Below are positions 1-64,000 of a stretch of 64,000 nucleotides of DNA, one piece after another (the first letter of the stretch is position 1; every line of letters begins with the position of its first letter). A program made the position numbers and the translations under genes. A model generated the notes under the pieces. It was not told the DNA's origin and did not search any database. It saw only the letters and a list, made by a program, of their open reading frames with translations. This stretch comes from Cyclobacteriaceae bacterium (GTDB lineage Bacteria; Bacteroidota; Bacteroidia; Cytophagales; Cyclobacteriaceae), in NCBI GenBank assembly GCA_016787645.1, contig JAEUUF010000019.1:62001-126000 (forward strand), given 5' to 3'.

Positions 1-291
1 ATCCCGGTAATTAGGGATGCGGCGGTAATGACTATGCGCAACAAGGTTCATGATATCCTCTTCCAGGTTCGCCCCGGTGCACGAAATAATGTGCACTTTG
101 TCCTGGCGGATCATCTCGGCGAAACTGATTCCCAACTCCCCCGTACTCATCGCCCCGGCCAGGGACACCAACATCTTCTTGCCCTCCGCGATGTGCTTCT
201 TATAGGCTTTTGCGGCATCTACCAACGCGGCGGCGTTGAAGTGCAGGTAGTTTTTCTCAATAAAATCCGAGATCGGTCGTGACGTGCTCAT
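1..291 (-). CDS. Deoxyhypusine synthase-like protein (partial)
   Basis: Reading the minus strand from the ATG at 291 gives 97 residues before the window edge, so the C-terminal two thirds are missing. The visible part begins MSTSRPISDFIEKNYLHFNA and carries the Rossmann segments AGAMSTGELG and CTGANLEEDIMNLVAHSHY, typical of the bacterial deoxyhypusine synthase (DHS)-like family. Eukaryotic and archaeal DHS moves an aminobutyl group from spermidine to eIF5A. Bacteria lack eIF5A, and their homologues are thought to act in polyamine metabolism (for example homospermidine formation) or on unknown acceptors. The arginase-family and decarboxylase genes just downstream fit a polyamine role. The family call is firm, the substrate open. 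Confidence 0.85.
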   Translation of the reverse strand, partial: MSTSRPISDFIEKNYLHFNAAALVDAAKAYKKHIAEGKKMLVSLAGAMSTGELGISFAEMIRQDKVHIISCTGANLEEDIMNLVAHSHYRRIPNYRD

Positions 292-324
292 AGGGGCATT
301 AAAATTTTGGGCGAAGATAGGACA

Positions 325-356
325 ATTCGGTGATTCGATGATTTGATTATTCGGTC
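325..356. repeat. Degenerate 8-bp tandem repeat island
   Basis: Four consecutive octamers lie between divergent genes: ATTCGGTG, ATTCGATG, ATTTGATT, ATTCGGTC. They share the ATTyG core and differ mainly in the last three bases. The rest of 292-476 shows no gene. This is one of five short-period islands in the window; the other four have period 7. Confidence 0.6.
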
Positions 357-476
357 ATGAAATAACCTATCTACGCGGCGCAGGGCCGGGTCTGCCCCAG
401 TAGCTTTACCGAAGGCGGCGGGATGAGGTGCGCCGAGGTGCTGGCATCAAAACTCAATTCCCCCTATTTTCACAAC

Positions 477-2081
477 ATGCAAAAACTCGCAACTATTCTG
501 ATCGTCCTGGTGTTCGTCACCTCCTCCCAGGCCCAAACCCCCGACACCCTCCAACGCATCGATCAGCTCTTTTCGCGCTGGAACAACGCCACCCCAGGCC
601 TCTCGGTCGCCATCGAACGCCAGGGCAAAATCATCTATCACAAGGCGTTTGGCCTGGCAGACCTGGAGCATAACGTGCCCAACACCGTGTCTACAGTCTT
701 TGAAGCTGGTTCCGTGTCAAAACAGTTTACCGCAGCCGCCATTCTGTTGCTTGTCCAGGAGGGGAAAATTTCCCTCGACGATGACGTTAGAAAATATGTG
801 CCAGAACTACCCGTCTACAATAAAATCATTACGATACGCCACCTGATGAACCACACCAGTGGACTCAAGGACTGGGGTTCGGTAGGAGCGCTCTCAGGCT
901 GGCCGCGTACCACCCGGGTCTATACACAAGACCTTGCACTGCAGATTATTTGCAAACAGAAGTCGCTCAACTTCACCCCAGGTAGCGAATACTCCTACAG
1001 CAATTCCGGGTATACACTCATGGTTAGCATTGTGGAACGGGTTTCAAAACAATCGCTGGCCGAATTCACCCGTACCCGACTCTTCGAACCTGCGGGCCTG
1101 AAGAATACCCAATGGCGTGACAATTTCCGTGAAGTCATTCCAAACCGTGCGGTAGCCTACCGCAAGTCCGAAAACAGCTATGCCCAGGAGATGCCGTTTG
1201 AAAATATTCACGGTCATGGTGGGCTCCTTACCACCACCGAAGACCTGATCACGTGGAACCATCAACTGGAAAATCCAACCATTGGCGGTGTGGCGTTGAG
1301 GCGTATGCGGACAGAACAAGGCAAGCTCACAAGTGGAAAAATTATCGGTTACTCCGGTGGATTGTTCATCCAGGATCACAACGGTATTCAGGAGATCAAC
1401 CATACAGGAGCCACCGCCTCGTACCGCGCCGTCCTCTCCTACTTTCCTGAAAAGAAACTTTCGATCGCGATCCTCAGCAATGATGGAAGTTTCAACCCGG
1501 GAAGCTTCGGGACCCAGGTGGCCGAAATATTCCTGGGAAAGAAATTGTCACCGCCTGAGCCGGTTCGTTTCGCCGAAGCAACCGATGAACAACTACAGCG
1601 ATATGCAGGGACTTACCGGAGTGTACGCAACTTCGATGTGCTCACTTTGCGGTATGAGCCCGGGAAAGTGATCTCCAATGGTCATACGCTCAACGTCATT
1701 CACCCCGATACCCTTTACTTCGACCGGCTATACTGGATCAGGAAGAAGAACGGACAGCTATTGGTAAAAAATCCATCCGATACGAACAGTTACGTTCGCG
1801 TTAAACCAGCAGTAACGGACGCAGCCTACTTTAAATCCGTGGCAGGGTTGTACGTTTCCGATGAGGCTGACGCAGTTTACCAGGTAGAGGTTCGCGATGG
1901 CAACTTGTGGGTCAGCCAGACACCTCCTGGCTCCTGGAAACTCACGCCGTCATTCTACGACGGGTTCGTGACGGAAGACAGGGACCTCTACGAATTCAAG
2001 CGAAGCAAGAAAGGAACGGTCAACCGCCTGGAAGTAAGTGTGGGCAGAGCCGAGCGGATTATTTTTGTGAAAGTAAAATGA
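477..2081 (+). CDS. Secreted beta-lactamase-fold serine hydrolase
   Basis: A 534-residue class C beta-lactamase/DD-peptidase-fold hydrolase. The ATG at 477 is preferred over one 54 bases upstream because it gives a clean signal peptide (MQKLATILIVLVFVTSSQAQ). The catalytic SxxK is GSVSK (Ser79, Lys82), the second motif is YSN (in SYSNSGY), and the third is HTG (in INHTGATASY), so all three catalytic motifs are intact. The last 170 or so residues are a beta-rich extension often seen in Bacteroidota members. Such proteins are usually esterases or peptidases acting on D-amino-acid peptides, and resistance activity should not be assumed. It is a single gene, convergent with the arginase-family gene. 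Confidence 0.85.
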   Translation: MQKLATILIVLVFVTSSQAQTPDTLQRIDQLFSRWNNATPGLSVAIERQGKIIYHKAFGLADLEHNVPNTVSTVFEAGSVSKQFTAAAILLLVQEGKISLDDDVRKYVPELPVYNKIITIRHLMNHTSGLKDWGSVGALSGWPRTTRVYTQDLALQIICKQKSLNFTPGSEYSYSNSGYTLMVSIVERVSKQSLAEFTRTRLFEPAGLKNTQWRDNFREVIPNRAVAYRKSENSYAQEMPFENIHGHGGLLTTTEDLITWNHQLENPTIGGVALRRMRTEQGKLTSGKIIGYSGGLFIQDHNGIQEINHTGATASYRAVLSYFPEKKLSIAILSNDGSFNPGSFGTQVAEIFLGKKLSPPEPVRFAEATDEQLQRYAGTYRSVRNFDVLTLRYEPGKVISNGHTLNVIHPDTLYFDRLYWIRKKNGQLLVKNPSDTNSYVRVKPAVTDAAYFKSVAGLYVSDEADAVYQVEVRDGNLWVSQTPPGSWKLTPSFYDGFVTEDRDLYEFKRSKKGTVNRLEVSVGRAERIIFVKVK

Positions 2082-2088
2082 TGGATTG

Positions 2089-2103
2089 ACGCGGGTTCCG
2101 CGT
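2089..2103. terminator. Short hairpin between convergent genes
   Basis: ACGCGG-GTT-CCGCGT forms a 6-bp perfect stem with a 3-base loop in the 31-base gap between the convergent hydrolase and arginase-family genes. It has no T-run, so termination is inferred only from position. Confidence 0.3.
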
Positions 2104-2112
2104 TCCGAAATC

Positions 2113-3090
2113 TCAAATGGCCACCTGCGGCTGCTGCGTTGTGCGCGTCATGATCGTACGGGCGGTGGCCTCCAGGATCTCAAAGCCACTTTCCGCCATA
2201 CTGTTCTGCGAGTCAAGTGTGGGGTTCACTTCGGCAATCTCCCACGCACACAGTTTGGGACTCTTCGCCAGTTCAATATTCAGAATCTTTGCTTCCTCCA
2301 CCGAGAGACCATTGGGCACCGGGGTGCCTGTGCCGAGGGAAATCCGGCTATCCATACTGTCAACATCAAACGACACATAGATTAGGTCGCAGTGGTCAAG
2401 GTACTTGAGCGCCTCTTTAGCCACGGTGACCGGACCCAGGCGTTTTACTTCTTCGGGGGTCCAATTAGGGATGCCGTACTTGTTGATGAGATAGTTCTCC
2501 GGCTTTTCCATATCGCGCATGGAGATATACACGAGGTCTTCCGGGTAGATTTTGGCGCCGGGGATGCCCACATTCATGATCTGCTCCCAATATTCAATGG
2601 TCTCTCCTTTCGGGTCGTTGATTTTACATTCGAGGTTGTCAATGTCACACGCCATCGCCAGTGTCATGCCGTGCATGTTGCCCGACGGCGTAGTGTACGG
2701 GGAGTGCAAGTCAGCATGAGCATCAATCCAGATCACACCAAGGCGTTTCTTGGGATGCGCCTTTTTGATGCCGGCGATGGTACCATAGGCCGTGCTGTGG
2801 TCGCCCGCCATTACGATCGGGAAGAAATCGTCCCAGATTTGCTCATACACTTCCAGGCACACGCGCTCCTCCATGATCAGTACACCATCAATGAATTTGG
2901 CATAGGCATGCTCCGCGCTGTTGAAAAGGAGTTCATTCACGTTCTCCACTTCAATCGACTCGTAGGTGCGAAAGAAGTCGGATTTGAGGTCAAGGCTGGC
3001 AATTTTCATGGCCTCTACTCCAAGGCTGGCTCCGCGGGTGCCGGCCCCGATTTCAGACTTAACCTGAATGATTTTTATTTTCTCGCTCAC
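2113..3090 (-). CDS. Arginase/agmatinase-family ureohydrolase
   Basis: About 325 residues. The binuclear manganese site of the ureohydrolase fold is complete: GDHSTAYG, DAHADLH and SFDVDSMDSR. I chose the GTG at 3090 (VSEKIKIIQVKSEIGAGTRG) because family members begin close to this conserved stretch; the only upstream option is a TTG adding eight hydrophobic residues. The enzyme should release urea from arginine or from agmatine. Next to an arginine-decarboxylase-like gene, agmatine to putrescine is attractive, but Bacteroidota proteins of this type are usually called arginases and the sequence alone does not settle it. It is divergent from the decarboxylase across 204 bases. Confidence 0.85.
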   Translation of the reverse strand: MSEKIKIIQVKSEIGAGTRGASLGVEAMKIASLDLKSDFFRTYESIEVENVNELLFNSAEHAYAKFIDGVLIMEERVCLEVYEQIWDDFFPIVMAGDHSTAYGTIAGIKKAHPKKRLGVIWIDAHADLHSPYTTPSGNMHGMTLAMACDIDNLECKINDPKGETIEYWEQIMNVGIPGAKIYPEDLVYISMRDMEKPENYLINKYGIPNWTPEEVKRLGPVTVAKEALKYLDHCDLIYVSFDVDSMDSRISLGTGTPVPNGLSVEEAKILNIELAKSPKLCAWEIAEVNPTLDSQNSMAESGFEILEATARTIMTRTTQQPQVAI

Positions 3091-3147
3091 AAAAAAGACA
3101 ATTAAAAAGATCAAAAACGCAGTACAGAAACCCGAAAGGAATTCTGT

Positions 3148-3169
3148 CCTGCCTTAGAGATCAGGCAGG
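3148..3169. promoter_or_regulatory. Stem-loop between divergent polyamine genes
   Basis: CCTGCCT and AGGCAGG form a perfect 7-bp stem around an 8-base loop, in the 204-base gap between the arginase-family and decarboxylase genes. It could be an operator or a leader structure. A TAAATTTG on the minus strand at 3238-3245 is a possible -7 element for the arginase-family gene but lacks a clear -33 partner. Nothing else is seen in the gap. Confidence 0.3.
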
Positions 3170-3294
3170 GCATGCAGAGAGGCGATCCGGGGAAGAAATT
3201 GATGGCCGCGCATACGGGAAGTGTATTGCAAAGATGGCAAATTTATTCCAATATTGCGCCTTTTAGAAAACCGCGCAAACCCCCTGGCCGAGAG

Positions 3295-4743
3295 ATGAAG
3301 AGTTACCGCGAACTCATTGAACAAACCTTCGAGTTTCCTCAGGAAGAGTTCAAGGTATGGGAACACGAACTGCTGTTCAACGACGTTCCCTTGATGGATA
3401 TCATCAAGGAGTACGGCACCCCGCTCAAGCTTACGTACCTGCCCCGCATCAGCGAAAACATCCGCTTTGTCCAGGCTACCTTCAACAACGCCATGGAGCG
3501 GTTCAAGTACAATGGCAAATACACCTATTGCTACTGCACCAAGTCTTCCCATTTCTCGTTCGTACTCGAAGAGGCCCTCCGCAACAATGTCCACATCGAA
3601 ACCAGTTCGGGTTTTGATATTAACATTGTCCGATCGCTCTATGAACGCGGCCGAATCACCAAAGACACCTATGTGGTCTGCAACGGCTTCAAGATGCCGG
3701 CGTATACTGACAACATTTCTCATCTCCTCAACGATGGCTTTCATAATTGCATCCCGTTGCTGGATACGCTCAGCGAAATCGATGTGTACGAACAAAAGGT
3801 CAATGTCCCCTATTCAGTAGGTATCCGGGTTGCCTCCGACGAGGAACCGAAATTTGAATTCTACACCAGCCGCCTGGGCATTCGTTACAGTGATATTGTT
3901 CCGCTATTCAAAGAGAAGATTGCCACCAGCCCAAAAGCATCGCTGAAGATGCTTCACTTCTTCATCAACACCGGCATCAAGGATACGGCGTATTACTGGA
4001 GTGAGCTGAGCCGCTTTATTTTCAAGTACTGCGAACTTCGCAAGATCTGTGACACCCTCGATTCAATCGATATCGGAGGTGGCTTCCCGATCAAGACCTC
4101 ACTCACGTTCTCCTATGATTACAAGTATATGATCGAACAGATCGTGGAGAACATCAAATGGATCTGTGACAAGAACAACGTGCCGGTTCCAAACATCTTC
4201 ACAGAGTTCGGTAGCTATACCGTGGGTGAAAGCGGAGCCATCCTGTACTCGGTCGTCGATCAAAAGCTGCAAAATGACAAAGAGCTGTGGTACATGATTG
4301 ACGGCTCATTCATTACCCAGATGCCGGATGCCTGGGGACTGAATCAGAAATACATCCTGCTGGCCGTGAACAAATGGGATGACCCCTATCACAAGGTGAA
4401 CCTCGGCGGGCTGACCTGTGATAGCATGGATTATTACAATTCTGAAGCCCACATTGGAGAAGTGTTCCTGCCCATGATCAATGATGAAGAGCGCCTTTAC
4501 ATCGGCTTTTTCCACACGGGTGCCTACCAGGAGTCGCTCGGTGGATATGGCGGCATCCAGCATTGCCTGGTACCAGCACCAAAACATGTCCTGGTATCGC
4601 GCAATGAAGAGGGCGAAATCACTACACGGCTATTCGCTCCTGAGCAAAGCAGCGAAAGCATGATGAAGGTGCTTGGCTATTCCAATGAAACTCCATCCAT
4701 CGCACCGGTCGAAAAAGAGATCTCCGCCCAACGCGAAGGATAG
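3295..4743 (+). CDS. PLP-dependent arginine decarboxylase-like protein
   Basis: A 482-residue type III-fold PLP decarboxylase (alanine racemase-like N-terminal barrel, C-terminal beta domain). The ATG at 3295 (MKSYRELIEQTFEFPQEEF) matches how the Bacteroidota subgroup starts; an in-frame ATG 123 bases upstream would add an unlikely leader. The PLP lysine is in CTKSSHF (Lys83), and the C-terminal LTCDSMD carries the Cys-x-Ser-x-Asp of this fold. Bacteroidota proteins of this short form are annotated as biosynthetic arginine decarboxylases (arginine to agmatine), although diaminopimelate, ornithine or carboxynorspermidine decarboxylases share the fold. The neighbouring ureohydrolase and DHS-like genes support a polyamine role. 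Confidence 0.8.
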   Translation: MKSYRELIEQTFEFPQEEFKVWEHELLFNDVPLMDIIKEYGTPLKLTYLPRISENIRFVQATFNNAMERFKYNGKYTYCYCTKSSHFSFVLEEALRNNVHIETSSGFDINIVRSLYERGRITKDTYVVCNGFKMPAYTDNISHLLNDGFHNCIPLLDTLSEIDVYEQKVNVPYSVGIRVASDEEPKFEFYTSRLGIRYSDIVPLFKEKIATSPKASLKMLHFFINTGIKDTAYYWSELSRFIFKYCELRKICDTLDSIDIGGGFPIKTSLTFSYDYKYMIEQIVENIKWICDKNNVPVPNIFTEFGSYTVGESGAILYSVVDQKLQNDKELWYMIDGSFITQMPDAWGLNQKYILLAVNKWDDPYHKVNLGGLTCDSMDYYNSEAHIGEVFLPMINDEERLYIGFFHTGAYQESLGGYGGIQHCLVPAPKHVLVSRNEEGEITTRLFAPEQSSESMMKVLGYSNETPSIAPVEKEISAQREG

Positions 4744-4756
4744 TCCACGGACACCG

Positions 4757-5584
4757 TCAGAACCCGTTCATTTTTACTTCTTTGAATCCAGCGGGGATAA
4801 TGAATTCTGAGTCGCTGATTTTTTCGCGATTAATTTCCTTCACTTCCATCACCATATTGCCCTGCGGCATGGTGGCTTCAATTTTTAAGGGAATACCCTC
4901 AATCTTGTCAGAAAACAAAGGCTGACCTTGTGCGTTTCGCTGACGCGCCAGCGCTTTCATATCCATGTCTTTGATTTCGGTCGTTGCCCACATGGTTTGC
5001 TTCACAGTTTGTCCACGGTCCGTCATCTCCACCAGGTATTTGGTGCAGGTGTAGCCGAGGATCTTCATTGTTTCGGAGGTCTTGGTCACATTCACCTGCG
5101 GTTGGCTTTGATTCGCCCCAGGTTGACCTTCCGGTAAGGTGGAGTAGGTCTTGTCTGCCCTGTTGATTCGCACAGAGGGTTTGCCACTGACATGCAAGAT
5201 CTCCATACCATTGGTCATGCCGCCTTCCATCAGGGTGACTGAGTTGGATCCTTTCACCTTCAGCGTCATTCCGGTCGGCATCATACCCCCACCAGGTGCA
5301 CCACCGCCTTTGGCACTCTTCATTGCCGCCTCCATGGCTGCCTTCATTTGAGGATTCTGCTCCATCATCTTCTTCATCTCGGGGTCGTTCATCTTGGCCT
5401 CCATCTCCTTCATTTTCGCTTGCGTCGCCGGGTCATTCAATTGCTGCTGAGCCTGGGCCATTTGCGCTTTTGCGGCAGGGTCAGTAATCTCCATGGTCAT
5501 CGACCAACGAATGGTACCTTCAAAGGTTTGTGCCCTGAGGCCAATGGGCGCCAGCAGCACGAAAAACATCACAAATTTTTTCAT
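4757..5584 (-). CDS. Exported DUF4412-type protein
   Basis: A 275-residue secreted protein. The start at 5584 gives the signal peptide MKKFVMFFVLLAPIGLRAQ. After it comes a Met/Ala/Gln/Lys-rich, probably helical stretch (about residues 30-95, with repeated DPAxxAKMxxM-like phrases), then a beta-rich domain with ILGYTCTKYLVE, resembling DUF4412 proteins of Bacteroidota. No function is known for the family. The low-complexity helix is unusual in its Met content. It is convergent with the decarboxylase gene, with only 13 bases between, and divergent from the EF-G paralogue. Confidence 0.7.
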   Translation of the reverse strand: MKKFVMFFVLLAPIGLRAQTFEGTIRWSMTMEITDPAAKAQMAQAQQQLNDPATQAKMKEMEAKMNDPEMKKMMEQNPQMKAAMEAAMKSAKGGGAPGGGMMPTGMTLKVKGSNSVTLMEGGMTNGMEILHVSGKPSVRINRADKTYSTLPEGQPGANQSQPQVNVTKTSETMKILGYTCTKYLVEMTDRGQTVKQTMWATTEIKDMDMKALARQRNAQGQPLFSDKIEGIPLKIEATMPQGNMVMEVKEINREKISDSEFIIPAGFKEVKMNGF

Positions 5585-5626
5585 TGGGGTCCGTGCCAGT
5601 GGGTTGAAAAACCGGCATTCGGTTAT

Positions 5627-5657
5627 CAAATATCATCTTTTTGACCGACCGGCGCAA
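5627..5657 (-). promoter_or_regulatory. Bacteroidota-type promoter for the DUF4412 gene
   Basis: On the minus strand, TTG is followed after 20 bases by GATATTTG (consensus TAnnTTTG, seven of eight). The element ends about 42 bases before the ATG at 5584, a sensible leader length. Confidence 0.45.
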
Positions 5658-5685
5658 GATTAGGACCCGGCATGTCTTTTCTCAC

Positions 5686-5715
5686 TTTCGAATGTCGCGA
5701 CTTTTCCTATCTTCA
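5686..5715 (+). promoter_or_regulatory. Possible promoter for the EF-G paralogue
   Basis: TTT is followed after 19 bases by TATCTTCA, a partial match to TAnnTTTG, 37 bases before the ATG at 5753. The match is weak but the spacing is right. Confidence 0.3.
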
Positions 5716-5752
5716 TTTCAGCAACATCGTTTCACCTTAAATCCACATCGCC

Positions 5753-7885
5753 ATGAAGATATACGACGACAAACACATCAAAAATATCGCGCTGCTGGGT
5801 GCTCCAAAATCGGGAAAGACCCTCCTGGCGGAGGATATGCTGTTTGAAGCGGGCATTGTCCACCGCCGGGGAACCATCGAAGGCAAAAACACGGTTTCTG
5901 ACTACCATGAAATCGAGCAGGAACGAGGCAATTCTGTTTTTGCCACCAGCCTCCACACAGAATGGAAGGATTTCAAAATCAATATCATCGACACCCCCGG
6001 TTTCGATGACTTTGCCGGAGAGATGATTTCATCGTTGCGCGTCGCCGATACGTGCGTTATGGTGGTCAATGCGCAACATGGCGTGGAGGTCGGCACCGAA
6101 CTCATCTGGAACTATGCAGAGCAATTTCGTAAGCCGGTCATTTTCGCAGTCAACCAGGTAGATCATCCCAAAGCTGACTTTGATACAACCCTCGCTTCTC
6201 TCAAGGGACGCTTCGGCTCCGCCGTGACACAAATGCAATACCCGCTCAACCAGGGCGAAGCATTCGATTCCATCATTGACCTCCTCAAGATGGTGTTGTA
6301 CAAATTCCCGGCCGGCGGTGGCAAACCGCAAAAACTTCCTATTCCGGACTCGGAAAAAGAAAAAGCCAATGCCCTTCACAATGCCCTCGTCGAAAAGGCC
6401 GCCGAAAATGACGAGAAGCTCATGGAAAAATACTTTGAGACCGGTAACCTGGATGAAGACGAGATGAGGGAAGGATTGAAATTGGGAATGATCCACCACG
6501 ATGTTTTCCCGGTCTTCTGTATGAGCGCGAAGAAGAATATGGGTAGCGGCCGTATGATGGGCTTCATCGACAATGTGGCGCCCACTCCCCGCGAAGCCAA
6601 AGCCGAACGTACAACGGACGGGAAGGAACTTGTCTATGACCCCTCAGGGCCAACCATCCTATTTGTTTTCAAGTCGCATATCGAACCCAACCTCGGAAAA
6701 CTCTCTTTCTTCAAGGTTATCTCCGGAACAGTCACCCAGGCAACCGAACTGGTTAATACCCAAACAGGATCCTCAGAACGTTTTAACCAATTGTTCATTA
6801 TGGACGGGAAAGCCCGTCAGCCGGTCGAAAAATTAGTTGCCGGGGATATTGGGGCAACCCTGAAACTGAAGAATACCTTTACCAACCATACGCTGTGCGA
6901 AAAGGGAAAAGAAGTGGCCATTGAGCCAATTAATTTTCCGGAACCCCGCATCCGGACGGCCGTGATCGCCAAGAGCAAGAACGATGATGAAAAAATCGGC
7001 GAAGTACTCGCCAAAATTCACCAGGAAGACCCGACACTGGATGTCGCCTATTCACGGGAGCTAAAACAACTTATTATTTCCGGTCAGGGCGAATTGCACC
7101 TGATGGTCTGCAAGTGGTTTCTCGAAAAAATGTACAACCTTCACGTGGATTTCGTAACGCCACGCATTTCGTACCGGGAGACCATCCGCAAATCGGCTAC
7201 CGCCAGCTACCGGCACAAAAAACAATCCGGCGGCGCCGGGCAATTTGGCGAAGTTCACCTCAAAGTAGAACCGTACTATGAAGGAATGCCCGAACCTACC
7301 GAGTATAGCGTGCGCGGAAAAGAGTTTATCGACCTTGAATGGGGCGGAAAACTTGCTTTCTACAACTGCATCGTCGGAGGAGTGATCGATACACGTTTCA
7401 TTCCTTCCATCCTCAAGGGTGTTATGGCCAAGATGGAAGAAGGACCGATAACCGGGTCATTCGTCCGGGATGTTCGCGTCTGCGTGTACGACGGCAAGAT
7501 GCACCCTGTAGATTCCAATGACATTTCTTTCAAGATTGCAGGCATGATGGCCTTCAAGGACGCATTCATGCAAGCACAACCCCAGTTACTCGAACCGATC
7601 TACGACCTTGAAGTGATGGTGCCCGAAGAAGTAGTCGGGGATGTGATGGGTGATTTGCAGACCCGGCGCTCACTGATTATGGGCATCGATACCAAGGGAC
7701 ACTACCAGGTGATCAAAGCCCGTACCCCGCTTGCTGAATTGGACCGTTACTCCACCACCCTGCGCTCCCTCAGCCAGGGTCGCGGCGTATTCACCCAAAA
7801 GTTCGCCGAATTCGTGCCGGTGCCGATGGAACTGCAAACGAAACTGGCGAAAGAGACTAAGGTGAGTGAGTTGGAACTGGCGTGA
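5753..7885 (+). CDS. Elongation factor G-like translational GTPase (EF-G2 type)
   Basis: A 710-residue full-length EF-G homologue with G domain, domain II and domains III-V. The GTPase motifs are diverged from canonical EF-G: P-loop GAPKSGKT (residues 16-23, usually GHVDAGKT), DTPGFDDF (80-87, usually DTPGHVDF, so the catalytic-loop His is replaced by Phe) and NQVD (134-137, usually NKMD). This pattern marks the secondary EF-G group found beside a canonical FusA, whose role (ribosome recycling, stress or an unknown ribosome task) varies. It stands alone rather than in a str operon, which also argues it is not the main EF-G. Loss of the switch II His suggests altered GTP hydrolysis. Confidence 0.85.
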   Translation: MKIYDDKHIKNIALLGAPKSGKTLLAEDMLFEAGIVHRRGTIEGKNTVSDYHEIEQERGNSVFATSLHTEWKDFKINIIDTPGFDDFAGEMISSLRVADTCVMVVNAQHGVEVGTELIWNYAEQFRKPVIFAVNQVDHPKADFDTTLASLKGRFGSAVTQMQYPLNQGEAFDSIIDLLKMVLYKFPAGGGKPQKLPIPDSEKEKANALHNALVEKAAENDEKLMEKYFETGNLDEDEMREGLKLGMIHHDVFPVFCMSAKKNMGSGRMMGFIDNVAPTPREAKAERTTDGKELVYDPSGPTILFVFKSHIEPNLGKLSFFKVISGTVTQATELVNTQTGSSERFNQLFIMDGKARQPVEKLVAGDIGATLKLKNTFTNHTLCEKGKEVAIEPINFPEPRIRTAVIAKSKNDDEKIGEVLAKIHQEDPTLDVAYSRELKQLIISGQGELHLMVCKWFLEKMYNLHVDFVTPRISYRETIRKSATASYRHKKQSGGAGQFGEVHLKVEPYYEGMPEPTEYSVRGKEFIDLEWGGKLAFYNCIVGGVIDTRFIPSILKGVMAKMEEGPITGSFVRDVRVCVYDGKMHPVDSNDISFKIAGMMAFKDAFMQAQPQLLEPIYDLEVMVPEEVVGDVMGDLQTRRSLIMGIDTKGHYQVIKARTPLAELDRYSTTLRSLSQGRGVFTQKFAEFVPVPMELQTKLAKETKVSELELA

Positions 7886-7892
7886 GAACGTA

Positions 7893-7940
7893 ATCGATGA
7901 TCAGTAATCGGTGATCCGTAAAACAGATCACCGATCACCC
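7893..7940. repeat. Degenerate 7-bp tandem repeat island
   Basis: Four heptamers run from 7893 to 7920: ATCGATG, ATCAGTA, ATCGGTG, ATCCGTA. After a short spacer come ATCACCG and ATCACCC. Every unit starts ATC with a variable tail. The island fills the gap between the convergent EF-G paralogue and HAD phosphatase and runs into the latter's stop codon. Confidence 0.65.
7907..7935. terminator. Hairpin between convergent genes
   Basis: ATCGGTGATC and GATCACCGAT make a perfect 10-bp stem with a 9-base A-rich loop. It overlaps the end of the phosphatase gene and lies just after the EF-G paralogue stop. It lacks a long T-run, so bidirectional termination is inferred from strength and position. Confidence 0.4.
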
Positions 7941-8449
7941 CTACCGAGAATGACCGACACTGCACCAGCAAGGTCGTTGACCACAAAATCCCCTCTATTT
8001 TCCGGCTCCACTTCATCGCCGATCTGAATGGTTCGAATGCCGAGTGTGCGCGCAGGTATCAAATCCCTTCCCCGGTCGCCAATCATCCATGAGGCGCGAA
8101 CGTCAATATCAAATTTCGCGATCGCCTTTTCGAACATCAGCGATCCTGGTTTGGTAAGCAGCGAAGCGGTGATGGACCGATGATAGGGTGAAAAGTAGAA
8201 ATGGTCAATCATCCCGTCGCAGACTTGCTGGAGGTAGGCGTGGCATTCCTTCATCTGGTCAATGCTATAGATTCCCTTATCGATGCCCGACTGATTGGTG
8301 ACTACCACGAGCAAGTACCCGGCTTTCTTCAACTTAGCCAGGGCATCAACCACGCCAGGCAAGATCTCAAACTTCTCAATGGTGTAGGTATAGTTAGGAT
8401 TGTCCTTGTTCAGAACACCATCCCGGTCGAGGAAAACGCAACGGCTCAT
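7928..8449 (-). CDS. HAD-IIIA phosphatase, GmhB-like
   Basis: A 173-residue HAD phosphatase resembling D-glycero-D-manno-heptose-1,7-bisphosphate phosphatase. Motif I is FLDRDGVLNKDNPNY, motif II is VVVTNQSG, and the Lys of motif III (KPGSLMF) and the acidic motif IV (MIGDRGRDL) are present. Canonical GmhB has a zinc loop with three Cys and one His between motifs II and III. Here that region reads FSPYHRSITASLLTKPG and has none of those Cys, so the loop is lost. It may act on a heptose bisphosphate or another sugar phosphate. A GATATTTG on the minus strand (8454-8461) ends about five bases before the ATG, hinting at a leaderless message. Confidence 0.75.
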   Translation of the reverse strand: MSRCVFLDRDGVLNKDNPNYTYTIEKFEILPGVVDALAKLKKAGYLLVVVTNQSGIDKGIYSIDQMKECHAYLQQVCDGMIDHFYFSPYHRSITASLLTKPGSLMFEKAIAKFDIDVRASWMIGDRGRDLIPARTLGIRTIQIGDEVEPENRGDFVVNDLAGAVSVILGRGDR

Positions 8450-8474
8450 GACCCAAATATCAAGCCTTTTTCGT

Positions 8475-8482
8475 TAAGTTTG
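8475..8482 (+). promoter_or_regulatory. -7 promoter element for the mannosyltransferase gene
   Basis: TAAGTTTG matches TAnnTTTG exactly, 16 bases before the GTG start at 8499. No good -33 element was found at the usual distance. Confidence 0.35.
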
Positions 8483-8498
8483 TTGAATCACCCACCCC

Positions 8499-9245
8499 GT
8501 GCCTCACGCGCTCGTCATCACGCCGACCTACAACGAGATCGAGAACATCGAAGCGATCATCGACGCTGCACTTTCTCAACCCACTCCATTTCACATGCTC
8601 ATCGTGGATGACGGTTCACCCGACGGCACCGGTGAGGTGGTCAGGAAAATGCAGGCGAAGTACAACACCTCCGAAAAAAGACTCCATCTGCTTGAGCGAA
8701 AAGGCAAACTAGGATTAGGTACGGCCTACATCGATGGGTTTCGTTTCGGCCTTCGCGAAGGATATCAGTATTTCCTGGAAATGGATGCGGATTTCTCGCA
8801 TGACCCTAAAGACCTTAATCGCCTCCTCGCCGCCTGTGCTACCGACGGTGCAGATATGTCTATCGGTTCGCGCTATGTTACCGGCGTGAACGTGGTCAAC
8901 TGGCCCATGGGCCGCGTGCTGATGTCCTACTGCGCCAGCATGTACGTGAGGTTTATTACTGGTATGAACATCCAGGATACGACGGCCGGGTTTGTTTGTT
9001 ATCGCCGGGAAGTGCTGGAAACCATTGACCTTGACGGAATCCACTTCGTAGGTTATGCCTTCCAGATTGAAATGAAGTTCACCGCCTGGAAATTCGGATT
9101 CAAACTGGTCGAGGTGCCGATCATTTTCACCGACCGAACCCGGGGACAATCGAAAATGTCTACCCGAATATTCCGGGAAGCTTTCCTGGGCGTTATCCAG
9201 ATGAAAGTCTGGAGCTGGTTCCGCAAATACGTACGGAAGAAATAA
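8499..9245 (+). CDS. Polyprenol-phosphate mannose synthase-like glycosyltransferase (GT2)
   Basis: 248 residues starting at a GTG (MPHALVITPTYNEIENIEAI). The GT-A signature is clear: YNEIENI near the N-terminus, VDDGSPDGT for nucleotide binding, and EMDADFSHDP with the metal-binding Asp-x-Asp. The later region GMNIQDTTAGFVCYRREVLE and the soluble C-terminus, with no membrane segment, match the DPM1/Ppm1-type enzymes. These transfer mannose (or another sugar) from a nucleotide sugar to a polyprenyl phosphate on the cytoplasmic face of the membrane. It is convergent with the permease gene, with three bases between. The donor sugar is not readable from sequence. Confidence 0.85.
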   Translation: MPHALVITPTYNEIENIEAIIDAALSQPTPFHMLIVDDGSPDGTGEVVRKMQAKYNTSEKRLHLLERKGKLGLGTAYIDGFRFGLREGYQYFLEMDADFSHDPKDLNRLLAACATDGADMSIGSRYVTGVNVVNWPMGRVLMSYCASMYVRFITGMNIQDTTAGFVCYRREVLETIDLDGIHFVGYAFQIEMKFTAWKFGFKLVEVPIIFTDRTRGQSKMSTRIFREAFLGVIQMKVWSWFRKYVRKK

Positions 9246-9248
9246 TCC

Positions 9249-10469
9249 TTAATCAAATCGGATGGCCTTGATCGGGCTGATCCTGGAAATGATAGCGGTA
9301 GGCACCCACAGCACCAGCGCCACCACCACAAAAATCAACACATTGAGAAACAGCACCATCGTCCAATCCCAGGCGATGGGAACATAACTCATGTAATAAT
9401 CTCGTGCGTTGAGGGTAACGACCTTGAACTGGTCCTGTAGAAAACAAAGACCGAGACCGATCACATTTCCCAACAATAGTCCACGAAATACCAGGTTGAT
9501 GCCCTGATACACAAACACGGCACGCACGGTGCGCTCTGTGCTTCCCAGCGCTTTCAGCATGCCAATCATTTGTGTTCGTTCCATGACCAGTATGAGAATT
9601 ACCGAAATCATGTTCACACACACCACGATGAGAATTACCCCCAGCAAAATGTTCACTTGCCGGCTGACCAGGCCGAGCCATTCAAAGACCTGGACAAATC
9701 GGTCGCTCACTTTCTCAATCAACAGGTCAAAGTCCATAGAGGTGCCAATGGCCTCGTAGGTCTCATCCACTTTCTCCAGGTCATTGACATATACCTCCAG
9801 CCCGCCGGCCACGCTGTCCGGCCAGTCATTGAGCCGTTGGATGAGCCGCAGGTCGCCGATGATGAACTTATTATCGAAATAATCCGACAGATTGGTTTCA
9901 TAAATTCCCGCCACGGTCAGTCGTCGAAAACGAGGTGGGTCCTGGAAGAAGTGAATGGTAACCTCGTCACCGGTTTTCACCCTTATCTTATTGGCAATCG
10001 TTCTGCTTACAACGATTTCCTTGGAATACCCCGAATCCGGGAAATGCAGGAACCGGCCGTCCACCATGTTACCTGCAAATGCCTGCTGGTCAAAGTCGCG
10101 ACCCACGCCTTTCAATACGATGCCCAACACATCTTCATCGGTTTTCACCAGGCCCGTCTTGTGACCAAAAGCTTGTACGTGGCGAACATTGGGAAACTGC
10201 GAAGGATCGCGGAAGAGCGGAATATTGACATCAATGGGCTGTTCTTCCATTGAATTGCTCAGGCTCAGTTTGGTGACGAGGATGTTGGCACTAAAACTGT
10301 AGACTCGGTTCTTGACGGTCTGCTCAAATCCCTCCATAATCAGGAAAGCAACAATGGATGCGGCGAGGCCAATGGAGAGTGTAGCGATGGCAATGGTGTA
10401 AATGGCCGACGCCAGGCCAGACTTATGTCCCACTGTGATTCGCTTGGCAAGGAAATAGGAAAGGTTCAA
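9249..10469 (-). CDS. LolC/LolE-type ABC permease (FtsX family)
   Basis: A 406-residue permease with one N-terminal membrane segment (about residues 20-45), a periplasmic domain of about 230 residues and three C-terminal segments, the MacB/FtsX arrangement. The FtsX core is visible in MERTQMIGMLKALGSTERTV. LolC/E proteins extract lipoproteins from the inner membrane with the LolD ATPase. No LolD is adjacent here, so it pairs with an ATPase encoded elsewhere, and other FtsX-family roles are possible. It is divergent from namZ, with start regions 42 bases apart. Confidence 0.8.
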   Translation of the reverse strand: MNLSYFLAKRITVGHKSGLASAIYTIAIATLSIGLAASIVAFLIMEGFEQTVKNRVYSFSANILVTKLSLSNSMEEQPIDVNIPLFRDPSQFPNVRHVQAFGHKTGLVKTDEDVLGIVLKGVGRDFDQQAFAGNMVDGRFLHFPDSGYSKEIVVSRTIANKIRVKTGDEVTIHFFQDPPRFRRLTVAGIYETNLSDYFDNKFIIGDLRLIQRLNDWPDSVAGGLEVYVNDLEKVDETYEAIGTSMDFDLLIEKVSDRFVQVFEWLGLVSRQVNILLGVILIVVCVNMISVILILVMERTQMIGMLKALGSTERTVRAVFVYQGINLVFRGLLLGNVIGLGLCFLQDQFKVVTLNARDYYMSYVPIAWDWTMVLFLNVLIFVVVALVLWVPTAIISRISPIKAIRFD

Positions 10470-10477
10470 GATTGCCG

Positions 10478-10485
10478 TAATTTTG
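10478..10485 (+). promoter_or_regulatory. -7 promoter element for the NamZ gene
   Basis: TAATTTTG matches TAnnTTTG exactly, 26 bases before the ATG at 10512. There is no convincing -33 partner. Confidence 0.3.
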
Positions 10486-10511
10486 ACAGAGCCACCCGTA
10501 AAGAACGTAAA

Positions 10512-11660
10512 ATGAAAAGACTTTTTCTTTTAGTGTTCATTCTTCCGCTCACCTTAGCGCACAGCCAACCGAAGAGGCTGCTGACGGGTGCCGATCAACT
10601 TGACCTCCTGTTTCCCAAGCTCGCCGGTCAGCGCGTAGGCATGATGGTCAACCACACCTCCCTCGTGGGAAAGCGTCACCTTGTCGACACCCTCAAGGCC
10701 AGCGGTGTCAATCTTGTTAAGATTTTTGCTCCTGAACACGGCTTCAGAGGTACGGCCGATGCAGGAGAAGAAGTGAAAGACGGCGTTGATCCCAGGACGG
10801 GGGTACAAGTGATTTCCCTTTATGGTAAAAACTACAAGGCTACCCCTGAACAGATGGCGGATGTGGATGTGGTTCTCTTTGACATCCAGGATGTGGGCGC
10901 CCGATTCTTTACCTACATCAGCTCCCTGCATTACCTGATGGAAGCCTGTGCCGAAAACGGTAAAAAACTTATCATCCTGGACCGCCCCAACCCCAACGGA
11001 AGTTACGTGGATGGACCGGTTAGGACCCCCGAACAGAAATCCTTCGTTGGGATGCACCCGATTCCCATAACGCACGGCATGAGCATTGGCGAGTACGCGC
11101 TTATGATCAATGGTGAAAGCTGGCTCACTGACAACCGGAAGTGCACCCTGGAAGTAATTCCCATGAAGAACTGGAAACACACTGACCCTTACTCCCTCCC
11201 TAAACGTCCTTCCCCCAACTTGCCCAACGATCACGCCATCCGTTTGTATCCCTCCACTTGCCTGTTTGAAGGAACTGCACTCAGCATTGGCCGGGGGACT
11301 GAGTATCCCTTTGAGGTGGCGGGGCATCCCGATCTGAAGGGACAGCCTTTTGAGTTTACCCCCGTCGCTATCGATGGAATGGACAAGAACCCCAAACTCA
11401 AGGACCAGCGTTGTTACGGAATTGATATGCGAAAGGAAAAAGTACCCACTCAAGTGACTTTGAAATACCTGATCAGGATGTACAACGCCTTTCCAGATAA
11501 GGATAAGTTCTTCATCCCCTACTTTGACAAACTGGCTGGCAATACAACCCTGAAAGAGCAGATTCGATCCGGCATGTCCGAAAAAGAAATCAAAGCCACC
11601 TGGAAGCCGGGGCTTGATGCCTTCAAGGTGACGCGCGCTAAATATTTATTGTACCCGTAG
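10512..11660 (+). CDS. namZ: Exo-beta-N-acetylmuramidase NamZ-like (DUF1343)
   Basis: 382 residues. The ATG at 10512 gives a signal peptide (MKRLFLLVFILPLTLAHS); an upstream in-frame ATG would overlap the divergent permease gene. The DUF1343 core is clear: EHGFRGTADAGEEV, GVQVISLYG, LFDIQDVGARFFTYI and LDRPNPNG. This family was shown in Tannerella to remove N-acetylmuramic acid from the non-reducing ends of peptidoglycan fragments, for cell-wall recycling. Export to the periplasm fits that job. The next gene, nth, starts six bases downstream, so the two may share a transcript without sharing a function. Confidence 0.85.
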   Translation: MKRLFLLVFILPLTLAHSQPKRLLTGADQLDLLFPKLAGQRVGMMVNHTSLVGKRHLVDTLKASGVNLVKIFAPEHGFRGTADAGEEVKDGVDPRTGVQVISLYGKNYKATPEQMADVDVVLFDIQDVGARFFTYISSLHYLMEACAENGKKLIILDRPNPNGSYVDGPVRTPEQKSFVGMHPIPITHGMSIGEYALMINGESWLTDNRKCTLEVIPMKNWKHTDPYSLPKRPSPNLPNDHAIRLYPSTCLFEGTALSIGRGTEYPFEVAGHPDLKGQPFEFTPVAIDGMDKNPKLKDQRCYGIDMRKEKVPTQVTLKYLIRMYNAFPDKDKFFIPYFDKLAGNTTLKEQIRSGMSEKEIKATWKPGLDAFKVTRAKYLLYP

Positions 11661-11666
11661 CATCCG

Positions 11667-12305
11667 ATGACGAAGGCCGAAAAGGTTGACGATATTCTCG
11701 CCACTCTTGACCATTACTTTCCCAAGGTCGAAGTGCCTCTTGATCATTACAATGCGTACACCTTACTTGTGTCCGTACTTCTTTCGGCGCAGTGCACGGA
11801 TGAGCGGGTGAACAAAGTGACGCCCCTCCTTTTCGCCAAGGCCGACAACCCGTATGACATGGTTAAGTTGAGCGTCGACCAGATCAGGGAAATCATCAAA
11901 CCTTGTGGGTTGTCTCCGATGAAGTCGAAGGGCATTCATGGACTGTCCAAGATCCTCATTGAGAAGTACAAAGGAGAAGTGCCGGATTCATTTGAAGCCC
12001 TGGAGGAGTTGCCTTCGGTGGGGCACAAGACTGCTTCGGTGGTCATGACCCAGTGGTTTGGTCACCCTGCATTCCCGGTCGACACGCACATACACCGATT
12101 GGCCTATCGGTGGGGATTATCCAATGGCAAAAGTGTGGAGCAAACTGAGCGCGACCTAAAGCGGCTCATTCCTGAAAACAAATGGGCGAAGGCGCACCTG
12201 CAGATCATTTACTTTGGCAGGCAATATTGCCCCGCGCGTGGGCATGATTGGACCAAGTGCCCCATCTGTAAAAAACACCTTCGAAAAGAACTCCGCAAGG
12301 GCTGA
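11667..12305 (+). CDS. nth: Endonuclease III, degenerate Fe-S motif
   Basis: A 212-residue HhH-GPD DNA glycosylase/AP lyase of base-excision repair. The hairpin LPSVGHKTASVV holds the catalytic Lys, and PVDTHIHRL holds the catalytic Asp. E. coli Nth ends with a Cys-x6-Cys-x2-Cys-x5-Cys [4Fe-4S] loop. Here the tail is CPARGHDWTKCPICKKHLRK, that is Cys-x9-Cys-x2-Cys and no fourth Cys, so a normal cluster is unlikely. The catalytic core is intact, so activity on oxidised pyrimidines is expected. It is convergent with the next gene, one base apart. Confidence 0.9.
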   Translation: MTKAEKVDDILATLDHYFPKVEVPLDHYNAYTLLVSVLLSAQCTDERVNKVTPLLFAKADNPYDMVKLSVDQIREIIKPCGLSPMKSKGIHGLSKILIEKYKGEVPDSFEALEELPSVGHKTASVVMTQWFGHPAFPVDTHIHRLAYRWGLSNGKSVEQTERDLKRLIPENKWAKAHLQIIYFGRQYCPARGHDWTKCPICKKHLRKELRKG

Positions 12306-12306
12306 G

Positions 12307-12672
12307 TCAGGAAGTAGCCAACCGGTACATGGAATAGAACTGGATGGGGAGGAAGCCAAGGGCAAACAGTGTCGCGCCAGTTATCAGCAATTCCGCTGCT
12401 CCTTCCAACTCCACCAACTTGAAGATCACTGAAAGCGCGACGATCAACGCGCTGGACACACCCAAAAAGAATTTGGCCTTCTGGAGTTTGGTTCGTTGCA
12501 ACGAAGACCGGTGGTGATCAATGCTCAACACCGGGAGGAAAACAATGACAAACCCAAGAAACCCACCAATCGAAAATTCCCGGGCTCCGGGAAGATGAAG
12601 CATCCCCATCACCCACCCGGCCACAAAGGAAATGGAAGACAATAAGCCGAAGGCATAGAGTAACTTTCTCAT
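12307..12672 (-). CDS. Small four-helix membrane protein, unknown
   Basis: 121 residues beginning MRKLLYAFGLL, with four predicted membrane segments (about residues 5-25, 35-52, 68-88 and 95-115) and a short charged loop HHRSSLQRTKLQKAK between the second and third. I do not recognise a characterised family; similar small GldL-like or DoxX-like membrane proteins are common in Bacteroidota. The ATG at 12672 is used. A good promoter lies just upstream. It is divergent from fmt. Confidence 0.6.
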   Translation of the reverse strand: MRKLLYAFGLLSSISFVAGWVMGMLHLPGAREFSIGGFLGFVIVFLPVLSIDHHRSSLQRTKLQKAKFFLGVSSALIVALSVIFKLVELEGAAELLITGATLFALGFLPIQFYSMYRLATS

Positions 12673-12692
12673 CAATTATTGTTGATTGTATC

Positions 12693-12721
12693 CAAACTTA
12701 CGCCTTTTTCCCCTAAGGCAA
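12693..12721 (-). promoter_or_regulatory. Bacteroidota-type promoter for the small membrane protein
   Basis: On the minus strand TTG is followed after 18 bases by TAAGTTTG, an exact TAnnTTTG, ending 20 bases before the ATG at 12672. Confidence 0.55.
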
Positions 12722-12729
12722 TTATTCCT

Positions 12730-12737
12730 GATCTTTG
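12730..12737 (+). promoter_or_regulatory. Possible -7 element for fmt
   Basis: GATCTTTG (seven of eight to TAnnTTTG) lies five bases before the fmt ATG at 12743, with TTT about 21 bases upstream. If real, the fmt message is almost leaderless. Confidence 0.3.
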
Positions 12738-12742
12738 CCGTC

Positions 12743-13666
12743 ATGAGTTCTCTTCGCCTCATCTTCATGGGCACCCCCGAATTCGCGGTCGCGAGCCTCG
12801 AAACGCTAATCACCCATGGATGTCACGTCGTAGCCGTAATTACTGCTCCCGACAAACCGCAGGGCAGAGGCCAGGAGCTGCAAGGTTCTCCCGTGAAAAC
12901 TTGTGCAGTGCAGCACCAGATACCGGTACTTCAGCCGACTAATCTCAAGTCACCGGAATTTCTTCACGAGCTACGGAGTTACAAAGCTGACCTGCAAGTC
13001 GTCGTAGCCTTCCGCATGCTTCCTGAAGCGGTGTGGAACATGCCCCGTCTAGGCACCTTCAACCTTCATGCTTCTCTCCTCCCTCAGTATCGCGGGGCCG
13101 CACCCATCAACTGGGCCATCATCAACGGCGAAAAGGAAACCGGGGTCACCACCTTCTTTCTTCGGCACGAAATCGATACGGGGAGCATTCTTTTCCAGGA
13201 AAAGGAACCCATCCTGCCTGAGGATGACGCCGGCACACTTTACGAGCGACTGATGAAGAAAGGCGCACAACTGGTTCTTAAAACCGTTCAGGCCATCGAG
13301 ACTGGAGGTTACCGCGCACTTGAACAGTCAATGACTGGTGAATTGAAATCCGCACCCAAGATCTTCAAGGAGACCTGTGCCATCAACTGGCATCACTCCA
13401 CGGAAGCCATCCGGAACTTCGTGCGCGGACTCAGTCCCTACCCCGCCGCCTGGACAAGGATTCATGAAAAGGTATACAAGATATTTCGTACAGAGGCTCT
13501 TCCATCGGACGCTGGTGACCGCAGCCACGCATGGCGAACCGACAATAAAACGTACCTTCACTTCCGCACGGGTGATGGCTGGATTGCCGTCACTGACTTG
13601 CAACCCGAAGGCCGCAAGCGGATGAACATCCAGGAATTCTTCAGAGGAAACCGGCTTGACAAGTAA
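12743..13666 (+). CDS. fmt: Methionyl-tRNA formyltransferase
   Basis: 307 residues starting [16 protein letters not shown]; the ATG at 12743 sits exactly where the family begins. The formyltransferase domain carries [20 protein letters not shown], with the Asn and His of the catalytic triad, and a downstream [10 protein letters not shown] with the Asp. A C-terminal OB-like domain follows. It adds the formyl group of 10-formyl-THF to initiator Met-tRNA. folA, which makes the THF, lies 53 bases downstream on the same strand, a metabolically sensible pairing. No def gene is adjacent. Confidence 0.95.
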
Positions 13667-13684
13667 ATATTCAGTCTCCCATCC

Positions 13685-13712
13685 CAGCAACCAGCGCCCA
13701 GTACCCAGAGCC
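13685..13712. repeat. Degenerate 7-bp tandem repeat island
   Basis: Four heptamers, CAGCAAC, CAGCGCC, CAGTACC and CAGAGCC, fill the fmt-folA gap and end seven bases before the folA ATG. All begin CAG and end in C. The period and copy number match the other islands but the sequence does not. Confidence 0.65.
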
Positions 13713-13719
13713 CCACACC

Positions 13720-14220
13720 ATGATCATTTCTCTCATCGCTGCCCTCACCCGAAATCACGTTATCGGTCGCAACAACGACTTGCCCTGGCATTTGCCGGAC
13801 GACATGAAGTACTTCATGCAGACGACCAAGGGTCATCACGTGATCATGGGCCGGAAGAATTACGACAGCATCCCGGAGAAGTTCCGTCCGTTACCAAACC
13901 GTACCAACCTGGTGGTTACCCGTCAACGCAATTTACAATTGGCCGGGTGCACAGTCGTGAATTCACTGGAGGACGCTGTGACTATCGCACGAAAAGCAGG
14001 TGAAGGGGAGCTTTTCATCATCGGTGGTGCTGCCATCTACCAACTTGGGATGCCCCTGGCCCAACGACTCTACCTGACTGAAATAGATGCGGAACTTGAA
14101 GGGGATACGCACTTTCCAGCCTTCGACAAGGCGGGATGGACCGAAGTTTCCCGAAAGCATCACCTGGTAGACGAGCGCCATGCATATCCGTTTGACTTTG
14201 TAATTTACGAACGCAAATAA
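13720..14220 (+). CDS. folA: Dihydrofolate reductase
   Basis: 166 residues, the usual length. The start [20 protein letters not shown], the active-site segment [12 protein letters not shown] with its acidic residue (Asp27), the NADPH-binding stretch [14 protein letters not shown], and [23 protein letters not shown] are all present. It reduces dihydrofolate to THF for thymidylate, purine and formyl-Met synthesis. A 7-bp repeat island abuts the start. The downstream small membrane gene begins five bases after the stop. Confidence 0.97.
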
Positions 14221-14225
14221 CATTT

Positions 14226-14609
14226 ATGGAATCCCACAAACGTATCCTGGGCATCATTTACATCGTTACAGGAATTCTTCTCCTGATGGGGATGATGATA
14301 GCCTCCATGTTCTTATCGATGATGCTCCCGTGGGTGCTGGATTCTGTGAGCGCCGACGACCAGTGGGTATTTACCTGGCTTATTCCGTTTCTTCGGGCCG
14401 TGGCTATATTCGTCTGCATCTTCATTGCTTTGCCTTCCCTGCTTGCCGGTTGGGGTTTGCTGAACCAGAAGAGCTGGGCTATGTTATTGGCCTTGGTCGT
14501 AGGGTGCCTGCGGCTATTCTCCTTCCCTATCGGTACCGCCATCGGCATTTACACCATCTGGGTATATGTAGAAGATAACCGCCAGAAACAAAATGAAAGG
14601 CCGATATGA
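14226..14609 (+). CDS. Small membrane protein, unknown
   Basis: 127 residues starting MESHKRILGIIYIVTGILLL, with about four hydrophobic segments (10-35, 50-75, 80-100 and 102-118) and a charged tail (VEDNRQKQNERPI). No characterised family is recognised. The stop overlaps the start of the SDR gene by four bases (ATGA), so it is translationally coupled in the folA-SDR-permease run. Confidence 0.6.
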   Translation: MESHKRILGIIYIVTGILLLMGMMIASMFLSMMLPWVLDSVSADDQWVFTWLIPFLRAVAIFVCIFIALPSLLAGWGLLNQKSWAMLLALVVGCLRLFSFPIGTAIGIYTIWVYVEDNRQKQNERPI

Positions 14610-15412
14610 GCCTGAAGGGGAAAGTCATCTGGCTGACGGGTGCTTCTTCCGGGATTGGAGAAGCACTGGCGTATGAGTTGGCCAAGAAGAAGGTCAAGCT
14701 CATTCTTTCCGCCCGACGTAAAGAAGAACTCGAACGCGTGAAGGGCAATTGCCATCCCCTGGCGCAACCCGACATCAAGCTGCTTCCTTTCGATCTTTCC
14801 GAGGCAGCCAACCTGCAACTTATCACGGAAGCAGCCATTCATCTATTCGGCCACATTGATATCCTTATCAACAACGGGGGAATCAGCCAGCGTAGCCTGG
14901 CCAAGGATACGCTGGTCAATGTCGATCGCAAGATCATGGAGGTCGACTATTTTGGAACTGTTTCCCTCACCAAGTACTTGTTGCCGCATTTTCTAAAACG
15001 AAAGGGAGGTCACTTCGTAGTGGTCACCAGCGTCATGGGCATCGTTGGCACGCCATATCGTTCAGGATATGCCGCCGCCAAGCATGCCTTGCATGGCTTC
15101 TTTGACTCACTTCGTGCAGAATTGTGGAAAGAAAGTAAACACCTTTACGTTACCCTTGTCTGTCCCGGTTGGATTCATACCAACATCACACTTAATGCCA
15201 TGACGGGTGATGGTTCCAAGCTCAACCAGATGGACACCACCACCGAACATGGGCTCAACGCCAGGGTATTCGCCCGAAAGATGATCCGTGCCATTGAAAA
15301 GCGTAAGAATGAAGTGTACATCGGCGGGTGGAAAGAAGTATCGGCGATTTATCTCCAACGTTTCTTCCCGGGACTCTTCGCCCGGATGGTGCGCTCCGCC
15401 AAAGTACGCTGA
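14606..15412 (+). CDS. Short-chain dehydrogenase/reductase
   Basis: A 268-residue classical SDR. The NAD(P) motif is TGASSGIGEALAYEL, the NNAG-equivalent is INNGGISQR, and the catalytic Ser and Tyr-x3-Lys are in VVTSVMG and YAAAKHALHGF. The C-terminal part resembles DHRS7-type and other lipid or steroid SDRs, but the substrate cannot be inferred. The stop codon shares its last base with the ATG of the permease gene (TGATG), so the three genes 14226-16161 form an overlapping set. Confidence 0.85.
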   Translation: MSLKGKVIWLTGASSGIGEALAYELAKKKVKLILSARRKEELERVKGNCHPLAQPDIKLLPFDLSEAANLQLITEAAIHLFGHIDILINNGGISQRSLAKDTLVNVDRKIMEVDYFGTVSLTKYLLPHFLKRKGGHFVVVTSVMGIVGTPYRSGYAAAKHALHGFFDSLRAELWKESKHLYVTLVCPGWIHTNITLNAMTGDGSKLNQMDTTTEHGLNARVFARKMIRAIEKRKNEVYIGGWKEVSAIYLQRFFPGLFARMVRSAKVR

Positions 15413-16161
15413 TGGCCTGGTACGAATATTTACTAATCACCGGGGTTGGTTTTCTCGCCGCCTTTATGAACACCGTCGGTGGCGGCGGATCACTCTTCTC
15501 CGTGCCGATTCTTACCTTCCTGGGCTTACCCATTACGATGGCGAATGCCACCAGTCGCGTGGCCATCTTATTCCAAAATATTTTTGCGGTAGTTGGATTC
15601 AAAAGCAAGGGCGTTGCTTTGCCCTGGCCTTATAGCCTGTACCTGGGGCTCTCTTCATTGGGAGGAGGCATCATGGGATCCATGCTGGCTTCCAGGGTCG
15701 CCGACGAAGTCTTCACGAAGATCTTTGTGGGGATTATGTTTTTTTCCGTGTTTCTCATCGTTTATGATCCCTTCAAATCCAAGGGCGCTGAGAAACTGGA
15801 CACAAAAAGCCAGATCATCGGCAGCATCTTTTTTTTCTTCCTGGGCATCTACGGAGGGTTTGTCCAGGCCGGCATTGGCTTCATGGTCATTGCGGTCCTG
15901 AGTTTGGTAAACCGACTCAACCTGGTCACCAGCAACTATGTGAAAGTATTCGCCGCCATTGTTTATACGGGGGTTTCAGTCATCGTCTTTGGCATCGAGG
16001 GAAAGATCATGTGGAACATCGGTCTCGTTCTCGCGGTGGGTCATGCCTTGGGTGGATGGTACGCCAGCCGTTGGAGCGTAAGCGCAGGAGAAGTTTGGAT
16101 CAAGCGGGTCATGATCGCTTCGATCATCGCCATGGCCATCAAACTGTGGTTCTGGGGCTGA
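15412..16161 (+). CDS. TSUP (TauE/SafE) family permease
   Basis: 249 residues starting MAWYEYLLITGVGFLAAFMN. Seven to eight membrane segments and the glycine-rich TVGGGGSLFSVPIL of the first repeat are typical of the TauE/SafE family, and a second repeat contains FVQAGIGFMVIAVL. Members move sulfite, sulfonates or other small anions across the inner membrane; the substrate here is unknown. The ATG overlaps the upstream SDR stop codon. Confidence 0.85.
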   Translation: MAWYEYLLITGVGFLAAFMNTVGGGGSLFSVPILTFLGLPITMANATSRVAILFQNIFAVVGFKSKGVALPWPYSLYLGLSSLGGGIMGSMLASRVADEVFTKIFVGIMFFSVFLIVYDPFKSKGAEKLDTKSQIIGSIFFFFLGIYGGFVQAGIGFMVIAVLSLVNRLNLVTSNYVKVFAAIVYTGVSVIVFGIEGKIMWNIGLVLAVGHALGGWYASRWSVSAGEVWIKRVMIASIIAMAIKLWFWG

Positions 16162-16183
16162 GCGTGAACAAATCGCTTTAAAA

Positions 16184-16203
16184 GGAGGAACATTGAGCAA
16201 TGT
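16184..16203 (+). promoter_or_regulatory. Perfect Shine-Dalgarno and palindrome upstream of msrB
   Basis: AAAGGAGG (16181-16188) is followed directly by the palindrome ACATTG-AG-CAATGT (16190-16203). The nearest ATG (16200) opens a five-codon ORF, MCHCY, then stop. Strong Shine-Dalgarno sequences are rare in this phylum and in this window, and this one precedes no full gene; msrB begins at 16245. It could be a leader peptide, an operator or chance. Confidence 0.3.
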
Positions 16204-16244
16204 GTCACTGTTATTAATAATAATACCACCTCAACGCCTTCCCC

Positions 16245-16691
16245 ATGCTCACCTGGTCTGACATACTAAAGTTTGCCCGCAACGGAAATCCAACGCCACC
16301 CAAACGTGTAGAGAAGACCGAAGGCGAATGGAAGCAGCTACTTCCATCCGATGTTTTTCAAATCACGAGGCTAAAAGGAACCGAGCGGGCCTTCACAGGA
16401 GAATACTGCGAAGCGCATGAACCGGGCAAGTACGCCTGCCGCTGCTGCGGTTCCCTGCTGTTTGACTCCACCCTGAAGTTTGAATCCGGTACTGGCTGGC
16501 CCAGCTTCACTCAACCCATCACTGAAAATGCCATCGCCTATCACCAGGATACCAGTTACGGTATGGTTCGGGTGGAAGTGCTGTGCAATGTTTGCGATGG
16601 TCACCTCGGCCATGTATTTCCCGATGGGCCGAAACCGGGTGGGTTGCGGTATTGCATTAATTCGGCTTCGATCAAGCTGGTATCTCCCTAG
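16245..16691 (+). CDS. msrB: Peptide-methionine (R)-S-oxide reductase MsrB
   Basis: 148 residues. Two CxxC pairs bind structural zinc (CRCCGSLLF and CNVCDGHLGHVF), and the catalytic Cys is in GLRYCINSASIKL. The GTGWPSF motif is present. It repairs methionine-R-sulfoxide in proteins using thioredoxin. There is no signal peptide, so it is cytoplasmic. No MsrA is adjacent. Confidence 0.95.
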   Translation: MLTWSDILKFARNGNPTPPKRVEKTEGEWKQLLPSDVFQITRLKGTERAFTGEYCEAHEPGKYACRCCGSLLFDSTLKFESGTGWPSFTQPITENAIAYHQDTSYGMVRVEVLCNVCDGHLGHVFPDGPKPGGLRYCINSASIKLVSP

Positions 16692-16728
16692 TTCTTATTT
16701 GCATCGGCATACCGGTGCAATTAAAGGC

Positions 16729-17484
16729 TCAGGCCAATTTTGACTTTGCCTGATCCGCCAATTCCCGCATCCTCCTGACTCTCGAAGGATCAACGGTTCT
16801 CAGCAAGAACTCCGAACTACCCTGCTCACCCATCGCAGCGATGGTTTCATTTCGGAATTTCATCGGGCTTTCGCGCTGGGCGGTGGATGAGAAATGAATT
16901 TCACTCACACCGGTTTTGCCGACAATTTCCTGTACTGTTTGTTCATTTACCCCTGAGCCCGGCATGATCTTGATTCGGTTTCCTGCTTTAGCGACCAATT
17001 GCTTGATAAGCTCAACCCCTTCTCCCGCCTTGGGTCGTTGACCAGCGGTAAGGATGCGTTCAAAACCCACTTCAATACAATCCTCCAAGGCCTGGAACGG
17101 ATCACGGGTCATATCAAAAGCGCGGTGACAGGTACAGCGAAGCGGTTTGGCCTTATCGATCAGCTCCTTGCATCGCGCTTTGTCCAGGGTCCCGTCGGGG
17201 TTCAGGATACCGAACACAAAACCATCCACCCCCAGCTTCTGGAAGTGGAAGATATCTCGCTTCATCGCGTGGAACTCATACCGGTCGTAGCAAAAGTCAC
17301 CGCCGCGGGGACGGATCATGACATAGACGTCCATGGTCACATTTTGCCGAACTACCTCCACTGTTCCGGATGAAGGTGTGGTACCGCCATCGGCCGGATT
17401 ATCACACAGCTCGATACGATCCGCGCCGCCTTCCTGGGCTTTCAGGGCCGATTCTATATTATATACGACTACTTCGCAGGTCAT
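16729..17484 (-). CDS. cutC: CutC family protein
   Basis: 251 residues starting MTCEVVVYNIESALKAQEGG, with the TIM-barrel signatures GADRIELCDNPADGGTTPS, VMIRPRGGDFCYD and GFERILTAGQ. The family was named for copper homeostasis in E. coli, but the enzymatic role is unproven and the metal link has been questioned. It is a full-length member. The upstream region (17485-17510) contains a short AGTAGTT-AGTGCTT stretch reminiscent of the heptamer islands but only two units long. Confidence 0.9.
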   Translation of the reverse strand: MTCEVVVYNIESALKAQEGGADRIELCDNPADGGTTPSSGTVEVVRQNVTMDVYVMIRPRGGDFCYDRYEFHAMKRDIFHFQKLGVDGFVFGILNPDGTLDKARCKELIDKAKPLRCTCHRAFDMTRDPFQALEDCIEVGFERILTAGQRPKAGEGVELIKQLVAKAGNRIKIMPGSGVNEQTVQEIVGKTGVSEIHFSSTAQRESPMKFRNETIAAMGEQGSSEFLLRTVDPSRVRRMRELADQAKSKLA

Positions 17485-17510
17485 GAAGAAAAATGATCAG
17501 TAGTTAGTGC

Positions 17511-18485
17511 TTATCCTGAATAATAACTGTTGGCTTTAAAGATCGTATTCGGGATTTCATTGGAGTAGACGGCATACGTAAAACCTGGCTGAAGTGCATA
17601 GGCTCCATAATCACCATTTTTCCCCAGTGCGAGAAACCCAACCTGGATCTCTTTTGACTTCTCGGGCTGGTTCTTCACGATACGCTTCACTGCCTTTTCA
17701 CACGCTTCCTGCGGTGAGTTGCCTTGACGCATGAGTTCGACGACCAGGTGTGATCCGCAAATTCGAATTACTTCCTCACCGAGGCCGGTTGAAGTTGCCG
17801 CACCCACCTCATTGTCAACAAACAACCCGGCCCCAATGATCGGAGAATCACCGACTCGGCCGCGCATCTTATATGCCATACCACTCGTGGTGCAGGCTCC
17901 GGAAAGGTTCTGTGAACTGTCCAACGCGACCATTCCAATCGTATCGTGATTCTCAATGTTGGCGACCGGCTTGTACTTGGCTTCCTTGAGCCATGCCTTC
18001 CAGGCTTTCTCCGATTCAGGCGTCAGAAGATTTTCCTTCTTGAACCCATTGGCCAACGCAAACTGCAAGGCGCCGTCACCGGCAAGGATCACATGGGGAG
18101 TCTTCTCCATCACTTTACGGGCCACCGAGATGGGATGGACAATATGTTCGAGGCATAGCACAGCACCACAATTGGCATGCTCGTCCATGATGCATGCATC
18201 CAGTGTGACCCGGCCATCGCGGTCAGGCAGTCCGCCCAGGCCTACTGACATCTCCTTGGGATCGCCCTCGGGTACCCACACACCTTGTTCGACGGCATCA
18301 AGCGCGCGGCCCTTCGCGGCCAGCACTTTCCACGCTTCCACATTTGCCTCTTTGCCGAAGTTCCAGGTGGAGATGACAATGGGTGCTGACACCGGCTTCG
18401 CCTTGGTGGCCAGCGAATTCAGGGAAAAGAAGGAAGCCAACGCTGCGGTCGTCTTCAAAAATCTCCGGCGGGTAGAATGAATCAT
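17511..18485 (-). CDS. Glycosylasparaginase-type Ntn hydrolase
   Basis: A 324-residue N4-(beta-N-acetylglucosaminyl)-L-asparaginase family protein. It begins with a Tat-like leader (STRRRFLKTTAALASFFSL), so it should be exported folded. The autocleavage site is NHDTIGMVALD, where Thr becomes the N-terminal nucleophile of the beta chain, and the later GAATSTGLGEEVIR is typical. The family cleaves the GlcNAc-Asn bond of N-glycoproteins, as in Elizabethkingia. The start of the mature beta chain is near residue 181. Confidence 0.88.
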   Translation of the reverse strand: MIHSTRRRFLKTTAALASFFSLNSLATKAKPVSAPIVISTWNFGKEANVEAWKVLAAKGRALDAVEQGVWVPEGDPKEMSVGLGGLPDRDGRVTLDACIMDEHANCGAVLCLEHIVHPISVARKVMEKTPHVILAGDGALQFALANGFKKENLLTPESEKAWKAWLKEAKYKPVANIENHDTIGMVALDSSQNLSGACTTSGMAYKMRGRVGDSPIIGAGLFVDNEVGAATSTGLGEEVIRICGSHLVVELMRQGNSPQEACEKAVKRIVKNQPEKSKEIQVGFLALGKNGDYGAYALQPGFTYAVYSNEIPNTIFKANSYYSG

Positions 18486-18565
18486 CGTTGAGCATTTAAC
18501 GCCTTCAAGGTAAGTAAATCTGAGAAGACACTCCTACCGTGGCTGCTCGTCGCTCTTGGGGAAGG

Positions 18566-19081
18566 CTAAGGTTCTTCCAGGATCCGACGGGCCACCCGAA
18601 AGCGCTTGACGTAATAATCGGAATAGAGATTCGTCTCCACGACACCCAGTGAAGTGGACGCATGAATGAATTTAATGTTATCCCGGGCTTTGACATCAGT
18701 GACAATGCCCACGTGTGTGATTTCACGTTTCTTCTTTCCGGTTGCAAAGAAGACAAGATCGCCTTCCTTAACATCCTTCATCTTCTTCACCTTCGTACCC
18801 AATTTTACTTGCTCCGTGGTTTGGCGGGGAAGCTTCACGTCAATAGACCGGTAGGCGGTTGACGTAAGCGCCGAACAATCCATACCCGACCTTGAAGTTC
18901 CTCCATACTTATATGGAGTTCCATAATAGGAACGGGCCGCCTGAATCACCGTGTTCACCTTCTTCTCATGCGCTTTGGCTTTCCGGGAAGTGCCGCACGC
19001 CGAAATAATCAGTGCGAAAAGCACCAGGAAAATGGCCGTGTTAAAAAACCGGTTTTGCGTACCTTTGCTCGCCAACCGCAT
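18566..19081 (-). CDS. NlpC/P60 lipoprotein peptidase
   Basis: 171 residues from the ATG at 19081, chosen because it opens a lipoprotein signal ending in LFALIISACGTS with the lipobox Cys; longer in-frame versions would overrun the divergent gene. The NlpC/P60 domain has the catalytic Cys in MDCSALTSTAY and His in ITHVGIVTDV, with a third polar residue in FIHASTS. Such enzymes cut gamma-D-Glu to diamino acid bonds in peptidoglycan stems. The lipid anchor places it in the envelope. Confidence 0.88.
   Translation of the reverse strand: MRLASKGTQNRFFNTAIFLVLFALIISACGTSRKAKAHEKKVNTVIQAARSYYGTPYKYGGTSRSGMDCSALTSTAYRSIDVKLPRQTTEQVKLGTKVKKMKDVKEGDLVFFATGKKKREITHVGIVTDVKARDNIKFIHASTSLGVVETNLYSDYYVKRFRVARRILEEP
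19060..19067 (+). promoter_or_regulatory. -7 promoter element for the GlcD-type gene
   Basis: TACCTTTG is an exact TAnnTTTG followed by C, lying inside the first codons of the divergent NlpC/P60 gene and 53 bases before the ATG at 19121. A TTG at -33 is not present, only TGTT. Confidence 0.4.
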
Positions 19082-19120
19082 GTACGTAAAGTTTAAAAAG
19101 TAAGTAAAAGTAGCGCATTC

Positions 19121-20551
19121 ATGGCAGAAACGAAAACGATGGAGGGCAGGCTCACCGGTGCGGTGATTGAACAGTTCAGGCAAATTGTTGGCGACGCCCA
19201 TATATTGCTCGACGCAGAACACAAGGAAGACTACGGTCACGACAAGACCGAAGACTACTTCTTTGCACCCGATGTCGTACTCAAACCAGGTACACCGCAA
19301 GAAATAAGCCAGATCCTGAAAATTTGCTCCGCCCACGAAATTCCAGTCACACCACGGGGAGCGGGTACTGGATTGAGCGGAGGGGCATTACCCGTCAAAA
19401 ACGGTGTGGTGCTGTCCATGGAGCGCTTCAACAAAATTCTGAACATCGATGAGCTCAACCTCCAGGCTACCGTGGAGCCGGGGGTGATCACCGAAGTATT
19501 TCAAAATGCGGTTAAAGAAAAGGGTCTCTTCTACCCGCCGGATCCAGCGAGTCGGGGCTCTTGTTTCCTGGGTGGTAATCTCGCCAACAACTCCGGGGGA
19601 CCGAAGGCAGTGAAATATGGTGTGACCCGCGATTATGTCCTCAACATGGAAGTGGTGTTGCCAACCGGAGAAATCATCTGGACCGCCGCTAACGTGCTGA
19701 AGAACTCTACCGGTTATAACCTCACACAACTAATGTGCGGCAGTGAAGGCACACTGGGTGTCATCACCAAGATTGTATTCAAGCTACGGGGCTACCCGCA
19801 GAAGAACGTGCTGATGATGATCCCCTTCGTTAGTAATGAAGAAGCCTGTGAAGCCATTGCCGCCATCTTCGTGGCAGGGATCCAGCCTTCGGGCATGGAG
19901 TTCTTTGAAAAAGAAGCCGCGGCCAAAACCTTTGAGTACTGTGAGAAAGTACTCAACAGCCCAGTCACCACAAAATTGGCGGATGGGATGAACGCGTATT
20001 TGTTGTGCGAGCTCGACGGCAACGACGAGGACGTATTGATGAAAGATGCCGAGCGGGTTATGGAAGTGCTTGAACGCTTCAATACCGGAGAGGCGCTATT
20101 CGCGGAAAGTTTTGCGCAGAAGGAAGAACTCTGGAAGATCCGCAAGAATATCTCTCCCGCGGTGAACTGGTATACACTCACAAAAAGTGACGATGTCGTC
20201 GTTCCGCGTGGCAACCTCCCCAAACTGATCAAGGGCATCAAGGAAATCGGGAAAGAATACGGTTTCAACACGGTGTGCTTCGGCCACCTGGGTGATGGCA
20301 ACCTTCACGTAAACATCCTCAAAGAAAATATCCCAGATGTTGACTGGGAGACCAAGATCCCGGAGGGCATCGGTGAGATCTTCAAATTGACTGTCTCGCT
20401 GGGCGGCACCCTTTCCGGCGAACATGGCATCGGCATCGCCAAGCGACCTTATATGTCGATCGCGATGGGCGAAGTGAATCTGAACCTCATGCGGGGGATC
20501 AAGAAAGTCTTTGATCCGAAGGGGATATTGAATCCTGGGAAGATATTCTAA
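19121..20551 (+). CDS. FAD-linked oxidase, GlcD/D-lactate dehydrogenase type
   Basis: A 476-residue FAD-binding oxidoreductase of the vanillyl-alcohol oxidase fold. The FAD-binding stretch is PRGAGTGLSGGALP, followed by GGNLANNSGGPKAVKYG. The C-terminal cap carries CFGHLGDGNLHVNI and SGEHGIGIAKRPYM. Family members oxidise glycolate, D-lactate or D-2-hydroxyglutarate. GlcE and GlcF partners are not adjacent, so D-lactate or a related 2-hydroxy acid is as likely as glycolate. Confidence 0.85.
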   Translation: MAETKTMEGRLTGAVIEQFRQIVGDAHILLDAEHKEDYGHDKTEDYFFAPDVVLKPGTPQEISQILKICSAHEIPVTPRGAGTGLSGGALPVKNGVVLSMERFNKILNIDELNLQATVEPGVITEVFQNAVKEKGLFYPPDPASRGSCFLGGNLANNSGGPKAVKYGVTRDYVLNMEVVLPTGEIIWTAANVLKNSTGYNLTQLMCGSEGTLGVITKIVFKLRGYPQKNVLMMIPFVSNEEACEAIAAIFVAGIQPSGMEFFEKEAAAKTFEYCEKVLNSPVTTKLADGMNAYLLCELDGNDEDVLMKDAERVMEVLERFNTGEALFAESFAQKEELWKIRKNISPAVNWYTLTKSDDVVVPRGNLPKLIKGIKEIGKEYGFNTVCFGHLGDGNLHVNILKENIPDVDWETKIPEGIGEIFKLTVSLGGTLSGEHGIGIAKRPYMSIAMGEVNLNLMRGIKKVFDPKGILNPGKIF

Positions 20552-20557
20552 AAAAAG

Positions 20558-20585
20558 AGAAGTTAGAAGGTAGGACGTAGAAGTT
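20558..20585. repeat. Degenerate 7-bp tandem repeat island
   Basis: Four heptamers, AGAAGTT, AGAAGGT, AGGACGT and AGAAGTT, begin seven bases after the preceding stop codon, in the gap before asnB. All begin AG and end in T. Confidence 0.65.
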
Positions 20586-20608
20586 GGCTGAATACCTATT
20601 TTTACCCC

Positions 20609-22507
20609 ATGTGTGGAATTACCGGTGTCTTCGCGTTCAACCTTGTTGGTAAATTCAGCAAGATTAATGTTGCCGCTGCCACCACTTCACTGGCCCATCG
20701 CGGTCCCGATTTCCATGACGTTTATGTGGATGAGTGGGTGTGCCTGGGTCACCGTAGGCTGAGTATCATCGACACCCGCGAAATTGCCCACCAGCCCATG
20801 TGGGACGAAAGCGGCCGGTGGTGCATCGTCTACAATGGCGAGATTTTCAATTACCGCGAGCTCAGGGCCACACTGGTCAATCTCGGTTATACCTTCCGCA
20901 CTGAATCGGACACGGAAGTATTGCTCAAGCTTTTCATCCGCGATGGCGCTTCCTGTTTGCATCAGCTCAACGGCTTCTTTGCCTTTTGCATCTACGACAA
21001 GCAGGAACAGTCTTTCTTCCTGGCGCGCGACCGCTTTGGCGTAAAGCCCCTATACTACTTGCACGACGACGACAAGTTTCTCTTTGGATCGGAACTTAAA
21101 GCCATCCACGCGTACGGCATCAACAAAAACCTCGACTACGACTCGCTCTATACCTATCTCCAGCTGAACTACATCCCCGCGCCAGATACGATTTTCAAGC
21201 ACGTAAAGAAGTTGTTGCCCGGGCATTGCCTGCGCGTGAAAGGTGGGCACCTGGCTCTTCAGTCGTACTATTCCATCCCTTATCAACCGGCAAATCTGAG
21301 TACCGCGTCTTACGAGAGCGCCCAAGGCTCGTTCCGCGATTTATTGGAGCAGGCCGTACAACGCCGACTGGTATCGGATGTTCCCCTGGGTGCCTTCCTG
21401 AGCGGCGGTATTGACTCTTCCGTGATTACCGCTCTCGCCAAAAGACACAAGCCCGATCTGCAAACCTTTTCTATTGGCTTTCGGGATGAGAAGTATTTTG
21501 ATGAGAGCCGCTATGCCGAAATCGCCGCGAAGCACCTGGGAACAAATCACACGGTTTTCTCCCTGACCAACACGGAGATGTCGGCTCACCTGCACGATAT
21601 TCTGAATAGTATCGATGAGCCGTTCGCCGATTCATCCGCTATCGCGGTGTACCTGCTTAGCCGTGAAACCCGGAAACACGCTACCGTCGCCCTTTCTGGG
21701 GATGGTGCAGATGAATTACTCGGTGGCTACAACAAGCATGCAGCCTTCTACCGTGCACTGCATCCGGGTTTCGCAGAAAAGGCGGTCACGGCGTTGAAGC
21801 CATTATGGTGGTTACTGCCCAAGTCAAGACATGCGCCATTCTCCAATACCGTACGTCAGCTCGACCGGTTTGCCCGCGGCGCTGGGCTTGCGTCTGCAGA
21901 ACGGTACTGGCTTTGGGCAGGATTCGCGACGCAGCGCCAGGCAGACCGACTGTTAAAGCCAGGGCTGAGAACAAATAGCGTTTTCATGTCGCGGCGTGAG
22001 GAGCTGTTGAACACGCTCCCCGTAAAGGAGACACTTAACGACGTCTTGTTAACCGATATGCGGTTGGTATTGCCCAACGATATGCTTACCAAGGTAGACC
22101 GAATGAGCATGGCGCATGCGGTTGAGATTCGGAACCCGTTTCTGGATGTCAACGTCGTCAACTTCCTGTTTACTCTCCCCGATCATTTCAAGATCGATGG
22201 CAGGACCCGGAAGAAACTCCTGCGGGATGCATTCCCTGGCCTGCTCCCCGCCGAACTTTACCAACGACCCAAGAAGGGATTCGAAGTGCCCCTCCTCAAA
22301 TGGATGCGGAAGGACCTCAAAAAGATAATCCGCGATGAACTGCTCTCCAGGCAATTCATCGAAGAGCAAGGAATTTTCAACTACGCTGAAATTCGAAGAC
22401 TGAGGAATCAGCTATTTGCCATTAATCCGGGCGACGTTCATGCCCGGATGTGGGGGCTGGTAGTGTTTCAATGGTGGTGGAGGGAAATGGTGAGAGGTAA
22501 ACGGTAA
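20609..22507 (+). CDS. asnB: Asparagine synthetase (glutamine-hydrolysing)
   Basis: 632 residues. It starts MCGITGVFAFN, where Cys2 becomes the N-terminal nucleophile of the glutaminase domain (about 1-210). The synthetase domain has the PP-loop FLSGGIDSSVITAL (around residue 265) and VALSGDGADELLGGYNKH. It converts aspartate, glutamine and ATP to asparagine. Bacteroidota carry several paralogues, some working on polysaccharide or peptide products, but there are no biosynthesis genes beside this one, so ordinary asparagine synthesis is likeliest. Confidence 0.93.
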   Translation: MCGITGVFAFNLVGKFSKINVAAATTSLAHRGPDFHDVYVDEWVCLGHRRLSIIDTREIAHQPMWDESGRWCIVYNGEIFNYRELRATLVNLGYTFRTESDTEVLLKLFIRDGASCLHQLNGFFAFCIYDKQEQSFFLARDRFGVKPLYYLHDDDKFLFGSELKAIHAYGINKNLDYDSLYTYLQLNYIPAPDTIFKHVKKLLPGHCLRVKGGHLALQSYYSIPYQPANLSTASYESAQGSFRDLLEQAVQRRLVSDVPLGAFLSGGIDSSVITALAKRHKPDLQTFSIGFRDEKYFDESRYAEIAAKHLGTNHTVFSLTNTEMSAHLHDILNSIDEPFADSSAIAVYLLSRETRKHATVALSGDGADELLGGYNKHAAFYRALHPGFAEKAVTALKPLWWLLPKSRHAPFSNTVRQLDRFARGAGLASAERYWLWAGFATQRQADRLLKPGLRTNSVFMSRREELLNTLPVKETLNDVLLTDMRLVLPNDMLTKVDRMSMAHAVEIRNPFLDVNVVNFLFTLPDHFKIDGRTRKKLLRDAFPGLLPAELYQRPKKGFEVPLLKWMRKDLKKIIRDELLSRQFIEEQGIFNYAEIRRLRNQLFAINPGDVHARMWGLVVFQWWWREMVRGKR

Positions 22508-22515
22508 GCGTTATT

Positions 22516-22547
22516 CGGCAATCAGGAGCACCCTGAATTCATTGCCG
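22516..22547. terminator. Hairpin between convergent asnB and outer-membrane gene
   Basis: CGGCAAT and ATTGCCG form a 7-bp stem around an 18-base loop, inside which CAGG and CCTG can pair. It lies in the 61-base gap between two convergent genes. There is no T-run, so termination is inferred. Confidence 0.35.
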
Positions 22548-22568
22548 TGCAAAAGCGCGTGGATGTGC

Positions 22569-23153
22569 TTACTTCCTAAAACGGAAGTGATAAGAGCCAA
22601 TAAGCTGGACCGAATAGCCATAGTCTTCGGTCTTGCCAAAGTTGACGAACTTCACCTCACCGCCAATGTCGAATCGGTCGTTGATTTTCTTCCGATACAA
22701 GGCTGATATGTGCAAGTTGGCCAGCGACAGAAAACTACTGTTGGCTTCACTGCCCAACACATTTACTTCGGAGAACATGATCGTGAGGCCTGGTCCGCCA
22801 CTGAGGTAAAAATCGGGCAACACCCGGATGCGAAAGGAAAGCAGGAGCGGCAAAGCCGTCAGTTTGGCTGAGCCACCCGCCCAGTTACCCGCGGGTTTAC
22901 TGTCTATGGAGTAGATGGTATAATATCCTGACTCCAGGCCCATGGACAAGCGGTGTTCAGGCTCCCACATGAACCGGAAAGTATACCCAACGTGATCCGT
23001 CACCGCCGCGTTCTTGACGCGTGGCATCTGGATGGTGTTGATATAATGAAACCAACCAAGGCCAGCACCCACCGACCAATTGTTTGGTTTTTCCTGCGAC
23101 TGCGCCGAGAGCGATCCGGCCATCAAAAACAATATCAGAATCGTTTTCCGCAT
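22569..23153 (-). CDS. Outer-membrane beta-barrel-like protein, cassette 1 gene B
   Basis: 194 residues with a signal peptide (MRKTILILFLMAGSLSAQSQ) and alternating beta-strand patterning through to a terminal aromatic residue (SYHFRFRK), as in small outer-membrane barrels. No characterised family is recognised. It is clearly related to the protein at 28457-29056: both have a Y-I-N segment near the start, then RFMWEPEHRLSMGLESGYYT against RLMWEPEYFLRLGFETGYNQ. It is the third gene of cassette 1, starting one base after the GDPD stop, and is presumably co-transcribed. Confidence 0.65.
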   Translation of the reverse strand: MRKTILILFLMAGSLSAQSQEKPNNWSVGAGLGWFHYINTIQMPRVKNAAVTDHVGYTFRFMWEPEHRLSMGLESGYYTIYSIDSKPAGNWAGGSAKLTALPLLLSFRIRVLPDFYLSGGPGLTIMFSEVNVLGSEANSSFLSLANLHISALYRKKINDRFDIGGEVKFVNFGKTEDYGYSVQLIGSYHFRFRK

Positions 23154-23154
23154 A

Positions 23155-24387
23155 CTATTCCCGGATATAATGATAGTAAGCGACATACGACGGGTAATTC
23201 GTCAGCAATCCATCAAAGCGCCCTTGATGAATATACTGGTTGATGTATGCCGGGACATCGATAGTCCAACACAACGCTTTGATGCCATCGGCCTGTACCG
23301 ATGCCACAAGGTCGTTCTGGGTACCTAAGGTCCAACGGGGTCCCCATGCCTTGGAGTTAAGCAACCGGGCCTCTTCCGGGCTAATCTCACACAAGGTTGG
23401 GATATTGGTGTAGTCGGGCATTGATTTCACGGCGGCAAGCACATCATCTGCCGGAACACCAATTAAAATATCGATCGTCCGGCCTTTGGAAGCCGCATAC
23501 TGGAGCATCTCCCGCTGAATTGGTATCGTATAGCTGACCACTTCGGGGTCTTTGGTGTCCAACCAGACAAACTCGAGTTGAGTGTTGTCTATGGCAAATT
23601 TGAGCGCTGCCCGAAGCGTGGGAATTTCCTCACCGCGGATAAGCTCTACAAAAGTGAGCAACTGGATATAAGTAAAGTTGGAAATTGGTCCGTTCAACGG
23701 ACCTTTCTGGGTCAACCGGATATTAATGTCATCATCGTGATAGAGTACCGGTATCTTGTCTTTAGTCAGCCGAACGTCAATTTCTACGCCATTGGCGCCA
23801 AAACGTTCAGCATACCCGATCATGGCGGTGCTATTCTCGGAAATCGGCAGACGGTCGCTCGTTCTCCCTCCGCCCCGATGTCCCACGATGAGAAATTTCT
23901 TCGAAGTGACCGTTGCTGAGAAAGTGCGCGAGAAAACAAATGAAATATTGGTGTTTGCTGGATTATTTTGCTGTCCATACCGGCCTCGAATGGTTAGGGA
24001 TGCAGGCATAATGCCTTTCAATAGACTGGACGCGCCTTCATTCTTGGCGATCACCAAATCGACCAATCCCATGTCGTCACTGGTAGGTACACGCCAATAA
24101 CCGCGCATAAACAGTATGGAATCCTTCGTGCCGGTTTCGAGGATCATGTACGCGGTACGGGTGAATATCGAAACGTATTTAGTTGACCACTTCACTACCG
24201 CATCATCGCCAAAGCGGCCACCAGTCGGTATCGTATAAACTCCTTCCATCAGCGGCTTGCTGATATCCGGCACCGCATCCAGTGCCGGCAAAGGCGGGAT
24301 AACCGGCACATCGACCGGGTAGTCGGTGGTGCACGTCATGCAAAAAGCAATCAGCAGCAATCCAATGGTTCGATAGGCGACTTTCAT
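23155..24387 (-). CDS. Glycerophosphodiester phosphodiesterase lipoprotein, cassette 1
   Basis: A 410-residue lipoprotein (signal ending IAFCMTCTTDY). The first 160 or so residues form an unrecognised domain with MEGVYTIPTGG and GYWRVP, shared with the protein at 29060-30331. The GDPD barrel follows: GHRGGGRTSD with the catalytic HRG, ENSTAM, VEIDVRLTKDKIPVLYHDDD, and a C-terminal DGLLTNYPSYVAYY. All catalytic residues appear intact. It should cleave glycerophosphodiesters or similar phosphodiesters in the periplasm or at the surface. Its ATG overlaps the stop of the upstream outer-membrane gene (ATGA). Confidence 0.85.
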   Translation of the reverse strand: MKVAYRTIGLLLIAFCMTCTTDYPVDVPVIPPLPALDAVPDISKPLMEGVYTIPTGGRFGDDAVVKWSTKYVSIFTRTAYMILETGTKDSILFMRGYWRVPTSDDMGLVDLVIAKNEGASSLLKGIMPASLTIRGRYGQQNNPANTNISFVFSRTFSATVTSKKFLIVGHRGGGRTSDRLPISENSTAMIGYAERFGANGVEIDVRLTKDKIPVLYHDDDINIRLTQKGPLNGPISNFTYIQLLTFVELIRGEEIPTLRAALKFAIDNTQLEFVWLDTKDPEVVSYTIPIQREMLQYAASKGRTIDILIGVPADDVLAAVKSMPDYTNIPTLCEISPEEARLLNSKAWGPRWTLGTQNDLVASVQADGIKALCWTIDVPAYINQYIHQGRFDGLLTNYPSYVAYYHYIRE

Positions 24388-25121
24388 AAGATCAGGCCGA
24401 TATAGAACTCAGGGATATTATAGTAGCGATTGAATGTCGAGAAGGCAGGCCACGCCATGAAGTGATATTTGGCGTAAGCATTCTTCAGGCCAAGGACAAG
24501 CACCTTGTTCTTGTGAATGCGTTGTTCCATGTACAGACCCAGCGTCCAGCCGTTTGAAAAATTCCTGTCCGAGGTGATTTCGTTTTCGCCTTGTTTCGAA
24601 CTGAAGTAGGTTACGACCACCACTTCGCCCTTGAGTGTAATGGCTACATCTTTAAACCTCCACCCCACCGAAGCATTGGGATAATTAATCCAGGAATGGG
24701 CACTGCTGGCAAATCCGAACTGGTTGAGATAGCCAAACGTGTAGGCTACATCATAGCCAACATTAAATGAAAGCTTTTTGTCCGCGGTCTGGTAATTCCA
24801 ACGCGGACCGAGGGAGATTTGGTTGGACACAAAGAGCGACGAAAAACGACCGTCCAAAGCAAAACCTTTGGGCAACCCATAATTGGCATGGAAATGAAAC
24901 AAGGGCGCCTGGATGGCCGTCTCCAGCCAGTCAAAGGGCAATTTTACCTGCGACAAGGCCAGCTCCATTCTGAACTCCTTGGGTTTGAACCGATGCGGGT
25001 AGTAGAGCGAGGAGGAGGCAATGTCAAAAGTGTCAGCCGCCTCCTGTCCGAATGCCTGAACGGGAATCAGTCCGGAGATAACAAGCAAGAAAAGTATCTT
25101 TGCGGGAGTCCTATTGAGCAT
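24384..25121 (-). CDS. Outer-membrane protein, cassette 1 gene A
   Basis: A 245-residue exported protein (signal MLNRTPAKILFLLVISGLIPVQAFGQ) with strand-like amphipathic repeats and a C-terminal PEFYIGLIL, suggesting a beta-barrel. It is related to the protein at 30341-31081: LPKGFALDGRFSSLFVSNQ against LPKGFNLQGGVSSLIISNR, and KYHFMAWPAF against RYHIIAWPAL. Function is unknown. It is the first gene of the cassette, with a promoter at 25150-25179, and overlaps the GDPD gene by four bases. Confidence 0.65.
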   Translation of the reverse strand: MLNRTPAKILFLLVISGLIPVQAFGQEAADTFDIASSSLYYPHRFKPKEFRMELALSQVKLPFDWLETAIQAPLFHFHANYGLPKGFALDGRFSSLFVSNQISLGPRWNYQTADKKLSFNVGYDVAYTFGYLNQFGFASSAHSWINYPNASVGWRFKDVAITLKGEVVVVTYFSSKQGENEITSDRNFSNGWTLGLYMEQRIHKNKVLVLGLKNAYAKYHFMAWPAFSTFNRYYNIPEFYIGLIL

Positions 25122-25149
25122 GATTATTGTTTCTCCTCATTCGGCGTAT

Positions 25150-25179
25150 CAAAGGTAATGCTTACACATCCGATGTCAT
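25150..25179 (-). promoter_or_regulatory. Promoter of OMP-GDPD cassette 1
   Basis: On the minus strand ATGACA is followed by TACCTTTG, an exact TAnnTTTG, with 19 bases between ATG and TA. The same arrangement (TTGACA, 19-base spacing, TACCTTTA) precedes cassette 2, so promoter and genes appear to have been duplicated together. It lies within the first codons of the divergent phosphoesterase gene. Confidence 0.55.
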
Positions 25180-26081
25180 ACCGGGTTGCCATTTTCTGCC
25201 TGTTCCTGGTGGCTGAAACAATCGTTTACGGGCAGTCGAAAGACATGATTTTTGTCAGTGATACCCAGGCGCCTATGTGGGTGGAGACGCTTTGGCTAAA
25301 GTCAAACCATAATCAGGAGGCCACCGGCTTTTTGTTTAGGGACATTGTGAAACAACATCCAGCATACCTGTTTATTCTCGGTGATGTGGTTACCCTTGGT
25401 TATAAGAAGAAGAAATGGTCAAGAATGGATCGTTACCTTGACAGTTGTCGACAAGCGGGAATTCGGGTGTCGGCCCTCCTGGGGAACCATGATGTCATGA
25501 CCCGGGCCCGCAAAGGTGAGTCATTATTTCAGCAGCGCTTCCCAGACCATCATCGAACGGGTTTCTACCAGGTCGTTGACTCTGTGGCTGTCCTATTTCT
25601 TAATTCCAATTTCAAGAAACTAGCCCCAGCTGACATCCAGCAACAACAAGAGTGGCTTTCCACCACGCTCACCGCTCTTGATGAAGATCCGTCTATTCTG
25701 ATTACGGTGGTTGCTTGCCACCATGCGCCCTATTCCAACAGTACCATTGTAGGTTCCTCGGAGCCTGTTCAGAAATACTTTGTGCCCAGTTATCTCCAAT
25801 CCAGGAAGGCTCGCTTATTCATTACCGGGCACTCACACAACTACGAGCTATTCCAGCGGGCTGGCAAGGACTTCCTCGTCATTGGCGGTGGCGGCGGTCT
25901 GCATCAGCCCCTCTCTGAAAAGCCAGACCGTCTTTTCGATTTATCCTCCGGCTATAAACCACAGTTCCACTACCTCGTGATGCAACGAAACGGTGGAACG
26001 CTTTGCTTGACCTCCCGGTACCTTTTGGAAGATTTTTCCGGATTCCAGGAAGGTTTGTCATTTTCCATACACTATCGCTGA
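25158..26081 (+). CDS. Exported calcineurin-like metallophosphoesterase
   Basis: 307 residues from the ATG at 25158; the ATG at 25173 (MSYRVAIFCLFLVAETIVYG) gives the cleaner signal peptide and is equally possible. All metallophosphatase motifs are present: FVSDTQ, LGDVVTLG, LLGNHDV, VACHHAPY and FITGHSHNYE. The substrate is unknown; a phosphomonoester or phosphodiester is expected. Its place directly beside two exported phosphodiesterase cassettes suggests linked phosphate-ester breakdown, where GDPD would release glycerol-3-phosphate and a monoesterase act next. That link is inference. Confidence 0.85.
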   Translation: MLTHPMSYRVAIFCLFLVAETIVYGQSKDMIFVSDTQAPMWVETLWLKSNHNQEATGFLFRDIVKQHPAYLFILGDVVTLGYKKKKWSRMDRYLDSCRQAGIRVSALLGNHDVMTRARKGESLFQQRFPDHHRTGFYQVVDSVAVLFLNSNFKKLAPADIQQQQEWLSTTLTALDEDPSILITVVACHHAPYSNSTIVGSSEPVQKYFVPSYLQSRKARLFITGHSHNYELFQRAGKDFLVIGGGGGLHQPLSEKPDRLFDLSSGYKPQFHYLVMQRNGGTLCLTSRYLLEDFSGFQEGLSFSIHYR

Positions 26082-26082
26082 T

Positions 26083-26709
26083 ATGCGTTTCACGCTCTTC
26101 CTGTTACTCTTTCCTTTGGTCGCTTTTGCTCAATCGGAATGCTCCCTTGAACTGGACAAAGACAGTATCCAGGTGTATACCTGCCCCCGGGCGGACTCCC
26201 GGTTCAAAACCGTCAAGTCAAGGTTCACCGTAAACAGCAAGCTAACCGAACTTGCTGCCGCCATCCTGGACATTGAAAACTATGGCACCTGGCAGTACAA
26301 GACGGTCAGCGCGCGCGTTTTGAAACAAGTCAGCGAACGTGAGCTGGTCTACTACACCCGTGTGGAGGCACCCGTACTTACGCAAGACCGCGACTTCATC
26401 ATTCGGCTTACGGTAGATCCCGATCCCATGACCCAAGGCATGATCGTCGAGGCAGTCAGCTTGCCCGATTACCTGCCGGGCGTACCCGACGTAGTGCGGG
26501 TGCCCTTTTCGCGTGCCCGTTGGAATATACAGCCCCTGTCACCTGGCAAGCTATCGGTTGAATATGTCATTGACATTGATCTCGGAGGTGCGGTGCCTCC
26601 GTGGATTGTTAACCTTGTCGCCCCCAAAGCGCCTTACGAGACATTCAGCGCGCTAAGAAGGATCATGGTGAACTATCGTGGCAAGAACGTAGGATTCATC
26701 GGGAAGTAA
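26083..26709 (+). CDS. Exported START-like (SRPBCC) domain protein
   Basis: 208 residues with a signal peptide (MRFTLFLLLFPLVAFAQ) and one START/SRPBCC-like lipid-binding fold: IENYGTWQYKTVSARVLK, YTRVEAPVLTQDRDFIIRL and LSVEYVIDIDLGGAVPPWIVN. Bacterial homologues bind hydrophobic ligands, but no ligand is known here. It begins one base after the phosphoesterase stop, so the two are co-transcribed, pointing to a lipid-related substrate for the pair. It is convergent with glnS. Confidence 0.75.
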   Translation: MRFTLFLLLFPLVAFAQSECSLELDKDSIQVYTCPRADSRFKTVKSRFTVNSKLTELAAAILDIENYGTWQYKTVSARVLKQVSERELVYYTRVEAPVLTQDRDFIIRLTVDPDPMTQGMIVEAVSLPDYLPGVPDVVRVPFSRARWNIQPLSPGKLSVEYVIDIDLGGAVPPWIVNLVAPKAPYETFSALRRIMVNYRGKNVGFIGK

Positions 26710-26712
26710 CCC

Positions 26713-28374
26713 TTACCCCTTCTTTGCTTCCTTTGCCCACATGTCCCGCAACGTGACCGTCTGGTTGAAAATCAACTTATCCGGTTTTGAATCCGGGTCG
26801 AGGCAATAGTAGCCCATGCGCAAGAACTGGAATCGCTCGTCGGGTGCTGCTTTGCCCAGTTCCGGTTCAGCATAAACCCGTTTGATCACCAGCGATTGCG
26901 GGTTGAGGTGATCACGAAAATCTCCTTCGAGCGTACCGAGGTCCTCAACGGTAAACAGCCGGTCGTAAATTCTGACCTCTGCCGGAACGGCATGGTTCGC
27001 ACTTACCCAATGGAGCGTACCTTTCACTTGGATCCCCGACGTATCGGAGCCACTCTTGCTCTCCGGAATGTAGGAACAACGAACTTCCAGTATAGTTCCA
27101 TCGGACCCCTTCACGACCTCCTCGCATTTGATGATGTAAGCACTCTTCAATCTGACCATTTGTCCGGGGGCCAAGCGAAAGTACTTCTTCGGCGGGTTCT
27201 CCATGAAATCGTCCTTCTCGATGTATAATTCACGGCTGAAAGGCATCTCGCGGTAGGTGACGCCTTCTTCGCCCGGGGTGTTCTCACTGCGCAACATTTC
27301 TGACTTGCCTTCCGGGTAGTTGATCAAGACAATTTTCAAAGGATCAAACACCACCATGCGCCGCAAGGAGACTTTGTTGAGGTGCTCCCTGACACAGAAT
27401 TCAAGCAGGCTGATATCGATAAGGTTGTCTCGCTTGGCCACACCCACACGGTCACAAAAGTCACGAATGCTTTCAGGGGTATACCCGCGGCGGCGCACAC
27501 CACTGAGCGTAGGCATCCGGGGATCATCCCAACCGCTCACATGCCCTTCATTGACGAGCTGCAGCAGTTTCCGCTTGCTCATCAGCGTGTGTGTCATGTT
27601 GAGGCGTGCAAATTCATATTGCCGCGATGGAAAGATCTCCAGTTTTTCGATAAACCAGTTGTAAAGCTCGCGGTGAGGAACAAATTCCAGCGTGCAGATG
27701 CTGTGCGTCACTTGCTCAATGGAATCACTTTGACCGTGGGCGAAGTCATACATCGGGTAGATACACCAGGTGTCGCCTGTACGGTGGTGATGGGCATGTT
27801 TGATGCGATAGAGAATCGGGTCACGCATGTGCATGTTGGTATGTGCCATGTCAACTTTCGCACGCAATACCCGCTCGCCATCCTTGAACTTCCCGGCCTT
27901 CATCTGTTCGAACAGGGTAAGGTTCTCCTCCACGGACCTGTTTCGATACGGGGAGTCTTTTCCCGGGCTGGTAGGTGTTCCTTTGCTGGCAGCAATTTCC
28001 TCGCTGGTACTGTCGTCGACGTAGGCCAACCCTTTCCTGATCAATTTCAGGGCAAATTCATACAGTTGAGGGAAGTAGTCAGACGCGTACAGCTCATTCG
28101 CCCAGGAGAAACCCAGCCAGGCCACATCATTCTTGATATTGTCAACGTATTCAGTTTCTTCGGTTACCGGGTTTGTGTCATCGAACCGAAGGTTGGTTTT
28201 TCCGCCATATTTCAAGGCCAGCCCGAAATTGAGGCAGATGCTCTTGGCATGACCCAAGTGAAGATAACCGTTGGGTTCAGGCGGGAAGCGCGTGGTAATA
28301 CTGGTGTAGCGGCCTGCTTTCAGGTCATTCTCAACGATCTCCTCCAGGAAGTTCAGGCTCTTTTCCTCTGTCAT
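26713..28374 (-). CDS. glnS: Glutaminyl-tRNA synthetase
   Basis: 553 residues, the usual GlnRS size. The class I signature is FPPEPNGYLHLGHAKSICLN (the HIGH motif) and the KMSKS counterpart is TLMSKRKLLQLV. The C-terminal anticodon-binding beta-barrels are complete. It charges tRNA-Gln directly, so the GatCAB route is not essential for Gln in this organism. It separates the two OMP-GDPD cassettes. TAAAGATA (28393-28400) may be a weak -7 element. Confidence 0.96.
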   Translation of the reverse strand: MTEEKSLNFLEEIVENDLKAGRYTSITTRFPPEPNGYLHLGHAKSICLNFGLALKYGGKTNLRFDDTNPVTEETEYVDNIKNDVAWLGFSWANELYASDYFPQLYEFALKLIRKGLAYVDDSTSEEIAASKGTPTSPGKDSPYRNRSVEENLTLFEQMKAGKFKDGERVLRAKVDMAHTNMHMRDPILYRIKHAHHHRTGDTWCIYPMYDFAHGQSDSIEQVTHSICTLEFVPHRELYNWFIEKLEIFPSRQYEFARLNMTHTLMSKRKLLQLVNEGHVSGWDDPRMPTLSGVRRRGYTPESIRDFCDRVGVAKRDNLIDISLLEFCVREHLNKVSLRRMVVFDPLKIVLINYPEGKSEMLRSENTPGEEGVTYREMPFSRELYIEKDDFMENPPKKYFRLAPGQMVRLKSAYIIKCEEVVKGSDGTILEVRCSYIPESKSGSDTSGIQVKGTLHWVSANHAVPAEVRIYDRLFTVEDLGTLEGDFRDHLNPQSLVIKRVYAEPELGKAAPDERFQFLRMGYYCLDPDSKPDKLIFNQTVTLRDMWAKEAKKG

Positions 28375-28456
28375 GGCTTGCTTAAAAAGTCGTAAAGATA
28401 GGAACCGTTAGCTCTCAGGGAAACAGCCACAAACGAGGTTGTCGCACGCCGAGTCC

Positions 28457-29056
28457 TTACCAAAGGCGATAGCCCGCCATGAAGACCAGTGCCAGGTTCT
28501 TGTCTTCAAGCTTTCCGGAGTAATACCCCCTGAATTCAGCTCCGAGAGTGAAGCGCTCACTGATATCCTTACGATAGCCAATGGTAGCCGTGAAGTCTCC
28601 CAGGGACAAAACAGAAGCGTCATAGTTGCCCAGCTTGCCCGTTGATACGTTGTTCATCAGGAAAGCTTGTCCCATGCCGAAATTCCAATAGTAGTGCTTC
28701 AGGAATTGCATGGAAACAACAAACTGGATGGGAATTGACGCGTTGACTATGCTCACATCTCCCGTAGCCGGATGCGTTCCGGACATTCGATAAAGCTGAT
28801 TGTACCCCGTCTCAAAGCCCAGGCGCAAAAAATATTCGGGCTCCCACATGAGTCGGGCCACAAAAGAATAGTTGACCGGCTTAACCTTGTCCGCAGCTAC
28901 TTCGAGGTTATTGATGTAATAGTTCGGGCCAATCCCACCATACACGATCCATCGATGTTTCTTCCCGGAAGCGGCAGTCGCTTCGGTTTGAGCACACGCC
29001 GAGGTGATCGATAACCCGAAGATGAGCACACCCAAAAAGAAGTTTATTCTCGACAT
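28457..29056 (-). CDS. Outer-membrane beta-barrel-like protein, cassette 2 gene B
   Basis: 199 residues with a signal peptide (MSRINFFLGVLIFGLSITSACAQ) and beta-barrel-like patterning ending in VFMAGYRLW. A paralogue of the protein at 22569-23153, same position in its cassette and about the same length. Unknown function. It starts three bases after the cassette 2 GDPD stop. Confidence 0.65.
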   Translation of the reverse strand: MSRINFFLGVLIFGLSITSACAQTEATAASGKKHRWIVYGGIGPNYYINNLEVAADKVKPVNYSFVARLMWEPEYFLRLGFETGYNQLYRMSGTHPATGDVSIVNASIPIQFVVSMQFLKHYYWNFGMGQAFLMNNVSTGKLGNYDASVLSLGDFTATIGYRKDISERFTLGAEFRGYYSGKLEDKNLALVFMAGYRLW

Positions 29057-29059
29057 AGC

Positions 29060-30331
29060 TCAGAACATCGTGTAGTAGTTATAAACCACATAGGCCGGAT
29101 AATCGGTGATAAAACCATCGAACTGGCCATTCTTCAGGTAATTCTTGATCAGACCTTCTGCATTCAGCGTCCAGCTGATCACCTTCAGTCCATTATCGTG
29201 TGCCCGCTGCACATCAGGCAAAAGCAAGCCCATCGTATAGCGCGGACCAAAGAACTGGCAGTTATTGGCCAACGCTTTGTCAATTGACTCCTCAGCCAGT
29301 GTGGGAAGCGGCAGCGTGTAATTGGGATCGGCCGGATTACCTGCCTGGTAGGTGGGCACCTTTTTGAGTTCGTCGATCACTTCGGAAGAAGGAAGCCCGG
29401 CGAAAATGACCACATCCCGATTCTTGTCCAGGGCTCTCTTGTAGGCCCTCCGAACTACGGGTTCCAGGTACTTGAATACATCCACATTACCCTTGATGTC
29501 CATCCAGAAGTATTTCATGGTAGTGGAGTCAATGAACGCGGTCAGCGCTTGCTCCACGGAGGGCACACGCTGGCCGTCAATCAATTCAACATACTGGGAA
29601 ATGAATGCAAAACTGTATTGATCCCAGTAGCCGAACAATGGGCCCTTCTTGGTTAGCCGGGTGTTGATGGTTGGATCATGCACCAGGATGGGAACGTTAT
29701 CCTTGGTCATGCGGACATCCAACTCCAAGCCGGTAATTCCGTAATCTTCCGCATTGAGAATCATATTGATGGAATTCTCTGCATAAGGAGGATCTACCGT
29801 AGTTTGAATTCCGTGGTGAGCAAAAACCATGAAAGGATTGTTTGTCGCAAAAGCGGTGAATGGCCGCTCATATTGAATGGTAATGGGATTTCCAGACGTT
29901 ACCTCCTTGAGTTTCAGGCTGGATACCAGTCCATTCAGCAAGTCTGCAACTCCATCGGCTGAGGAAATGGCAAACTGGATGTTAGCCTGGGCAGGGCTTT
30001 CCGTATACCGCCAGAAGCCGGAGAATTGAATTGACCCGTCAGATGCTTTGTATCCATATTTTAACAAGAGCTGCATTCCACTGGCATTGCTGAAGAAAGA
30101 AACCTTATTCCTGGAAACTTTGCAGACAAAGGTTGTACCGAGGTACTCACTTCCCGAGGCCAGCGTGTAAACGCCTTCCATGGCTTTGATGGTCGTATTA
30201 CCCACAAACGGAATGGCGGTAGTGCCTACCAGGTTACTATCGTTACCTGCGGGAGGGGGAGTAATCTCACTTTGAGAGCAACTCAAGAAGAAAAAGGAAA
30301 GAGCTATTATGATTCCAGGGAGTAACTTCAT
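29060..30331 (-). CDS. GDPD-family lipoprotein with altered HRG motif, cassette 2
   Basis: 423 residues with a lipoprotein signal (ALSFFFLSCSQSE). It has the same two-part layout as the cassette 1 protein: an unrecognised N-terminal domain (MEGVYTLASGSEY, GFWRYTESP), then a GDPD barrel with ENSINM, LELDVRMTKDNVPILVHDPT and a C-terminal DGFITDYPAYVVY. The usual HRG is HHG (VFAHHGIQ), so the conserved Arg that contacts phosphate is a His, while the metal-binding Glu and Asp and the second His remain. Activity may be altered, shifted in substrate or lost. Confidence 0.82.
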   Translation of the reverse strand: MKLLPGIIIALSFFFLSCSQSEITPPPAGNDSNLVGTTAIPFVGNTTIKAMEGVYTLASGSEYLGTTFVCKVSRNKVSFFSNASGMQLLLKYGYKASDGSIQFSGFWRYTESPAQANIQFAISSADGVADLLNGLVSSLKLKEVTSGNPITIQYERPFTAFATNNPFMVFAHHGIQTTVDPPYAENSINMILNAEDYGITGLELDVRMTKDNVPILVHDPTINTRLTKKGPLFGYWDQYSFAFISQYVELIDGQRVPSVEQALTAFIDSTTMKYFWMDIKGNVDVFKYLEPVVRRAYKRALDKNRDVVIFAGLPSSEVIDELKKVPTYQAGNPADPNYTLPLPTLAEESIDKALANNCQFFGPRYTMGLLLPDVQRAHDNGLKVISWTLNAEGLIKNYLKNGQFDGFITDYPAYVVYNYYTMF

Positions 30332-30340
30332 GATGACTCG

Positions 30341-31081
30341 TTAGAAATTCCAGCCCACTTGAAACTCGGGCATGACATAGCGGTATTTACTGGCCGGAAG
30401 CGCGGGCCAGGCGATGATGTGGTATCGAAGGTAATTCAGCTTGAATCCAATGGACATCACCCGCTTTTTGGTCAACCGCTGTTCAAAGCTTGTGGTTATG
30501 GAGTAACCGTTGATAAAGGACTCCTTGGATGAGACCGTATTTCCCCCTTCACTGACGCTGATGTCGAGCGTATTGTAAAGGTCCGCCCGGATGGTAAGGG
30601 CTGTTTTTCCGAAATTGTACCCAGCCGCTAATGAAGGTTGTGTTTCCCAACCCGTCAAGATCGTGTTGAACCCAAACTGCTTGAGGACACCAAAATTAAA
30701 CGCTACCTGGTACCCCACACCCACGCTGAATCGCCCGCTGGAATAATTCCAGAACGGACCCGCGTTGAACCGGTTGGAAATAATCAATGACGACACACCG
30801 CCCTGCAGGTTAAATCCTTTGGGCAGGGTATACTTTCCCGTGTAATTAAACATGGGCGCCACGACAGCATCGAGGGTCCAGTCCTTGGGTGGAACCACAT
30901 AAAGCAGATAGATGGCGTGTGAATATTTGCCAGAGGGCAACGGCTGTGGAAGCAAAAAGCTGCGGTCCTTGATGTCAAACCGGGTGGTATCCGTGTCCTG
31001 GGCCTGTAAGGAAAGAAACCGGCCACTCAATAATATTAAGCACAACAGGATTCGGAGCTTGGAGAAACAAATTACCTTCAT
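30341..31081 (-). CDS. Outer-membrane protein, cassette 2 gene A
   Basis: A 246-residue exported protein, a paralogue of that at 24384-25121, with strand-rich sequence and a C-terminal MPEFQVGWNF. The signal peptide spans about residues 1-27 (LRILLCLILLSGRFLSLQAQ). It heads cassette 2 and is followed nine bases later by the GDPD gene. Function unknown; a surface barrel that hands substrate to the lipoprotein is one possibility. Confidence 0.65.
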   Translation of the reverse strand: MKVICFSKLRILLCLILLSGRFLSLQAQDTDTTRFDIKDRSFLLPQPLPSGKYSHAIYLLYVVPPKDWTLDAVVAPMFNYTGKYTLPKGFNLQGGVSSLIISNRFNAGPFWNYSSGRFSVGVGYQVAFNFGVLKQFGFNTILTGWETQPSLAAGYNFGKTALTIRADLYNTLDISVSEGGNTVSSKESFINGYSITTSFEQRLTKKRVMSIGFKLNYLRYHIIAWPALPASKYRYVMPEFQVGWNF

Positions 31082-31103
31082 GCTGGGAACTTTTCGGAAA
31101 GAT

Positions 31104-31133
31104 TAAAGGTATGGAATGAGGCCGGATTGTCAA
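31104..31133 (-). promoter_or_regulatory. Promoter of OMP-GDPD cassette 2
   Basis: On the minus strand TTGACA is followed by TACCTTTA with exactly 19 bases between TTG and TA, fitting the Bacteroidota sigma consensus at both boxes. It ends 23 bases before the ATG at 31081. Confidence 0.6.
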
Positions 31134-31168
31134 GTTTCGACCAACGAGTATTCAATAAACAAGTATCC

Positions 31169-31387
31169 ATGAGTAGCGTAAAAGAAACCTTCCAGGTAAA
31201 TGGGATGACCTGCAGTGGTTGTGTCAATACGGTGAAGAGATTATTGTCCAATGTGAAGGGGGTCCAGGATGCCCAGGTCTCGCTTACCACGAAGACGGCT
31301 GAGGTCACCCGAGACGAAAGCGTGAGTATTGATGCACTGAAGATCGCATTGCGGGGATTTCCATACGAGATCGTAGAGCGTCACTAG
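31169..31387 (+). CDS. Heavy-metal-associated (HMA) domain metallochaperone
   Basis: A 72-residue single HMA domain. GMTCSGCVNTVKRLL carries the metal-binding Cys15-x2-Cys18. Length and fold match CopZ/Atx1-type copper chaperones. No P-type ATPase or other metal gene is adjacent, so the partner is encoded elsewhere. The ATG at 31169 is used because it gives the standard domain start. A perfect 10-bp palindrome (GACTTAAGTC) follows the stop at about 31390. Confidence 0.88.
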   Translation: MSSVKETFQVNGMTCSGCVNTVKRLLSNVKGVQDAQVSLTTKTAEVTRDESVSIDALKIALRGFPYEIVERH

Positions 31388-31420
31388 TTGACTTAAGTCG
31401 GGCGATCAGGGATTTCTTAA

Positions 31421-32182
31421 TCACTTCCCGTAGATCTGGTTCAATAGTCCCGCCAGGCGAACCCCCGCCTGCAGCATGCGCTGTTTGGCGATGGGGAAGT
31501 ACTTGAAGGAATATTGATAACCCAGCGCACCGTTTCCGATGTCATACACTTGCGGGCGATAGGTGATTGACTCTTGCGCCCATTCGCGTACGCTCGCGGC
31601 CTGCCATTTTTTTATGGTCTGCTTATCCGGCTTGCCCAATGCGCCGGCCAGTTCGGTGTAGCTGAGTTTAGTATCGTCGATCATCTCGCTGTCCCACACC
31701 CGATGAAGGTTGGACTCATTACGAAACCATTTCACTTTCACTTCATTGCCACCCCGGTCACCGGGTTTGCCCACATGCAAGGGTTGGTGAATATCTCCCA
31801 CGAGATGAATCAACATCTTTAAGGTCTCTTCCTCCTGCTTCTTGCTCAGCTTCCTGCTTTTCAAGTCCTTCATAAACTTCTCGATCATTTCCACCACCTT
31901 TCCGTCAGGGTTAGAAGCAATATCCTCATAACGTTTCCCGTCGGGTATAGTGGTATAATGCCAGGTATCCGCATAGCGATAGGTTGAATCCGACCTGATT
32001 TCGTCCATCCAGGTGCTCGCCATAGCCAGTGATTCCTGCCCCAGGACGACTGCAATTTTCTTCCGGGCCTTTGCAGTAAGGTACTGATCCGCGACCAGGC
32101 CCGTGGCACGGTGCCCTGTCGCCCCCCAGCCAAAACTTTCAAGGCTCACGAAACAGGCGACCGCAATAATTATCCCTCTCAT
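31421..32182 (-). CDS. S1/P1-type nuclease
   Basis: A 253-residue secreted zinc nuclease. Predicted signal cleavage leaves Trp19 as the mature N-terminus (WGATGHRATG), which in P1 nuclease supplies its amino group and carbonyl to zinc. Other ligands are in IHLVGDIHQPLHVG and the later NLHRVWDSEMID. It degrades single-stranded DNA or RNA, or 3'-nucleotides, outside the cytoplasm, probably for phosphate or nucleoside scavenging. It is convergent with the HMA gene. Confidence 0.88.
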   Translation of the reverse strand: MRGIIIAVACFVSLESFGWGATGHRATGLVADQYLTAKARKKIAVVLGQESLAMASTWMDEIRSDSTYRYADTWHYTTIPDGKRYEDIASNPDGKVVEMIEKFMKDLKSRKLSKKQEEETLKMLIHLVGDIHQPLHVGKPGDRGGNEVKVKWFRNESNLHRVWDSEMIDDTKLSYTELAGALGKPDKQTIKKWQAASVREWAQESITYRPQVYDIGNGALGYQYSFKYFPIAKQRMLQAGVRLAGLLNQIYGK

Positions 32183-32242
32183 AGGTCAGTTAATTGAGCC
32201 GCAAAATAGCGGTTTCCGGTTTATAGTGGTTGAATTCCCGAC

Positions 32243-32250
32243 TATCTTTG
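32243..32250 (+). promoter_or_regulatory. -7 promoter element of the amidoligase operon
   Basis: TATCTTTG is an exact TAnnTTTG; 19 bases upstream is TTA, a partial -33 match. It lies 62 bases before the GTG start at 32313 and would drive the four-gene operon to 36517. Confidence 0.45.
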
Positions 32251-32312
32251 ACTCCTCGACCTGAGGGAAACAAATACACCATTGAGAACAACCCCGGCCT
32301 TGCCGGCACCCT

Positions 32313-33086
32313 GTGAAACTTTCCGCTATTCGCATTGCCAACCAACTTGACTTGAAAGGACTCAAGTCTTCCCTGGATATCAAGGCCCTGGCAGATTCTT
32401 CCTCGGAATTGTTCTATCAACTGGCGCCCGACAAGTATCAATATTATTTCAACTACGGGATCGTCGTGTTTTCGGGTCACAGCGACGAGGAAATCAAACA
32501 GACCGTTACGAAAATTCATGGCTTTCTGAAAAGTCCCAACGGCTGGTTGCGCGACGATCATGAGATTGTTGTCCGGGAAGGCACATCCCTGGAATTTCTT
32601 TTTGACCAGGTCATCGTTGATCACATTGACGAAAAAGTGGTCCGCATTGTCATGCTGAACCTGGCCCAGTCGGTGGCCCTCGACCACTACCATCATACTT
32701 CCGAAAACCTGCTCACGGAGATCCGGGGGTTCACCAATCACCTCGAGGCAACCGGAAAACTGAGCATCAACCGCAAGAACATGATGAAGTTTATTGGGAG
32801 AGCCCTCAATACTCAGAATGACATTGCGGACAACATCTATATCTTCGATGCGCCGGATATGGTGTGGGACAATGAATACCTCGACAACCTCCACAAAGGA
32901 CTCATGAAACACTACGACCTCCGTGTGCGGTTCAGCGAGGTGGAGTACACCTTACGCATCATTGAAGACAACCTGCGGGTATTCCGTGAGATTACTGCCC
33001 AACGGGAAAGCAGTTTGTTGGAATGGATTATTATTCTCCTGATTCTCGTGGAAGTGGTCAACCTTTTCCTCTCCAAAATATTCTGA
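32313..33086 (+). CDS. RMD1/DUF155 family membrane protein
   Basis: 257 residues from a GTG start (MKLSAIRIANQLDLKGLKSS). The core YYFNYGIVVFSGH, a long helical region with SVALDHYHH, and a C-terminal membrane segment (WIIILLILVEVVNLFLSKIF) match the RMD1/YagE (DUF155) family, whose yeast and human members sit in mitochondria and are needed for translation or meiosis by an unknown mechanism. The bacterial role is not known. It ends three bases before the C39-like peptidase gene, the first gene of a tight four-gene set. Confidence 0.8.
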   Translation: MKLSAIRIANQLDLKGLKSSLDIKALADSSSELFYQLAPDKYQYYFNYGIVVFSGHSDEEIKQTVTKIHGFLKSPNGWLRDDHEIVVREGTSLEFLFDQVIVDHIDEKVVRIVMLNLAQSVALDHYHHTSENLLTEIRGFTNHLEATGKLSINRKNMMKFIGRALNTQNDIADNIYIFDAPDMVWDNEYLDNLHKGLMKHYDLRVRFSEVEYTLRIIEDNLRVFREITAQRESSLLEWIIILLILVEVVNLFLSKIF

Positions 33087-33089
33087 GGC

Positions 33090-33803
33090 ATGTCACAGCA
33101 GAAGGCGCTCTTCCTTGACTTCGATATAAAGGCCCAGCCGGATGAGGTGACTTGCGGCCCCACCTGCCTCCACGCACTTTACAGTTATTACAATGATCCC
33201 ATATCCCTCAAACAAGTCATCAAGGAAGTAAAACAATTGAAGAACGGGGGCACCCTGGCCGTGATGATGGGGAACCACGCATTGAAGAGAGGGTACCAGG
33301 CAACCATTTACACCTATAACCTTAATGTGATGGACCCCACCTGGGCTACCCTTTCCACCCGAAAGATCATTGAAAACCTCAGGCGTCAAATGCGGTACAA
33401 AGCTCACCGGCGGAAACTTGTGGTGGCCAGCAAAGCCTATATCAACTTCTTACAAGCTGGCGGCAAGTTGCTCAATGCTGAATTGGATGAAGGATTGATC
33501 AAAGGCTATCTCAAACGATCAGTCCCCATTATCGCTGGCCTTAGTGCGACCTACCTTTATGGCACCCCACGCGAAATACCCAGCACCAACAAATACGACA
33601 GTATCCGCGGTGAGCCGGTGGGGCATTTTGCCATTATTAATGGGTATGAAAGTGAGCGCGGGATGGCCTTCCTGGCCGATCCAATGAATCCAAACCCACT
33701 AAAATCCCAGTATTATAACGTGACCTTCGATCGGCTGCTGAACAGCATTATGCTGGGAATTGTCACCTATGACGCTAACTTGCTTATCATCCAGCCGAAG
33801 TAA
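33090..33803 (+). CDS. C39-like cysteine peptidase
   Basis: 237 residues. The papain-like catalytic Cys is in EVTCGPTCLHALYSYY, and the His and Asp are in GHFAIINGYE and FLADPMNPN, as in C39 peptidases. There is no signal peptide or ABC transporter domain, so it is a free cytoplasmic enzyme rather than a bacteriocin-processing exporter. Located between DUF155 and two ATP-dependent ligases, it may hydrolyse or transfer the peptide bonds they make. The link to RimK and GCS2 ligases recurs in comparative-genomics descriptions of amidoligase operons, from memory and not checked here. Confidence 0.8.
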   Translation: MSQQKALFLDFDIKAQPDEVTCGPTCLHALYSYYNDPISLKQVIKEVKQLKNGGTLAVMMGNHALKRGYQATIYTYNLNVMDPTWATLSTRKIIENLRRQMRYKAHRRKLVVASKAYINFLQAGGKLLNAELDEGLIKGYLKRSVPIIAGLSATYLYGTPREIPSTNKYDSIRGEPVGHFAIINGYESERGMAFLADPMNPNPLKSQYYNVTFDRLLNSIMLGIVTYDANLLIIQPK

Positions 33804-33830
33804 CCCTTCCCTATCCGGTTATTCCCCCGC

Positions 33831-35282
33831 ATGCCAAAGCTAATCGTTGTAGAAAAGCCCCAACATTGGAACTTGCGCCTGGATGATGTGCAAGTGATCA
33901 CGCCTGCACAATACATCACCGATGAGACATTCCAATTGGTGAAGAGCCTGAAGATCCTCAACCTTTGTCAGTCCTATAATTATCAGAGCGAAGGTTATTA
34001 TGTGTCCTTGCTGGCCGAGGCAAGAGGTCACAAAGTATTGCCCGAAGTTTCGACTATCCAGGACCTGCGCTATCCTTCCATCCTGCGCGATGATTCCCTG
34101 GACTTCGATGCACTAATCCAAACGACTTTCAAGAATGAGCCTTACGACAAGGTCGAATTCAACATCTATTTCGGACTGACGCAATCTGAACACCTGAACA
34201 AACTTGCGTTGCAACTCTTTCAATTGGTGCAGGCACCGTTGGTGAGAGCCAGCTTCGCGAAGAAAACCAAGTGGGTGCTCCAGGGCATACGACCGGTGAG
34301 CTTGAATGAAATGCCGGAGACCGACCAGCCAATCCTCAAAAGCGCTCTTGAAAAATATCTACTGCGCAAGCGAGAGTATCGGACGGACGATAAGAAGAAA
34401 TATGACCTGGCCATTCTCGTCAATCCTGAAGATCCCAATCCTCCCTCCGATGACCGCGCCCTGAAGCGTTTCTATAAAGCGTCGCTGGAGGCGGGCTTCA
34501 ATACAGAATTCATCACCAAGAACGACATCGATCAACTTATCCAGTACGATGCGCTCTTTATACGCGAAACCACCAATGTAAACCATCACACCTTCCGGTT
34601 TGCCAAAAAAGCGGAGGCGTTGGGGCTGGCCGTAATTGATGACCCGGAGTCCATCTCCAAGTGCACCAACAAGGTCTATTTGAATGAGCTGCTCAACGTC
34701 AACAAAGTACTTACGCCCCGAACGCTGGTGCTCACAGCGGAAAATTGCGATACAGTGCCCCAGAAAATGAACTTTCCGTTCATCCTTAAGCAACCCGACG
34801 GCGCGTTTTCAAGAGGCGTAGTAAAGATTGAAAACCTTGACCAGTTCAGGAAGGAACGTGAAAGCATGTTTGAAAAGTCGGACCTGATCATTGCCCAGGA
34901 GTTCCTCCCCACCCCTTTCGACTGGCGCGTAGGCATCATCGAGGGGCAGGTTCTTTTTGTGTGCAAATACTTCATGGCCACCAAACATTGGCAGATCGTA
35001 AACTGGAGCGCCAAAAAGGAAGCTTCACGCGATGGTGTGGTGGAATCGGTAGCCGTCGACCAGGCGCCCGCAGGATTGCTCAAGACGGCACTCAAAGCCA
35101 CATCGCTCATTGGAACAGGATTGTATGGGGTGGACATGAAGGAAGTCGATGGAAAATTCTATGTCATCGAAGTGAACGATAATCCCAATATCGACGCCGG
35201 AATTGAAGATAAGATTCTCAAAGAACGGCTGTACGATCAGATCATGGAGGTAATACTAAACCGAATCAGGTCCGCCAAATGA
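33831..35282 (+). CDS. RimK-type ATP-grasp ligase with RLAN N-terminal domain
   Basis: 483 residues. The N-terminal half (about 1-190) resembles the RLAN domain found before some RimK-like ligases (LNLCQSYNYQSEGYYVSLLA). The ATP-grasp half has KCTNKVYLNELL, FPFILKQPDGAFSRGVVKI, the metal loop and VIEVNDNPNIDAG. RimK relatives add amino acids, often glutamate, to a carboxylate using ATP. The product here is unknown. The stop overlaps the GCS2 ATG (ATGA), so the two ligases are translationally coupled. Confidence 0.85.
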   Translation: MPKLIVVEKPQHWNLRLDDVQVITPAQYITDETFQLVKSLKILNLCQSYNYQSEGYYVSLLAEARGHKVLPEVSTIQDLRYPSILRDDSLDFDALIQTTFKNEPYDKVEFNIYFGLTQSEHLNKLALQLFQLVQAPLVRASFAKKTKWVLQGIRPVSLNEMPETDQPILKSALEKYLLRKREYRTDDKKKYDLAILVNPEDPNPPSDDRALKRFYKASLEAGFNTEFITKNDIDQLIQYDALFIRETTNVNHHTFRFAKKAEALGLAVIDDPESISKCTNKVYLNELLNVNKVLTPRTLVLTAENCDTVPQKMNFPFILKQPDGAFSRGVVKIENLDQFRKERESMFEKSDLIIAQEFLPTPFDWRVGIIEGQVLFVCKYFMATKHWQIVNWSAKKEASRDGVVESVAVDQAPAGLLKTALKATSLIGTGLYGVDMKEVDGKFYVIEVNDNPNIDAGIEDKILKERLYDQIMEVILNRIRSAK

Positions 35283-36517
35283 CCATGCCCTCCCGACTTC
35301 ACCTCTTCCAGGCCTTCGGCGTCGAGCTGGAATATATGATTGTGGATCGTGACACACTGGACATCCGACCCATTGCCGATGAACTGCTGAAGGCTGAACT
35401 CGGCGAGTATGGAGGAGACTTTGAAAACGGCATGGTGACATGGTCCAATGAACTGGTCACGCACGTGATAGAACTTAAGTCAACCCAACCGGAAAGTAAC
35501 TTTAAAGAACTGGCTCGTGAGTTTGAGGTGAATATTGTCCGAGCTAACCGACTGCTTGCACAATGGAACGCCATGCTGCTTCCTACTGCCGCACACCCAT
35601 GGATGAACCCACAAACTGAGACGCGATTGTGGCCACACGACAGCAACGAGGTCTATGAAGCCTACAACAAAATCTTCAACTGCCGGGGTCATGGATGGTC
35701 CAACTTGCAAAGTACACACCTCAACCTTCCGTTCTATGATGATGAGGAGTTCGCCAAGTTGCACGCCGCCATCCGGTTGGTGCTGCCGTTGCTGCCTGCC
35801 TTGTGCGCCAGTTCACCCATCCTGGACGGCGTTCCTACCGGGTTCCTGGATACGCGCCTGACTTTCTACAAGACCAACCAGCAGGCCATACCCTCGATTA
35901 CCGGTAAAGTGATTCCCGAAGCCGTCTTTTCCAAGCGGCAATATTTCAACACGATTTACGAGCGGATTAAAGCCGATGTTGCCCCTTACGATCCCGCAGC
36001 TATACTGGACCCGATCTGGGTCAACTCGAGGGGTGCGATTCCCCGGTTCGATCGGGGGTCCGTTGAGATCCGAATCATGGACATCCAGGAATGCCCTTCT
36101 GCCGACCTGGCGATTCAGACCCTCGTCGTTGAAACCATTCGCGCACTGACCAATGAAAAATTCATCTCGCTCGACGAACAAATGCATCGGAAAACCGAAA
36201 TGCTGGCCCACATGCTGGACCATACTGTCCAACTCGGTCCAGAAGCACCTGTATCGGCCGACTTTTCGTCTATCTACACCACCTTTGTTCCTCGTACTGT
36301 GGGTGAACTCTGGCAACAGATTTACACCAGACTGAAGAATGGTGGCAATCCGGAACTCGATCACTGGGAAAACGAGATAAATATGCTGCTTCAGGAGGGC
36401 CCACTGGCACTCCGGATGACCCGGGCGCTGGCGGGAGATTACAGTAAAGACAACATGACGCGCCTGTACCGTCAGCTGGCCAACTGCCTCGCCAGTAACA
36501 CCATGCTGAAGAGCTGA
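35279..36517 (+). CDS. GCS2-family carboxylate-amine ligase
   Basis: A 412-residue glutamate-cysteine ligase family 2 protein. The N-terminus has GVELEYMIVD, with the Glu that holds magnesium, then MVTWSNELVTHVIELKST and GHGWSNLQSTHLNLPF. GCS2 enzymes join a carboxylate to an amine through an acyl phosphate. In glutathione-type pathways that is glutamate plus cysteine, but in this ATP-grasp-linked subgroup the acceptor is unknown. It is the last gene of the operon. Confidence 0.82.
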   Translation: MTMPSRLHLFQAFGVELEYMIVDRDTLDIRPIADELLKAELGEYGGDFENGMVTWSNELVTHVIELKSTQPESNFKELAREFEVNIVRANRLLAQWNAMLLPTAAHPWMNPQTETRLWPHDSNEVYEAYNKIFNCRGHGWSNLQSTHLNLPFYDDEEFAKLHAAIRLVLPLLPALCASSPILDGVPTGFLDTRLTFYKTNQQAIPSITGKVIPEAVFSKRQYFNTIYERIKADVAPYDPAAILDPIWVNSRGAIPRFDRGSVEIRIMDIQECPSADLAIQTLVVETIRALTNEKFISLDEQMHRKTEMLAHMLDHTVQLGPEAPVSADFSSIYTTFVPRTVGELWQQIYTRLKNGGNPELDHWENEINMLLQEGPLALRMTRALAGDYSKDNMTRLYRQLANCLASNTMLKS

Positions 36518-36581
36518 TATTGTACGGTTTTCCGTCACCGCTATAATTTCTTGATTAGCCTCACCCACCTACTTTTCCGTG

Positions 36582-37457
36582 ATGAAACGGATGCGGTTGT
36601 GGGTACGTGCATTTTTTGGTTTTTCACGCATGGAGACCAATGCCTTCCTCATTCTTATCCCTTTGATATTCCTGATTCTTTTCAGTTCTCCGCTGTTCAG
36701 GATGTTCGTGGGCGTTCCGCCCGTGCCTGATCTCGATAAGACCGACAGTCTTATTGCCTGGCTCGGGGCGCGCGCCCAATCAAATCCAAAAGTTCGCAAT
36801 GACACCGTGACTTTGCATGCTTTCGACCCCAATGATGCGACTATAGAAGAGTTGATCAGCCTGGGAATGAGGGAAACACTGGCTATCCGAATCACTCGCT
36901 ACCGGGAGAAAGGCGGACGCTTTCGCAAAAAAGAAGACGTACTGAAGATTTTCGGCATAGACACCACCTGGTACGCGATGGCCAGTCCCTGGATGAGATT
37001 TTCAAAGGAACCCTCGCTCGTAAACGTGTCCACCAAACAGAAAGCCCAACCCATTGCCGACATCAATACGGCAGACACCATTCAACTCATGGAAGTCTTT
37101 GGCATCGGGCCGGTATTGGCGCGCCGCATCATCACCTTCCGTGACCGGCTTGGTGGCTTCATACGCATTGGACAGCTAAAGGAAGTCTACGGTTTGGATT
37201 CGCTCGTAGTGAAGAAACTAGCCAGGAGGTTTGAAGTGCGCCCAGGCTTTATCCCGCGGCAACTTGCTATCAATGAAGTTGATTTAGAAACTTTGGCGAA
37301 TCACCCCTATGTTAACCTACGACAAGCACAAGCGATCCTTACATTTCGGTCGCAACGTGGCCCCCTTGATTCCCTTGGGCAATTACGAGAAATAAAATTG
37401 ATTGATGAGAATTGGCTTGCAAAGATGCGGGAATACCTGCGACCTATCCGCGAATAA
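36582..37457 (+). CDS. Membrane-anchored helix-hairpin-helix (ComEA-like) protein
   Basis: 291 residues. The N-terminus has one membrane segment (about 18-37, LILIPLIFLILFSS), then three helix-hairpin-helix DNA-binding units: ATIEELISLGMRETLAIRI, INTADTIQLMEVFGIGPVLA and VNLRQAQAILTFRSQRGPLD. The ComEA-type arrangement binds double-stranded DNA without sequence preference at the periplasmic face, which suggests DNA uptake. There is no ComEC nearby, so this is by analogy. The ATG at 36582 follows a GTG that would add one residue. Confidence 0.8.
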   Translation: MKRMRLWVRAFFGFSRMETNAFLILIPLIFLILFSSPLFRMFVGVPPVPDLDKTDSLIAWLGARAQSNPKVRNDTVTLHAFDPNDATIEELISLGMRETLAIRITRYREKGGRFRKKEDVLKIFGIDTTWYAMASPWMRFSKEPSLVNVSTKQKAQPIADINTADTIQLMEVFGIGPVLARRIITFRDRLGGFIRIGQLKEVYGLDSLVVKKLARRFEVRPGFIPRQLAINEVDLETLANHPYVNLRQAQAILTFRSQRGPLDSLGQLREIKLIDENWLAKMREYLRPIRE

Positions 37458-37463
37458 TAAATC

Positions 37464-38141
37464 CTATTCCACGACCGCAACCGCCCGGACGGGTGATCCG
37501 GTTCCACCACGGATCTTCAGTGGAAATCCAATAAACCGAAATCTTCCGCGTCCCACAAGAAGATGAAGATTGACGAGGTTCTCATAGTGCGTAAAGGCCA
37601 GCTGGCCACAAATTGCATGCACCTCTTGATTACTGAGACCTGAAACTCCAGGAGCCATCGTCTCTACTCCAAAAGCAGCGATCTTGCGTTCGCCCAGCCA
37701 GCGCGTCGCCTCAGCACTCAGCCCGGGGCCATTCAACCAATCCGGTCCGGCAAAATGCTTGCGGTAGTGATCTGTGTAGATCAAGACCGTATCCCCATGG
37801 ATGATCGTCTGGTTGGCTACACGACAAGCAGTGGCAAGGTCATCAGGCTGAATCAATTCACGCAATCCCTTGTGTGAAAGATCCAGGCAAATACCCTCTG
37901 TGTAGAAGGTGGACAAGGGCATGTTCTCAATCGATTCACGTTGATGGTCCGCACTCATATGACTCAATGCATCAACATGAGTACCCGTATGCTCCGACAG
38001 GGCTAACAAGCTCACCTTAGGGGAAGCTTCTTGTCCAGGTTCATGCGGATGCCAGCTATGCGTGGTAATGCGCACTTCGGGAATTCCCTTGTACACGGGC
38101 ATTCCGGGAAATATCTCCTGGCTGAGGTCAATGAGTTGCAT
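37464..38141 (-). CDS. Cyclase-family hydrolase (kynurenine formamidase-like)
   Basis: A 225-residue cyclase-family protein. The metal motif is HTGTHVDALSH, with the His and Asp ligands. EVRITTHSWHPHEPG and IAAFGVETMAPGVSG follow the family pattern. Members include bacterial kynurenine formamidase (KynB) and isatin hydrolase. No other tryptophan-degradation gene is adjacent, so the substrate is not assigned. It is convergent with the HhH gene, six bases apart. Confidence 0.82.
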   Translation of the reverse strand: MQLIDLSQEIFPGMPVYKGIPEVRITTHSWHPHEPGQEASPKVSLLALSEHTGTHVDALSHMSADHQRESIENMPLSTFYTEGICLDLSHKGLRELIQPDDLATACRVANQTIIHGDTVLIYTDHYRKHFAGPDWLNGPGLSAEATRWLGERKIAAFGVETMAPGVSGLSNQEVHAICGQLAFTHYENLVNLHLLVGRGRFRFIGFPLKIRGGTGSPVRAVAVVE

Positions 38142-38164
38142 GGGTCATCCTCGTAAACAACTAC

Positions 38165-38719
38165 TCATCCTTTTTCTGTCGGTTTGGGGCGAGTGGTACT
38201 GAAGCGGTAAACCGACATTGCGAGAATCACGAGGCAGCAGAAAATGACGAAAAGTTTTTCGGCGTCAAACCAATCGATGGGGCGGTCCTGGAGTTTGGGA
38301 TCCGTGATGATGCTGTGCAGGATAAGTGGTACAGCGGCAAAGTAAGAAAGGAAATGGAGCACACGCCAGGTAGACAGATTAATCCTCTCCTTGAAGTAAG
38401 AACTGATCACCACCACACCGATCAAGTAAAGTGCTACCGATCCAAACGTGTTCGCCAGCGGTTGGTGTTCCGTCCAGGCAGGAAGCAGCAGATCACCCCA
38501 GGTGAACTTCGAGAGCGGATCCAGGGGCAGCAATACAATATGCAGGAGAATCAGGATAGCTGCTGTGTATCCGGTAAACTTGTGCAAAGACAGAAACGTC
38601 AGAGACCAGGGAAGCGGGTAATTGACATTGGCCCAGATGCAGAATCCAACGAGGAAGTTGGACGCTAACCCGGCAATGGCTGCCATCCCCAGGATACCTG
38701 AAAGTTCAATGGTTTCCAT
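38165..38719 (-). CDS. Ferric-reductase-like transmembrane haem protein
   Basis: 184 residues, five to six membrane segments. Paired His residues in LHKFTGY, LLHIVLLP, VLHFLSYF and LILHSIIT are spaced as in the ferric reductase/MsrQ haem-binding core. There are no FAD or NAD domains, so another protein would have to supply electrons. It lies 24 bases upstream of the cyclase on the same strand and may be co-transcribed with it. Confidence 0.7.
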   Translation of the reverse strand: METIELSGILGMAAIAGLASNFLVGFCIWANVNYPLPWSLTFLSLHKFTGYTAAILILLHIVLLPLDPLSKFTWGDLLLPAWTEHQPLANTFGSVALYLIGVVVISSYFKERINLSTWRVLHFLSYFAAVPLILHSIITDPKLQDRPIDWFDAEKLFVIFCCLVILAMSVYRFSTTRPKPTEKG

Positions 38720-38779
38720 AGTTCATGATTAACGGAAAGTTCAAGATACGGCCTTACTCAAAAGATCCAAATGGAATCC

Positions 38780-39292
38780 TTATGGTCGGCGCTTCAGCAA
38801 CCAGTCGGTCTGCGGGTCGTCGCCCATTTGAAAAATGTGTTCAGAAAATCGTTCGAAGCCCCAACGGGCATAAAACTCCTGTGCCCGGAAATTACGCTCC
38901 CACACTCCCAGCCAGATCCAGTCAACACCCACTTTCCCAGCGTACTTCAACGCCTCTTGCATCATTGCCGCTCCAACACCACGTCCGTGAAATTTTGCAT
39001 AGACATAGAGCCGCTGCAATTCTATCGTATTGGTTCCCAGCAAATGGTCTACTTCGGTGGATCGCCGGAGACGCATAAACCCCGCCAATTCATTGTCCAG
39101 AAACGCCAGGCAATTTCGCGAGCCCGCTTCATCCAACTCCTTTCGAAGTCTCTCCAAATTGTATGCTTCTTCGAGGTAGGCATTCATGTTGGCCTCTGTG
39201 TTAAAGGCGCCAAATGTATCCACCTGCGTATTGACGGCGATACGCTGGAGCGCAGGAATGTCCTCAGGGGTCGTAAGACGAAGGGTAATCAC
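38780..39292 (-). CDS. GNAT family N-acetyltransferase
   Basis: A 170-residue GNAT protein starting MITLRLTTPEDIPALQRIAV, with motif A in LYVYAKFHGRGVGAAMMQEAL (acetyl-CoA pyrophosphate loop G-R-G-V-G-A) and motif B in IWLGVWERNFRAQEFYARWGF. Substrate unknown; amines, amino acids, antibiotics and protein N-termini are all possible. It is followed by 93 bases of gap before the DUF3078 gene end, which hold a terminator. Confidence 0.85.
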   Translation of the reverse strand: MITLRLTTPEDIPALQRIAVNTQVDTFGAFNTEANMNAYLEEAYNLERLRKELDEAGSRNCLAFLDNELAGFMRLRRSTEVDHLLGTNTIELQRLYVYAKFHGRGVGAAMMQEALKYAGKVGVDWIWLGVWERNFRAQEFYARWGFERFSEHIFQMGDDPQTDWLLKRRP

Positions 39293-39339
39293 AGACTAAA
39301 AATGGGAAATTGGACAAGAAAAGAGGATGGATAAAGCAT

Positions 39340-39365
39340 AAAAAAACCCGGTGTCGCCGGGTTTT
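39340..39365 (-). terminator. Rho-independent terminator for the DUF3078 gene
   Basis: AAAACCCGG-TGTCG-CCGGGTTTT forms a stem with seven As on the plus side, giving a seven-T run on the minus strand. It sits 20 bases after the minus-strand DUF3078 stop at 39386. Confidence 0.8.
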
Positions 39366-39385
39366 CCTTTTGGGGCAAAATCGGT

Positions 39386-40309
39386 TTACTTCTGGGCAAA
39401 ATTCTGGAAGGTATACAGCACACCAAAAGAAAGTGCCTGGCTGTACTGGGGACTGGCATCCTGGTCATAGTCATAAAGGAATATGCTTCCCAGGTTCACA
39501 TTAAAGAAGCGGCCAATCTTGGCCGTAATGGATAAATCCAAACGGTGATCGACCTTGTTAATTTCCAATGTCTTATAGTTGGCAAACAGCATGTAGCGAG
39601 CCTTCAGGTTCACATTCTTCGCAATATCCTTGTCGATATCGGCTGTCATCTGGAACGCGTACCACTCAAAACGGTCGGCCTGACCCAGGGTCACCCCGTA
39701 GGGCGCAACGGGGTCCACAGCGGCATAACGGCCATCGTTATTGCGGAGCAGCGTCACCCGGGGTGCAATTGGCGAAAACCGCATCTTGAAATAACTCACC
39801 GGTTTCCACTCTGCGCCCAGCGTCATGGTGATAAATACAGGTGAAAACGAATCGGAAATCAACTGTCCTTGTTCCACCCCGTTGGCATCTTTTACGTACT
39901 TGTATCCCTTGGCAAACTGCGACAACAAGGTCACCCCCACAAACGCATCCCAGGTGGAGGACAAAGCATGCCCATACTTGGTATCGATGAAAAATCGGTC
40001 CATCGTTTTTCGCACCCCCTGGCCCTGGTTGTTGACCATTCCATAGAGAAGGTCAATTTCGTTGTCCCAGGAGACTTTATCCTTTTTGTAGTTGGCTTTG
40101 AAGTTGAACAAGGTATTGAACCCAAACGAATTCACACCCCCGCCCTTCCAATTACCGGAAAAGGCAGATTGATTAATGTTGAGACCAGCTTTCAGCGATT
40201 TTCTCCAATTCGTGGTTGAGTCTACTTTAACTACTTGGGCAAAGGAAGGAAGGCCCAAAAGCAGGAAAACGCATGCGATGAGAAGTCGGTGGTACGGCGA
40301 GGGAGACAT
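39386..40309 (-). CDS. DUF3078 exported protein
   Basis: 307 residues with a signal peptide (HRLLIACVFLLLGLPSFAQ) and the DUF3078 pattern: WRKSLKAGLNINQSAFSGNW, FKANYKKDKVSWDNEIDLLY and FRMRFSPIAPRVTLL-like strands. Members are widespread Bacteroidota outer-membrane barrels of unknown function. A strong terminator follows. Confidence 0.85.
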   Translation of the reverse strand: MSPSPYHRLLIACVFLLLGLPSFAQVVKVDSTTNWRKSLKAGLNINQSAFSGNWKGGGVNSFGFNTLFNFKANYKKDKVSWDNEIDLLYGMVNNQGQGVRKTMDRFFIDTKYGHALSSTWDAFVGVTLLSQFAKGYKYVKDANGVEQGQLISDSFSPVFITMTLGAEWKPVSYFKMRFSPIAPRVTLLRNNDGRYAAVDPVAPYGVTLGQADRFEWYAFQMTADIDKDIAKNVNLKARYMLFANYKTLEINKVDHRLDLSITAKIGRFFNVNLGSIFLYDYDQDASPQYSQALSFGVLYTFQNFAQK

Positions 40310-40350
40310 AATGTTTGATTTAGACGGCTAAAGTACAAAACGCCGTCCAA

Positions 40351-40764
40351 TCAGAGGTGTTTCTGGCGAATCTCCGCCAACGCATTTTCGGTCAACGGTT
40401 TGGTAATAAATTTGATGACATAATTGTTATTCACAATTTTGTCGATATCCCGCTTGTTATCCGAACTGGAGAGAATGATCACCTTGCATTTGGCGCGAGC
40501 CAATTCGCTGAATTTTTCAAACTCATACAAGAACACAAAACCATCCACCACCGGCATGTTGATATCCAGGAAAATAATACCCGGGAGATTACCCGGGTCA
40601 TTCTCATGTTGGGCGATATAATCCAGCGCGCTCTTGCCTGAGTTCTTTACTTCGACACGCTTTGCGAATTCGGTGATCTCAATGATGCGCTTGCTGATAA
40701 AATTGTCCGTGTCGTTATCATCCACCAACAATACGAGGTCAATTGTCTTTTGATTCACTTCCAT
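40351..40764 (-). CDS. Single-domain response regulator
   Basis: A 137-residue CheY-type receiver with no output domain. Acidic pocket LVLLVDDNDTDN, phosphorylatable Asp67 in IIFLDINMPVVDG, Thr/Ser in VIILSSSD, Lys in FITKPLTENA. Bacteroidota have many of these beside hybrid kinases, but no kinase is adjacent. A good promoter lies upstream at 40799-40826. Confidence 0.9.
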   Translation of the reverse strand: MEVNQKTIDLVLLVDDNDTDNFISKRIIEITEFAKRVEVKNSGKSALDYIAQHENDPGNLPGIIFLDINMPVVDGFVFLYEFEKFSELARAKCKVIILSSSDNKRDIDKIVNNNYVIKFITKPLTENALAEIRQKHL

Positions 40765-40798
40765 TTGAAAAGTCCGACCTTAATATTGGCGGGTTTGA

Positions 40799-40826
40799 CA
40801 AAATTATCTTTTTTCGGCAGAAACAA
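40799..40826 (-). promoter_or_regulatory. Bacteroidota-type promoter of the response regulator
   Basis: On the minus strand TTG is followed after 17 bases by TAATTTTG, an exact TAnnTTTG, ending 35 bases before the ATG at 40764. Confidence 0.45.
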
Positions 40827-40891
40827 GGGTCGCTCTAATCTTTTTGGGATTTTCGAAGTAAGGAAATAGCAAAAAATGGAGAATTCCCGGA

Positions 40892-42427
40892 TCAGTGGGC
40901 GGCAACTTTCAGTTTTTCACCAACAGCAAGGCTAAAATCCTTCTTGCCATTCCATTCCATGATCTCCCGGATGGTGACACCATATTGCCGGGCAACGCTG
41001 TACAAGGTATCCGAAGGTCTGACCTCATGAATTACACCGGTCCTTGCGGGTTTGTCGGACGGTTCCAGGCGGCCACTCGAAGCCATCATTGTTTCAGGCG
41101 CGGTCCTGGTCGCCATGGGAGAAGCCTTGCGATCCGGAGCCAACGAAAGATCCCATTCGAACGAAACCTGGTCATCCAATACCGCCACGGCAGAATCCGC
41201 CACTTCAATGGATCCGGACGGCCGGTGATATGTAAGGTATACGGTAGTGCCTTCAAGTGCAGCTTGCGGCTGTTCAATATCATTGAATTTCATGAGTGAC
41301 TTCATGCGGATGCCAAATCGCTGACTTACCATCCACACATCTTCTCCAATTGTCGCAGTGTACAATTCTGCTGAACCATGCTTCTTCTTTTTTCCCAAGA
41401 AATACCATGCGCCTGGCAGGATGGATTTGTCGATATCCATTTCGTTGTAATTGAGAAACCGACTCAGGCTGATGCCTCCCCGCTCCACCAGGGCGGCCAA
41501 CGTCTCTCCCTTTCTGGCCTGGATAACCGGTATGCCATTGATCTCTTTCTTTTCGGGAACTGCATCCGGTTGGGTCAGAGGCGTGGCATTCAGGGGCTTT
41601 CCGGCTACTGTCAAAACACTGAACCCGGGTGCAGCCTCACCTTTGGGCACCAAAACAGCATATTCCTTGTCTTCCGGGATGCGCGAAGTCTTCAGCCATT
41701 TATTATACTCCCTCAATTGCGATTCAACGAGGTTCATTTCCTGTGCCAGTTCCTCTACGGATTTGCCGCCAGCATTGCGGATCACCGAAACTTCCAGTGC
41801 GGGTTTTCCACTTACGTCGCCAAAGGCCACCATGTGCGCCAGGAATTTCTTCACATACCAATAGGTGTCCGAAGTAATCTCCATATGGCGTGTGCCAAGG
41901 TCTTTCTCTCCAACCGCCCGCATCACACCACCGGCACCCATCTGGTACGATTGCAGTGCATAAATCCAGTTGTTGAAATAATGATTGCACTGCTTCAGGT
42001 AGCGCGCCGCTCCCCGGCTGGCGCTGGCAATGTTCATCCGCTCATCAATATCCTCGTCCACGCGCATTCCCATTTCAATGGCGGTAAAATCCTTGAACTG
42101 CCAAAAGCCTACCGCATTGGAGGAGGATACCGCATCCGGTACGAGGGCACTTTCCTGCAATGCGAGATACTTGAAGTCAACCGGAAGGCGCTCTTCCGTA
42201 AAGACCTGTTCAATGATGGGGAAATAGGTCTTTGCACGCTCGGCTTTGATGTTAAAATATTTGGGGCTGCGGGTCAGGGCATCCACGTCGGTCTGAATCT
42301 CACGGCGCGCGTCATCGTGGATGGTGAGGGTCATACCCGCAAAATGCATTTTGTGGGGTACTTGCGGAGATTGGCCGTAACTGGCGATGGCTCCGCAAAA
42401 AATAAGCGCTGGAGCGAGAAGTCTCAT
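40892..42427 (-). CDS. MltD-like lytic transglycosylase with LysM domains
   Basis: 511 residues with a signal peptide (MRLLAPALIFCGAIASYGQ). The SLT domain has the catalytic Glu in LALQESALVPDAVSS, followed by AVGFWQFKDFTA. Three LysM-like repeats follow (IQARKGETLAALVE, TIGEDVWMVSQRFGI and VRPSDTLYSVARQYGV), the last of which is closest to consensus. It should cut glycan strands of peptidoglycan to 1,6-anhydro ends. A TACCTTTG lies nine bases upstream of the start. Confidence 0.88.
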   Translation of the reverse strand: MRLLAPALIFCGAIASYGQSPQVPHKMHFAGMTLTIHDDARREIQTDVDALTRSPKYFNIKAERAKTYFPIIEQVFTEERLPVDFKYLALQESALVPDAVSSSNAVGFWQFKDFTAIEMGMRVDEDIDERMNIASASRGAARYLKQCNHYFNNWIYALQSYQMGAGGVMRAVGEKDLGTRHMEITSDTYWYVKKFLAHMVAFGDVSGKPALEVSVIRNAGGKSVEELAQEMNLVESQLREYNKWLKTSRIPEDKEYAVLVPKGEAAPGFSVLTVAGKPLNATPLTQPDAVPEKKEINGIPVIQARKGETLAALVERGGISLSRFLNYNEMDIDKSILPGAWYFLGKKKKHGSAELYTATIGEDVWMVSQRFGIRMKSLMKFNDIEQPQAALEGTTVYLTYHRPSGSIEVADSAVAVLDDQVSFEWDLSLAPDRKASPMATRTAPETMMASSGRLEPSDKPARTGVIHEVRPSDTLYSVARQYGVTIREIMEWNGKKDFSLAVGEKLKVAAH

Positions 42428-42435
42428 GTTCGCCC

Positions 42436-42443
42436 CAAAGGTA
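42436..42443 (-). promoter_or_regulatory. -7 promoter element very near the transglycosylase start
   Basis: TACCTTTG on the minus strand ends nine bases before the ATG at 42427. If used, transcription would begin at or within a few bases of the start codon. A -33 element is not clear. Confidence 0.35.
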
Positions 42444-42453
42444 AAGTATTTTG

Positions 42454-43089
42454 CTAAATCTTCCGCATGAGCAGGATGCCGTCACGAAGTGGAAGCAGCA
42501 TGGTTTGTACCCTGGGATCCTGGTGAACTTTCTGTGAAAAAGCCTGGATCGCCCGCGTGTCCTTGTCCGGGTTTGGCTCCAGCACCTTACCACTCCAAAG
42601 CACATTATCCGCAAGCAGAAATCCGCCCGGTCTGACTTTATCGATCACGAGATCAAAGTATAGCGCATAGTTTTCCTTATCCGCATCAATCCAAACGAGG
42701 TCAAATGGACCTGCCAGTGTGGGAATGACCGCACGCGCGTCACCTATCCTGAAATCGATCTGATTCCGCCATGTGGATTCTGCAAAGTAACCCTTGACAC
42801 GCGCTTCCAATTCATCGTTGTTGTCGATGGTGATTAATTGACCATTTGTAGCCAGTCCCTCAGCGAGACAAAGGGCCGAATAGCCCGTGTAGGTTCCAAT
42901 TTCCAGGATGGTTGTCGGGCGAATCATGGAACTGATCATCGCCAGGAACGTCCCTTGCAAGTGCCCCGATAGCATTCTGGGCATGCGTACCTCCGCATGG
43001 GTATCGCGATTGATACGTTGGAGCAAAGGGGACTCCGGCGTGGTCAGCGATTCCGCGTAACGACTTACTTCCGGGATTTCAATATTCAT
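42454..43089 (-). CDS. SAM-dependent O-methyltransferase (family 3)
   Basis: 211 residues with TTILEIGTYTGYSALCLAEGL (SAM-binding motif I), ITIDNNDELEARVKG, and the metal-binding region FDLVWIDADKENYALYFD. This is the caffeoyl-CoA/catechol O-methyltransferase family. The substrate in Bacteroidota is unknown. The ATG overlaps the stop of the M16 gene (ATGA), so the two are translationally coupled. Confidence 0.87.
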   Translation of the reverse strand: MNIEIPEVSRYAESLTTPESPLLQRINRDTHAEVRMPRMLSGHLQGTFLAMISSMIRPTTILEIGTYTGYSALCLAEGLATNGQLITIDNNDELEARVKGYFAESTWRNQIDFRIGDARAVIPTLAGPFDLVWIDADKENYALYFDLVIDKVRPGGFLLADNVLWSGKVLEPNPDKDTRAIQAFSQKVHQDPRVQTMLLPLRDGILLMRKI

Positions 43090-44333
43090 GAAGCAGTGGG
43101 TTGATTAGGTTCCATCCGCAGGTAACTCAACTGGGACTCATCAAACATCTCGGTGGACATATCGCGTAGATCCTCGGCGCTGGTTTCACGAATGCGCGAG
43201 AAGATTTCTTCCAGGGGTGGAATTCGTCCGAGGTCGAGGAGGCTCCGTCCCATCATCATCATAAAGCTGATGTTACTTTCTTCTGCCATGGCCACCTGCC
43301 CCATGATTTGCTCTTTGGCGGAGGACAATTGCCGCACGCCCAATTTTCCGTCACGCAGCTTTCTGAGCTCCTCCCGCACCAGCGAGATGCTCCGGTTGAG
43401 TTGAGAAGGCTCTGTACCAAAAGAGATAACAAACAATCCGGTATCGGTGAATGGAACGAAGTGCGCGCCAATGGAATACACAAAGCCATATTTCTCCCGG
43501 AGAGAAAGGTTCAATCGCGAATTAAGACCGCCGCCGCCGAGAATATTGGTGAGGAGATAAAACGTTCCACGCCGGGGATCACTGACAGAAAATGCGGTGC
43601 GGCCCATGGCACACCGGGCCTGCTTCACTGTCCGTCGCAAGGTGATTTCGTTGGGACGATATACCGAAAATGGTTTTCGCTTCTTCTTGTTGGTAAGACG
43701 GGGGACTGCCCCCATGTACTTTTCGGCCAACCGCACCACTTTTTCCAGGGTGACATTGCCTACCACCGTAAAGACAAGTCGAGTAGTATCCAGGTGTTCG
43801 CGGACGAAATGCTGAAAGTCGGAACGATGGAAAGATCGAACCGTCTTTTCGGTACCCAGTATATTCATACCGAGCGGATGGCTTCCGAAAATCAATTTAT
43901 CAAATTCATCCTGCAGTGAACCTTCAGGATCGTCGTGGTACATGGCCATCTCTTCAAGGATGACACTTCGCTCACGGTTGATTTGTGGTGTTGGAAAGAT
44001 CGAATGGAACGTGATGTCCGACAACAATTCAACCGCTCGCTCGAAATAGTCGTCGCGGAGCGATGCATAAAACAGGATTTTTTCTTTATCCGTAAAGGCA
44101 TTTAATTCACCCCCTAGCGATTCGAGCCGATTGAGGATATGGAATGCTTTTCGTTTCCGCGTTCCTTTAAAAGCCATATGTTCCCAGAAATGGGCGATCC
44201 CCTGATTCGCCGGTGTCTCATCACGGCTTCCGATATCCAGCATGATTCCACAATGAACAATCTTGGTGCTGGTGACACGGTTCACTACGACGCGAATACC
44301 GTTGGAAAGGGTATGAAGGCTATAATCTCTCAT
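43086..44333 (-). CDS. M16 family zinc metallopeptidase
   Basis: A 415-residue pitrilysin-type processing peptidase. The inverted zinc motif is HFWEH (His48, Glu51, His52), and the third ligand is among RSVILEEMAMYHDDP. The protein has one active domain plus an inactive-type C-terminal half, the usual PqqL/YmxG size. It is cytoplasmic by absence of a signal. It is upstream in a coupled pair with the O-methyltransferase. TAACTTTG (44342-44349) ends nine bases before the start. Confidence 0.9.
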   Translation of the reverse strand: MRDYSLHTLSNGIRVVVNRVTSTKIVHCGIMLDIGSRDETPANQGIAHFWEHMAFKGTRKRKAFHILNRLESLGGELNAFTDKEKILFYASLRDDYFERAVELLSDITFHSIFPTPQINRERSVILEEMAMYHDDPEGSLQDEFDKLIFGSHPLGMNILGTEKTVRSFHRSDFQHFVREHLDTTRLVFTVVGNVTLEKVVRLAEKYMGAVPRLTNKKKRKPFSVYRPNEITLRRTVKQARCAMGRTAFSVSDPRRGTFYLLTNILGGGGLNSRLNLSLREKYGFVYSIGAHFVPFTDTGLFVISFGTEPSQLNRSISLVREELRKLRDGKLGVRQLSSAKEQIMGQVAMAEESNISFMMMMGRSLLDLGRIPPLEEIFSRIRETSAEDLRDMSTEMFDESQLSYLRMEPNQPTAS

Positions 44334-44341
44334 GGGGGTCG

Positions 44342-44349
44342 CAAAGTTA
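44342..44349 (-). promoter_or_regulatory. -7 promoter element very near the M16 start
   Basis: TAACTTTG, an exact TAnnTTTG on the minus strand, ends nine bases before the ATG at 44333, which would give an almost leaderless message. Confidence 0.35.
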
Positions 44350-44381
44350 GCGGGTCAGGGGCAATTGTCTCACCGGCGAAC

Positions 44382-44400
44382 ACCGCTGCCCGCCAGCGGT
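44382..44400. other. Stem-loop in divergent promoter region
   Basis: ACCGCTG-CCCGC-CAGCGGT is a perfect 7-bp stem with a 5-base loop in the 157-base gap between the divergent M16 gene and the small gene at 44491. There is no T-run; it may be an operator. Nothing else is seen in the gap. Confidence 0.25.
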
Positions 44401-44490
44401 CGCGATGCTTGCAAGAAGTGCGTGAGTTTTAGTAAAATAGAGTAAAAATCGTGGCATACCGCTTGTAATTCGTTCATTACCAGAGAACCT

Positions 44491-44742
44491 ATGGAAACAC
44501 AAAAAGTACGCACTTGCTTTACCATCACCTTTACCGATGACCAGTACAACCACGCCCGGGCTTATGTCGAAGACATGAAGCGGCATCCGCTGCGTGTCTA
44601 CTGGCAAGGCAAGGAGGGTAAGACCGAGGAAGAACTTGTCATCGAACAGATTGCCCACCGGATTCTTTCAGGGTTCTACAATAACGAACCTTTCAAGGCC
44701 GGCAAGCACATCGTGCGGATGGACAGCATGACCACGGCCTGA
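44491..44742 (+). CDS. Small hypothetical protein
   Basis: 83 residues, soluble, mixed charge (RTCFTITFTDDQYNHARAYV, KRHPLRVYWQGKEGKTEEEL, FYNNEPFKAGKHIVRMDSM). I do not recognise the family. It is an isolated gene between divergent M16 and convergent phosphorylase genes. The even composition and gene-sized, correctly spaced placement make it likely real. Confidence 0.55.
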   Translation: METQKVRTCFTITFTDDQYNHARAYVEDMKRHPLRVYWQGKEGKTEEELVIEQIAHRILSGFYNNEPFKAGKHIVRMDSMTTA

Positions 44743-44744
44743 CG

Positions 44745-45602
44745 TCAGGCTTGTTCAAGAACTTTGCGGATAAGTGCGTCTACTACCGCATGGGGATCTT
44801 TGGCAAACTCCCTGTTAACCCGATTGGCCACAATGGCATTGGCACTAGCCGTAGCATGGCCCATCAGTCGTCCAAAGGCGAAGTAGGTAGAAGACTCCAT
44901 TTCGAAATTGGAAAACCGAAACTGTTGGGATCGGAATGATCCCAAGTCATTGAGCAGATCCGGGTAACGAATGGGCACCCGTACCTTCCTGCCCTGGGGA
45001 GCGTAGAAACCGGGACAAGTGACCGTATTACCGGTGATCATTTGGTTACTCAACTTTTTCCGCAACTCCACTGACGCTTGCGTAACATAAGGGAGGAAAG
45101 AAATTCCTGTATGACTTTTTAGTTCTGCAGACAAGGATGCCTCTTCCGGGCTTTGCGGGAGAGAATAGAAATTCATGAGGTTATCCAACCCGGCGGCAAA
45201 ATCACTGATCACATGCGCGCCTACCGGAATGTCCGGCTGCATGGCTCCCGATGTACCAACACGAATGATATTGAGTGTGCGGTGATTGGGCAACACCTCC
45301 CTTGTTTTAAGGTCAATGTTGGCGAGCGCATCTACTTCATGAAAGAAGATTTCCACATTATCAGGACCGATGCCGGTGCTAATGACAGAGATCCGCTTTT
45401 GGTTGAAGAGGCCCGTATGGGTGATGAACTCACGCTTTTGGCTTTTGAATTCAACCTGCGAAAAGTACCGGCTCACCTGCTCCACCCGGCCCGGGTCACC
45501 TACTGCGAGGATTGTGTCGGCCAATTGATCGGGTACCAGCCCGAGGTGATATACACTTCTGTCGGAGTTGAGGATCAGGTCCGTGTCGCTGATGCGTGAC
45601 AT
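44745..45602 (-). CDS. Nucleoside phosphorylase (uridine phosphorylase-like)
   Basis: 285 residues of the PNP/UDP family: ILAVGDPGRVEQV (phosphate loop), VISTGIGPDNVEIF, IIRVGTSGAMQPDIPVG, and the nucleoside pocket FSNFEMESSTYFAFGRLMGH with the Met-Glu-Ser of uridine/purine phosphorylases. It splits nucleosides to base and ribose-1-phosphate for salvage. Closest by eye to Bacteroidota uridine phosphorylases. It ends three bases after the convergent small gene. Confidence 0.88.
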   Translation of the reverse strand: MSRISDTDLILNSDRSVYHLGLVPDQLADTILAVGDPGRVEQVSRYFSQVEFKSQKREFITHTGLFNQKRISVISTGIGPDNVEIFFHEVDALANIDLKTREVLPNHRTLNIIRVGTSGAMQPDIPVGAHVISDFAAGLDNLMNFYSLPQSPEEASLSAELKSHTGISFLPYVTQASVELRKKLSNQMITGNTVTCPGFYAPQGRKVRVPIRYPDLLNDLGSFRSQQFRFSNFEMESSTYFAFGRLMGHATASANAIVANRVNREFAKDPHAVVDALIRKVLEQA

Positions 45603-45606
45603 GGGG

Positions 45607-46245
45607 TCAGGCTTTTACCGGGTGTGCCGGATTGCCAAAGACAGTGGTACCGGCTTTGACGGTAGAAATTACCACTGAACCGGCACCAATGCGCGCGCCC
45701 TTTTCCAACGTAACGCCGCTAACCACTACCGCACCCGTGCCAATGAAAACATCCTCTTCGATCGTTACGCCGGAATTGATCACTGCCCCTGCTCCCACTT
45801 GTACGAAATCGCCAATGACACATTCCGCTCCGATGTGACCTCCCGCTCCAAATATCCCGTGACTGCCGATGGTGCACCCTGGCCCGGTAACGAACCCGGC
45901 GTCAAACAAATTTCCGTAACCGATGCTGCTCCGCGGGGAAAGCATGGCGCGCTGGTGAATCGCGTTAACCGGCAATACATGACGGACATCCCTCAACATC
46001 TTAACCAGGTTGCGCCGCACCTTGTTATCGTCCACGGCCACAAACGCTTCGCACTTTTTACCAATGAGCTTTAAGAAGCCATCATCGTCTGTGCTGCCCA
46101 GCACCACGGCGTCATCCACCTCCGTAGAGTGAAGCTTCTTGTTATCGTCGAGGAATCCATAAACGACCACCTGGTTGCTTTCAAAAATTTCCTTGGCGGT
46201 TCGCCCCAGGGCATTGGCTCCGAATATGATAACTGGATTTTCCAT
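45607..46245 (-). CDS. NeuD/PglD-like sugar O- or N-acyltransferase
   Basis: 212 residues. The N-terminal Rossmann-like domain (VIIFGANALGRTAKEIFES) is followed by a left-handed beta-helix of hexapeptide repeats (IGSHGIFGAGGHIGAECVIG, VTIEEDVFIGTGAVVVSGV). This is the architecture of PglD/NeuD acetyltransferases, which act on UDP-sugars or sialic acid. The ATG at 46245 fits the family start. The adjacent membrane protein and phosphorylase do not define a pathway. Confidence 0.82.
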   Translation of the reverse strand: MENPVIIFGANALGRTAKEIFESNQVVVYGFLDDNKKLHSTEVDDAVVLGSTDDDGFLKLIGKKCEAFVAVDDNKVRRNLVKMLRDVRHVLPVNAIHQRAMLSPRSSIGYGNLFDAGFVTGPGCTIGSHGIFGAGGHIGAECVIGDFVQVGAGAVINSGVTIEEDVFIGTGAVVVSGVTLEKGARIGAGSVVISTVKAGTTVFGNPAHPVKA

Positions 46246-46263
46246 TCTTGATTTTAAACGCCA

Positions 46264-46294
46264 CAAAGGTAGATTGAAATCGATGGTCACCCAA
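46264..46294 (-). promoter_or_regulatory. Bacteroidota-type promoter of the acyltransferase gene
   Basis: On the minus strand TTG is followed after 20 bases by TACCTTTG, an exact TAnnTTTG, ending 19 bases before the ATG at 46245. It overlaps the end of the upstream membrane-protein gene. Confidence 0.55.
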
Positions 46295-47558
46295 ACCAAT
46301 CGCGTTTCGATAGCCACTTCCCAACTAAGGTAGAAGGGGCGAGGCATAGGAATACCAGCAGTGGAATCGCCCCAATCCGGTAGCGGGAAAGTGTTCCAAA
46401 ATTAGGTGTTGACAAGGCCAGGAATGTAATCAACAAAACAACATAGACTACCGCGGCGACCAGCAGCAAACGGTGGGGTGAAATTTTGAATTGCTGCACA
46501 GCTGGCAGGGCAAGGAGAACAAGGATCAACAACACGGTGTTTTCCAAGCCAGCCAGCAAGGAAAGCGCATTAAAGGATTCCCACACAAAAGGGCGGAACA
46601 ATCCGGCGATCAGGCCAGCAGGTGCATTGAGCAGCAAACTGGCCGTAGTGGGTTCAAGGTTAAGATACTGGACAATCCGTGGCGGTTCAGAAAGTCGCGT
46701 GAACTCAAGGTTGTTGTGGTAGGTCACCTCCAGGAAACGTGAGGCATAGAAGTTGGGATGAATGTTTGTTCCTATGGCCAATAGCGCCATGAAGAAAATC
46801 AACCACAATAAAAGATCCACTCTCTCCCAGGAACTCCGCCATCGTAGCAAGGCTTTGACGGCAACTACGGCAAGAGCAACAGGAAGGAATATCCCCAACC
46901 AGTAATACTTAAGGTTCCAGCCCACCCACAGTGCTACCACCACCAGGATCCACGAGACCCCAGAGGGGCGCTTACCTTGAACGACGGCAATTCCGATAGC
47001 AATAAGAACGTAGAGCGCCGCAAGTCCAATCGACTCTTTGATTAACCCAGATGACCAGAAGATCGCGGATGGAAAAAAGAGAAAGGCGACCGCAGCCGCC
47101 GGCCTGGTTCCCGGCTCAATTGTTGTAATGCTCCGGAAAAGCATCCACGATCCGAGGAAGGAAATTAGCGACATCCAGGTGGCCATCACCCAATAATTGT
47201 CCCCGGAGAGGAAGGCGAATAATCCACAGATCTTGGCAAAGTACAGCGATCGCGGAGCGGACTGCAGCAATGCCGCAGTAAATTCCGGGGTAGAATTTTC
47301 ATCCCATAAAAAAGCAAGTGCCTGGGCCGGGGCTGTCCGGATCAACGTCGCAATGTCGGTGCCATCCTTCCAATAGGAAATGGTATCCCCAGCGCCATAA
47401 TGATAAAAGTACAACACACCTAACGCAACCCCGGCAAGCATCTTGAAAGTGAGCGACGACCCAAAGAGAAGTTTATTCTCGTGCGGCTGAGCCCTCAGCA
47501 TGAACCTCGTGAGCCATGCAAGAAGTGTGATATTAAGGAGAATCAATATGGAGTTCAT
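46287..47558 (-). CDS. Polytopic membrane protein, GT-C-like
   Basis: 423 residues from the ATG at 47558 (MNSILILLNITLLAWLTRF), with ten or more predicted membrane segments. An early acidic loop (YHYGAGDTISYWKDG) and FFPSAIFWSSGLIKESIGLA resemble membrane glycosyltransferases of the GT-C fold or oligosaccharide polymerases, but no diagnostic motif is certain. It overlaps the end of the DUF2851 gene by 26 bases. Confidence 0.6.
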   Translation of the reverse strand: MNSILILLNITLLAWLTRFMLRAQPHENKLLFGSSLTFKMLAGVALGVLYFYHYGAGDTISYWKDGTDIATLIRTAPAQALAFLWDENSTPEFTAALLQSAPRSLYFAKICGLFAFLSGDNYWVMATWMSLISFLGSWMLFRSITTIEPGTRPAAAVAFLFFPSAIFWSSGLIKESIGLAALYVLIAIGIAVVQGKRPSGVSWILVVVALWVGWNLKYYWLGIFLPVALAVVAVKALLRWRSSWERVDLLLWLIFFMALLAIGTNIHPNFYASRFLEVTYHNNLEFTRLSEPPRIVQYLNLEPTTASLLLNAPAGLIAGLFRPFVWESFNALSLLAGLENTVLLILVLLALPAVQQFKISPHRLLLVAAVVYVVLLITFLALSTPNFGTLSRYRIGAIPLLVFLCLAPSTLVGKWLSKRDWFG

Positions 47559-48837
47559 CGCCGGTCGGTCGAACGATTGCCGTACCAATTGTACAATCAA
47601 GGCATCGCTTCCGCTGGCAAAAGGTATTAAATAATTCAATTTGGCCTTGAGCGTCAAATGAATTTAAGGGGGATTGACCCAAGTCGGTCCACCTTCGGGT
47701 AATACTGTTCTCCTCTGGAGGAAGAGATTCCAGCCATTGCACAGCCCGCTCCATGAATCCTGGCTCATCCATCTGACGGGCATAAGCAGCCATCAGGGGA
47801 ATCACGGTGTTAATAATCAGGACATCGATGCTGGCTCTCCCCATTTCATGACCACGATGAGCGGTGGTCTTGGAAAATTGATAGTGGTCAGCCCAGTAAA
47901 CCGAAGGTTGTACCAGGAAGAAGTTCACCAGGGCATCGAGTGACGGTAACCCAAGCAGGTCAGCACACAAAGCCCTTCGATGGAAGACAAGCGCACTGAA
48001 CTGGGCCAGCCTCAGGCTAGGAAAGTTGGGCGGTCGCAGTCGCAGAAACCGCCATTGCGTCCTGGTCAACCGGCTTCCCGACAGCACGTGCTTGTGGCTC
48101 AGCAGGCGGTACTCTCGCTGAAGTTCAAGGTAATAACCATCTCCCTTCGGAGCTTCAAGAAATCCTGCTTGCCCAAATAGCAGCGCTTCGACGTGCGACA
48201 GTTGATTCATTTTCCAAATCAGTCGCTGGGGCACTGCCCTGGCCAGCTGCAGGAACGGTTCTGCATTGATCTTGAATCCAAAAGCGTGAGCCAGCCACTG
48301 GTAGGTTGTTTCTTCCCAATTTCCGCCATTGGTATGGAGAAGCGATATGACTTCATCGGCCTTTCGTTGCAAGCGATGAACGAGTGCCTTCCCCAACATA
48401 TCCTGCTTGCGAATGCGCTCTACTTGAGGAAATGTGTTTTGACAAGGTATTGAAAATGAGCTGCCAATCAACTGGCGGTAACTTCGAATCAGGCCTTCGT
48501 TCACACGGCCTCTAAGCTCCAGGGTAGGCATTCGGCTACCATCGCGGCGTGCAACGGGCTTGTCTTCCTTCCAAACCACATGGAGAATCACTGTATCATA
48601 GGATGCGTCGGCCTCGTGATGGTGTTCGTACCATCCCGATGAATTCAAATGGATCTCCACATTTCCCACCCATTGAATATCCCCGATCCGGAGGCGAGCG
48701 TTGGAAAAATCCGGGCCGGCATCCCGGTTAAGCTGGCCAGGCTCAAATATTTCTACCTGTTCACCGTGCGTCGTAAGCAGGTTGGTTTTGTCGAAATACT
48801 GCAAACTCCAGAGATGCTGAATGAAACTCTCCTGCAT
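47533..48837 (-). CDS. DUF2851 family protein
   Basis: 434 residues starting MQESFIQHLWSLQYFDKTNL. The DUF2851 hallmarks are present: GEQVEIFEPGQLNRDAGPDF, VGNVEIHLNSSGWYEHHHEAD and VILHVVWKED. The family is confined mostly to Bacteroidota and has no known function. A C-terminal CRKRCLDCTIG segment gives closely spaced Cys residues that may bind metal. No signal peptide. Confidence 0.85.
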   Translation of the reverse strand: MQESFIQHLWSLQYFDKTNLLTTHGEQVEIFEPGQLNRDAGPDFSNARLRIGDIQWVGNVEIHLNSSGWYEHHHEADASYDTVILHVVWKEDKPVARRDGSRMPTLELRGRVNEGLIRSYRQLIGSSFSIPCQNTFPQVERIRKQDMLGKALVHRLQRKADEVISLLHTNGGNWEETTYQWLAHAFGFKINAEPFLQLARAVPQRLIWKMNQLSHVEALLFGQAGFLEAPKGDGYYLELQREYRLLSHKHVLSGSRLTRTQWRFLRLRPPNFPSLRLAQFSALVFHRRALCADLLGLPSLDALVNFFLVQPSVYWADHYQFSKTTAHRGHEMGRASIDVLIINTVIPLMAAYARQMDEPGFMERAVQWLESLPPEENSITRRWTDLGQSPLNSFDAQGQIELFNTFCQRKRCLDCTIGTAIVRPTGDELHIDSP

Positions 48838-48903
48838 ACCTGCGATATAGCAGGACGAGAGGAAAGTTTGACGGGTCAGCGGTGAAGGAAATCAGGATGA
48901 TTT

Positions 48904-49725
48904 TTACCAGCCCGCGAATTCGCCAAGGTAACGGCTCATTTCTTCCTGGGTCTTTGCTGCCTCCCGCTGGGCTGCCTGGGCAAAGTCCTTGTCGGACGAC
49001 GCGTAGATTATTGCTCGTGCACTGTTCACCAGCAAACCGCAATCGCCGGTCATGCCCTCGCGCGATACAGCTTCGAGGTCACCTCCTTGCGCGCCAATGC
49101 CGGGCACGAGAAAGAAATGATCGGGAGCCATTCGGCGGATGTCAGCGATTTTGTCCGCACGGGTGGCGCCCACCACATACATCAGGTTTTCCGGATTACC
49201 CCAGGTCTTTGACTTACGAATGACTTCTTCAAAAAGTGTTCTTCCTTCCGAAGAGGTAAACAGCTGGAAGTCGGCACTTCCGGGGTTTGAGGTATGCACC
49301 AAAAGGATGACTACTTTGTCTTTGAACGCCAGGAACGGGGTTACCGAATCCGCACCCATATACGGCGCCACGGTAATCGCATCAAAATCCATTTGCTCGA
49401 AGAAAGCTTTGGCATACATCGTCGAGGTGTTACCGATGTCTCCCCGCTTGGCGTCCGCAATCGTGAAGTGGTCGTTGGGGATGTACGCTACGGTCTTCTG
49501 AAGACTCTCCCATCCCTTCGGACCCAAGGCTTCATAAAAGGCGATGTTGGGCTTATAGGCTACGCAATATTCTTGCGTCGCATCAATGATTTGCTTGTTG
49601 AACTCAAAGATCGGGTCAGGAAGTCCGCGGAGGTGACTGGGAATTTTTGCCGGGTCCGTATCCAGGCCTACACACAGGTAGGATTTCTTCTTCTTGATTT
49701 CAGCCAGGAGTTGCGACCGGTTCAT
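48904..49725 (-). CDS. pyrF: Orotidine 5'-phosphate decarboxylase (type 2)
   Basis: 273 residues, the longer type 2 form. YLCVGLDTDPAKIP begins the barrel and the catalytic Lys-Asp network is in TIADAKRGDIGNTSTMYAKA. The C-terminal LVPGIGAQGGDLEAV binds phosphate. It makes UMP, the last step of pyrimidine synthesis. It is followed upstream on the same strand by the LolA-like gene, 14 bases away, an odd functional pairing probably due to compact packing. Confidence 0.95.
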   Translation of the reverse strand: MNRSQLLAEIKKKKSYLCVGLDTDPAKIPSHLRGLPDPIFEFNKQIIDATQEYCVAYKPNIAFYEALGPKGWESLQKTVAYIPNDHFTIADAKRGDIGNTSTMYAKAFFEQMDFDAITVAPYMGADSVTPFLAFKDKVVILLVHTSNPGSADFQLFTSSEGRTLFEEVIRKSKTWGNPENLMYVVGATRADKIADIRRMAPDHFFLVPGIGAQGGDLEAVSREGMTGDCGLLVNSARAIIYASSDKDFAQAAQREAAKTQEEMSRYLGEFAGW

Positions 49726-49739
49726 GCGGCGGGAGGTGG

Positions 49740-50381
49740 TCAGCGGAGGTCTACCACTTCGACACCGGGATACTTTTTCGGATCAAACGTAAACGATGCA
49801 TCATCGATCTTGGCCGCCGCATTGAATTTGGTGATCGTGTACTTGTACAGGTTGCCGGCCTTGTCGTACATCGTCCAGCTTTGAATGCTTTTGTCCTTCT
49901 TCACAATGTTCATGCGCACTTTAAAATATTGGGCATCCCGTTTCTCGGGGACGAGATCAACCACCTCACAAACCACGCCGCCGTCGGTCTTGTCTTCGAG
50001 GTAGAGGTACTTGAATCCCTTTTTGTATATCTCGTAGAACTTGGAGGGATTAAGGTCATCCGATGCGGGGTCGAAATTATCGATGTTCACTTCCTTGGCT
50101 TCGGGAAGGTATGTCCACATGGTGGTGCCGTTGTTGATCACTTCCTGCTCGGGAAGAATCAGGTGATACTTGTCTCCTTTGACCACCATTTTTCCTTTGA
50201 ATTCCTCATTGATTTTCTCTGTTTCGTTGGTCAGTGTGTAGGAGAAATTGGCCTCGAAGGAGGGTATGGCCTTGTATTTCTTGCTCATCGCCTCGAGGAT
50301 TTCGAGGGCCTTGGGATCGTATTGCGCCCGCAGCGGCAGGAAAAGGCATAGCAGGAGGGCTGCAAGGAGGGTCTTTTTCAT
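49740..50381 (-). CDS. LolA-like outer-membrane lipoprotein carrier
   Basis: 213 residues from the ATG at 50381 with a signal peptide (MKKTLLAALLLCLFLPLRAQ). The LolA/LolB-like fold is recognisable: IPSFEANFSYTLTNETEK, FKGKMVVKGDKYHLILPE and TTMWTYLPEAKEVNI. It should bind lipoprotein acyl chains in the periplasm. It neighbours ftsK, an arrangement common in Bacteroidota. TAAATTTG (50412-50419) may serve as a -7 element. Confidence 0.8.
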   Translation of the reverse strand: MKKTLLAALLLCLFLPLRAQYDPKALEILEAMSKKYKAIPSFEANFSYTLTNETEKINEEFKGKMVVKGDKYHLILPEQEVINNGTTMWTYLPEAKEVNIDNFDPASDDLNPSKFYEIYKKGFKYLYLEDKTDGGVVCEVVDLVPEKRDAQYFKVRMNIVKKDKSIQSWTMYDKAGNLYKYTITKFNAAAKIDDASFTFDPKKYPGVEVVDLR

Positions 50382-50420
50382 TGAAAAAACGCGGATTTCG
50401 AAGCTTGGCCGCAAATTTAG

Positions 50421-52865
50421 TTATTGATCGTGCTTTTCCTTCAGAGCACTCAATAATTGTTCCAAACTCATCTCATCCTTCACCAGGACCTCACGCGCCT
50501 TGGACCCTTCGAAAGGACCGACAATCCCGGCTGCCTCCAGTTGATCAATCAGGCGTCCTGCACGGTTGTATCCCAATTTTAACTTACGTTGAATCAGGGA
50601 GGTACTTCCCTGCTGGTGCATGACAATCAGTCGCGCAGCTTCTTCAAAGAGCTGGTCACGCTCCGCCAGATCCACATCGGAAGGTCCCCCCTCGTCTTCA
50701 CCAGCAAATTCAGGCAGCAGGTAAGCTGATTCATAACCGCGCTGCGCACCGATGTATTCACAAATGCGCTCTATTTCAGGCGTATCAACAAAGGGGCTTT
50801 GCAAGCGAATGATGTCTGAGCCTGCCGACAATAACATGTCGCCCATTCCCACGAGTTGATCGGCACCGCCGGTGTCGAGAATCGTGCGCGAGTCAATCTT
50901 TGACATCACGCGGAAGGAAAGTCGCGCAGGAAAGTTAGCCTTTATTACTCCCGTGATGACATTCACGGAAGGGCGTTGGGTGGCAAGTACCAGGTGAATG
51001 CCGATAGCACGCGCCAGCTGGGCCAATCGCGCGATCGGCGTTTCGATTTCCTTACCTGCGGTCATCATCAGGTCGGCCAACTCATCGATTACGAGAATCA
51101 CGTAAGGAAGGAAACGATGGCCTTCTTTGGGGTTCAGCTTCCTCGCCACAAACTTCGCGTTATACTCTTTCAGGTTCTTCGCTCCTGCCTCTTTCAGCAT
51201 CTCGTAGCGGTTCTCCATCTCGATGCATAGGCTATTGAGGGTATACACCACCTTTCGCGTATCCGTGATGATCGCCTCTTCGCTGTTGGGCAGCTTGGCG
51301 AGGTAATGCCGCTCAATCTTGCTGAACAGCGACATTTCCACCTTTTTCGGGTCAACCAGGACAAATTTCAGGGTGGCCGGGTGACGCTTATATAATAGAG
51401 AGGTAAGGATCACATTCAATCCCACCGATTTACCCTGCCCGGTAGCCCCAGCCACCAGCAAATGCGGCATCTTGGCCAGGTCGATCACCAGCACTTCATT
51501 GGAAATGGTTTTGCCGAGGGCGACGGGTAACTCTTTGTCAGACTTTTGAAAAGCCGCCGTAGCCAGCACGGAACGGATACTGACCATCTCACGGTTCTTA
51601 TTGGGCACTTCAATGCCGATCGTTCCTTTTCCTGGAATCGGTGCAATGATCCGGATGCCAAGGGCAGAAAGACTCAACGCGATATCATCCTCCAGGTTCT
51701 TGATGCGACTGATCTTGATCCCGGCGTCCGGAACAATTTCATACAGGGTAACCGTCGGACCGATGGTTGCCTTAATACTTTGGATGCCAATTTTGAAGTT
51801 GACCAGCGTGGCGATGATCTTATCCTTGTTTTGGTTAAGCTCCTCTTGCGTTACCTGGACCTTCGCACTGTCATATTCATTGAGCAATTCCAGGGGAGGA
51901 AACTTATAGCTCGCAAGGTCAAGAGCAGGGTCGTAAAAACCCTGCTGCTCCACCAATTGCTCCGCAAGGATATCCGTATCGCTTTTGGGTTCCTCCACCG
52001 TGAACTCCGGCTCTTTGGTCTTGGTCACCTTGGGCGTAACGATCTCGGAAACAGCAGCGGGTGGCTGAGGTTCCACGATTTTACTTACCAGTTCCACTGG
52101 AACTGTCGGCTGGGGAGGCTCAGGTACTACGGCCTGTTCGGGCCAGTTGTCGCGCTCGTCATGGTAAGAGTAAGATGACACATCGCCTTCAAGTGCTTCG
52201 TTGCCCATGGGCTTGGGGTCCCGAACCTGGAAGGCATTAATGGCGGTGACATTGAAGAAGTAGATGATGAAGATAAACAGCGTGAGTACCAGGAAGAGAA
52301 AAGTCCCCCATCCCAGCATACTGTCGGCGAGGTTGGCCAGCTCGAAGCCCAATCCACCAGCCAGGAAACTTACCTCGGTAGCACCCGAGATACTGTGCGT
52401 GACATATCCCAGCAACAAGGCCAGCCAGAGCCCGGCAAAGAGAGAAAAAGTGAAGGCGGGCAAAAACGGAAGCAATTCTCGTTTGAACACCATCCGGAAG
52501 CCAACGAGGAATAACAGGGGGGGAATAAAAAATCCGGATATGCCAAACCAGCGGAAGACCAGGTAATGTGAAACGAAAGCGCCCGCGAACCCAAGCCAGT
52601 TCTCTGCCTCCTTTCCCGATTCCACGAGGTTGGTCTCGCCCACCGCTTCGATAACAGATTGATCGGCCTTACCGGTGAAGAGGTAGGAGATAAAAGCCGT
52701 AAACAGGAATAGGGATGTAATGAGCAGGAAGAATCCTACTGCCAGGTGAAAGCGAGGATCTTTAAAAAAGGCGAGGCTGAATCGTGAGCCGGACTTGCTG
52801 CTTTTGCTACGTTTTTCTTTCTCGGGTTTCTTAAAGGTGTTGGACTTGTAGGTGTTTTCGGCCAT
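50421..52865 (-). CDS. ftsK: FtsK/SpoIIIE DNA translocase
   Basis: 814 residues. Four membrane segments occupy about residues 35-205, then a Pro/Val-rich linker to about 290. The translocase motor has Walker A GATGQGKSVGLNVIL (around residue 473) and Walker B YVILVIDELADLMM. The C-terminal gamma winged-helix domain (LIQRKLKLGYNRAGRLIDQL) reads KOPS-like sequences. It moves chromosomes at the division septum. TAGTTTTG (52886-52893) lies 21 bases upstream as a possible -7 element. Confidence 0.95.
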   Translation of the reverse strand: MAENTYKSNTFKKPEKEKRSKSSKSGSRFSLAFFKDPRFHLAVGFFLLITSLFLFTAFISYLFTGKADQSVIEAVGETNLVESGKEAENWLGFAGAFVSHYLVFRWFGISGFFIPPLLFLVGFRMVFKRELLPFLPAFTFSLFAGLWLALLLGYVTHSISGATEVSFLAGGLGFELANLADSMLGWGTFLFLVLTLFIFIIYFFNVTAINAFQVRDPKPMGNEALEGDVSSYSYHDERDNWPEQAVVPEPPQPTVPVELVSKIVEPQPPAAVSEIVTPKVTKTKEPEFTVEEPKSDTDILAEQLVEQQGFYDPALDLASYKFPPLELLNEYDSAKVQVTQEELNQNKDKIIATLVNFKIGIQSIKATIGPTVTLYEIVPDAGIKISRIKNLEDDIALSLSALGIRIIAPIPGKGTIGIEVPNKNREMVSIRSVLATAAFQKSDKELPVALGKTISNEVLVIDLAKMPHLLVAGATGQGKSVGLNVILTSLLYKRHPATLKFVLVDPKKVEMSLFSKIERHYLAKLPNSEEAIITDTRKVVYTLNSLCIEMENRYEMLKEAGAKNLKEYNAKFVARKLNPKEGHRFLPYVILVIDELADLMMTAGKEIETPIARLAQLARAIGIHLVLATQRPSVNVITGVIKANFPARLSFRVMSKIDSRTILDTGGADQLVGMGDMLLSAGSDIIRLQSPFVDTPEIERICEYIGAQRGYESAYLLPEFAGEDEGGPSDVDLAERDQLFEEAARLIVMHQQGSTSLIQRKLKLGYNRAGRLIDQLEAAGIVGPFEGSKAREVLVKDEMSLEQLLSALKEKHDQ

Positions 52866-52885
52866 TTAAAGTTTAAAAAGTATTT

Positions 52886-52893
52886 CAAAACTA
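52886..52893 (-). promoter_or_regulatory. -7 promoter element of ftsK
   Basis: TAGTTTTG is an exact TAnnTTTG on the minus strand, ending 21 bases before the ATG at 52865. TTC at the -33 position is a partial match. The remainder of 52894-53108 shows no gene. Confidence 0.35.
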
Positions 52894-53108
52894 AGGAAAA
52901 GAGGCCAAATGTGAACTATGGAACCAAGGGTCACATTGGCCTAACATTCCTTTCTTGGGTCTGAAAATGGTGGCCAGGTTGCTTCTGAATGTTCAGCGGT
53001 AATTCGTATTTTTATCGTTCACCCCCCCCTGGAGCCTCACATTTCATGCCTACAGCTCATAATCTTGCTTGGTGTTGTAAACCTTTACATGCCACGAGCA
53101 AGTTCATC

Positions 53109-56100
53109 ATGCGATCTTCTATTCTTTTAGCCGCGGGATTGCTTTCGTTTTTTTCGGGCAGAACCCAGACACCTGGCCTGCAGTGGGCGAGGGCCTTAAA
53201 CGGTACAGGGCCGGGAGTTGCCTATCCGGAGTCCATTGTTACAGATGTTGCGAATAATGTGTATACCGTTGGTAGCTTCCGAAATACCATAGACGCTAAT
53301 CCAAGTGCCGGTGTGTTCCCGCTGACCTCCGTGGGGCAAAATGACATATTCATTTCCAAACTGGATGCGGCAGGGAATTTCGTCTGGGCGATGCGTTTAG
53401 GTGGTGCGGGTAATGATATCGCGAATGCGATAACCGTTGACAACACTGGCAAGGTTTATGTCACAGGATCGTATACTGGAACTGTTGATTTTGATCCGGG
53501 ACCAGGAACAACCAACCTGAGCGGCGGTGGAGCATTTGCCCTGAGTCTAGACAGCAATGGTACCCTCATTTGGGCTGGTCGGATTGGAAGTGGTGGAGGC
53601 AAGGCAATCACGATTGATGCTTCAAATAACCTGGTCATATCCGGCGACTTCACCGGAAGTTCGGATTTTGATCCGGGACCTGGAACCGTTGTCCTTACTT
53701 CGGTAGGCAGCGTCGATATTTTCATTTCCAAATTCCTGCTGAATGGTACTTTAGTTTGGGTAAGACAAATGGGCGGGTCAGCTGCTGATTTTTGTGAAGG
53801 TGTAGACACCGATGCCGCTAACAACATTTACACCACGGGCAGCTTCAGCGGCACAGCCGATTTCAATCCCGGTGGTACAGTCGACAACCTTATCTCGGCA
53901 GGATCAAGCGACATCTATGTTTCCAAACTGGATGCTGCCGGCACTTATGTGTTTGCTTTACGGATTGGCAATACTGGATCCGAAAGTGCCAACGCATTAA
54001 CCGTCGACGGCGCAAGCAATGTCCTGGTTGCCGGTGATTTTTCCGGAACCGTCGATTTTGACCCGGGTGCATCTGTCTCCAACCTGACATCAGCAGGCTC
54101 GTCCGATATATTCATTGTCAAGATTAGTTCAGCTGGCGTGCATACATGGAGTCGAAACATGGGTGGCACCTCTTCTGATCGACCAAGTCAGATTATAACG
54201 GACGCAGCGGGTGGCGTTTACACTACGGGCTATTTTTACGGTACCTCAGATTTCGACCCCGGCGCTGGTGTATTCAATCTTGTCTCGGGTACCGGCAATC
54301 AGGAAGCATTTATTTCCAAGCTTACGTCAGCTGGGAATTTCTCCTGGGCCACCCGTACAGAGAGTACCGCAGGAGGCGAAACTGAAGGAGTGGCCGTCGC
54401 TTTGGACACTAATGAGGATATTTTGATCGCCGGATGGTTTGAACTCATCGTTGATTTTGATGCTGGTAGCTGCACCTACAACCTCCCTTCAAACGGCGAT
54501 GATATATTCATTATGAAGTTGAGTGCCACTGCCATTGGCTGCATTCCGCCGCGAATCACGGGTTTCAGTCCAGCGGATGGCCCGGTTGGATCCACTGTGA
54601 TCATCGACGGTGTTCAATTCAGCCCTACTGCCGCAAACAACACGGTATACTTTGGCGCAGCACGCGCCATCGTAACTGCCGCAACAAGTACAAGCTTAAC
54701 CGTGACGGTGCCAACAGGAGCCACGTATGCCCCCATAACCCTCTCCGTAGCTGGAGCCATTGCCTATTCTCAAAGACCTTTCGTCGTGACCTTTCCCGAT
54801 GGCGGGGTCATCAACACTTGCTCCTTTTCTGCGCCAACGAACTACAGCTCCGGCAACTTTGGCTACGGATTGGCCACCGGAGATCTTGACCTTGACGGAA
54901 AAGTGGATATCGTGATCAGCAATCCCACCGCGGGCACACTCATGATCTTCCGTAACACGAGCACGATCGGTTCGATTGATGCTGCTTCATTTGCCACCAG
55001 CGTGGATCTACCGGCCGGTACCAATGTGCAACATGTGGTCATTTCCGATGTCGACGGAGACGGTAAACTTGACCTTGTCGCTGCGGGATTCGACAGTAAC
55101 ATCATTGCCATTTACCGAAACATCGCTACGCCCGGAACACTGACTACTGCATCCTTTCAAGCCCGCGTTGACCTTGCGACCGGGGCAAGACCATTCGACG
55201 TGGAAGCGGCGGACCTGGACGGCGATGGCAAAACCGATATCGTTACTTCTACGGAAGGTCGATTGTCATTCTGGAGGAATATCGGCACAAGTGGTTCCCT
55301 GGCGACAGGTTCATTTGACACCCGGCAAGATATTTTCATCAACTCAATATCCGTTGCGATAAGCGACCTGGATGTGGATGGCAAACCCGACCTGATTATC
55401 GGTCCTGCCCTTAGCTCGGTCGCCAGGATCTACCGGAACATCAGCACACCTGGTTCACTGGTTCCTGGTTCGTTCGCTGCCGGCGTTGATTTCAGCGTGG
55501 GTGCATGGCCCGACTACATCGTAACCGGGGATCTCGATGATGATCAACGTCCCGATATCATTACTTCCTCCTGGCCCGGGGGCAGTATTTCCATTCTCAA
55601 GAATACCTCAACCCCAGGCACTATCGACGCGACGTCTTTCGCGCCCAAAGTGGATATCGCTGGACTTACAGAACCACGCGGATTATCGATCACCGACTAT
55701 GATGGCGACAGCAAACCGGATATCGCGTTGGCGATGCAGATTTCCTCGAACATCCACATCTACAAGAATCTATCAAGCGCTGGAACCATTAACTCCGGAT
55801 CCTTTGCACCCGTTGTGGCATTCCCGTCGGGCGGCAACCTGCGGCTAGTCACGAGCGCCGATTTTGACGGGGATGGTAAACCCGATCTCGCGACGAGCAA
55901 CTGGAGCGGCCCTCCCCTTTCCGTCCTCCGCAACCTGCAGGGTACACCATCGATAACGGGTGTTGCACCCTCGTCCGGGATAATGGGTTCATCAGTTACC
56001 ATCACGGGAACCAACTTCAGCCCCACCCCTTCCGACAACGTAGTAAAATTCAACGGGCTGGCAGCCACCGTAATCTCCAGCACCACCACATCGATTACTG

Positions 56101-59100
56101 CCATCGTTCCGACCAACGCGACAACCGGTCCGCTGACGGTTACTAAGAACTGCCTTACAGCGACGTCAGGTAATTTTACGGTGTTGCCTTACACGCCTCC
56201 CTGCAGCAATTTGTTGCTCAACGGCGCCACAGACAAAGTCTCATTTGCCGATGATCCTTCATTGGAACCCGCCGCGGTTACGGTGGAAGCCTGGGTAAAA
56301 GTGAATGCTTTTACTTCAACAAAGTCTGGAGGCAACACTTCAGCTCAATTCATCCTGTTCAAGAGAAATCAATTGACCGTCTATTCGGAAGGGTACTCCT
56401 TTGTACTTGATGAATCTACCAAATCATTCCTTGGGGTTGTGTCTTCGGGTGCCGGTGGCCCACCCAGCCAGCGAATCCTGTCGACGAGTGCCAACCTGGT
56501 GAATCTTAACCAGTGGTACCATCTTGCCTTGACGGCCGACAACGTGGAAGTCAAGTTCTTCGTCAACGGTGAGCTCATCGGGACACTTCCCACAGGATTT
56601 GCGCTGAACTATGGCCCCGAGGGATTGAGCATCGGGAATACTAGTCCATTAAACAGCTGGCAGGGCGCTTTCAACGGAAACGTGGACGAGGTGAGAATTT
56701 GGAATTCCGTCCGGTCGCAGTCGCAACTTCAAAGTTCAATGACTGCGGCGCTCGCAGGAACTGAACCTGGCCTGGTGGCCTATTACAAAATGGATGAAAC
56801 CGGGCAAGGCGCTGGACTTACAGTAACCAACAGCGCTTCAGCTACCGGCGCCATTAACAATGGTGTGACGGTCGGCTCGGCGACTACACCCGTATTCAAC
56901 GGTTCATGTTCATGTGTGCCAACGACTCAGCGTGATGCCCTTATTTCTCTTTACAATGCTACCGACGGCGCCAATTGGAGTGACAACACCGGTTGGCTCA
57001 GTGCGGATTTGAGCACCTGGTACGGCGTCACGGTATCCGGCTGTAATGTGACTGATGTTAATCTTGCCGGAAATAACCTGATCGGAGGCATCCCACCCGA
57101 GATAGGTTCCCTGACGATGTTGGAAGGCCTTGATTTAGGTGCCAACCAATTGAATGGCTGGATCCCTCCCGAAATCGGCAACCTCAGTGCGCTCACCGCG
57201 CTCAATCTTTCCATCAATCAACTGGAAGGATCTGTTCCGATAGAACTCAGCTACTTGTCCAACCTGCAAGTGCTTGGCCTGGCTTTCAACCAGCTCGGTG
57301 GCAACCTCCCCGTTGAACTTGAATTTCTCAGCCAGCTCACCGACGTGTACCTAAATAATAACAATTTCACCGGTGACGTGCCCTTGATCGGCGGAGGAGG
57401 TTCAAACATGTATAACCTTCTGCTCGAATTCAACCAGTTCACCGGCTTACCTGATCTCACTTCCTATTCCGGACTGAATGCGGTGAACATCCACAACAAC
57501 CGGCTAACGTTTGACGACCTCGAACCCATTATGGCACTCACGAGTTACAGTTTCAGTTACAGCCCACAAGCGCCAGTCCCGCCAGGTGGAATAATCGCCT
57601 TCATCCCAGGAAACGACTTGCTCATTAACTTCTCTACCGGTGGCACCGCGAATAGTTACCAATGGTATAAGAACAATGTCCTCATCCCCGGTGCCACCTC
57701 TACTAACCTGTTGATCCCCAACGCAACTCCTGGAGATGTTGGCCTCTACGAAGTTCGGATCACCAATTCCATTGTGCCCTTGCTCACGTTATCCTCCATG
57801 ACGTATACGGTGATCACCGATCCATGCGGAGCGTCAACGCCTACCTCCGGCGACCTGGACACCAGTTTTGCGCCGCTCATCAGCGCCCCCTCCACCTTCC
57901 TGGGTGTCGGCGTGCAATCCAACGGCAAGATCATTACATCCACCTCTTACACCATTGAAAACAGTACGATCAAGAGCGGCGTCTTGCGATTTAATACAGA
58001 TGGTAGCCTGGACAATTCATTTGCGGTTAATCCCTATGCCGGCGAAGTCCTGGTTCAACCGGACAACAAGGTGTTGGTAGCCTACTCCGACGGTACCTAT
58101 GCCTACCCGGTACGATTGAACAGTGATGGTACCGACGACACTGGTTTCAATGGGAATGTCTCGCAGTACTATAGCGGATCGATTAGCGCCATGGCCTATC
58201 AGAGCAGCGACAATACAATTCTCGTAGCCGGTGGGGCCTACATGACCCCGCCTTTTATAGAGCGCCTGAACCCGAACGGAACCTCTGCCGGCACACTGCC
58301 CGACGCCACGGATCTCTATGTAACTACCATCGCTGTTCAGTCGGATGACTACATCCTGATTGGCGGCCAATTTGTGGGCGGCATTCGCCGTCTCGATCCT
58401 TCAGGAGCATTGGATCCATCCTTTATGGGAGACGCCAGCGATTTTGTCACCGATATCGTGGTGCAGCCCGACGGCAAAATCCTGGTAGCCGGACTTTTCC
58501 AGTTCTTTAACGACCTTCCACACCGCGGCCTTGTCCGATTAAACCCCGATGGTTCCATCGACAACACGTTTACCGCTTTGGGTATCACCGATCTGATTGA
58601 TCTGGGCTATTACCCGACCCGGCTCTTGCTGCAAAGTGACAACAAGATTATTGTGGCAGGACTTTTTGAAACGATCAATGGCGCCAGCCGCCGAAACCTG
58701 GTTCGGCTGAACCCCGACGGGACCGTCGATTGTTCGTTCGATCCGGAGGTGAGTTCAGATAGTGTCATCGAGGGTCTTGCGATTCAATCCAATGGCCAGA
58801 TCCTCATTACCGGGTCGTTTACTTCGTATGAAAGCACGCCGCGCTACGGACTTGCCCGTATTAACGGTGTTAGCGCATCCCTCACTATAACGCTTCAGCC
58901 TTCCGATGTATTGATCTGCGATGGCGGTATTGCCACTTTCTCAACGGCGGCCACCGGCACTACCAACATAACTTATCAATGGCAATTTTCTCCCAACGGG
59001 ATAGTGCCGTTCACCGATATTGCCAATGGCGGGGCTTATAGTGGTGCAAACACCTCCACCCTTTCTATCAACACAACCGGAATGTTTGGGGCAGGACGCT

Positions 59101-60710
59101 ATCAATGCCGTATAAACGGTGACGCAGTAGCTCAACTTGTTAGCAATGATGAGGGGCTTTTTATTTATGCCTTTCCGACTGCACCTCCGGCGGTTGGAGG
59201 ATCAGCATGTGGCGCGTCTTCCGTTACATTAACCTCATCGGGGATTCCCAATGGTAACTATCGCTGGTACACCGTCTCTTCTGGCGGTTCACCCATTGCG
59301 GGCGCTTTCAATGACACCTACGTCACGCCGGTGTTAGGATCAACCACCACGTTTTATGTTGCTGCCAACAACGGAGTCTGTGAAAGCCTGACCCGCACTC
59401 CAGTCGTGGCCACAATCAATACGATACCCGCTGCGCCGACAACTATTGGTGGCTCAGCCTGCGGACCAAACCCCGTCCTGCTCACCGCATCCGGATCCGT
59501 CAATGGTAATTACCGGTGGTATACCGTAGCAACGGGGGGAACAGCCATTACCGGGGAGACCAACTCAACGTATGCTACGCCGGTGTTGCTCTCAACGACG
59601 ACCTATTATGCTGCCATTAACGACGGCACTTGTGAGAGTTCCGCACGAACGGCAGCTATAGCAACGATCAATTCACTTCCTGCTGCTCCCACAACAACTG
59701 GTGCAACCAATTGCCCATCCACGTCCATGACGTTGTCAGCCTCCGGCGGTGTCAACGGGCAATATCGCTGGTACACGGTCGCCACCGGAGGAACGGCCAT
59801 CCCGGGTGAGGTGAACGATACCTATGTCACGCCCCTGCTCACCACCAGCACCACTTATCATGTAGCCATTAATGACGGCATTTGTGAGAGCGCAAGAACA
59901 CCGGTTATCGCCACCATCAATACCGTTGGCAAGCCTGCCGTGGTGACCAGCAACTGTACCGCCACCGGCGCCATACTGACCGGACCTACCGGATTTACCA
60001 CCTATGCGTGGTCCAATGGCGCGTCAACTCCATCGATCAATATTTCTGTGGCGGGAACCTATACCTTGATCGTGACCACCTCCGCAGGCTGCGTTAGCCC
60101 GCCCTCCGATCCCACCGTTTTCACCGCTGCCTTCTGTAACCAACCACCGGTTATCACAACGACCAGTATCACTACACCGGTTCAAAGCACCGTGACCCTC
60201 TCCGTTTCCAGCCTCACCAGTGACCTTGACAATAACATTGATTTCTCTACCCTGGCTGTGGTGGTGGGTCCTATCAGCGGGGCCATTGCTTTTTTCAATG
60301 CCAACAATGAACTGGTCGTTGACTATACCGACATCGCGTTTGCGGGTACCGATCAACTCACCATTCGGGTGTGCGATCTGGCCGGCGCCTGCGCCCAGGA
60401 GGTGATAACCATTGAGGTAAGTGGCGACATCACGGTTTACAATGCGCTCTCTCCCAATGGAGACGGAAAGAACGATGTCTTTTATATCCAATACATCGAC
60501 GCTTTGCCGGACACAAAGCAAAACAAGGTCACCATTTTTGACCGATGGGGAAGCGTAGTGTTTGAGATCGAGAACTACGATAACGGCACACGCGTGTTCA
60601 AAGGCTTAAGCAACAGCGGCACTGAGTTGCCAAATGGGACGTATTTCTATTCTCTGGAATTCGGCAGTGGCGCACCAAAACGAACCGGCTTTATTTCGCT
60701 TAGAAGATAG
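53109..60710 (+). CDS. Giant T9SS-secreted multi-domain surface protein
   Basis: 2533 residues from the ATG at 53109 (signal MRSSILLAAGLLSFFSG). In order: SBBP-type beta-propeller repeats (about 28-475, recurrent DFDPG units), IPT/TIG domain (478-564), seven FG-GAP/VCBS calcium repeats (578-945, such as DVDGDGKLDLV), a second IPT (946-1030), a LamG/concanavalin-like domain (1031-1225), leucine-rich repeats (1273-1485), an Ig-like domain (to 1568), delta-60 repeats (1578-1921), Ig (to 2021), three near-identical Ig-like repeats of about 80 residues (2023-2274), more Ig/cadherin-like sequence, and the type B gliding/T9SS sorting domain (about 2441-2533, with LSPNGDGKNDVF and WGSVVFEIENYDNG). 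A probable cell-surface adhesin, in the SprB class of exported proteins, paired with the next gene. Confidence 0.85.
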   Translation: MRSSILLAAGLLSFFSGRTQTPGLQWARALNGTGPGVAYPESIVTDVANNVYTVGSFRNTIDANPSAGVFPLTSVGQNDIFISKLDAAGNFVWAMRLGGAGNDIANAITVDNTGKVYVTGSYTGTVDFDPGPGTTNLSGGGAFALSLDSNGTLIWAGRIGSGGGKAITIDASNNLVISGDFTGSSDFDPGPGTVVLTSVGSVDIFISKFLLNGTLVWVRQMGGSAADFCEGVDTDAANNIYTTGSFSGTADFNPGGTVDNLISAGSSDIYVSKLDAAGTYVFALRIGNTGSESANALTVDGASNVLVAGDFSGTVDFDPGASVSNLTSAGSSDIFIVKISSAGVHTWSRNMGGTSSDRPSQIITDAAGGVYTTGYFYGTSDFDPGAGVFNLVSGTGNQEAFISKLTSAGNFSWATRTESTAGGETEGVAVALDTNEDILIAGWFELIVDFDAGSCTYNLPSNGDDIFIMKLSATAIGCIPPRITGFSPADGPVGSTVIIDGVQFSPTAANNTVYFGAARAIVTAATSTSLTVTVPTGATYAPITLSVAGAIAYSQRPFVVTFPDGGVINTCSFSAPTNYSSGNFGYGLATGDLDLDGKVDIVISNPTAGTLMIFRNTSTIGSIDAASFATSVDLPAGTNVQHVVISDVDGDGKLDLVAAGFDSNIIAIYRNIATPGTLTTASFQARVDLATGARPFDVEAADLDGDGKTDIVTSTEGRLSFWRNIGTSGSLATGSFDTRQDIFINSISVAISDLDVDGKPDLIIGPALSSVARIYRNISTPGSLVPGSFAAGVDFSVGAWPDYIVTGDLDDDQRPDIITSSWPGGSISILKNTSTPGTIDATSFAPKVDIAGLTEPRGLSITDYDGDSKPDIALAMQISSNIHIYKNLSSAGTINSGSFAPVVAFPSGGNLRLVTSADFDGDGKPDLATSNWSGPPLSVLRNLQGTPSITGVAPSSGIMGSSVTITGTNFSPTPSDNVVKFNGLAATVISSTTTSITAIVPTNATTGPLTVTKNCLTATSGNFTVLPYTPPCSNLLLNGATDKVSFADDPSLEPAAVTVEAWVKVNAFTSTKSGGNTSAQFILFKRNQLTVYSEGYSFVLDESTKSFLGVVSSGAGGPPSQRILSTSANLVNLNQWYHLALTADNVEVKFFVNGELIGTLPTGFALNYGPEGLSIGNTSPLNSWQGAFNGNVDEVRIWNSVRSQSQLQSSMTAALAGTEPGLVAYYKMDETGQGAGLTVTNSASATGAINNGVTVGSATTPVFNGSCSCVPTTQRDALISLYNATDGANWSDNTGWLSADLSTWYGVTVSGCNVTDVNLAGNNLIGGIPPEIGSLTMLEGLDLGANQLNGWIPPEIGNLSALTALNLSINQLEGSVPIELSYLSNLQVLGLAFNQLGGNLPVELEFLSQLTDVYLNNNNFTGDVPLIGGGGSNMYNLLLEFNQFTGLPDLTSYSGLNAVNIHNNRLTFDDLEPIMALTSYSFSYSPQAPVPPGGIIAFIPGNDLLINFSTGGTANSYQWYKNNVLIPGATSTNLLIPNATPGDVGLYEVRITNSIVPLLTLSSMTYTVITDPCGASTPTSGDLDTSFAPLISAPSTFLGVGVQSNGKIITSTSYTIENSTIKSGVLRFNTDGSLDNSFAVNPYAGEVLVQPDNKVLVAYSDGTYAYPVRLNSDGTDDTGFNGNVSQYYSGSISAMAYQSSDNTILVAGGAYMTPPFIERLNPNGTSAGTLPDATDLYVTTIAVQSDDYILIGGQFVGGIRRLDPSGALDPSFMGDASDFVTDIVVQPDGKILVAGLFQFFNDLPHRGLVRLNPDGSIDNTFTALGITDLIDLGYYPTRLLLQSDNKIIVAGLFETINGASRRNLVRLNPDGTVDCSFDPEVSSDSVIEGLAIQSNGQILITGSFTSYESTPRYGLARINGVSASLTITLQPSDVLICDGGIATFSTAATGTTNITYQWQFSPNGIVPFTDIANGGAYSGANTSTLSINTTGMFGAGRYQCRINGDAVAQLVSNDEGLFIYAFPTAPPAVGGSACGASSVTLTSSGIPNGNYRWYTVSSGGSPIAGAFNDTYVTPVLGSTTTFYVAANNGVCESLTRTPVVATINTIPAAPTTIGGSACGPNPVLLTASGSVNGNYRWYTVATGGTAITGETNSTYATPVLLSTTTYYAAINDGTCESSARTAAIATINSLPAAPTTTGATNCPSTSMTLSASGGVNGQYRWYTVATGGTAIPGEVNDTYVTPLLTTSTTYHVAINDGICESARTPVIATINTVGKPAVVTSNCTATGAILTGPTGFTTYAWSNGASTPSINISVAGTYTLIVTTSAGCVSPPSDPTVFTAAFCNQPPVITTTSITTPVQSTVTLSVSSLTSDLDNNIDFSTLAVVVGPISGAIAFFNANNELVVDYTDIAFAGTDQLTIRVCDLAGACAQEVITIEVSGDITVYNALSPNGDGKNDVFYIQYIDALPDTKQNKVTIFDRWGSVVFEIENYDNGTRVFKGLSNSGTELPNGTYFYSLEFGSGAPKRTGFISLRR

Positions 60711-60761
60711 ATCCAGGCGCGTTTTGACACTACTAGTTTGGTTTTACTTAACTTTAATAAT

Positions 60762-61709
60762 ATGAAGAACTTACAGCCCTTGCTCCTTAAAAAGCTACCA
60801 CGAAGGCCGGTTCTCATTTCCATCTGCATTTTACATTTTACATTCTGCATTTTACATTCCGCACCGGCACAGCAGGATCCCATCTATGCCTCCTACATGA
60901 TGAATCCGCTGACCATTAATCCTGCATACGCAGGAAGCAACAACATGCTCAACGGATCGCTACAATACCGTACACAATGGGCAGGGCTGGATGCCAATCC
61001 GACTACAGTCAATTTTTCAGCTCACATGTCTGCCCTGCGCAACAAGATTGGCGCCGGACTAATGGTTATACAGGATCAACTGGGCGACACCAAGAACACC
61101 GAATTCCAGGGGGTGTTCTCCTACAAGATTCAGCTCAACAACTCTTGGCTCTCCTTCGGCATGCAGTCAGGATTCATTCGTTATCAAACCGACCCTTCCA
61201 AGCTCACCATCCGCGACCCGGGTGATCCGGCTTTTGTACAACTTACTGAAACCAAATTCAACACCGGAGTGGGTATTATTCTGAAAAGCGACAACTACAT
61301 GGTGGGTGTTTCTGTCCCCCGACTTCTGCCAGCGACCGTGAGCCAAGGCGGGCAGGAGATTGAACTTTACAAGCAGACGTATTACCTCTTTGGTTCCTAC
61401 GCCTGGTTACTCAATGAGAATATCCGGTTCAAACCCTCCGTTCTGATGCGCGCCACAGCCGGCAGTCCCCTCTCCTACGACGTGAATGCGTCCATGACTT
61501 TCAGGGAGAAGTACACCGGGGGACTCTTCACCCGCAACTTCAACACCTACGGGCTGCTGGCCCAAATGATGGTGGATAAGTTTCGCTTTGGCTATGTATT
61601 TGAGTTGCCCGTGGGCTCCTCTAACCTGAACTTCACTACACACGAAATCACCGTCGGCCTGGCCATGCACGTGCTGTCGTTCCATGATCGGGCGATGAAG
61701 ATCTATTAG
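60762..61709 (+). CDS. PorP/SprF family T9SS protein
   Basis: 315 residues from the ATG at 60762, with a signal peptide (RPVLISICILHFTFCILHSA) and the PorP/SprF opening QQDPIYASYMMNPLTINPAYAGS. It forms an outer-membrane barrel. SprF in Flavobacterium is needed for secretion or anchoring of its neighbouring SprB adhesin through T9SS, so here it likely serves the upstream giant protein, the downstream one, or both. Five 7-bp units encode part of the signal peptide (see the repeat at 60825). Confidence 0.9.
   Translation: MKNLQPLLLKKLPRRPVLISICILHFTFCILHSAPAQQDPIYASYMMNPLTINPAYAGSNNMLNGSLQYRTQWAGLDANPTTVNFSAHMSALRNKIGAGLMVIQDQLGDTKNTEFQGVFSYKIQLNNSWLSFGMQSGFIRYQTDPSKLTIRDPGDPAFVQLTETKFNTGVGIILKSDNYMVGVSVPRLLPATVSQGGQEIELYKQTYYLFGSYAWLLNENIRFKPSVLMRATAGSPLSYDVNASMTFREKYTGGLFTRNFNTYGLLAQMMVDKFRFGYVFELPVGSSNLNFTTHEITVGLAMHVLSFHDRAMKIY
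60825..60859. repeat. 7-bp tandem repeat inside PorP/SprF signal-peptide codons
   Basis: Five heptamers in register: TGCATTT, TACATTT, TACATTC, TGCATTT, TACATTC. They encode the signal-peptide stretch CILHFTFCILH. Because three units are 21 bases, one gained or lost group of three keeps frame but a single unit would not. This is the only island inside a gene. Confidence 0.65.
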
Positions 61710-61719
61710 GAAAAAGGCA

Positions 61720-64000
61720 ATGGAACTCAAACCAGCATCGGTATCATGCTTGGTCCTCCTGTTCTTGTGTGTCAGTCTGCCGCCAGTTGAACTGCAAGCA
61801 CAGCCTTCATTGCTTTGGGCAGGTCGAATGGGCGCCACTTCTTCCGACCAGGGCCAGGCTACTACCACCGATGCCTCGGGCAATGTTTATTTCACGGGGT
61901 GGTTCACAGGGACGGCTGACTTTGATCCCGGCCCAGGGGTTGTCAACCTCACCCCCAACGGATCCCTCGATGTGTTTGTCACCAAGTTCGACGCCAACCG
62001 CAACTTGGTTTGGGCCATCAAAATGGGAGGATTCTCTGCCGACCAGGGACAAGCCATCGCGGTGGACGGCTCGGGCAACGTCTATGTAGCCGGATACTTT
62101 ACCGGAACCGGAACGTTCGGCGGCTCCAGTCTCTCATCCGCCGGCGGCAGCGATGCATTTGTTTGTAAACTCAACTCGTCGGGTGTGGGACAGTGGGGGC
62201 GCCGGGTTGGAGGAACGGGGTCTGACACCGGGTATTCCATTGCTGTGGACGGTGCCGGAAACGTTATGGTCGCCGGGACATTCAACAGTTTGGTCGACTT
62301 CGATCCGGGAGCGGGCACACTTAACCTTACCTCATTCGGCTTCTCGGATGCCTTTGTGTTCAGCCTCAACACATCGGGAACCTTCCGTTGGGCGAAACAA
62401 ATGGGAGGACCATCCTATGATTATGGCTATGGTGTGGCCTGCGATGGGGCCGGCAATGCGGTTACCACAGGTTACTTTGATGATACTGCCAACTTTGACC
62501 CCGCAGTCACCGACTTCTCGCTCTCTTCAAATAGCGGAACGTATGATGTCTACGTAACGAAACTGGCAAATGCTAATGGCAATCTCATTTGGGCCAAGAG
62601 CATGGGTGGCGACTCCGGCGACTTTGGGATGGCCATCGACGTGGATGCCTCCGACAACGTGTACACCACCGGGTACTTTCAATTCGGTGCCGGCAATCCC
62701 GCCGACTACGATCCGGGACCAGGCGTATTCAACCTTATTCCAACCCCAGGGAGCTCCATATTCGCCGGCGATGTGTTTGTGAGCAAGCTGGATGCCTCCG
62801 GTAACTTTGTGTGGGCAGCCAAGATGGGAGGCACTGACATGGATGAAGGCTATGGGATCGCCGTGGATGTCGCGCAGAACGTGTACGTGACCGGCAACTT
62901 CGCCGGCACGGCTGACTTCGATCCCGGAACACCCACGTTTGACCTGGTTTCACAAGGCGACCGGGACATATTCAACGCAAGGCTGGATGGTTCTGGGAAC
63001 TTCAGTTGGGCCTTTAGTACCGGCGGAGGATTGATGGACATGGGATTGGGCATCGCGCTGGATCCCTCCTCAAACATCATCACCACGGGGATGTTTGCAG
63101 GCACGGTTGATTTCGCGCCGGGCGCCTGCGTTGTGAACCTGAGCGCTTTGCTGAGCAACTCGGATATCTTCATCACCAAGATCGCTCCGTCACCGCCTCC
63201 GGCTCCTGTGATTACCGGGTTCGTACCTATGTCGGGAACTCCCGGAACTGTGGTGACGATCAGTGGCAACAATTTCAGCACGACGCCGGCCAACAATGTT
63301 GTTACTTTTAATGGTAACCCTGCGGTGGTAACGGCCAGCACAGCAACCAGCATCACCACCATGGTGCCCGTCGGCACGCTCACAGGCCCTATCACACTCG
63401 ATATCGGGTGCCTAAGTACACAGAGCGCAGATGCCTTCACGGCCACCGGCCCCTGCAACATTCCCACTGTACAACGTAACGCCCTTATCGATCTCTACAC
63501 AAATGCGAATGGGGCGTCCTGGAACAACAAGACGAACTGGCTGAGTGCCGATGAGAGTACGTGGTTTGGTATCACAGTCACCGGATGCCGTGTAACAGCG
63601 ATTGATTTGCCTTTCAACAACCTGTTCGGCCCCCTTAACGAAACCCTCACTAATATCACTACGCTGGAGCGCCTAAAGCTCAACGGCAACCTGCTGAATG
63701 GCGCTTTACCATCCTCCATTGGAAACCTGACTTCGTTAATAGAAATCAATGTTCAATCCAATCAAATGAGCGGCTCGCTGCCTCCAAGCCTGGCCCAGTG
63801 CACATCCCTGGAGAATCTTCACCTTGAAGGAAATGATTTCCTGGACATCCTTCCAAGTTTTCTAACCGGTATGACCAACCTCCGGAGCATCAACCTTGGC
63901 TTCAACCGCTTCTTGGGCAGTATTCCACCAGAAATGGGAAACCTTACCAATCTGACTTTCCTTTCTCTTGCATCCAACAACCTTGGCGGCACAATTCCCC
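61720..64000 (+). CDS. Second large surface protein (partial, paralogue of 53109-60710)
   Basis: The frame opens at the ATG at 61720, 10 bases after the PorP/SprF stop, and stays open for 760 residues to the window edge. Signal peptide MELKPASVSCLVLLFLCVSL (cleavage near LQAQ), SBBP-type repeats (about 30-487, DFDPGPG units), an IPT domain (490-577, VITGFVPMSGTPGTVVTI), and leucine-rich repeats from 584 on (NNLFGPLNETLTNITTLERL), still running at the end. It lacks the FG-GAP, second IPT and LamG domains found between the IPT and LRR regions of its paralogue. A sorting domain, if any, lies beyond the window. Confidence 0.85.
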   Translation, partial: MELKPASVSCLVLLFLCVSLPPVELQAQPSLLWAGRMGATSSDQGQATTTDASGNVYFTGWFTGTADFDPGPGVVNLTPNGSLDVFVTKFDANRNLVWAIKMGGFSADQGQAIAVDGSGNVYVAGYFTGTGTFGGSSLSSAGGSDAFVCKLNSSGVGQWGRRVGGTGSDTGYSIAVDGAGNVMVAGTFNSLVDFDPGAGTLNLTSFGFSDAFVFSLNTSGTFRWAKQMGGPSYDYGYGVACDGAGNAVTTGYFDDTANFDPAVTDFSLSSNSGTYDVYVTKLANANGNLIWAKSMGGDSGDFGMAIDVDASDNVYTTGYFQFGAGNPADYDPGPGVFNLIPTPGSSIFAGDVFVSKLDASGNFVWAAKMGGTDMDEGYGIAVDVAQNVYVTGNFAGTADFDPGTPTFDLVSQGDRDIFNARLDGSGNFSWAFSTGGGLMDMGLGIALDPSSNIITTGMFAGTVDFAPGACVVNLSALLSNSDIFITKIAPSPPPAPVITGFVPMSGTPGTVVTISGNNFSTTPANNVVTFNGNPAVVTASTATSITTMVPVGTLTGPITLDIGCLSTQSADAFTATGPCNIPTVQRNALIDLYTNANGASWNNKTNWLSADESTWFGITVTGCRVTAIDLPFNNLFGPLNETLTNITTLERLKLNGNLLNGALPSSIGNLTSLIEINVQSNQMSGSLPPSLAQCTSLENLHLEGNDFLDILPSFLTGMTNLRSINLGFNRFLGSIPPEMGNLTNLTFLSLASNNLGGTIP

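Follow-up and report, generated by a model that had tools for sequence, protein, structure and literature searches.

Two tightly packed cassettes in one genome

The window, i.e., the whole stretch of 64,000 nucleotides of Cyclobacteriaceae DNA analyzed here, harbors two three-gene cassettes, each encoding an outer-membrane barrel (A), a lipoprotein with a GDPD domain (G), and a small outer-membrane barrel (B). All six ORFs were recovered on the minus strand (Table 1), and their packing is as tight as a preliminary description of this DNA had reported: in cassette 1, A1 and G1 overlap by 4 bases (ATGA) and a gap of 1 base separates G1 from B1; the corresponding gaps in cassette 2 are 9 (A2–G2) and 3 bases (G2–B2). 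The one-to-one pairing of the two triplets claimed there is also real. In protein-pair alignments (blastp), A1 and A2 share 36% identity (E 2e-49), G1 and G2 34% (E 1e-71), and B1 and B2 30% (E 6e-20); alignment scores of the like pairs lay 33 to 105 SD above 300 shuffles, against 0 to 2 for the four A-versus-B pairs. The DNA of the two cassettes is barely alignable (best blastn E 0.08), indicating that the copies diverged anciently. Searches of the window's own genome with the G1 protein and with A and B profiles matched these two cassettes only.

Table 1. Features of the two cassettes and their surroundings in the window.
Feature	Position	Strand	Basis
B1, small outer-membrane barrel of cassette 1	22569..23153	-	PF13505 31.5 bits, cutoff 28.7
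G1, lipoprotein, N-terminal domain and C-terminal GDPD domain	23155..24387	-	PF03009, lipobox Cys, active-site residues
A1, leading gene of cassette 1, outer-membrane barrel without a family name	24384..25121	-	
Cassette 1 upstream region, TACCTTTG promoter-like box, overlaps MPE frame start	25122..25178	-	sequence
MPE, metallophosphoesterase, divergent from cassette 1	25155..26081	+	PF00149 42.6 bits, cutoff 21.5
START-domain protein after MPE	26083..26709	+	PF01852 31.9 bits, cutoff 22
Cassette 2 interval, missing in syntenic relative L006	28375..31126		tblastn synteny, flank comparison
B2, barrel of cassette 2	28457..29056	-	30% to B1; tree
G2, GDPD lipoprotein of cassette 2, HH in place of the HR motif	29060..30331	-	PF03009, residue 171, tree
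A2, barrel of cassette 2	30341..31081	-	ORF; 36% to A1; tree clade
Cassette 2 upstream region, TACCTTTA box	31082..31120	-	sequence

Promoter-like strings lie upstream of both cassettes, as previously described, reading ATG-N19-TACCTTTG for cassette 1 and TTG-N19-TACCTTTA for cassette 2. The general Bacteroidota -33/-7 promoter is given in PMC6847099 as TTTG / TANNTTTG, revised to TAHHTTTG, a pattern with 19 occurrences in the window on the two strands together. Since both strings resemble this general consensus, they provide no evidence of a duplicated promoter, and the notion of a special one was rejected.

Domain architecture of the cassette proteins

The C-terminal region of the G proteins belongs to the GlpQ/UgpQ-type PF03009 family (70 bits for G1 and 68.1 for G2; cutoff 23.6), with which they share the domain itself, the catalytic histidines, the E.D metal pair, and a WT motif. 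They differ from it in their lipoprotein anchor, their standing barrel partners, and an additional N-terminal domain, such that G1 comprises a cassette-specific region at approximately residues 19–160 followed by the GDPD domain at 170–399. The N-terminal domain matched no Pfam family and gave a weak THAP4/nitrobindin-like hint (best E 0.0011, 2/34 rows; Rv0813 at E 2). Our alignments of A and G each contain 49 rows, leaving out L004 (its locus is already covered by L061), L008 (whose contig stops within G), and L015 (with G split over two ORFs). The lipobox Cys is present in all 49 GDPD rows, bearing out the earlier assignment of these proteins as lipoproteins, and the active-site residues H170, E202, D204, H217, and K279 are equally invariant, cassette 2 included. 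Two positions depart from the family. The Glu of the E-x-K motif, which we take to be the third metal ligand of GDPDs, aligns with Asp277, which is found in 49/49 rows, in contrast to the Glu of the aligned PDB relatives 9f49 and 3no3. The arginine of the HR motif, R171, is retained in 42/49 rows, including cassette 1, and is replaced by His in cassette 2 and by His or Gly in six other rows of the cassette 2 clade, which suggests, as read from the alignment, a different substrate or rate for that clade's enzyme in cassette 2. With the third-ligand Glu replaced throughout and the HR arginine lost in this clade, GDPD activity is not assured.

In Bacteroidota, C-x-K-(D/E)2 serves as a surface lipoprotein export signal, according to PMC5080379. 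This signal was found in 0/49 lipoproteins; 4/49 have two adjacent D/E residues beginning anywhere from +2 to +4. Its absence constitutes weak evidence for a periplasmic face, and the preliminary designation of a "surface" system thus found no backing in what is a weak test. The signal test is weak for this class, and in the family designated f11 the lipoprotein motif CRK(D/E)YE resembles the export signal.

A is predicted to form a 10-stranded outer-membrane barrel, based on 13 sequences. Pfam searches of the 49 rows returned no significant family (best E 0.031 to OMP_b-brl, in one row), in agreement with the earlier view of A as a barrel-like protein outside any recognized family. The side assigned to the lumen has acidic residues at 166 and 199 in 49/49 rows and, in 47/49, a basic one at 213; the interior side thus appears to carry conserved opposite charges. 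A resembles OpcA and the omptins in its predicted 10-stranded fold, but shares only 8–12% identity with them, and a sequence search of the PDB gave nothing below E 1. Its conserved polar positions suggest a charge network and include no invariant Ser/His/Asp set. B had likewise been described as a barrel of no recognizable family; the barrel-like character stands, as a general outer-membrane type. B1 exceeds the cutoff of PF13505 (OMP_b-brl), B2 gave no hit on its own, and 23/49 B rows matched this profile at E up to 0.1, in an alignment leaving out L008 and L076 (B ORF short).

Conservation and genomic context across Bacteroidota

The preliminary description had proposed searching other Bacteroidota for A–GDPD–B neighborhoods, and these proved recurrent: the order is retained on one strand in 53/54 complete loci, the remaining one being A–B–GDPD (counts without one f11 place, G446). 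Among 395 genomes of the phylum, profile searches located A in 24 and the GDPD N-terminal domain in exactly these 24, and 28/29 places with the N-terminal domain lie within a cassette with A, though the profiles were built from cassette loci and are biased toward finding cassettes. Within the window's own family, the cassette occurs in 2/148 genomes. Judged by gene order and protein similarity, A, the two-domain GDPD lipoprotein, and B make up one conserved operon-like module. Literature searches of open-licence PMC papers turned up no description of it.

The phosphoesterase had been suggested as a helper, and MPE genes indeed lie within 400 bp of the cassette in 32/49 loci, in four arrangements; outside family f11, 16/32 loci have none within this distance. 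Strong MPE homologs were detected in 15/24 cassette genomes (absent in the other 9) versus 0/25 genomes lacking the cassette (Fisher p 8e-7), and, within the window's own class, in 5/5 versus 0/25 (p 7e-6). These figures identify the MPE, by genomic association, as a frequent fourth partner of the module. In the window, it was translated from a GTG at 25155, and the true start may lie a few codons later. Its profile matches the purple acid phosphatase 1xzw (E 3e-7) over part of the domain only; the MPE protein is shorter, and its first motif is D-x-Q, whereas that of purple acid phosphatases is D-x-G.

Neighbor clustering across 45 loci, leaving out four of <9 kb (L007, L008, L012, and L016), attributed the larger clusters other than MPE to lineage synteny, and 20 neighbors scanned in MPE-less loci were of mixed kinds. 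The START gene, previously proposed as a second helper, was recovered as a clustered neighbor in just the window and 3/45 loci (L006, L009, and L061), which are all near relatives, and was therefore rejected as a general partner.

Phylogenetic position of cassette 2

Trees of G, A, and B (a quick method, with SH-aLRT as sole support) all placed cassette 1 with Cyclobacteriaceae and cassette 2 with a Chitinophagaceae/Sphingobacteriaceae clade. By tblastn, cassette 2 is absent from L006, a relative syntenic with the window from the gene at 18566 to the gene at 33803, in which the GlnRS gene and the gene of 31127–31387 lie ~120 bp apart; L009 and L061 were unusable for this comparison, as the flank beyond cassette 2 was found in neither. 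Given the trees and the state of L006, a local duplication was rejected. The cassette is thus present twice, as first described, and is not duplicated: cassette 2 would be a second, divergent version acquired near cassette 1. A search for terminal repeats around it found none, and a plasmid search with G2 yielded GDPD-like matches in just 11 records, all with less than 80% coverage.

A putative role in phosphodiester processing

The likely function of the gene set is to process glycerol-phosphate compounds at the outer membrane. Tentatively, and from the encoded domains, we propose that the cassette is an outer-membrane-anchored phosphodiester-processing unit salvaging phosphorus and glycerol, with the MPE dephosphorylating its product. 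The A and B barrels would serve as a platform holding the lipoprotein at the membrane and perhaps also feeding it; the GDPD domain of the lipoprotein would probably reside on the periplasmic face. This domain would convert glycerophosphodiesters or lysophospholipids to sn-glycerol-3-phosphate (or lysophosphatidate) and an alcohol, and the MPE would then strip the phosphate to give Pi and glycerol, so that phospholipid debris or headgroups would be a source of both phosphorus and glycerol. The MPE of the f11 lineage has no signal peptide (4/4 loci checked; 6/6 aligned rows), so there it cannot act after the GDPD in the periplasm, and the sequence of reactions would require import of the product.

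A rather unlikely alternative is membrane housekeeping, wherein the unit, acting like a lysophospholipase D, would rid the outer membrane of lysophospholipids or mislocalized glycerophospholipids, and the MPE and the Cyclobacteriaceae START binder would handle the lipid product. Two barrel genes with outer-membrane tethering would suit such a function, as would the START domain adjoining the cassette in the window and its three near relatives. Both GDPDs also match the NCBIfam lysophosphatidylglycerol phospholipase D weakly, falling well short of the curated cutoff (E 2.5e-5 and 6e-6), and a S. aureus GDPD-type enzyme with this activity, acting on an envelope lipid, maintains membrane homeostasis, as reported in PMC10404611. 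However, the generic GDPD model PRK09454 matches G1 and G2 equally well or nearly so, and a distribution as patchy as 24/395 genomes, with 2/148 in its own family, would be odd for housekeeping. The S. aureus enzyme, to which the sequence match of G1 and G2 is weak, has to our knowledge no barrel partners.

We consider it improbable that the GDPD is an envelope polymer or capsule enzyme removing glycerol-phosphate decorations from a surface glycan, with the barrels as export or holding parts. The best PDB relatives include GDPD domains that, judged by name, end very large proteins (9euf and 9eul), implying that the fold works beyond small diesters, but no recurrent glycan genes adjoin the cassette in the 45 clustered loci and 20 scanned neighbors, and the surface-export signal is absent. 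It is very improbable that the GDPD domain has lost all or nearly all of its catalytic activity, particularly in cassette 2, and works within an envelope complex as a binding or sensory component: loss of the HR motif in 7/7 aligned members of the cassette 2 clade, loss of E184 in three, and the clade's long stem branch (1.34 changes per column) would fit, yet 49/49 rows, cassette 2 included, keep both catalytic His along with the E.D metal pair and the D.K pair.

The salvage reading also has a more far-reaching form, which we regard as doubtful. A, the GDPD lipoprotein, and B would constitute a previously undescribed outer-membrane enzyme complex, in which the barrel pair presents outer-leaflet or imported glycerophospholipids to the tethered diesterase and the phosphomonoester passes to the MPE, as a TonB-independent lipid-phosphorus salvage route across Bacteroidota. 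Entire cassettes differing in specificity would have been brought near each other by horizontal transfer. Across distant Bacteroidota, the module links phosphodiester hydrolysis and a phosphatase with a barrel family of the outer membrane and a lipoprotein domain, both unnamed, and thereby provides two protein families that lack a Pfam name with a function open to testing; were the proposed mechanism true, it would mean phosphorus acquisition or membrane-lipid policing without TonB-dependent transporters.

A plausible organic-phosphorus role is shared with the phosphate utilization system (Pus) loci of Flavobacterium, described in PMC8115612 as SusCD-like complexes with phosphatases and phosphodiesterases, where Bacteroidota outer-membrane proteins and a lipoprotein are similarly encoded with phosphoesterases. 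Unlike these loci, the cassette has small barrels, and the window contains neither SusD nor a SusC/TonB-dependent transporter, no ORF overlapping 18000–36000 exceeding 632 aa; in other loci, neither SusC nor SusD appeared among the 20 neighbors scanned, with 47 neighbor ORFs of at least 600 aa lying outside that scan. A further difference from the Pus loci is that the cassette lipoprotein is itself the enzyme.

Conservation and gene order of the A-GDPD-B cassette

The A-GDPD-B module, in which a GDPD lipoprotein is encoded between a predicted 10-stranded outer-membrane barrel (A) and a small outer-membrane barrel (B), is real. An ORF check of the window recovered all six genes of its two cassettes as closely spaced open frames, placed and packed as the preliminary description had proposed. 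The one-to-one pairing of the two gene sets was likewise borne out, with cassettes 1 and 2 sharing 36% identity in A, 34% in GDPD and 30% in B, at scores far above those of shuffled sequences; comparison of A with B lay close to chance level in the shuffle control. Beyond the window, this neighborhood recurs in other Bacteroidota genomes: 53 of 54 complete loci carry A-GDPD-B on a single strand, comprising both window cassettes, 9/9 complete named loci, 38/38 of L061–L098 and 4/5 further loci. The exception, from genome G870, reads A-B-GDPD and is the sole such cassette seen. The contig of another locus, L008, ends within the GDPD gene. A and GDPD overlap by 4 bases in 29/49 loci, with start codons picked by script. 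In one Mucilaginibacter sp. locus, the GDPD is split over two ORFs in the same order; either the gene is disrupted or the sequence contains an error.

Both barrel partners had been described as lacking a recognized family, which holds for A and only partly for B. Pfam assigned a GDPD domain in both GDPD proteins and an OMP_b-brl barrel in B of cassette 1, and named no other cassette family. Neither copy of A received a Pfam or NCBIfam family, and the top match of 49 A sequences against Pfam reached only E 0.031, in a single row; an OMP_b-brl match at E ≤ 0.1 was obtained for 23 of 49 B sequences. No description of the cassette appeared among the results listed by literature searches of open-licence PMC papers.

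Coordinates of the cassettes and associated features
Feature	Location	Strand	Remark
Cassette 1	window 22569–25121	−	
Metallophosphoesterase (MPE)	window 25155–26081	+	divergent from cassette 1
Cassette 2	window 28457–31081	−	
Small gene	window 31127–31387		directly past cassette 2; kept in L006 without the cassette
S1/P1 nuclease	window 31421–32182		PF02265; past cassette 2; kept in L006 without the cassette
Split GDPD	L015:6663–7916		
Inverted repeat	L062:10522–10671		
GDPD-B pair with MPE	L075:3–2712		
Full cassette	L075:7590–10313		
Orphan GDPD	L118:6872–8251		
A-B-GDPD cassette	L122:3027–5568		

Distribution across genomes

In the window's own genome, the GDPD protein of cassette 1, the A profile and the B profile each match the two cassettes only. 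A two-row A profile detected A in 2/148 genomes of the window's bacterial family, the window's genome being one, and two short peptide patterns retrieved 11 loci from named genomes, including Cyclobacteriaceae, Ferruginibacter and other Chitinophagaceae, and Mucilaginibacter. With a 13-row profile, A was found in 21/391 genomes of the order, a draw dominated by one family (f11), so that rows are not independent, and in 22/395 of the phylum; a 49-row profile raised the latter to 24/395, spread over 20 of 170 genera. A separate search with the cassette-specific N-terminal domain of the GDPD (N-domain) recovered the identical 24 of 395 phylum genomes, an agreement that is partly by construction, since both profiles derive from cassette loci and 22 of the 24 genomes were known beforehand. 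Not by construction are the lack of any A-less genome in the N-domain search and the addition of two new genomes, G190 and G642, by both searches. N-domains lie within a cassette alongside A in 28/29 places; genome G535 supplies the sole exception, an additional N-domain GDPD with neither A nor B adjoining. Judged by eye, this orphan form has an N-terminal membrane segment in place of the lipobox.

A metallophosphoesterase as fourth partner

Clustering of neighbors at 45 loci yielded one widely recurrent family, the MPE. Consistent with the earlier suggestion of a phosphoesterase partner, 32/49 loci (16/17 in f11; 16/32 elsewhere) have an MPE gene no more than 400 bp from the cassette, downstream on the same strand in 18, upstream divergent in 5, upstream on the same strand in 5 and downstream convergent in 4. 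Loci without an adjoining MPE include some close to contig ends and others with unrelated neighbors. Using a profile made from cassette-side genes, strong homologs (E ≤ 1e-75; next best 6e-17, the cut being chosen after this gap was seen) were found in 15/24 cassette genomes versus 0/25 cassette-free ones (Fisher p = 8e-7). The cassette-free genomes compared were those listed by the scans, every one from the window's class or closer to it, while 19 of the 24 cassette genomes belong to other classes. Within the window's class only, the counts are 5/5 versus 0/25 (p = 7e-6). Of the 16 places with a strong homolog, 13 are no more than 1 kb away from a cassette. At E ≤ 1e-10, weak matches appear in three cassette-free genomes, and the profile also matches purple acid phosphatases.

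We infer a putative function of the cassette from GDPD chemistry and that of the adjoining phosphatase. MPE proteins of f11 start without a signal peptide (checked in L062, L065, L068 and L072), which counts against a simple GDPD-MPE cascade. Those of L093 and L094, in contrast, look lipoprotein-like by eye. In L062, a long near-perfect inverted repeat separates B from the MPE gene. The Pus phosphate loci of Flavobacterium (PMC8115612) are the closest functional kin of the cassette; unlike them, the window cassette has no TonB-dependent pair in the window.

Conserved residues and location of the GDPD

Across 49 aligned GDPD rows, window cassettes included, H170, N185, E202, D204, H217, D218, D277, K279 and W374 are invariant; the position of D277 is Glu in other aligned GDPDs. 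R171 of the HR motif is absent from exactly seven rows, which form the clade containing cassette 2, and E184 is also lost in three Sphingobacteriaceae rows of that clade. All 49 rows retain the lipobox Cys, and none carries the published C-x-K-(D/E)2 lipoprotein export signal (PMC5080379). As this signal was defined in other classes, its absence only favors a periplasmic location.

Origin of the two cassettes

In trees of GDPD, A and B, with SH-aLRT 95 to 100, cassette 1 falls among Cyclobacteriaceae, and cassette 2 joins the Ferruginibacter and Mucilaginibacter relatives. At L006, cassette 1 is 67–75% identical to that of the window with gene order kept, and synteny comparison showed cassette 2 to be missing between the GlnRS gene and the small gene, whose product we take to resemble a heavy-metal-associated domain. 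The tree placement and the L006 arrangement together indicate that cassette 2 was most likely acquired whole and set down near the resident cassette 1; its former presence at L006 followed by loss there is a less simple alternative. Multiple cassettes occur elsewhere, with two in genome G600 and three in G870. A parallel to the neighboring window cassettes is seen at L075, where a full cassette lies ~5 kb beyond a GDPD-B pair with an MPE, the A of that pair falling outside the fetched stretch.
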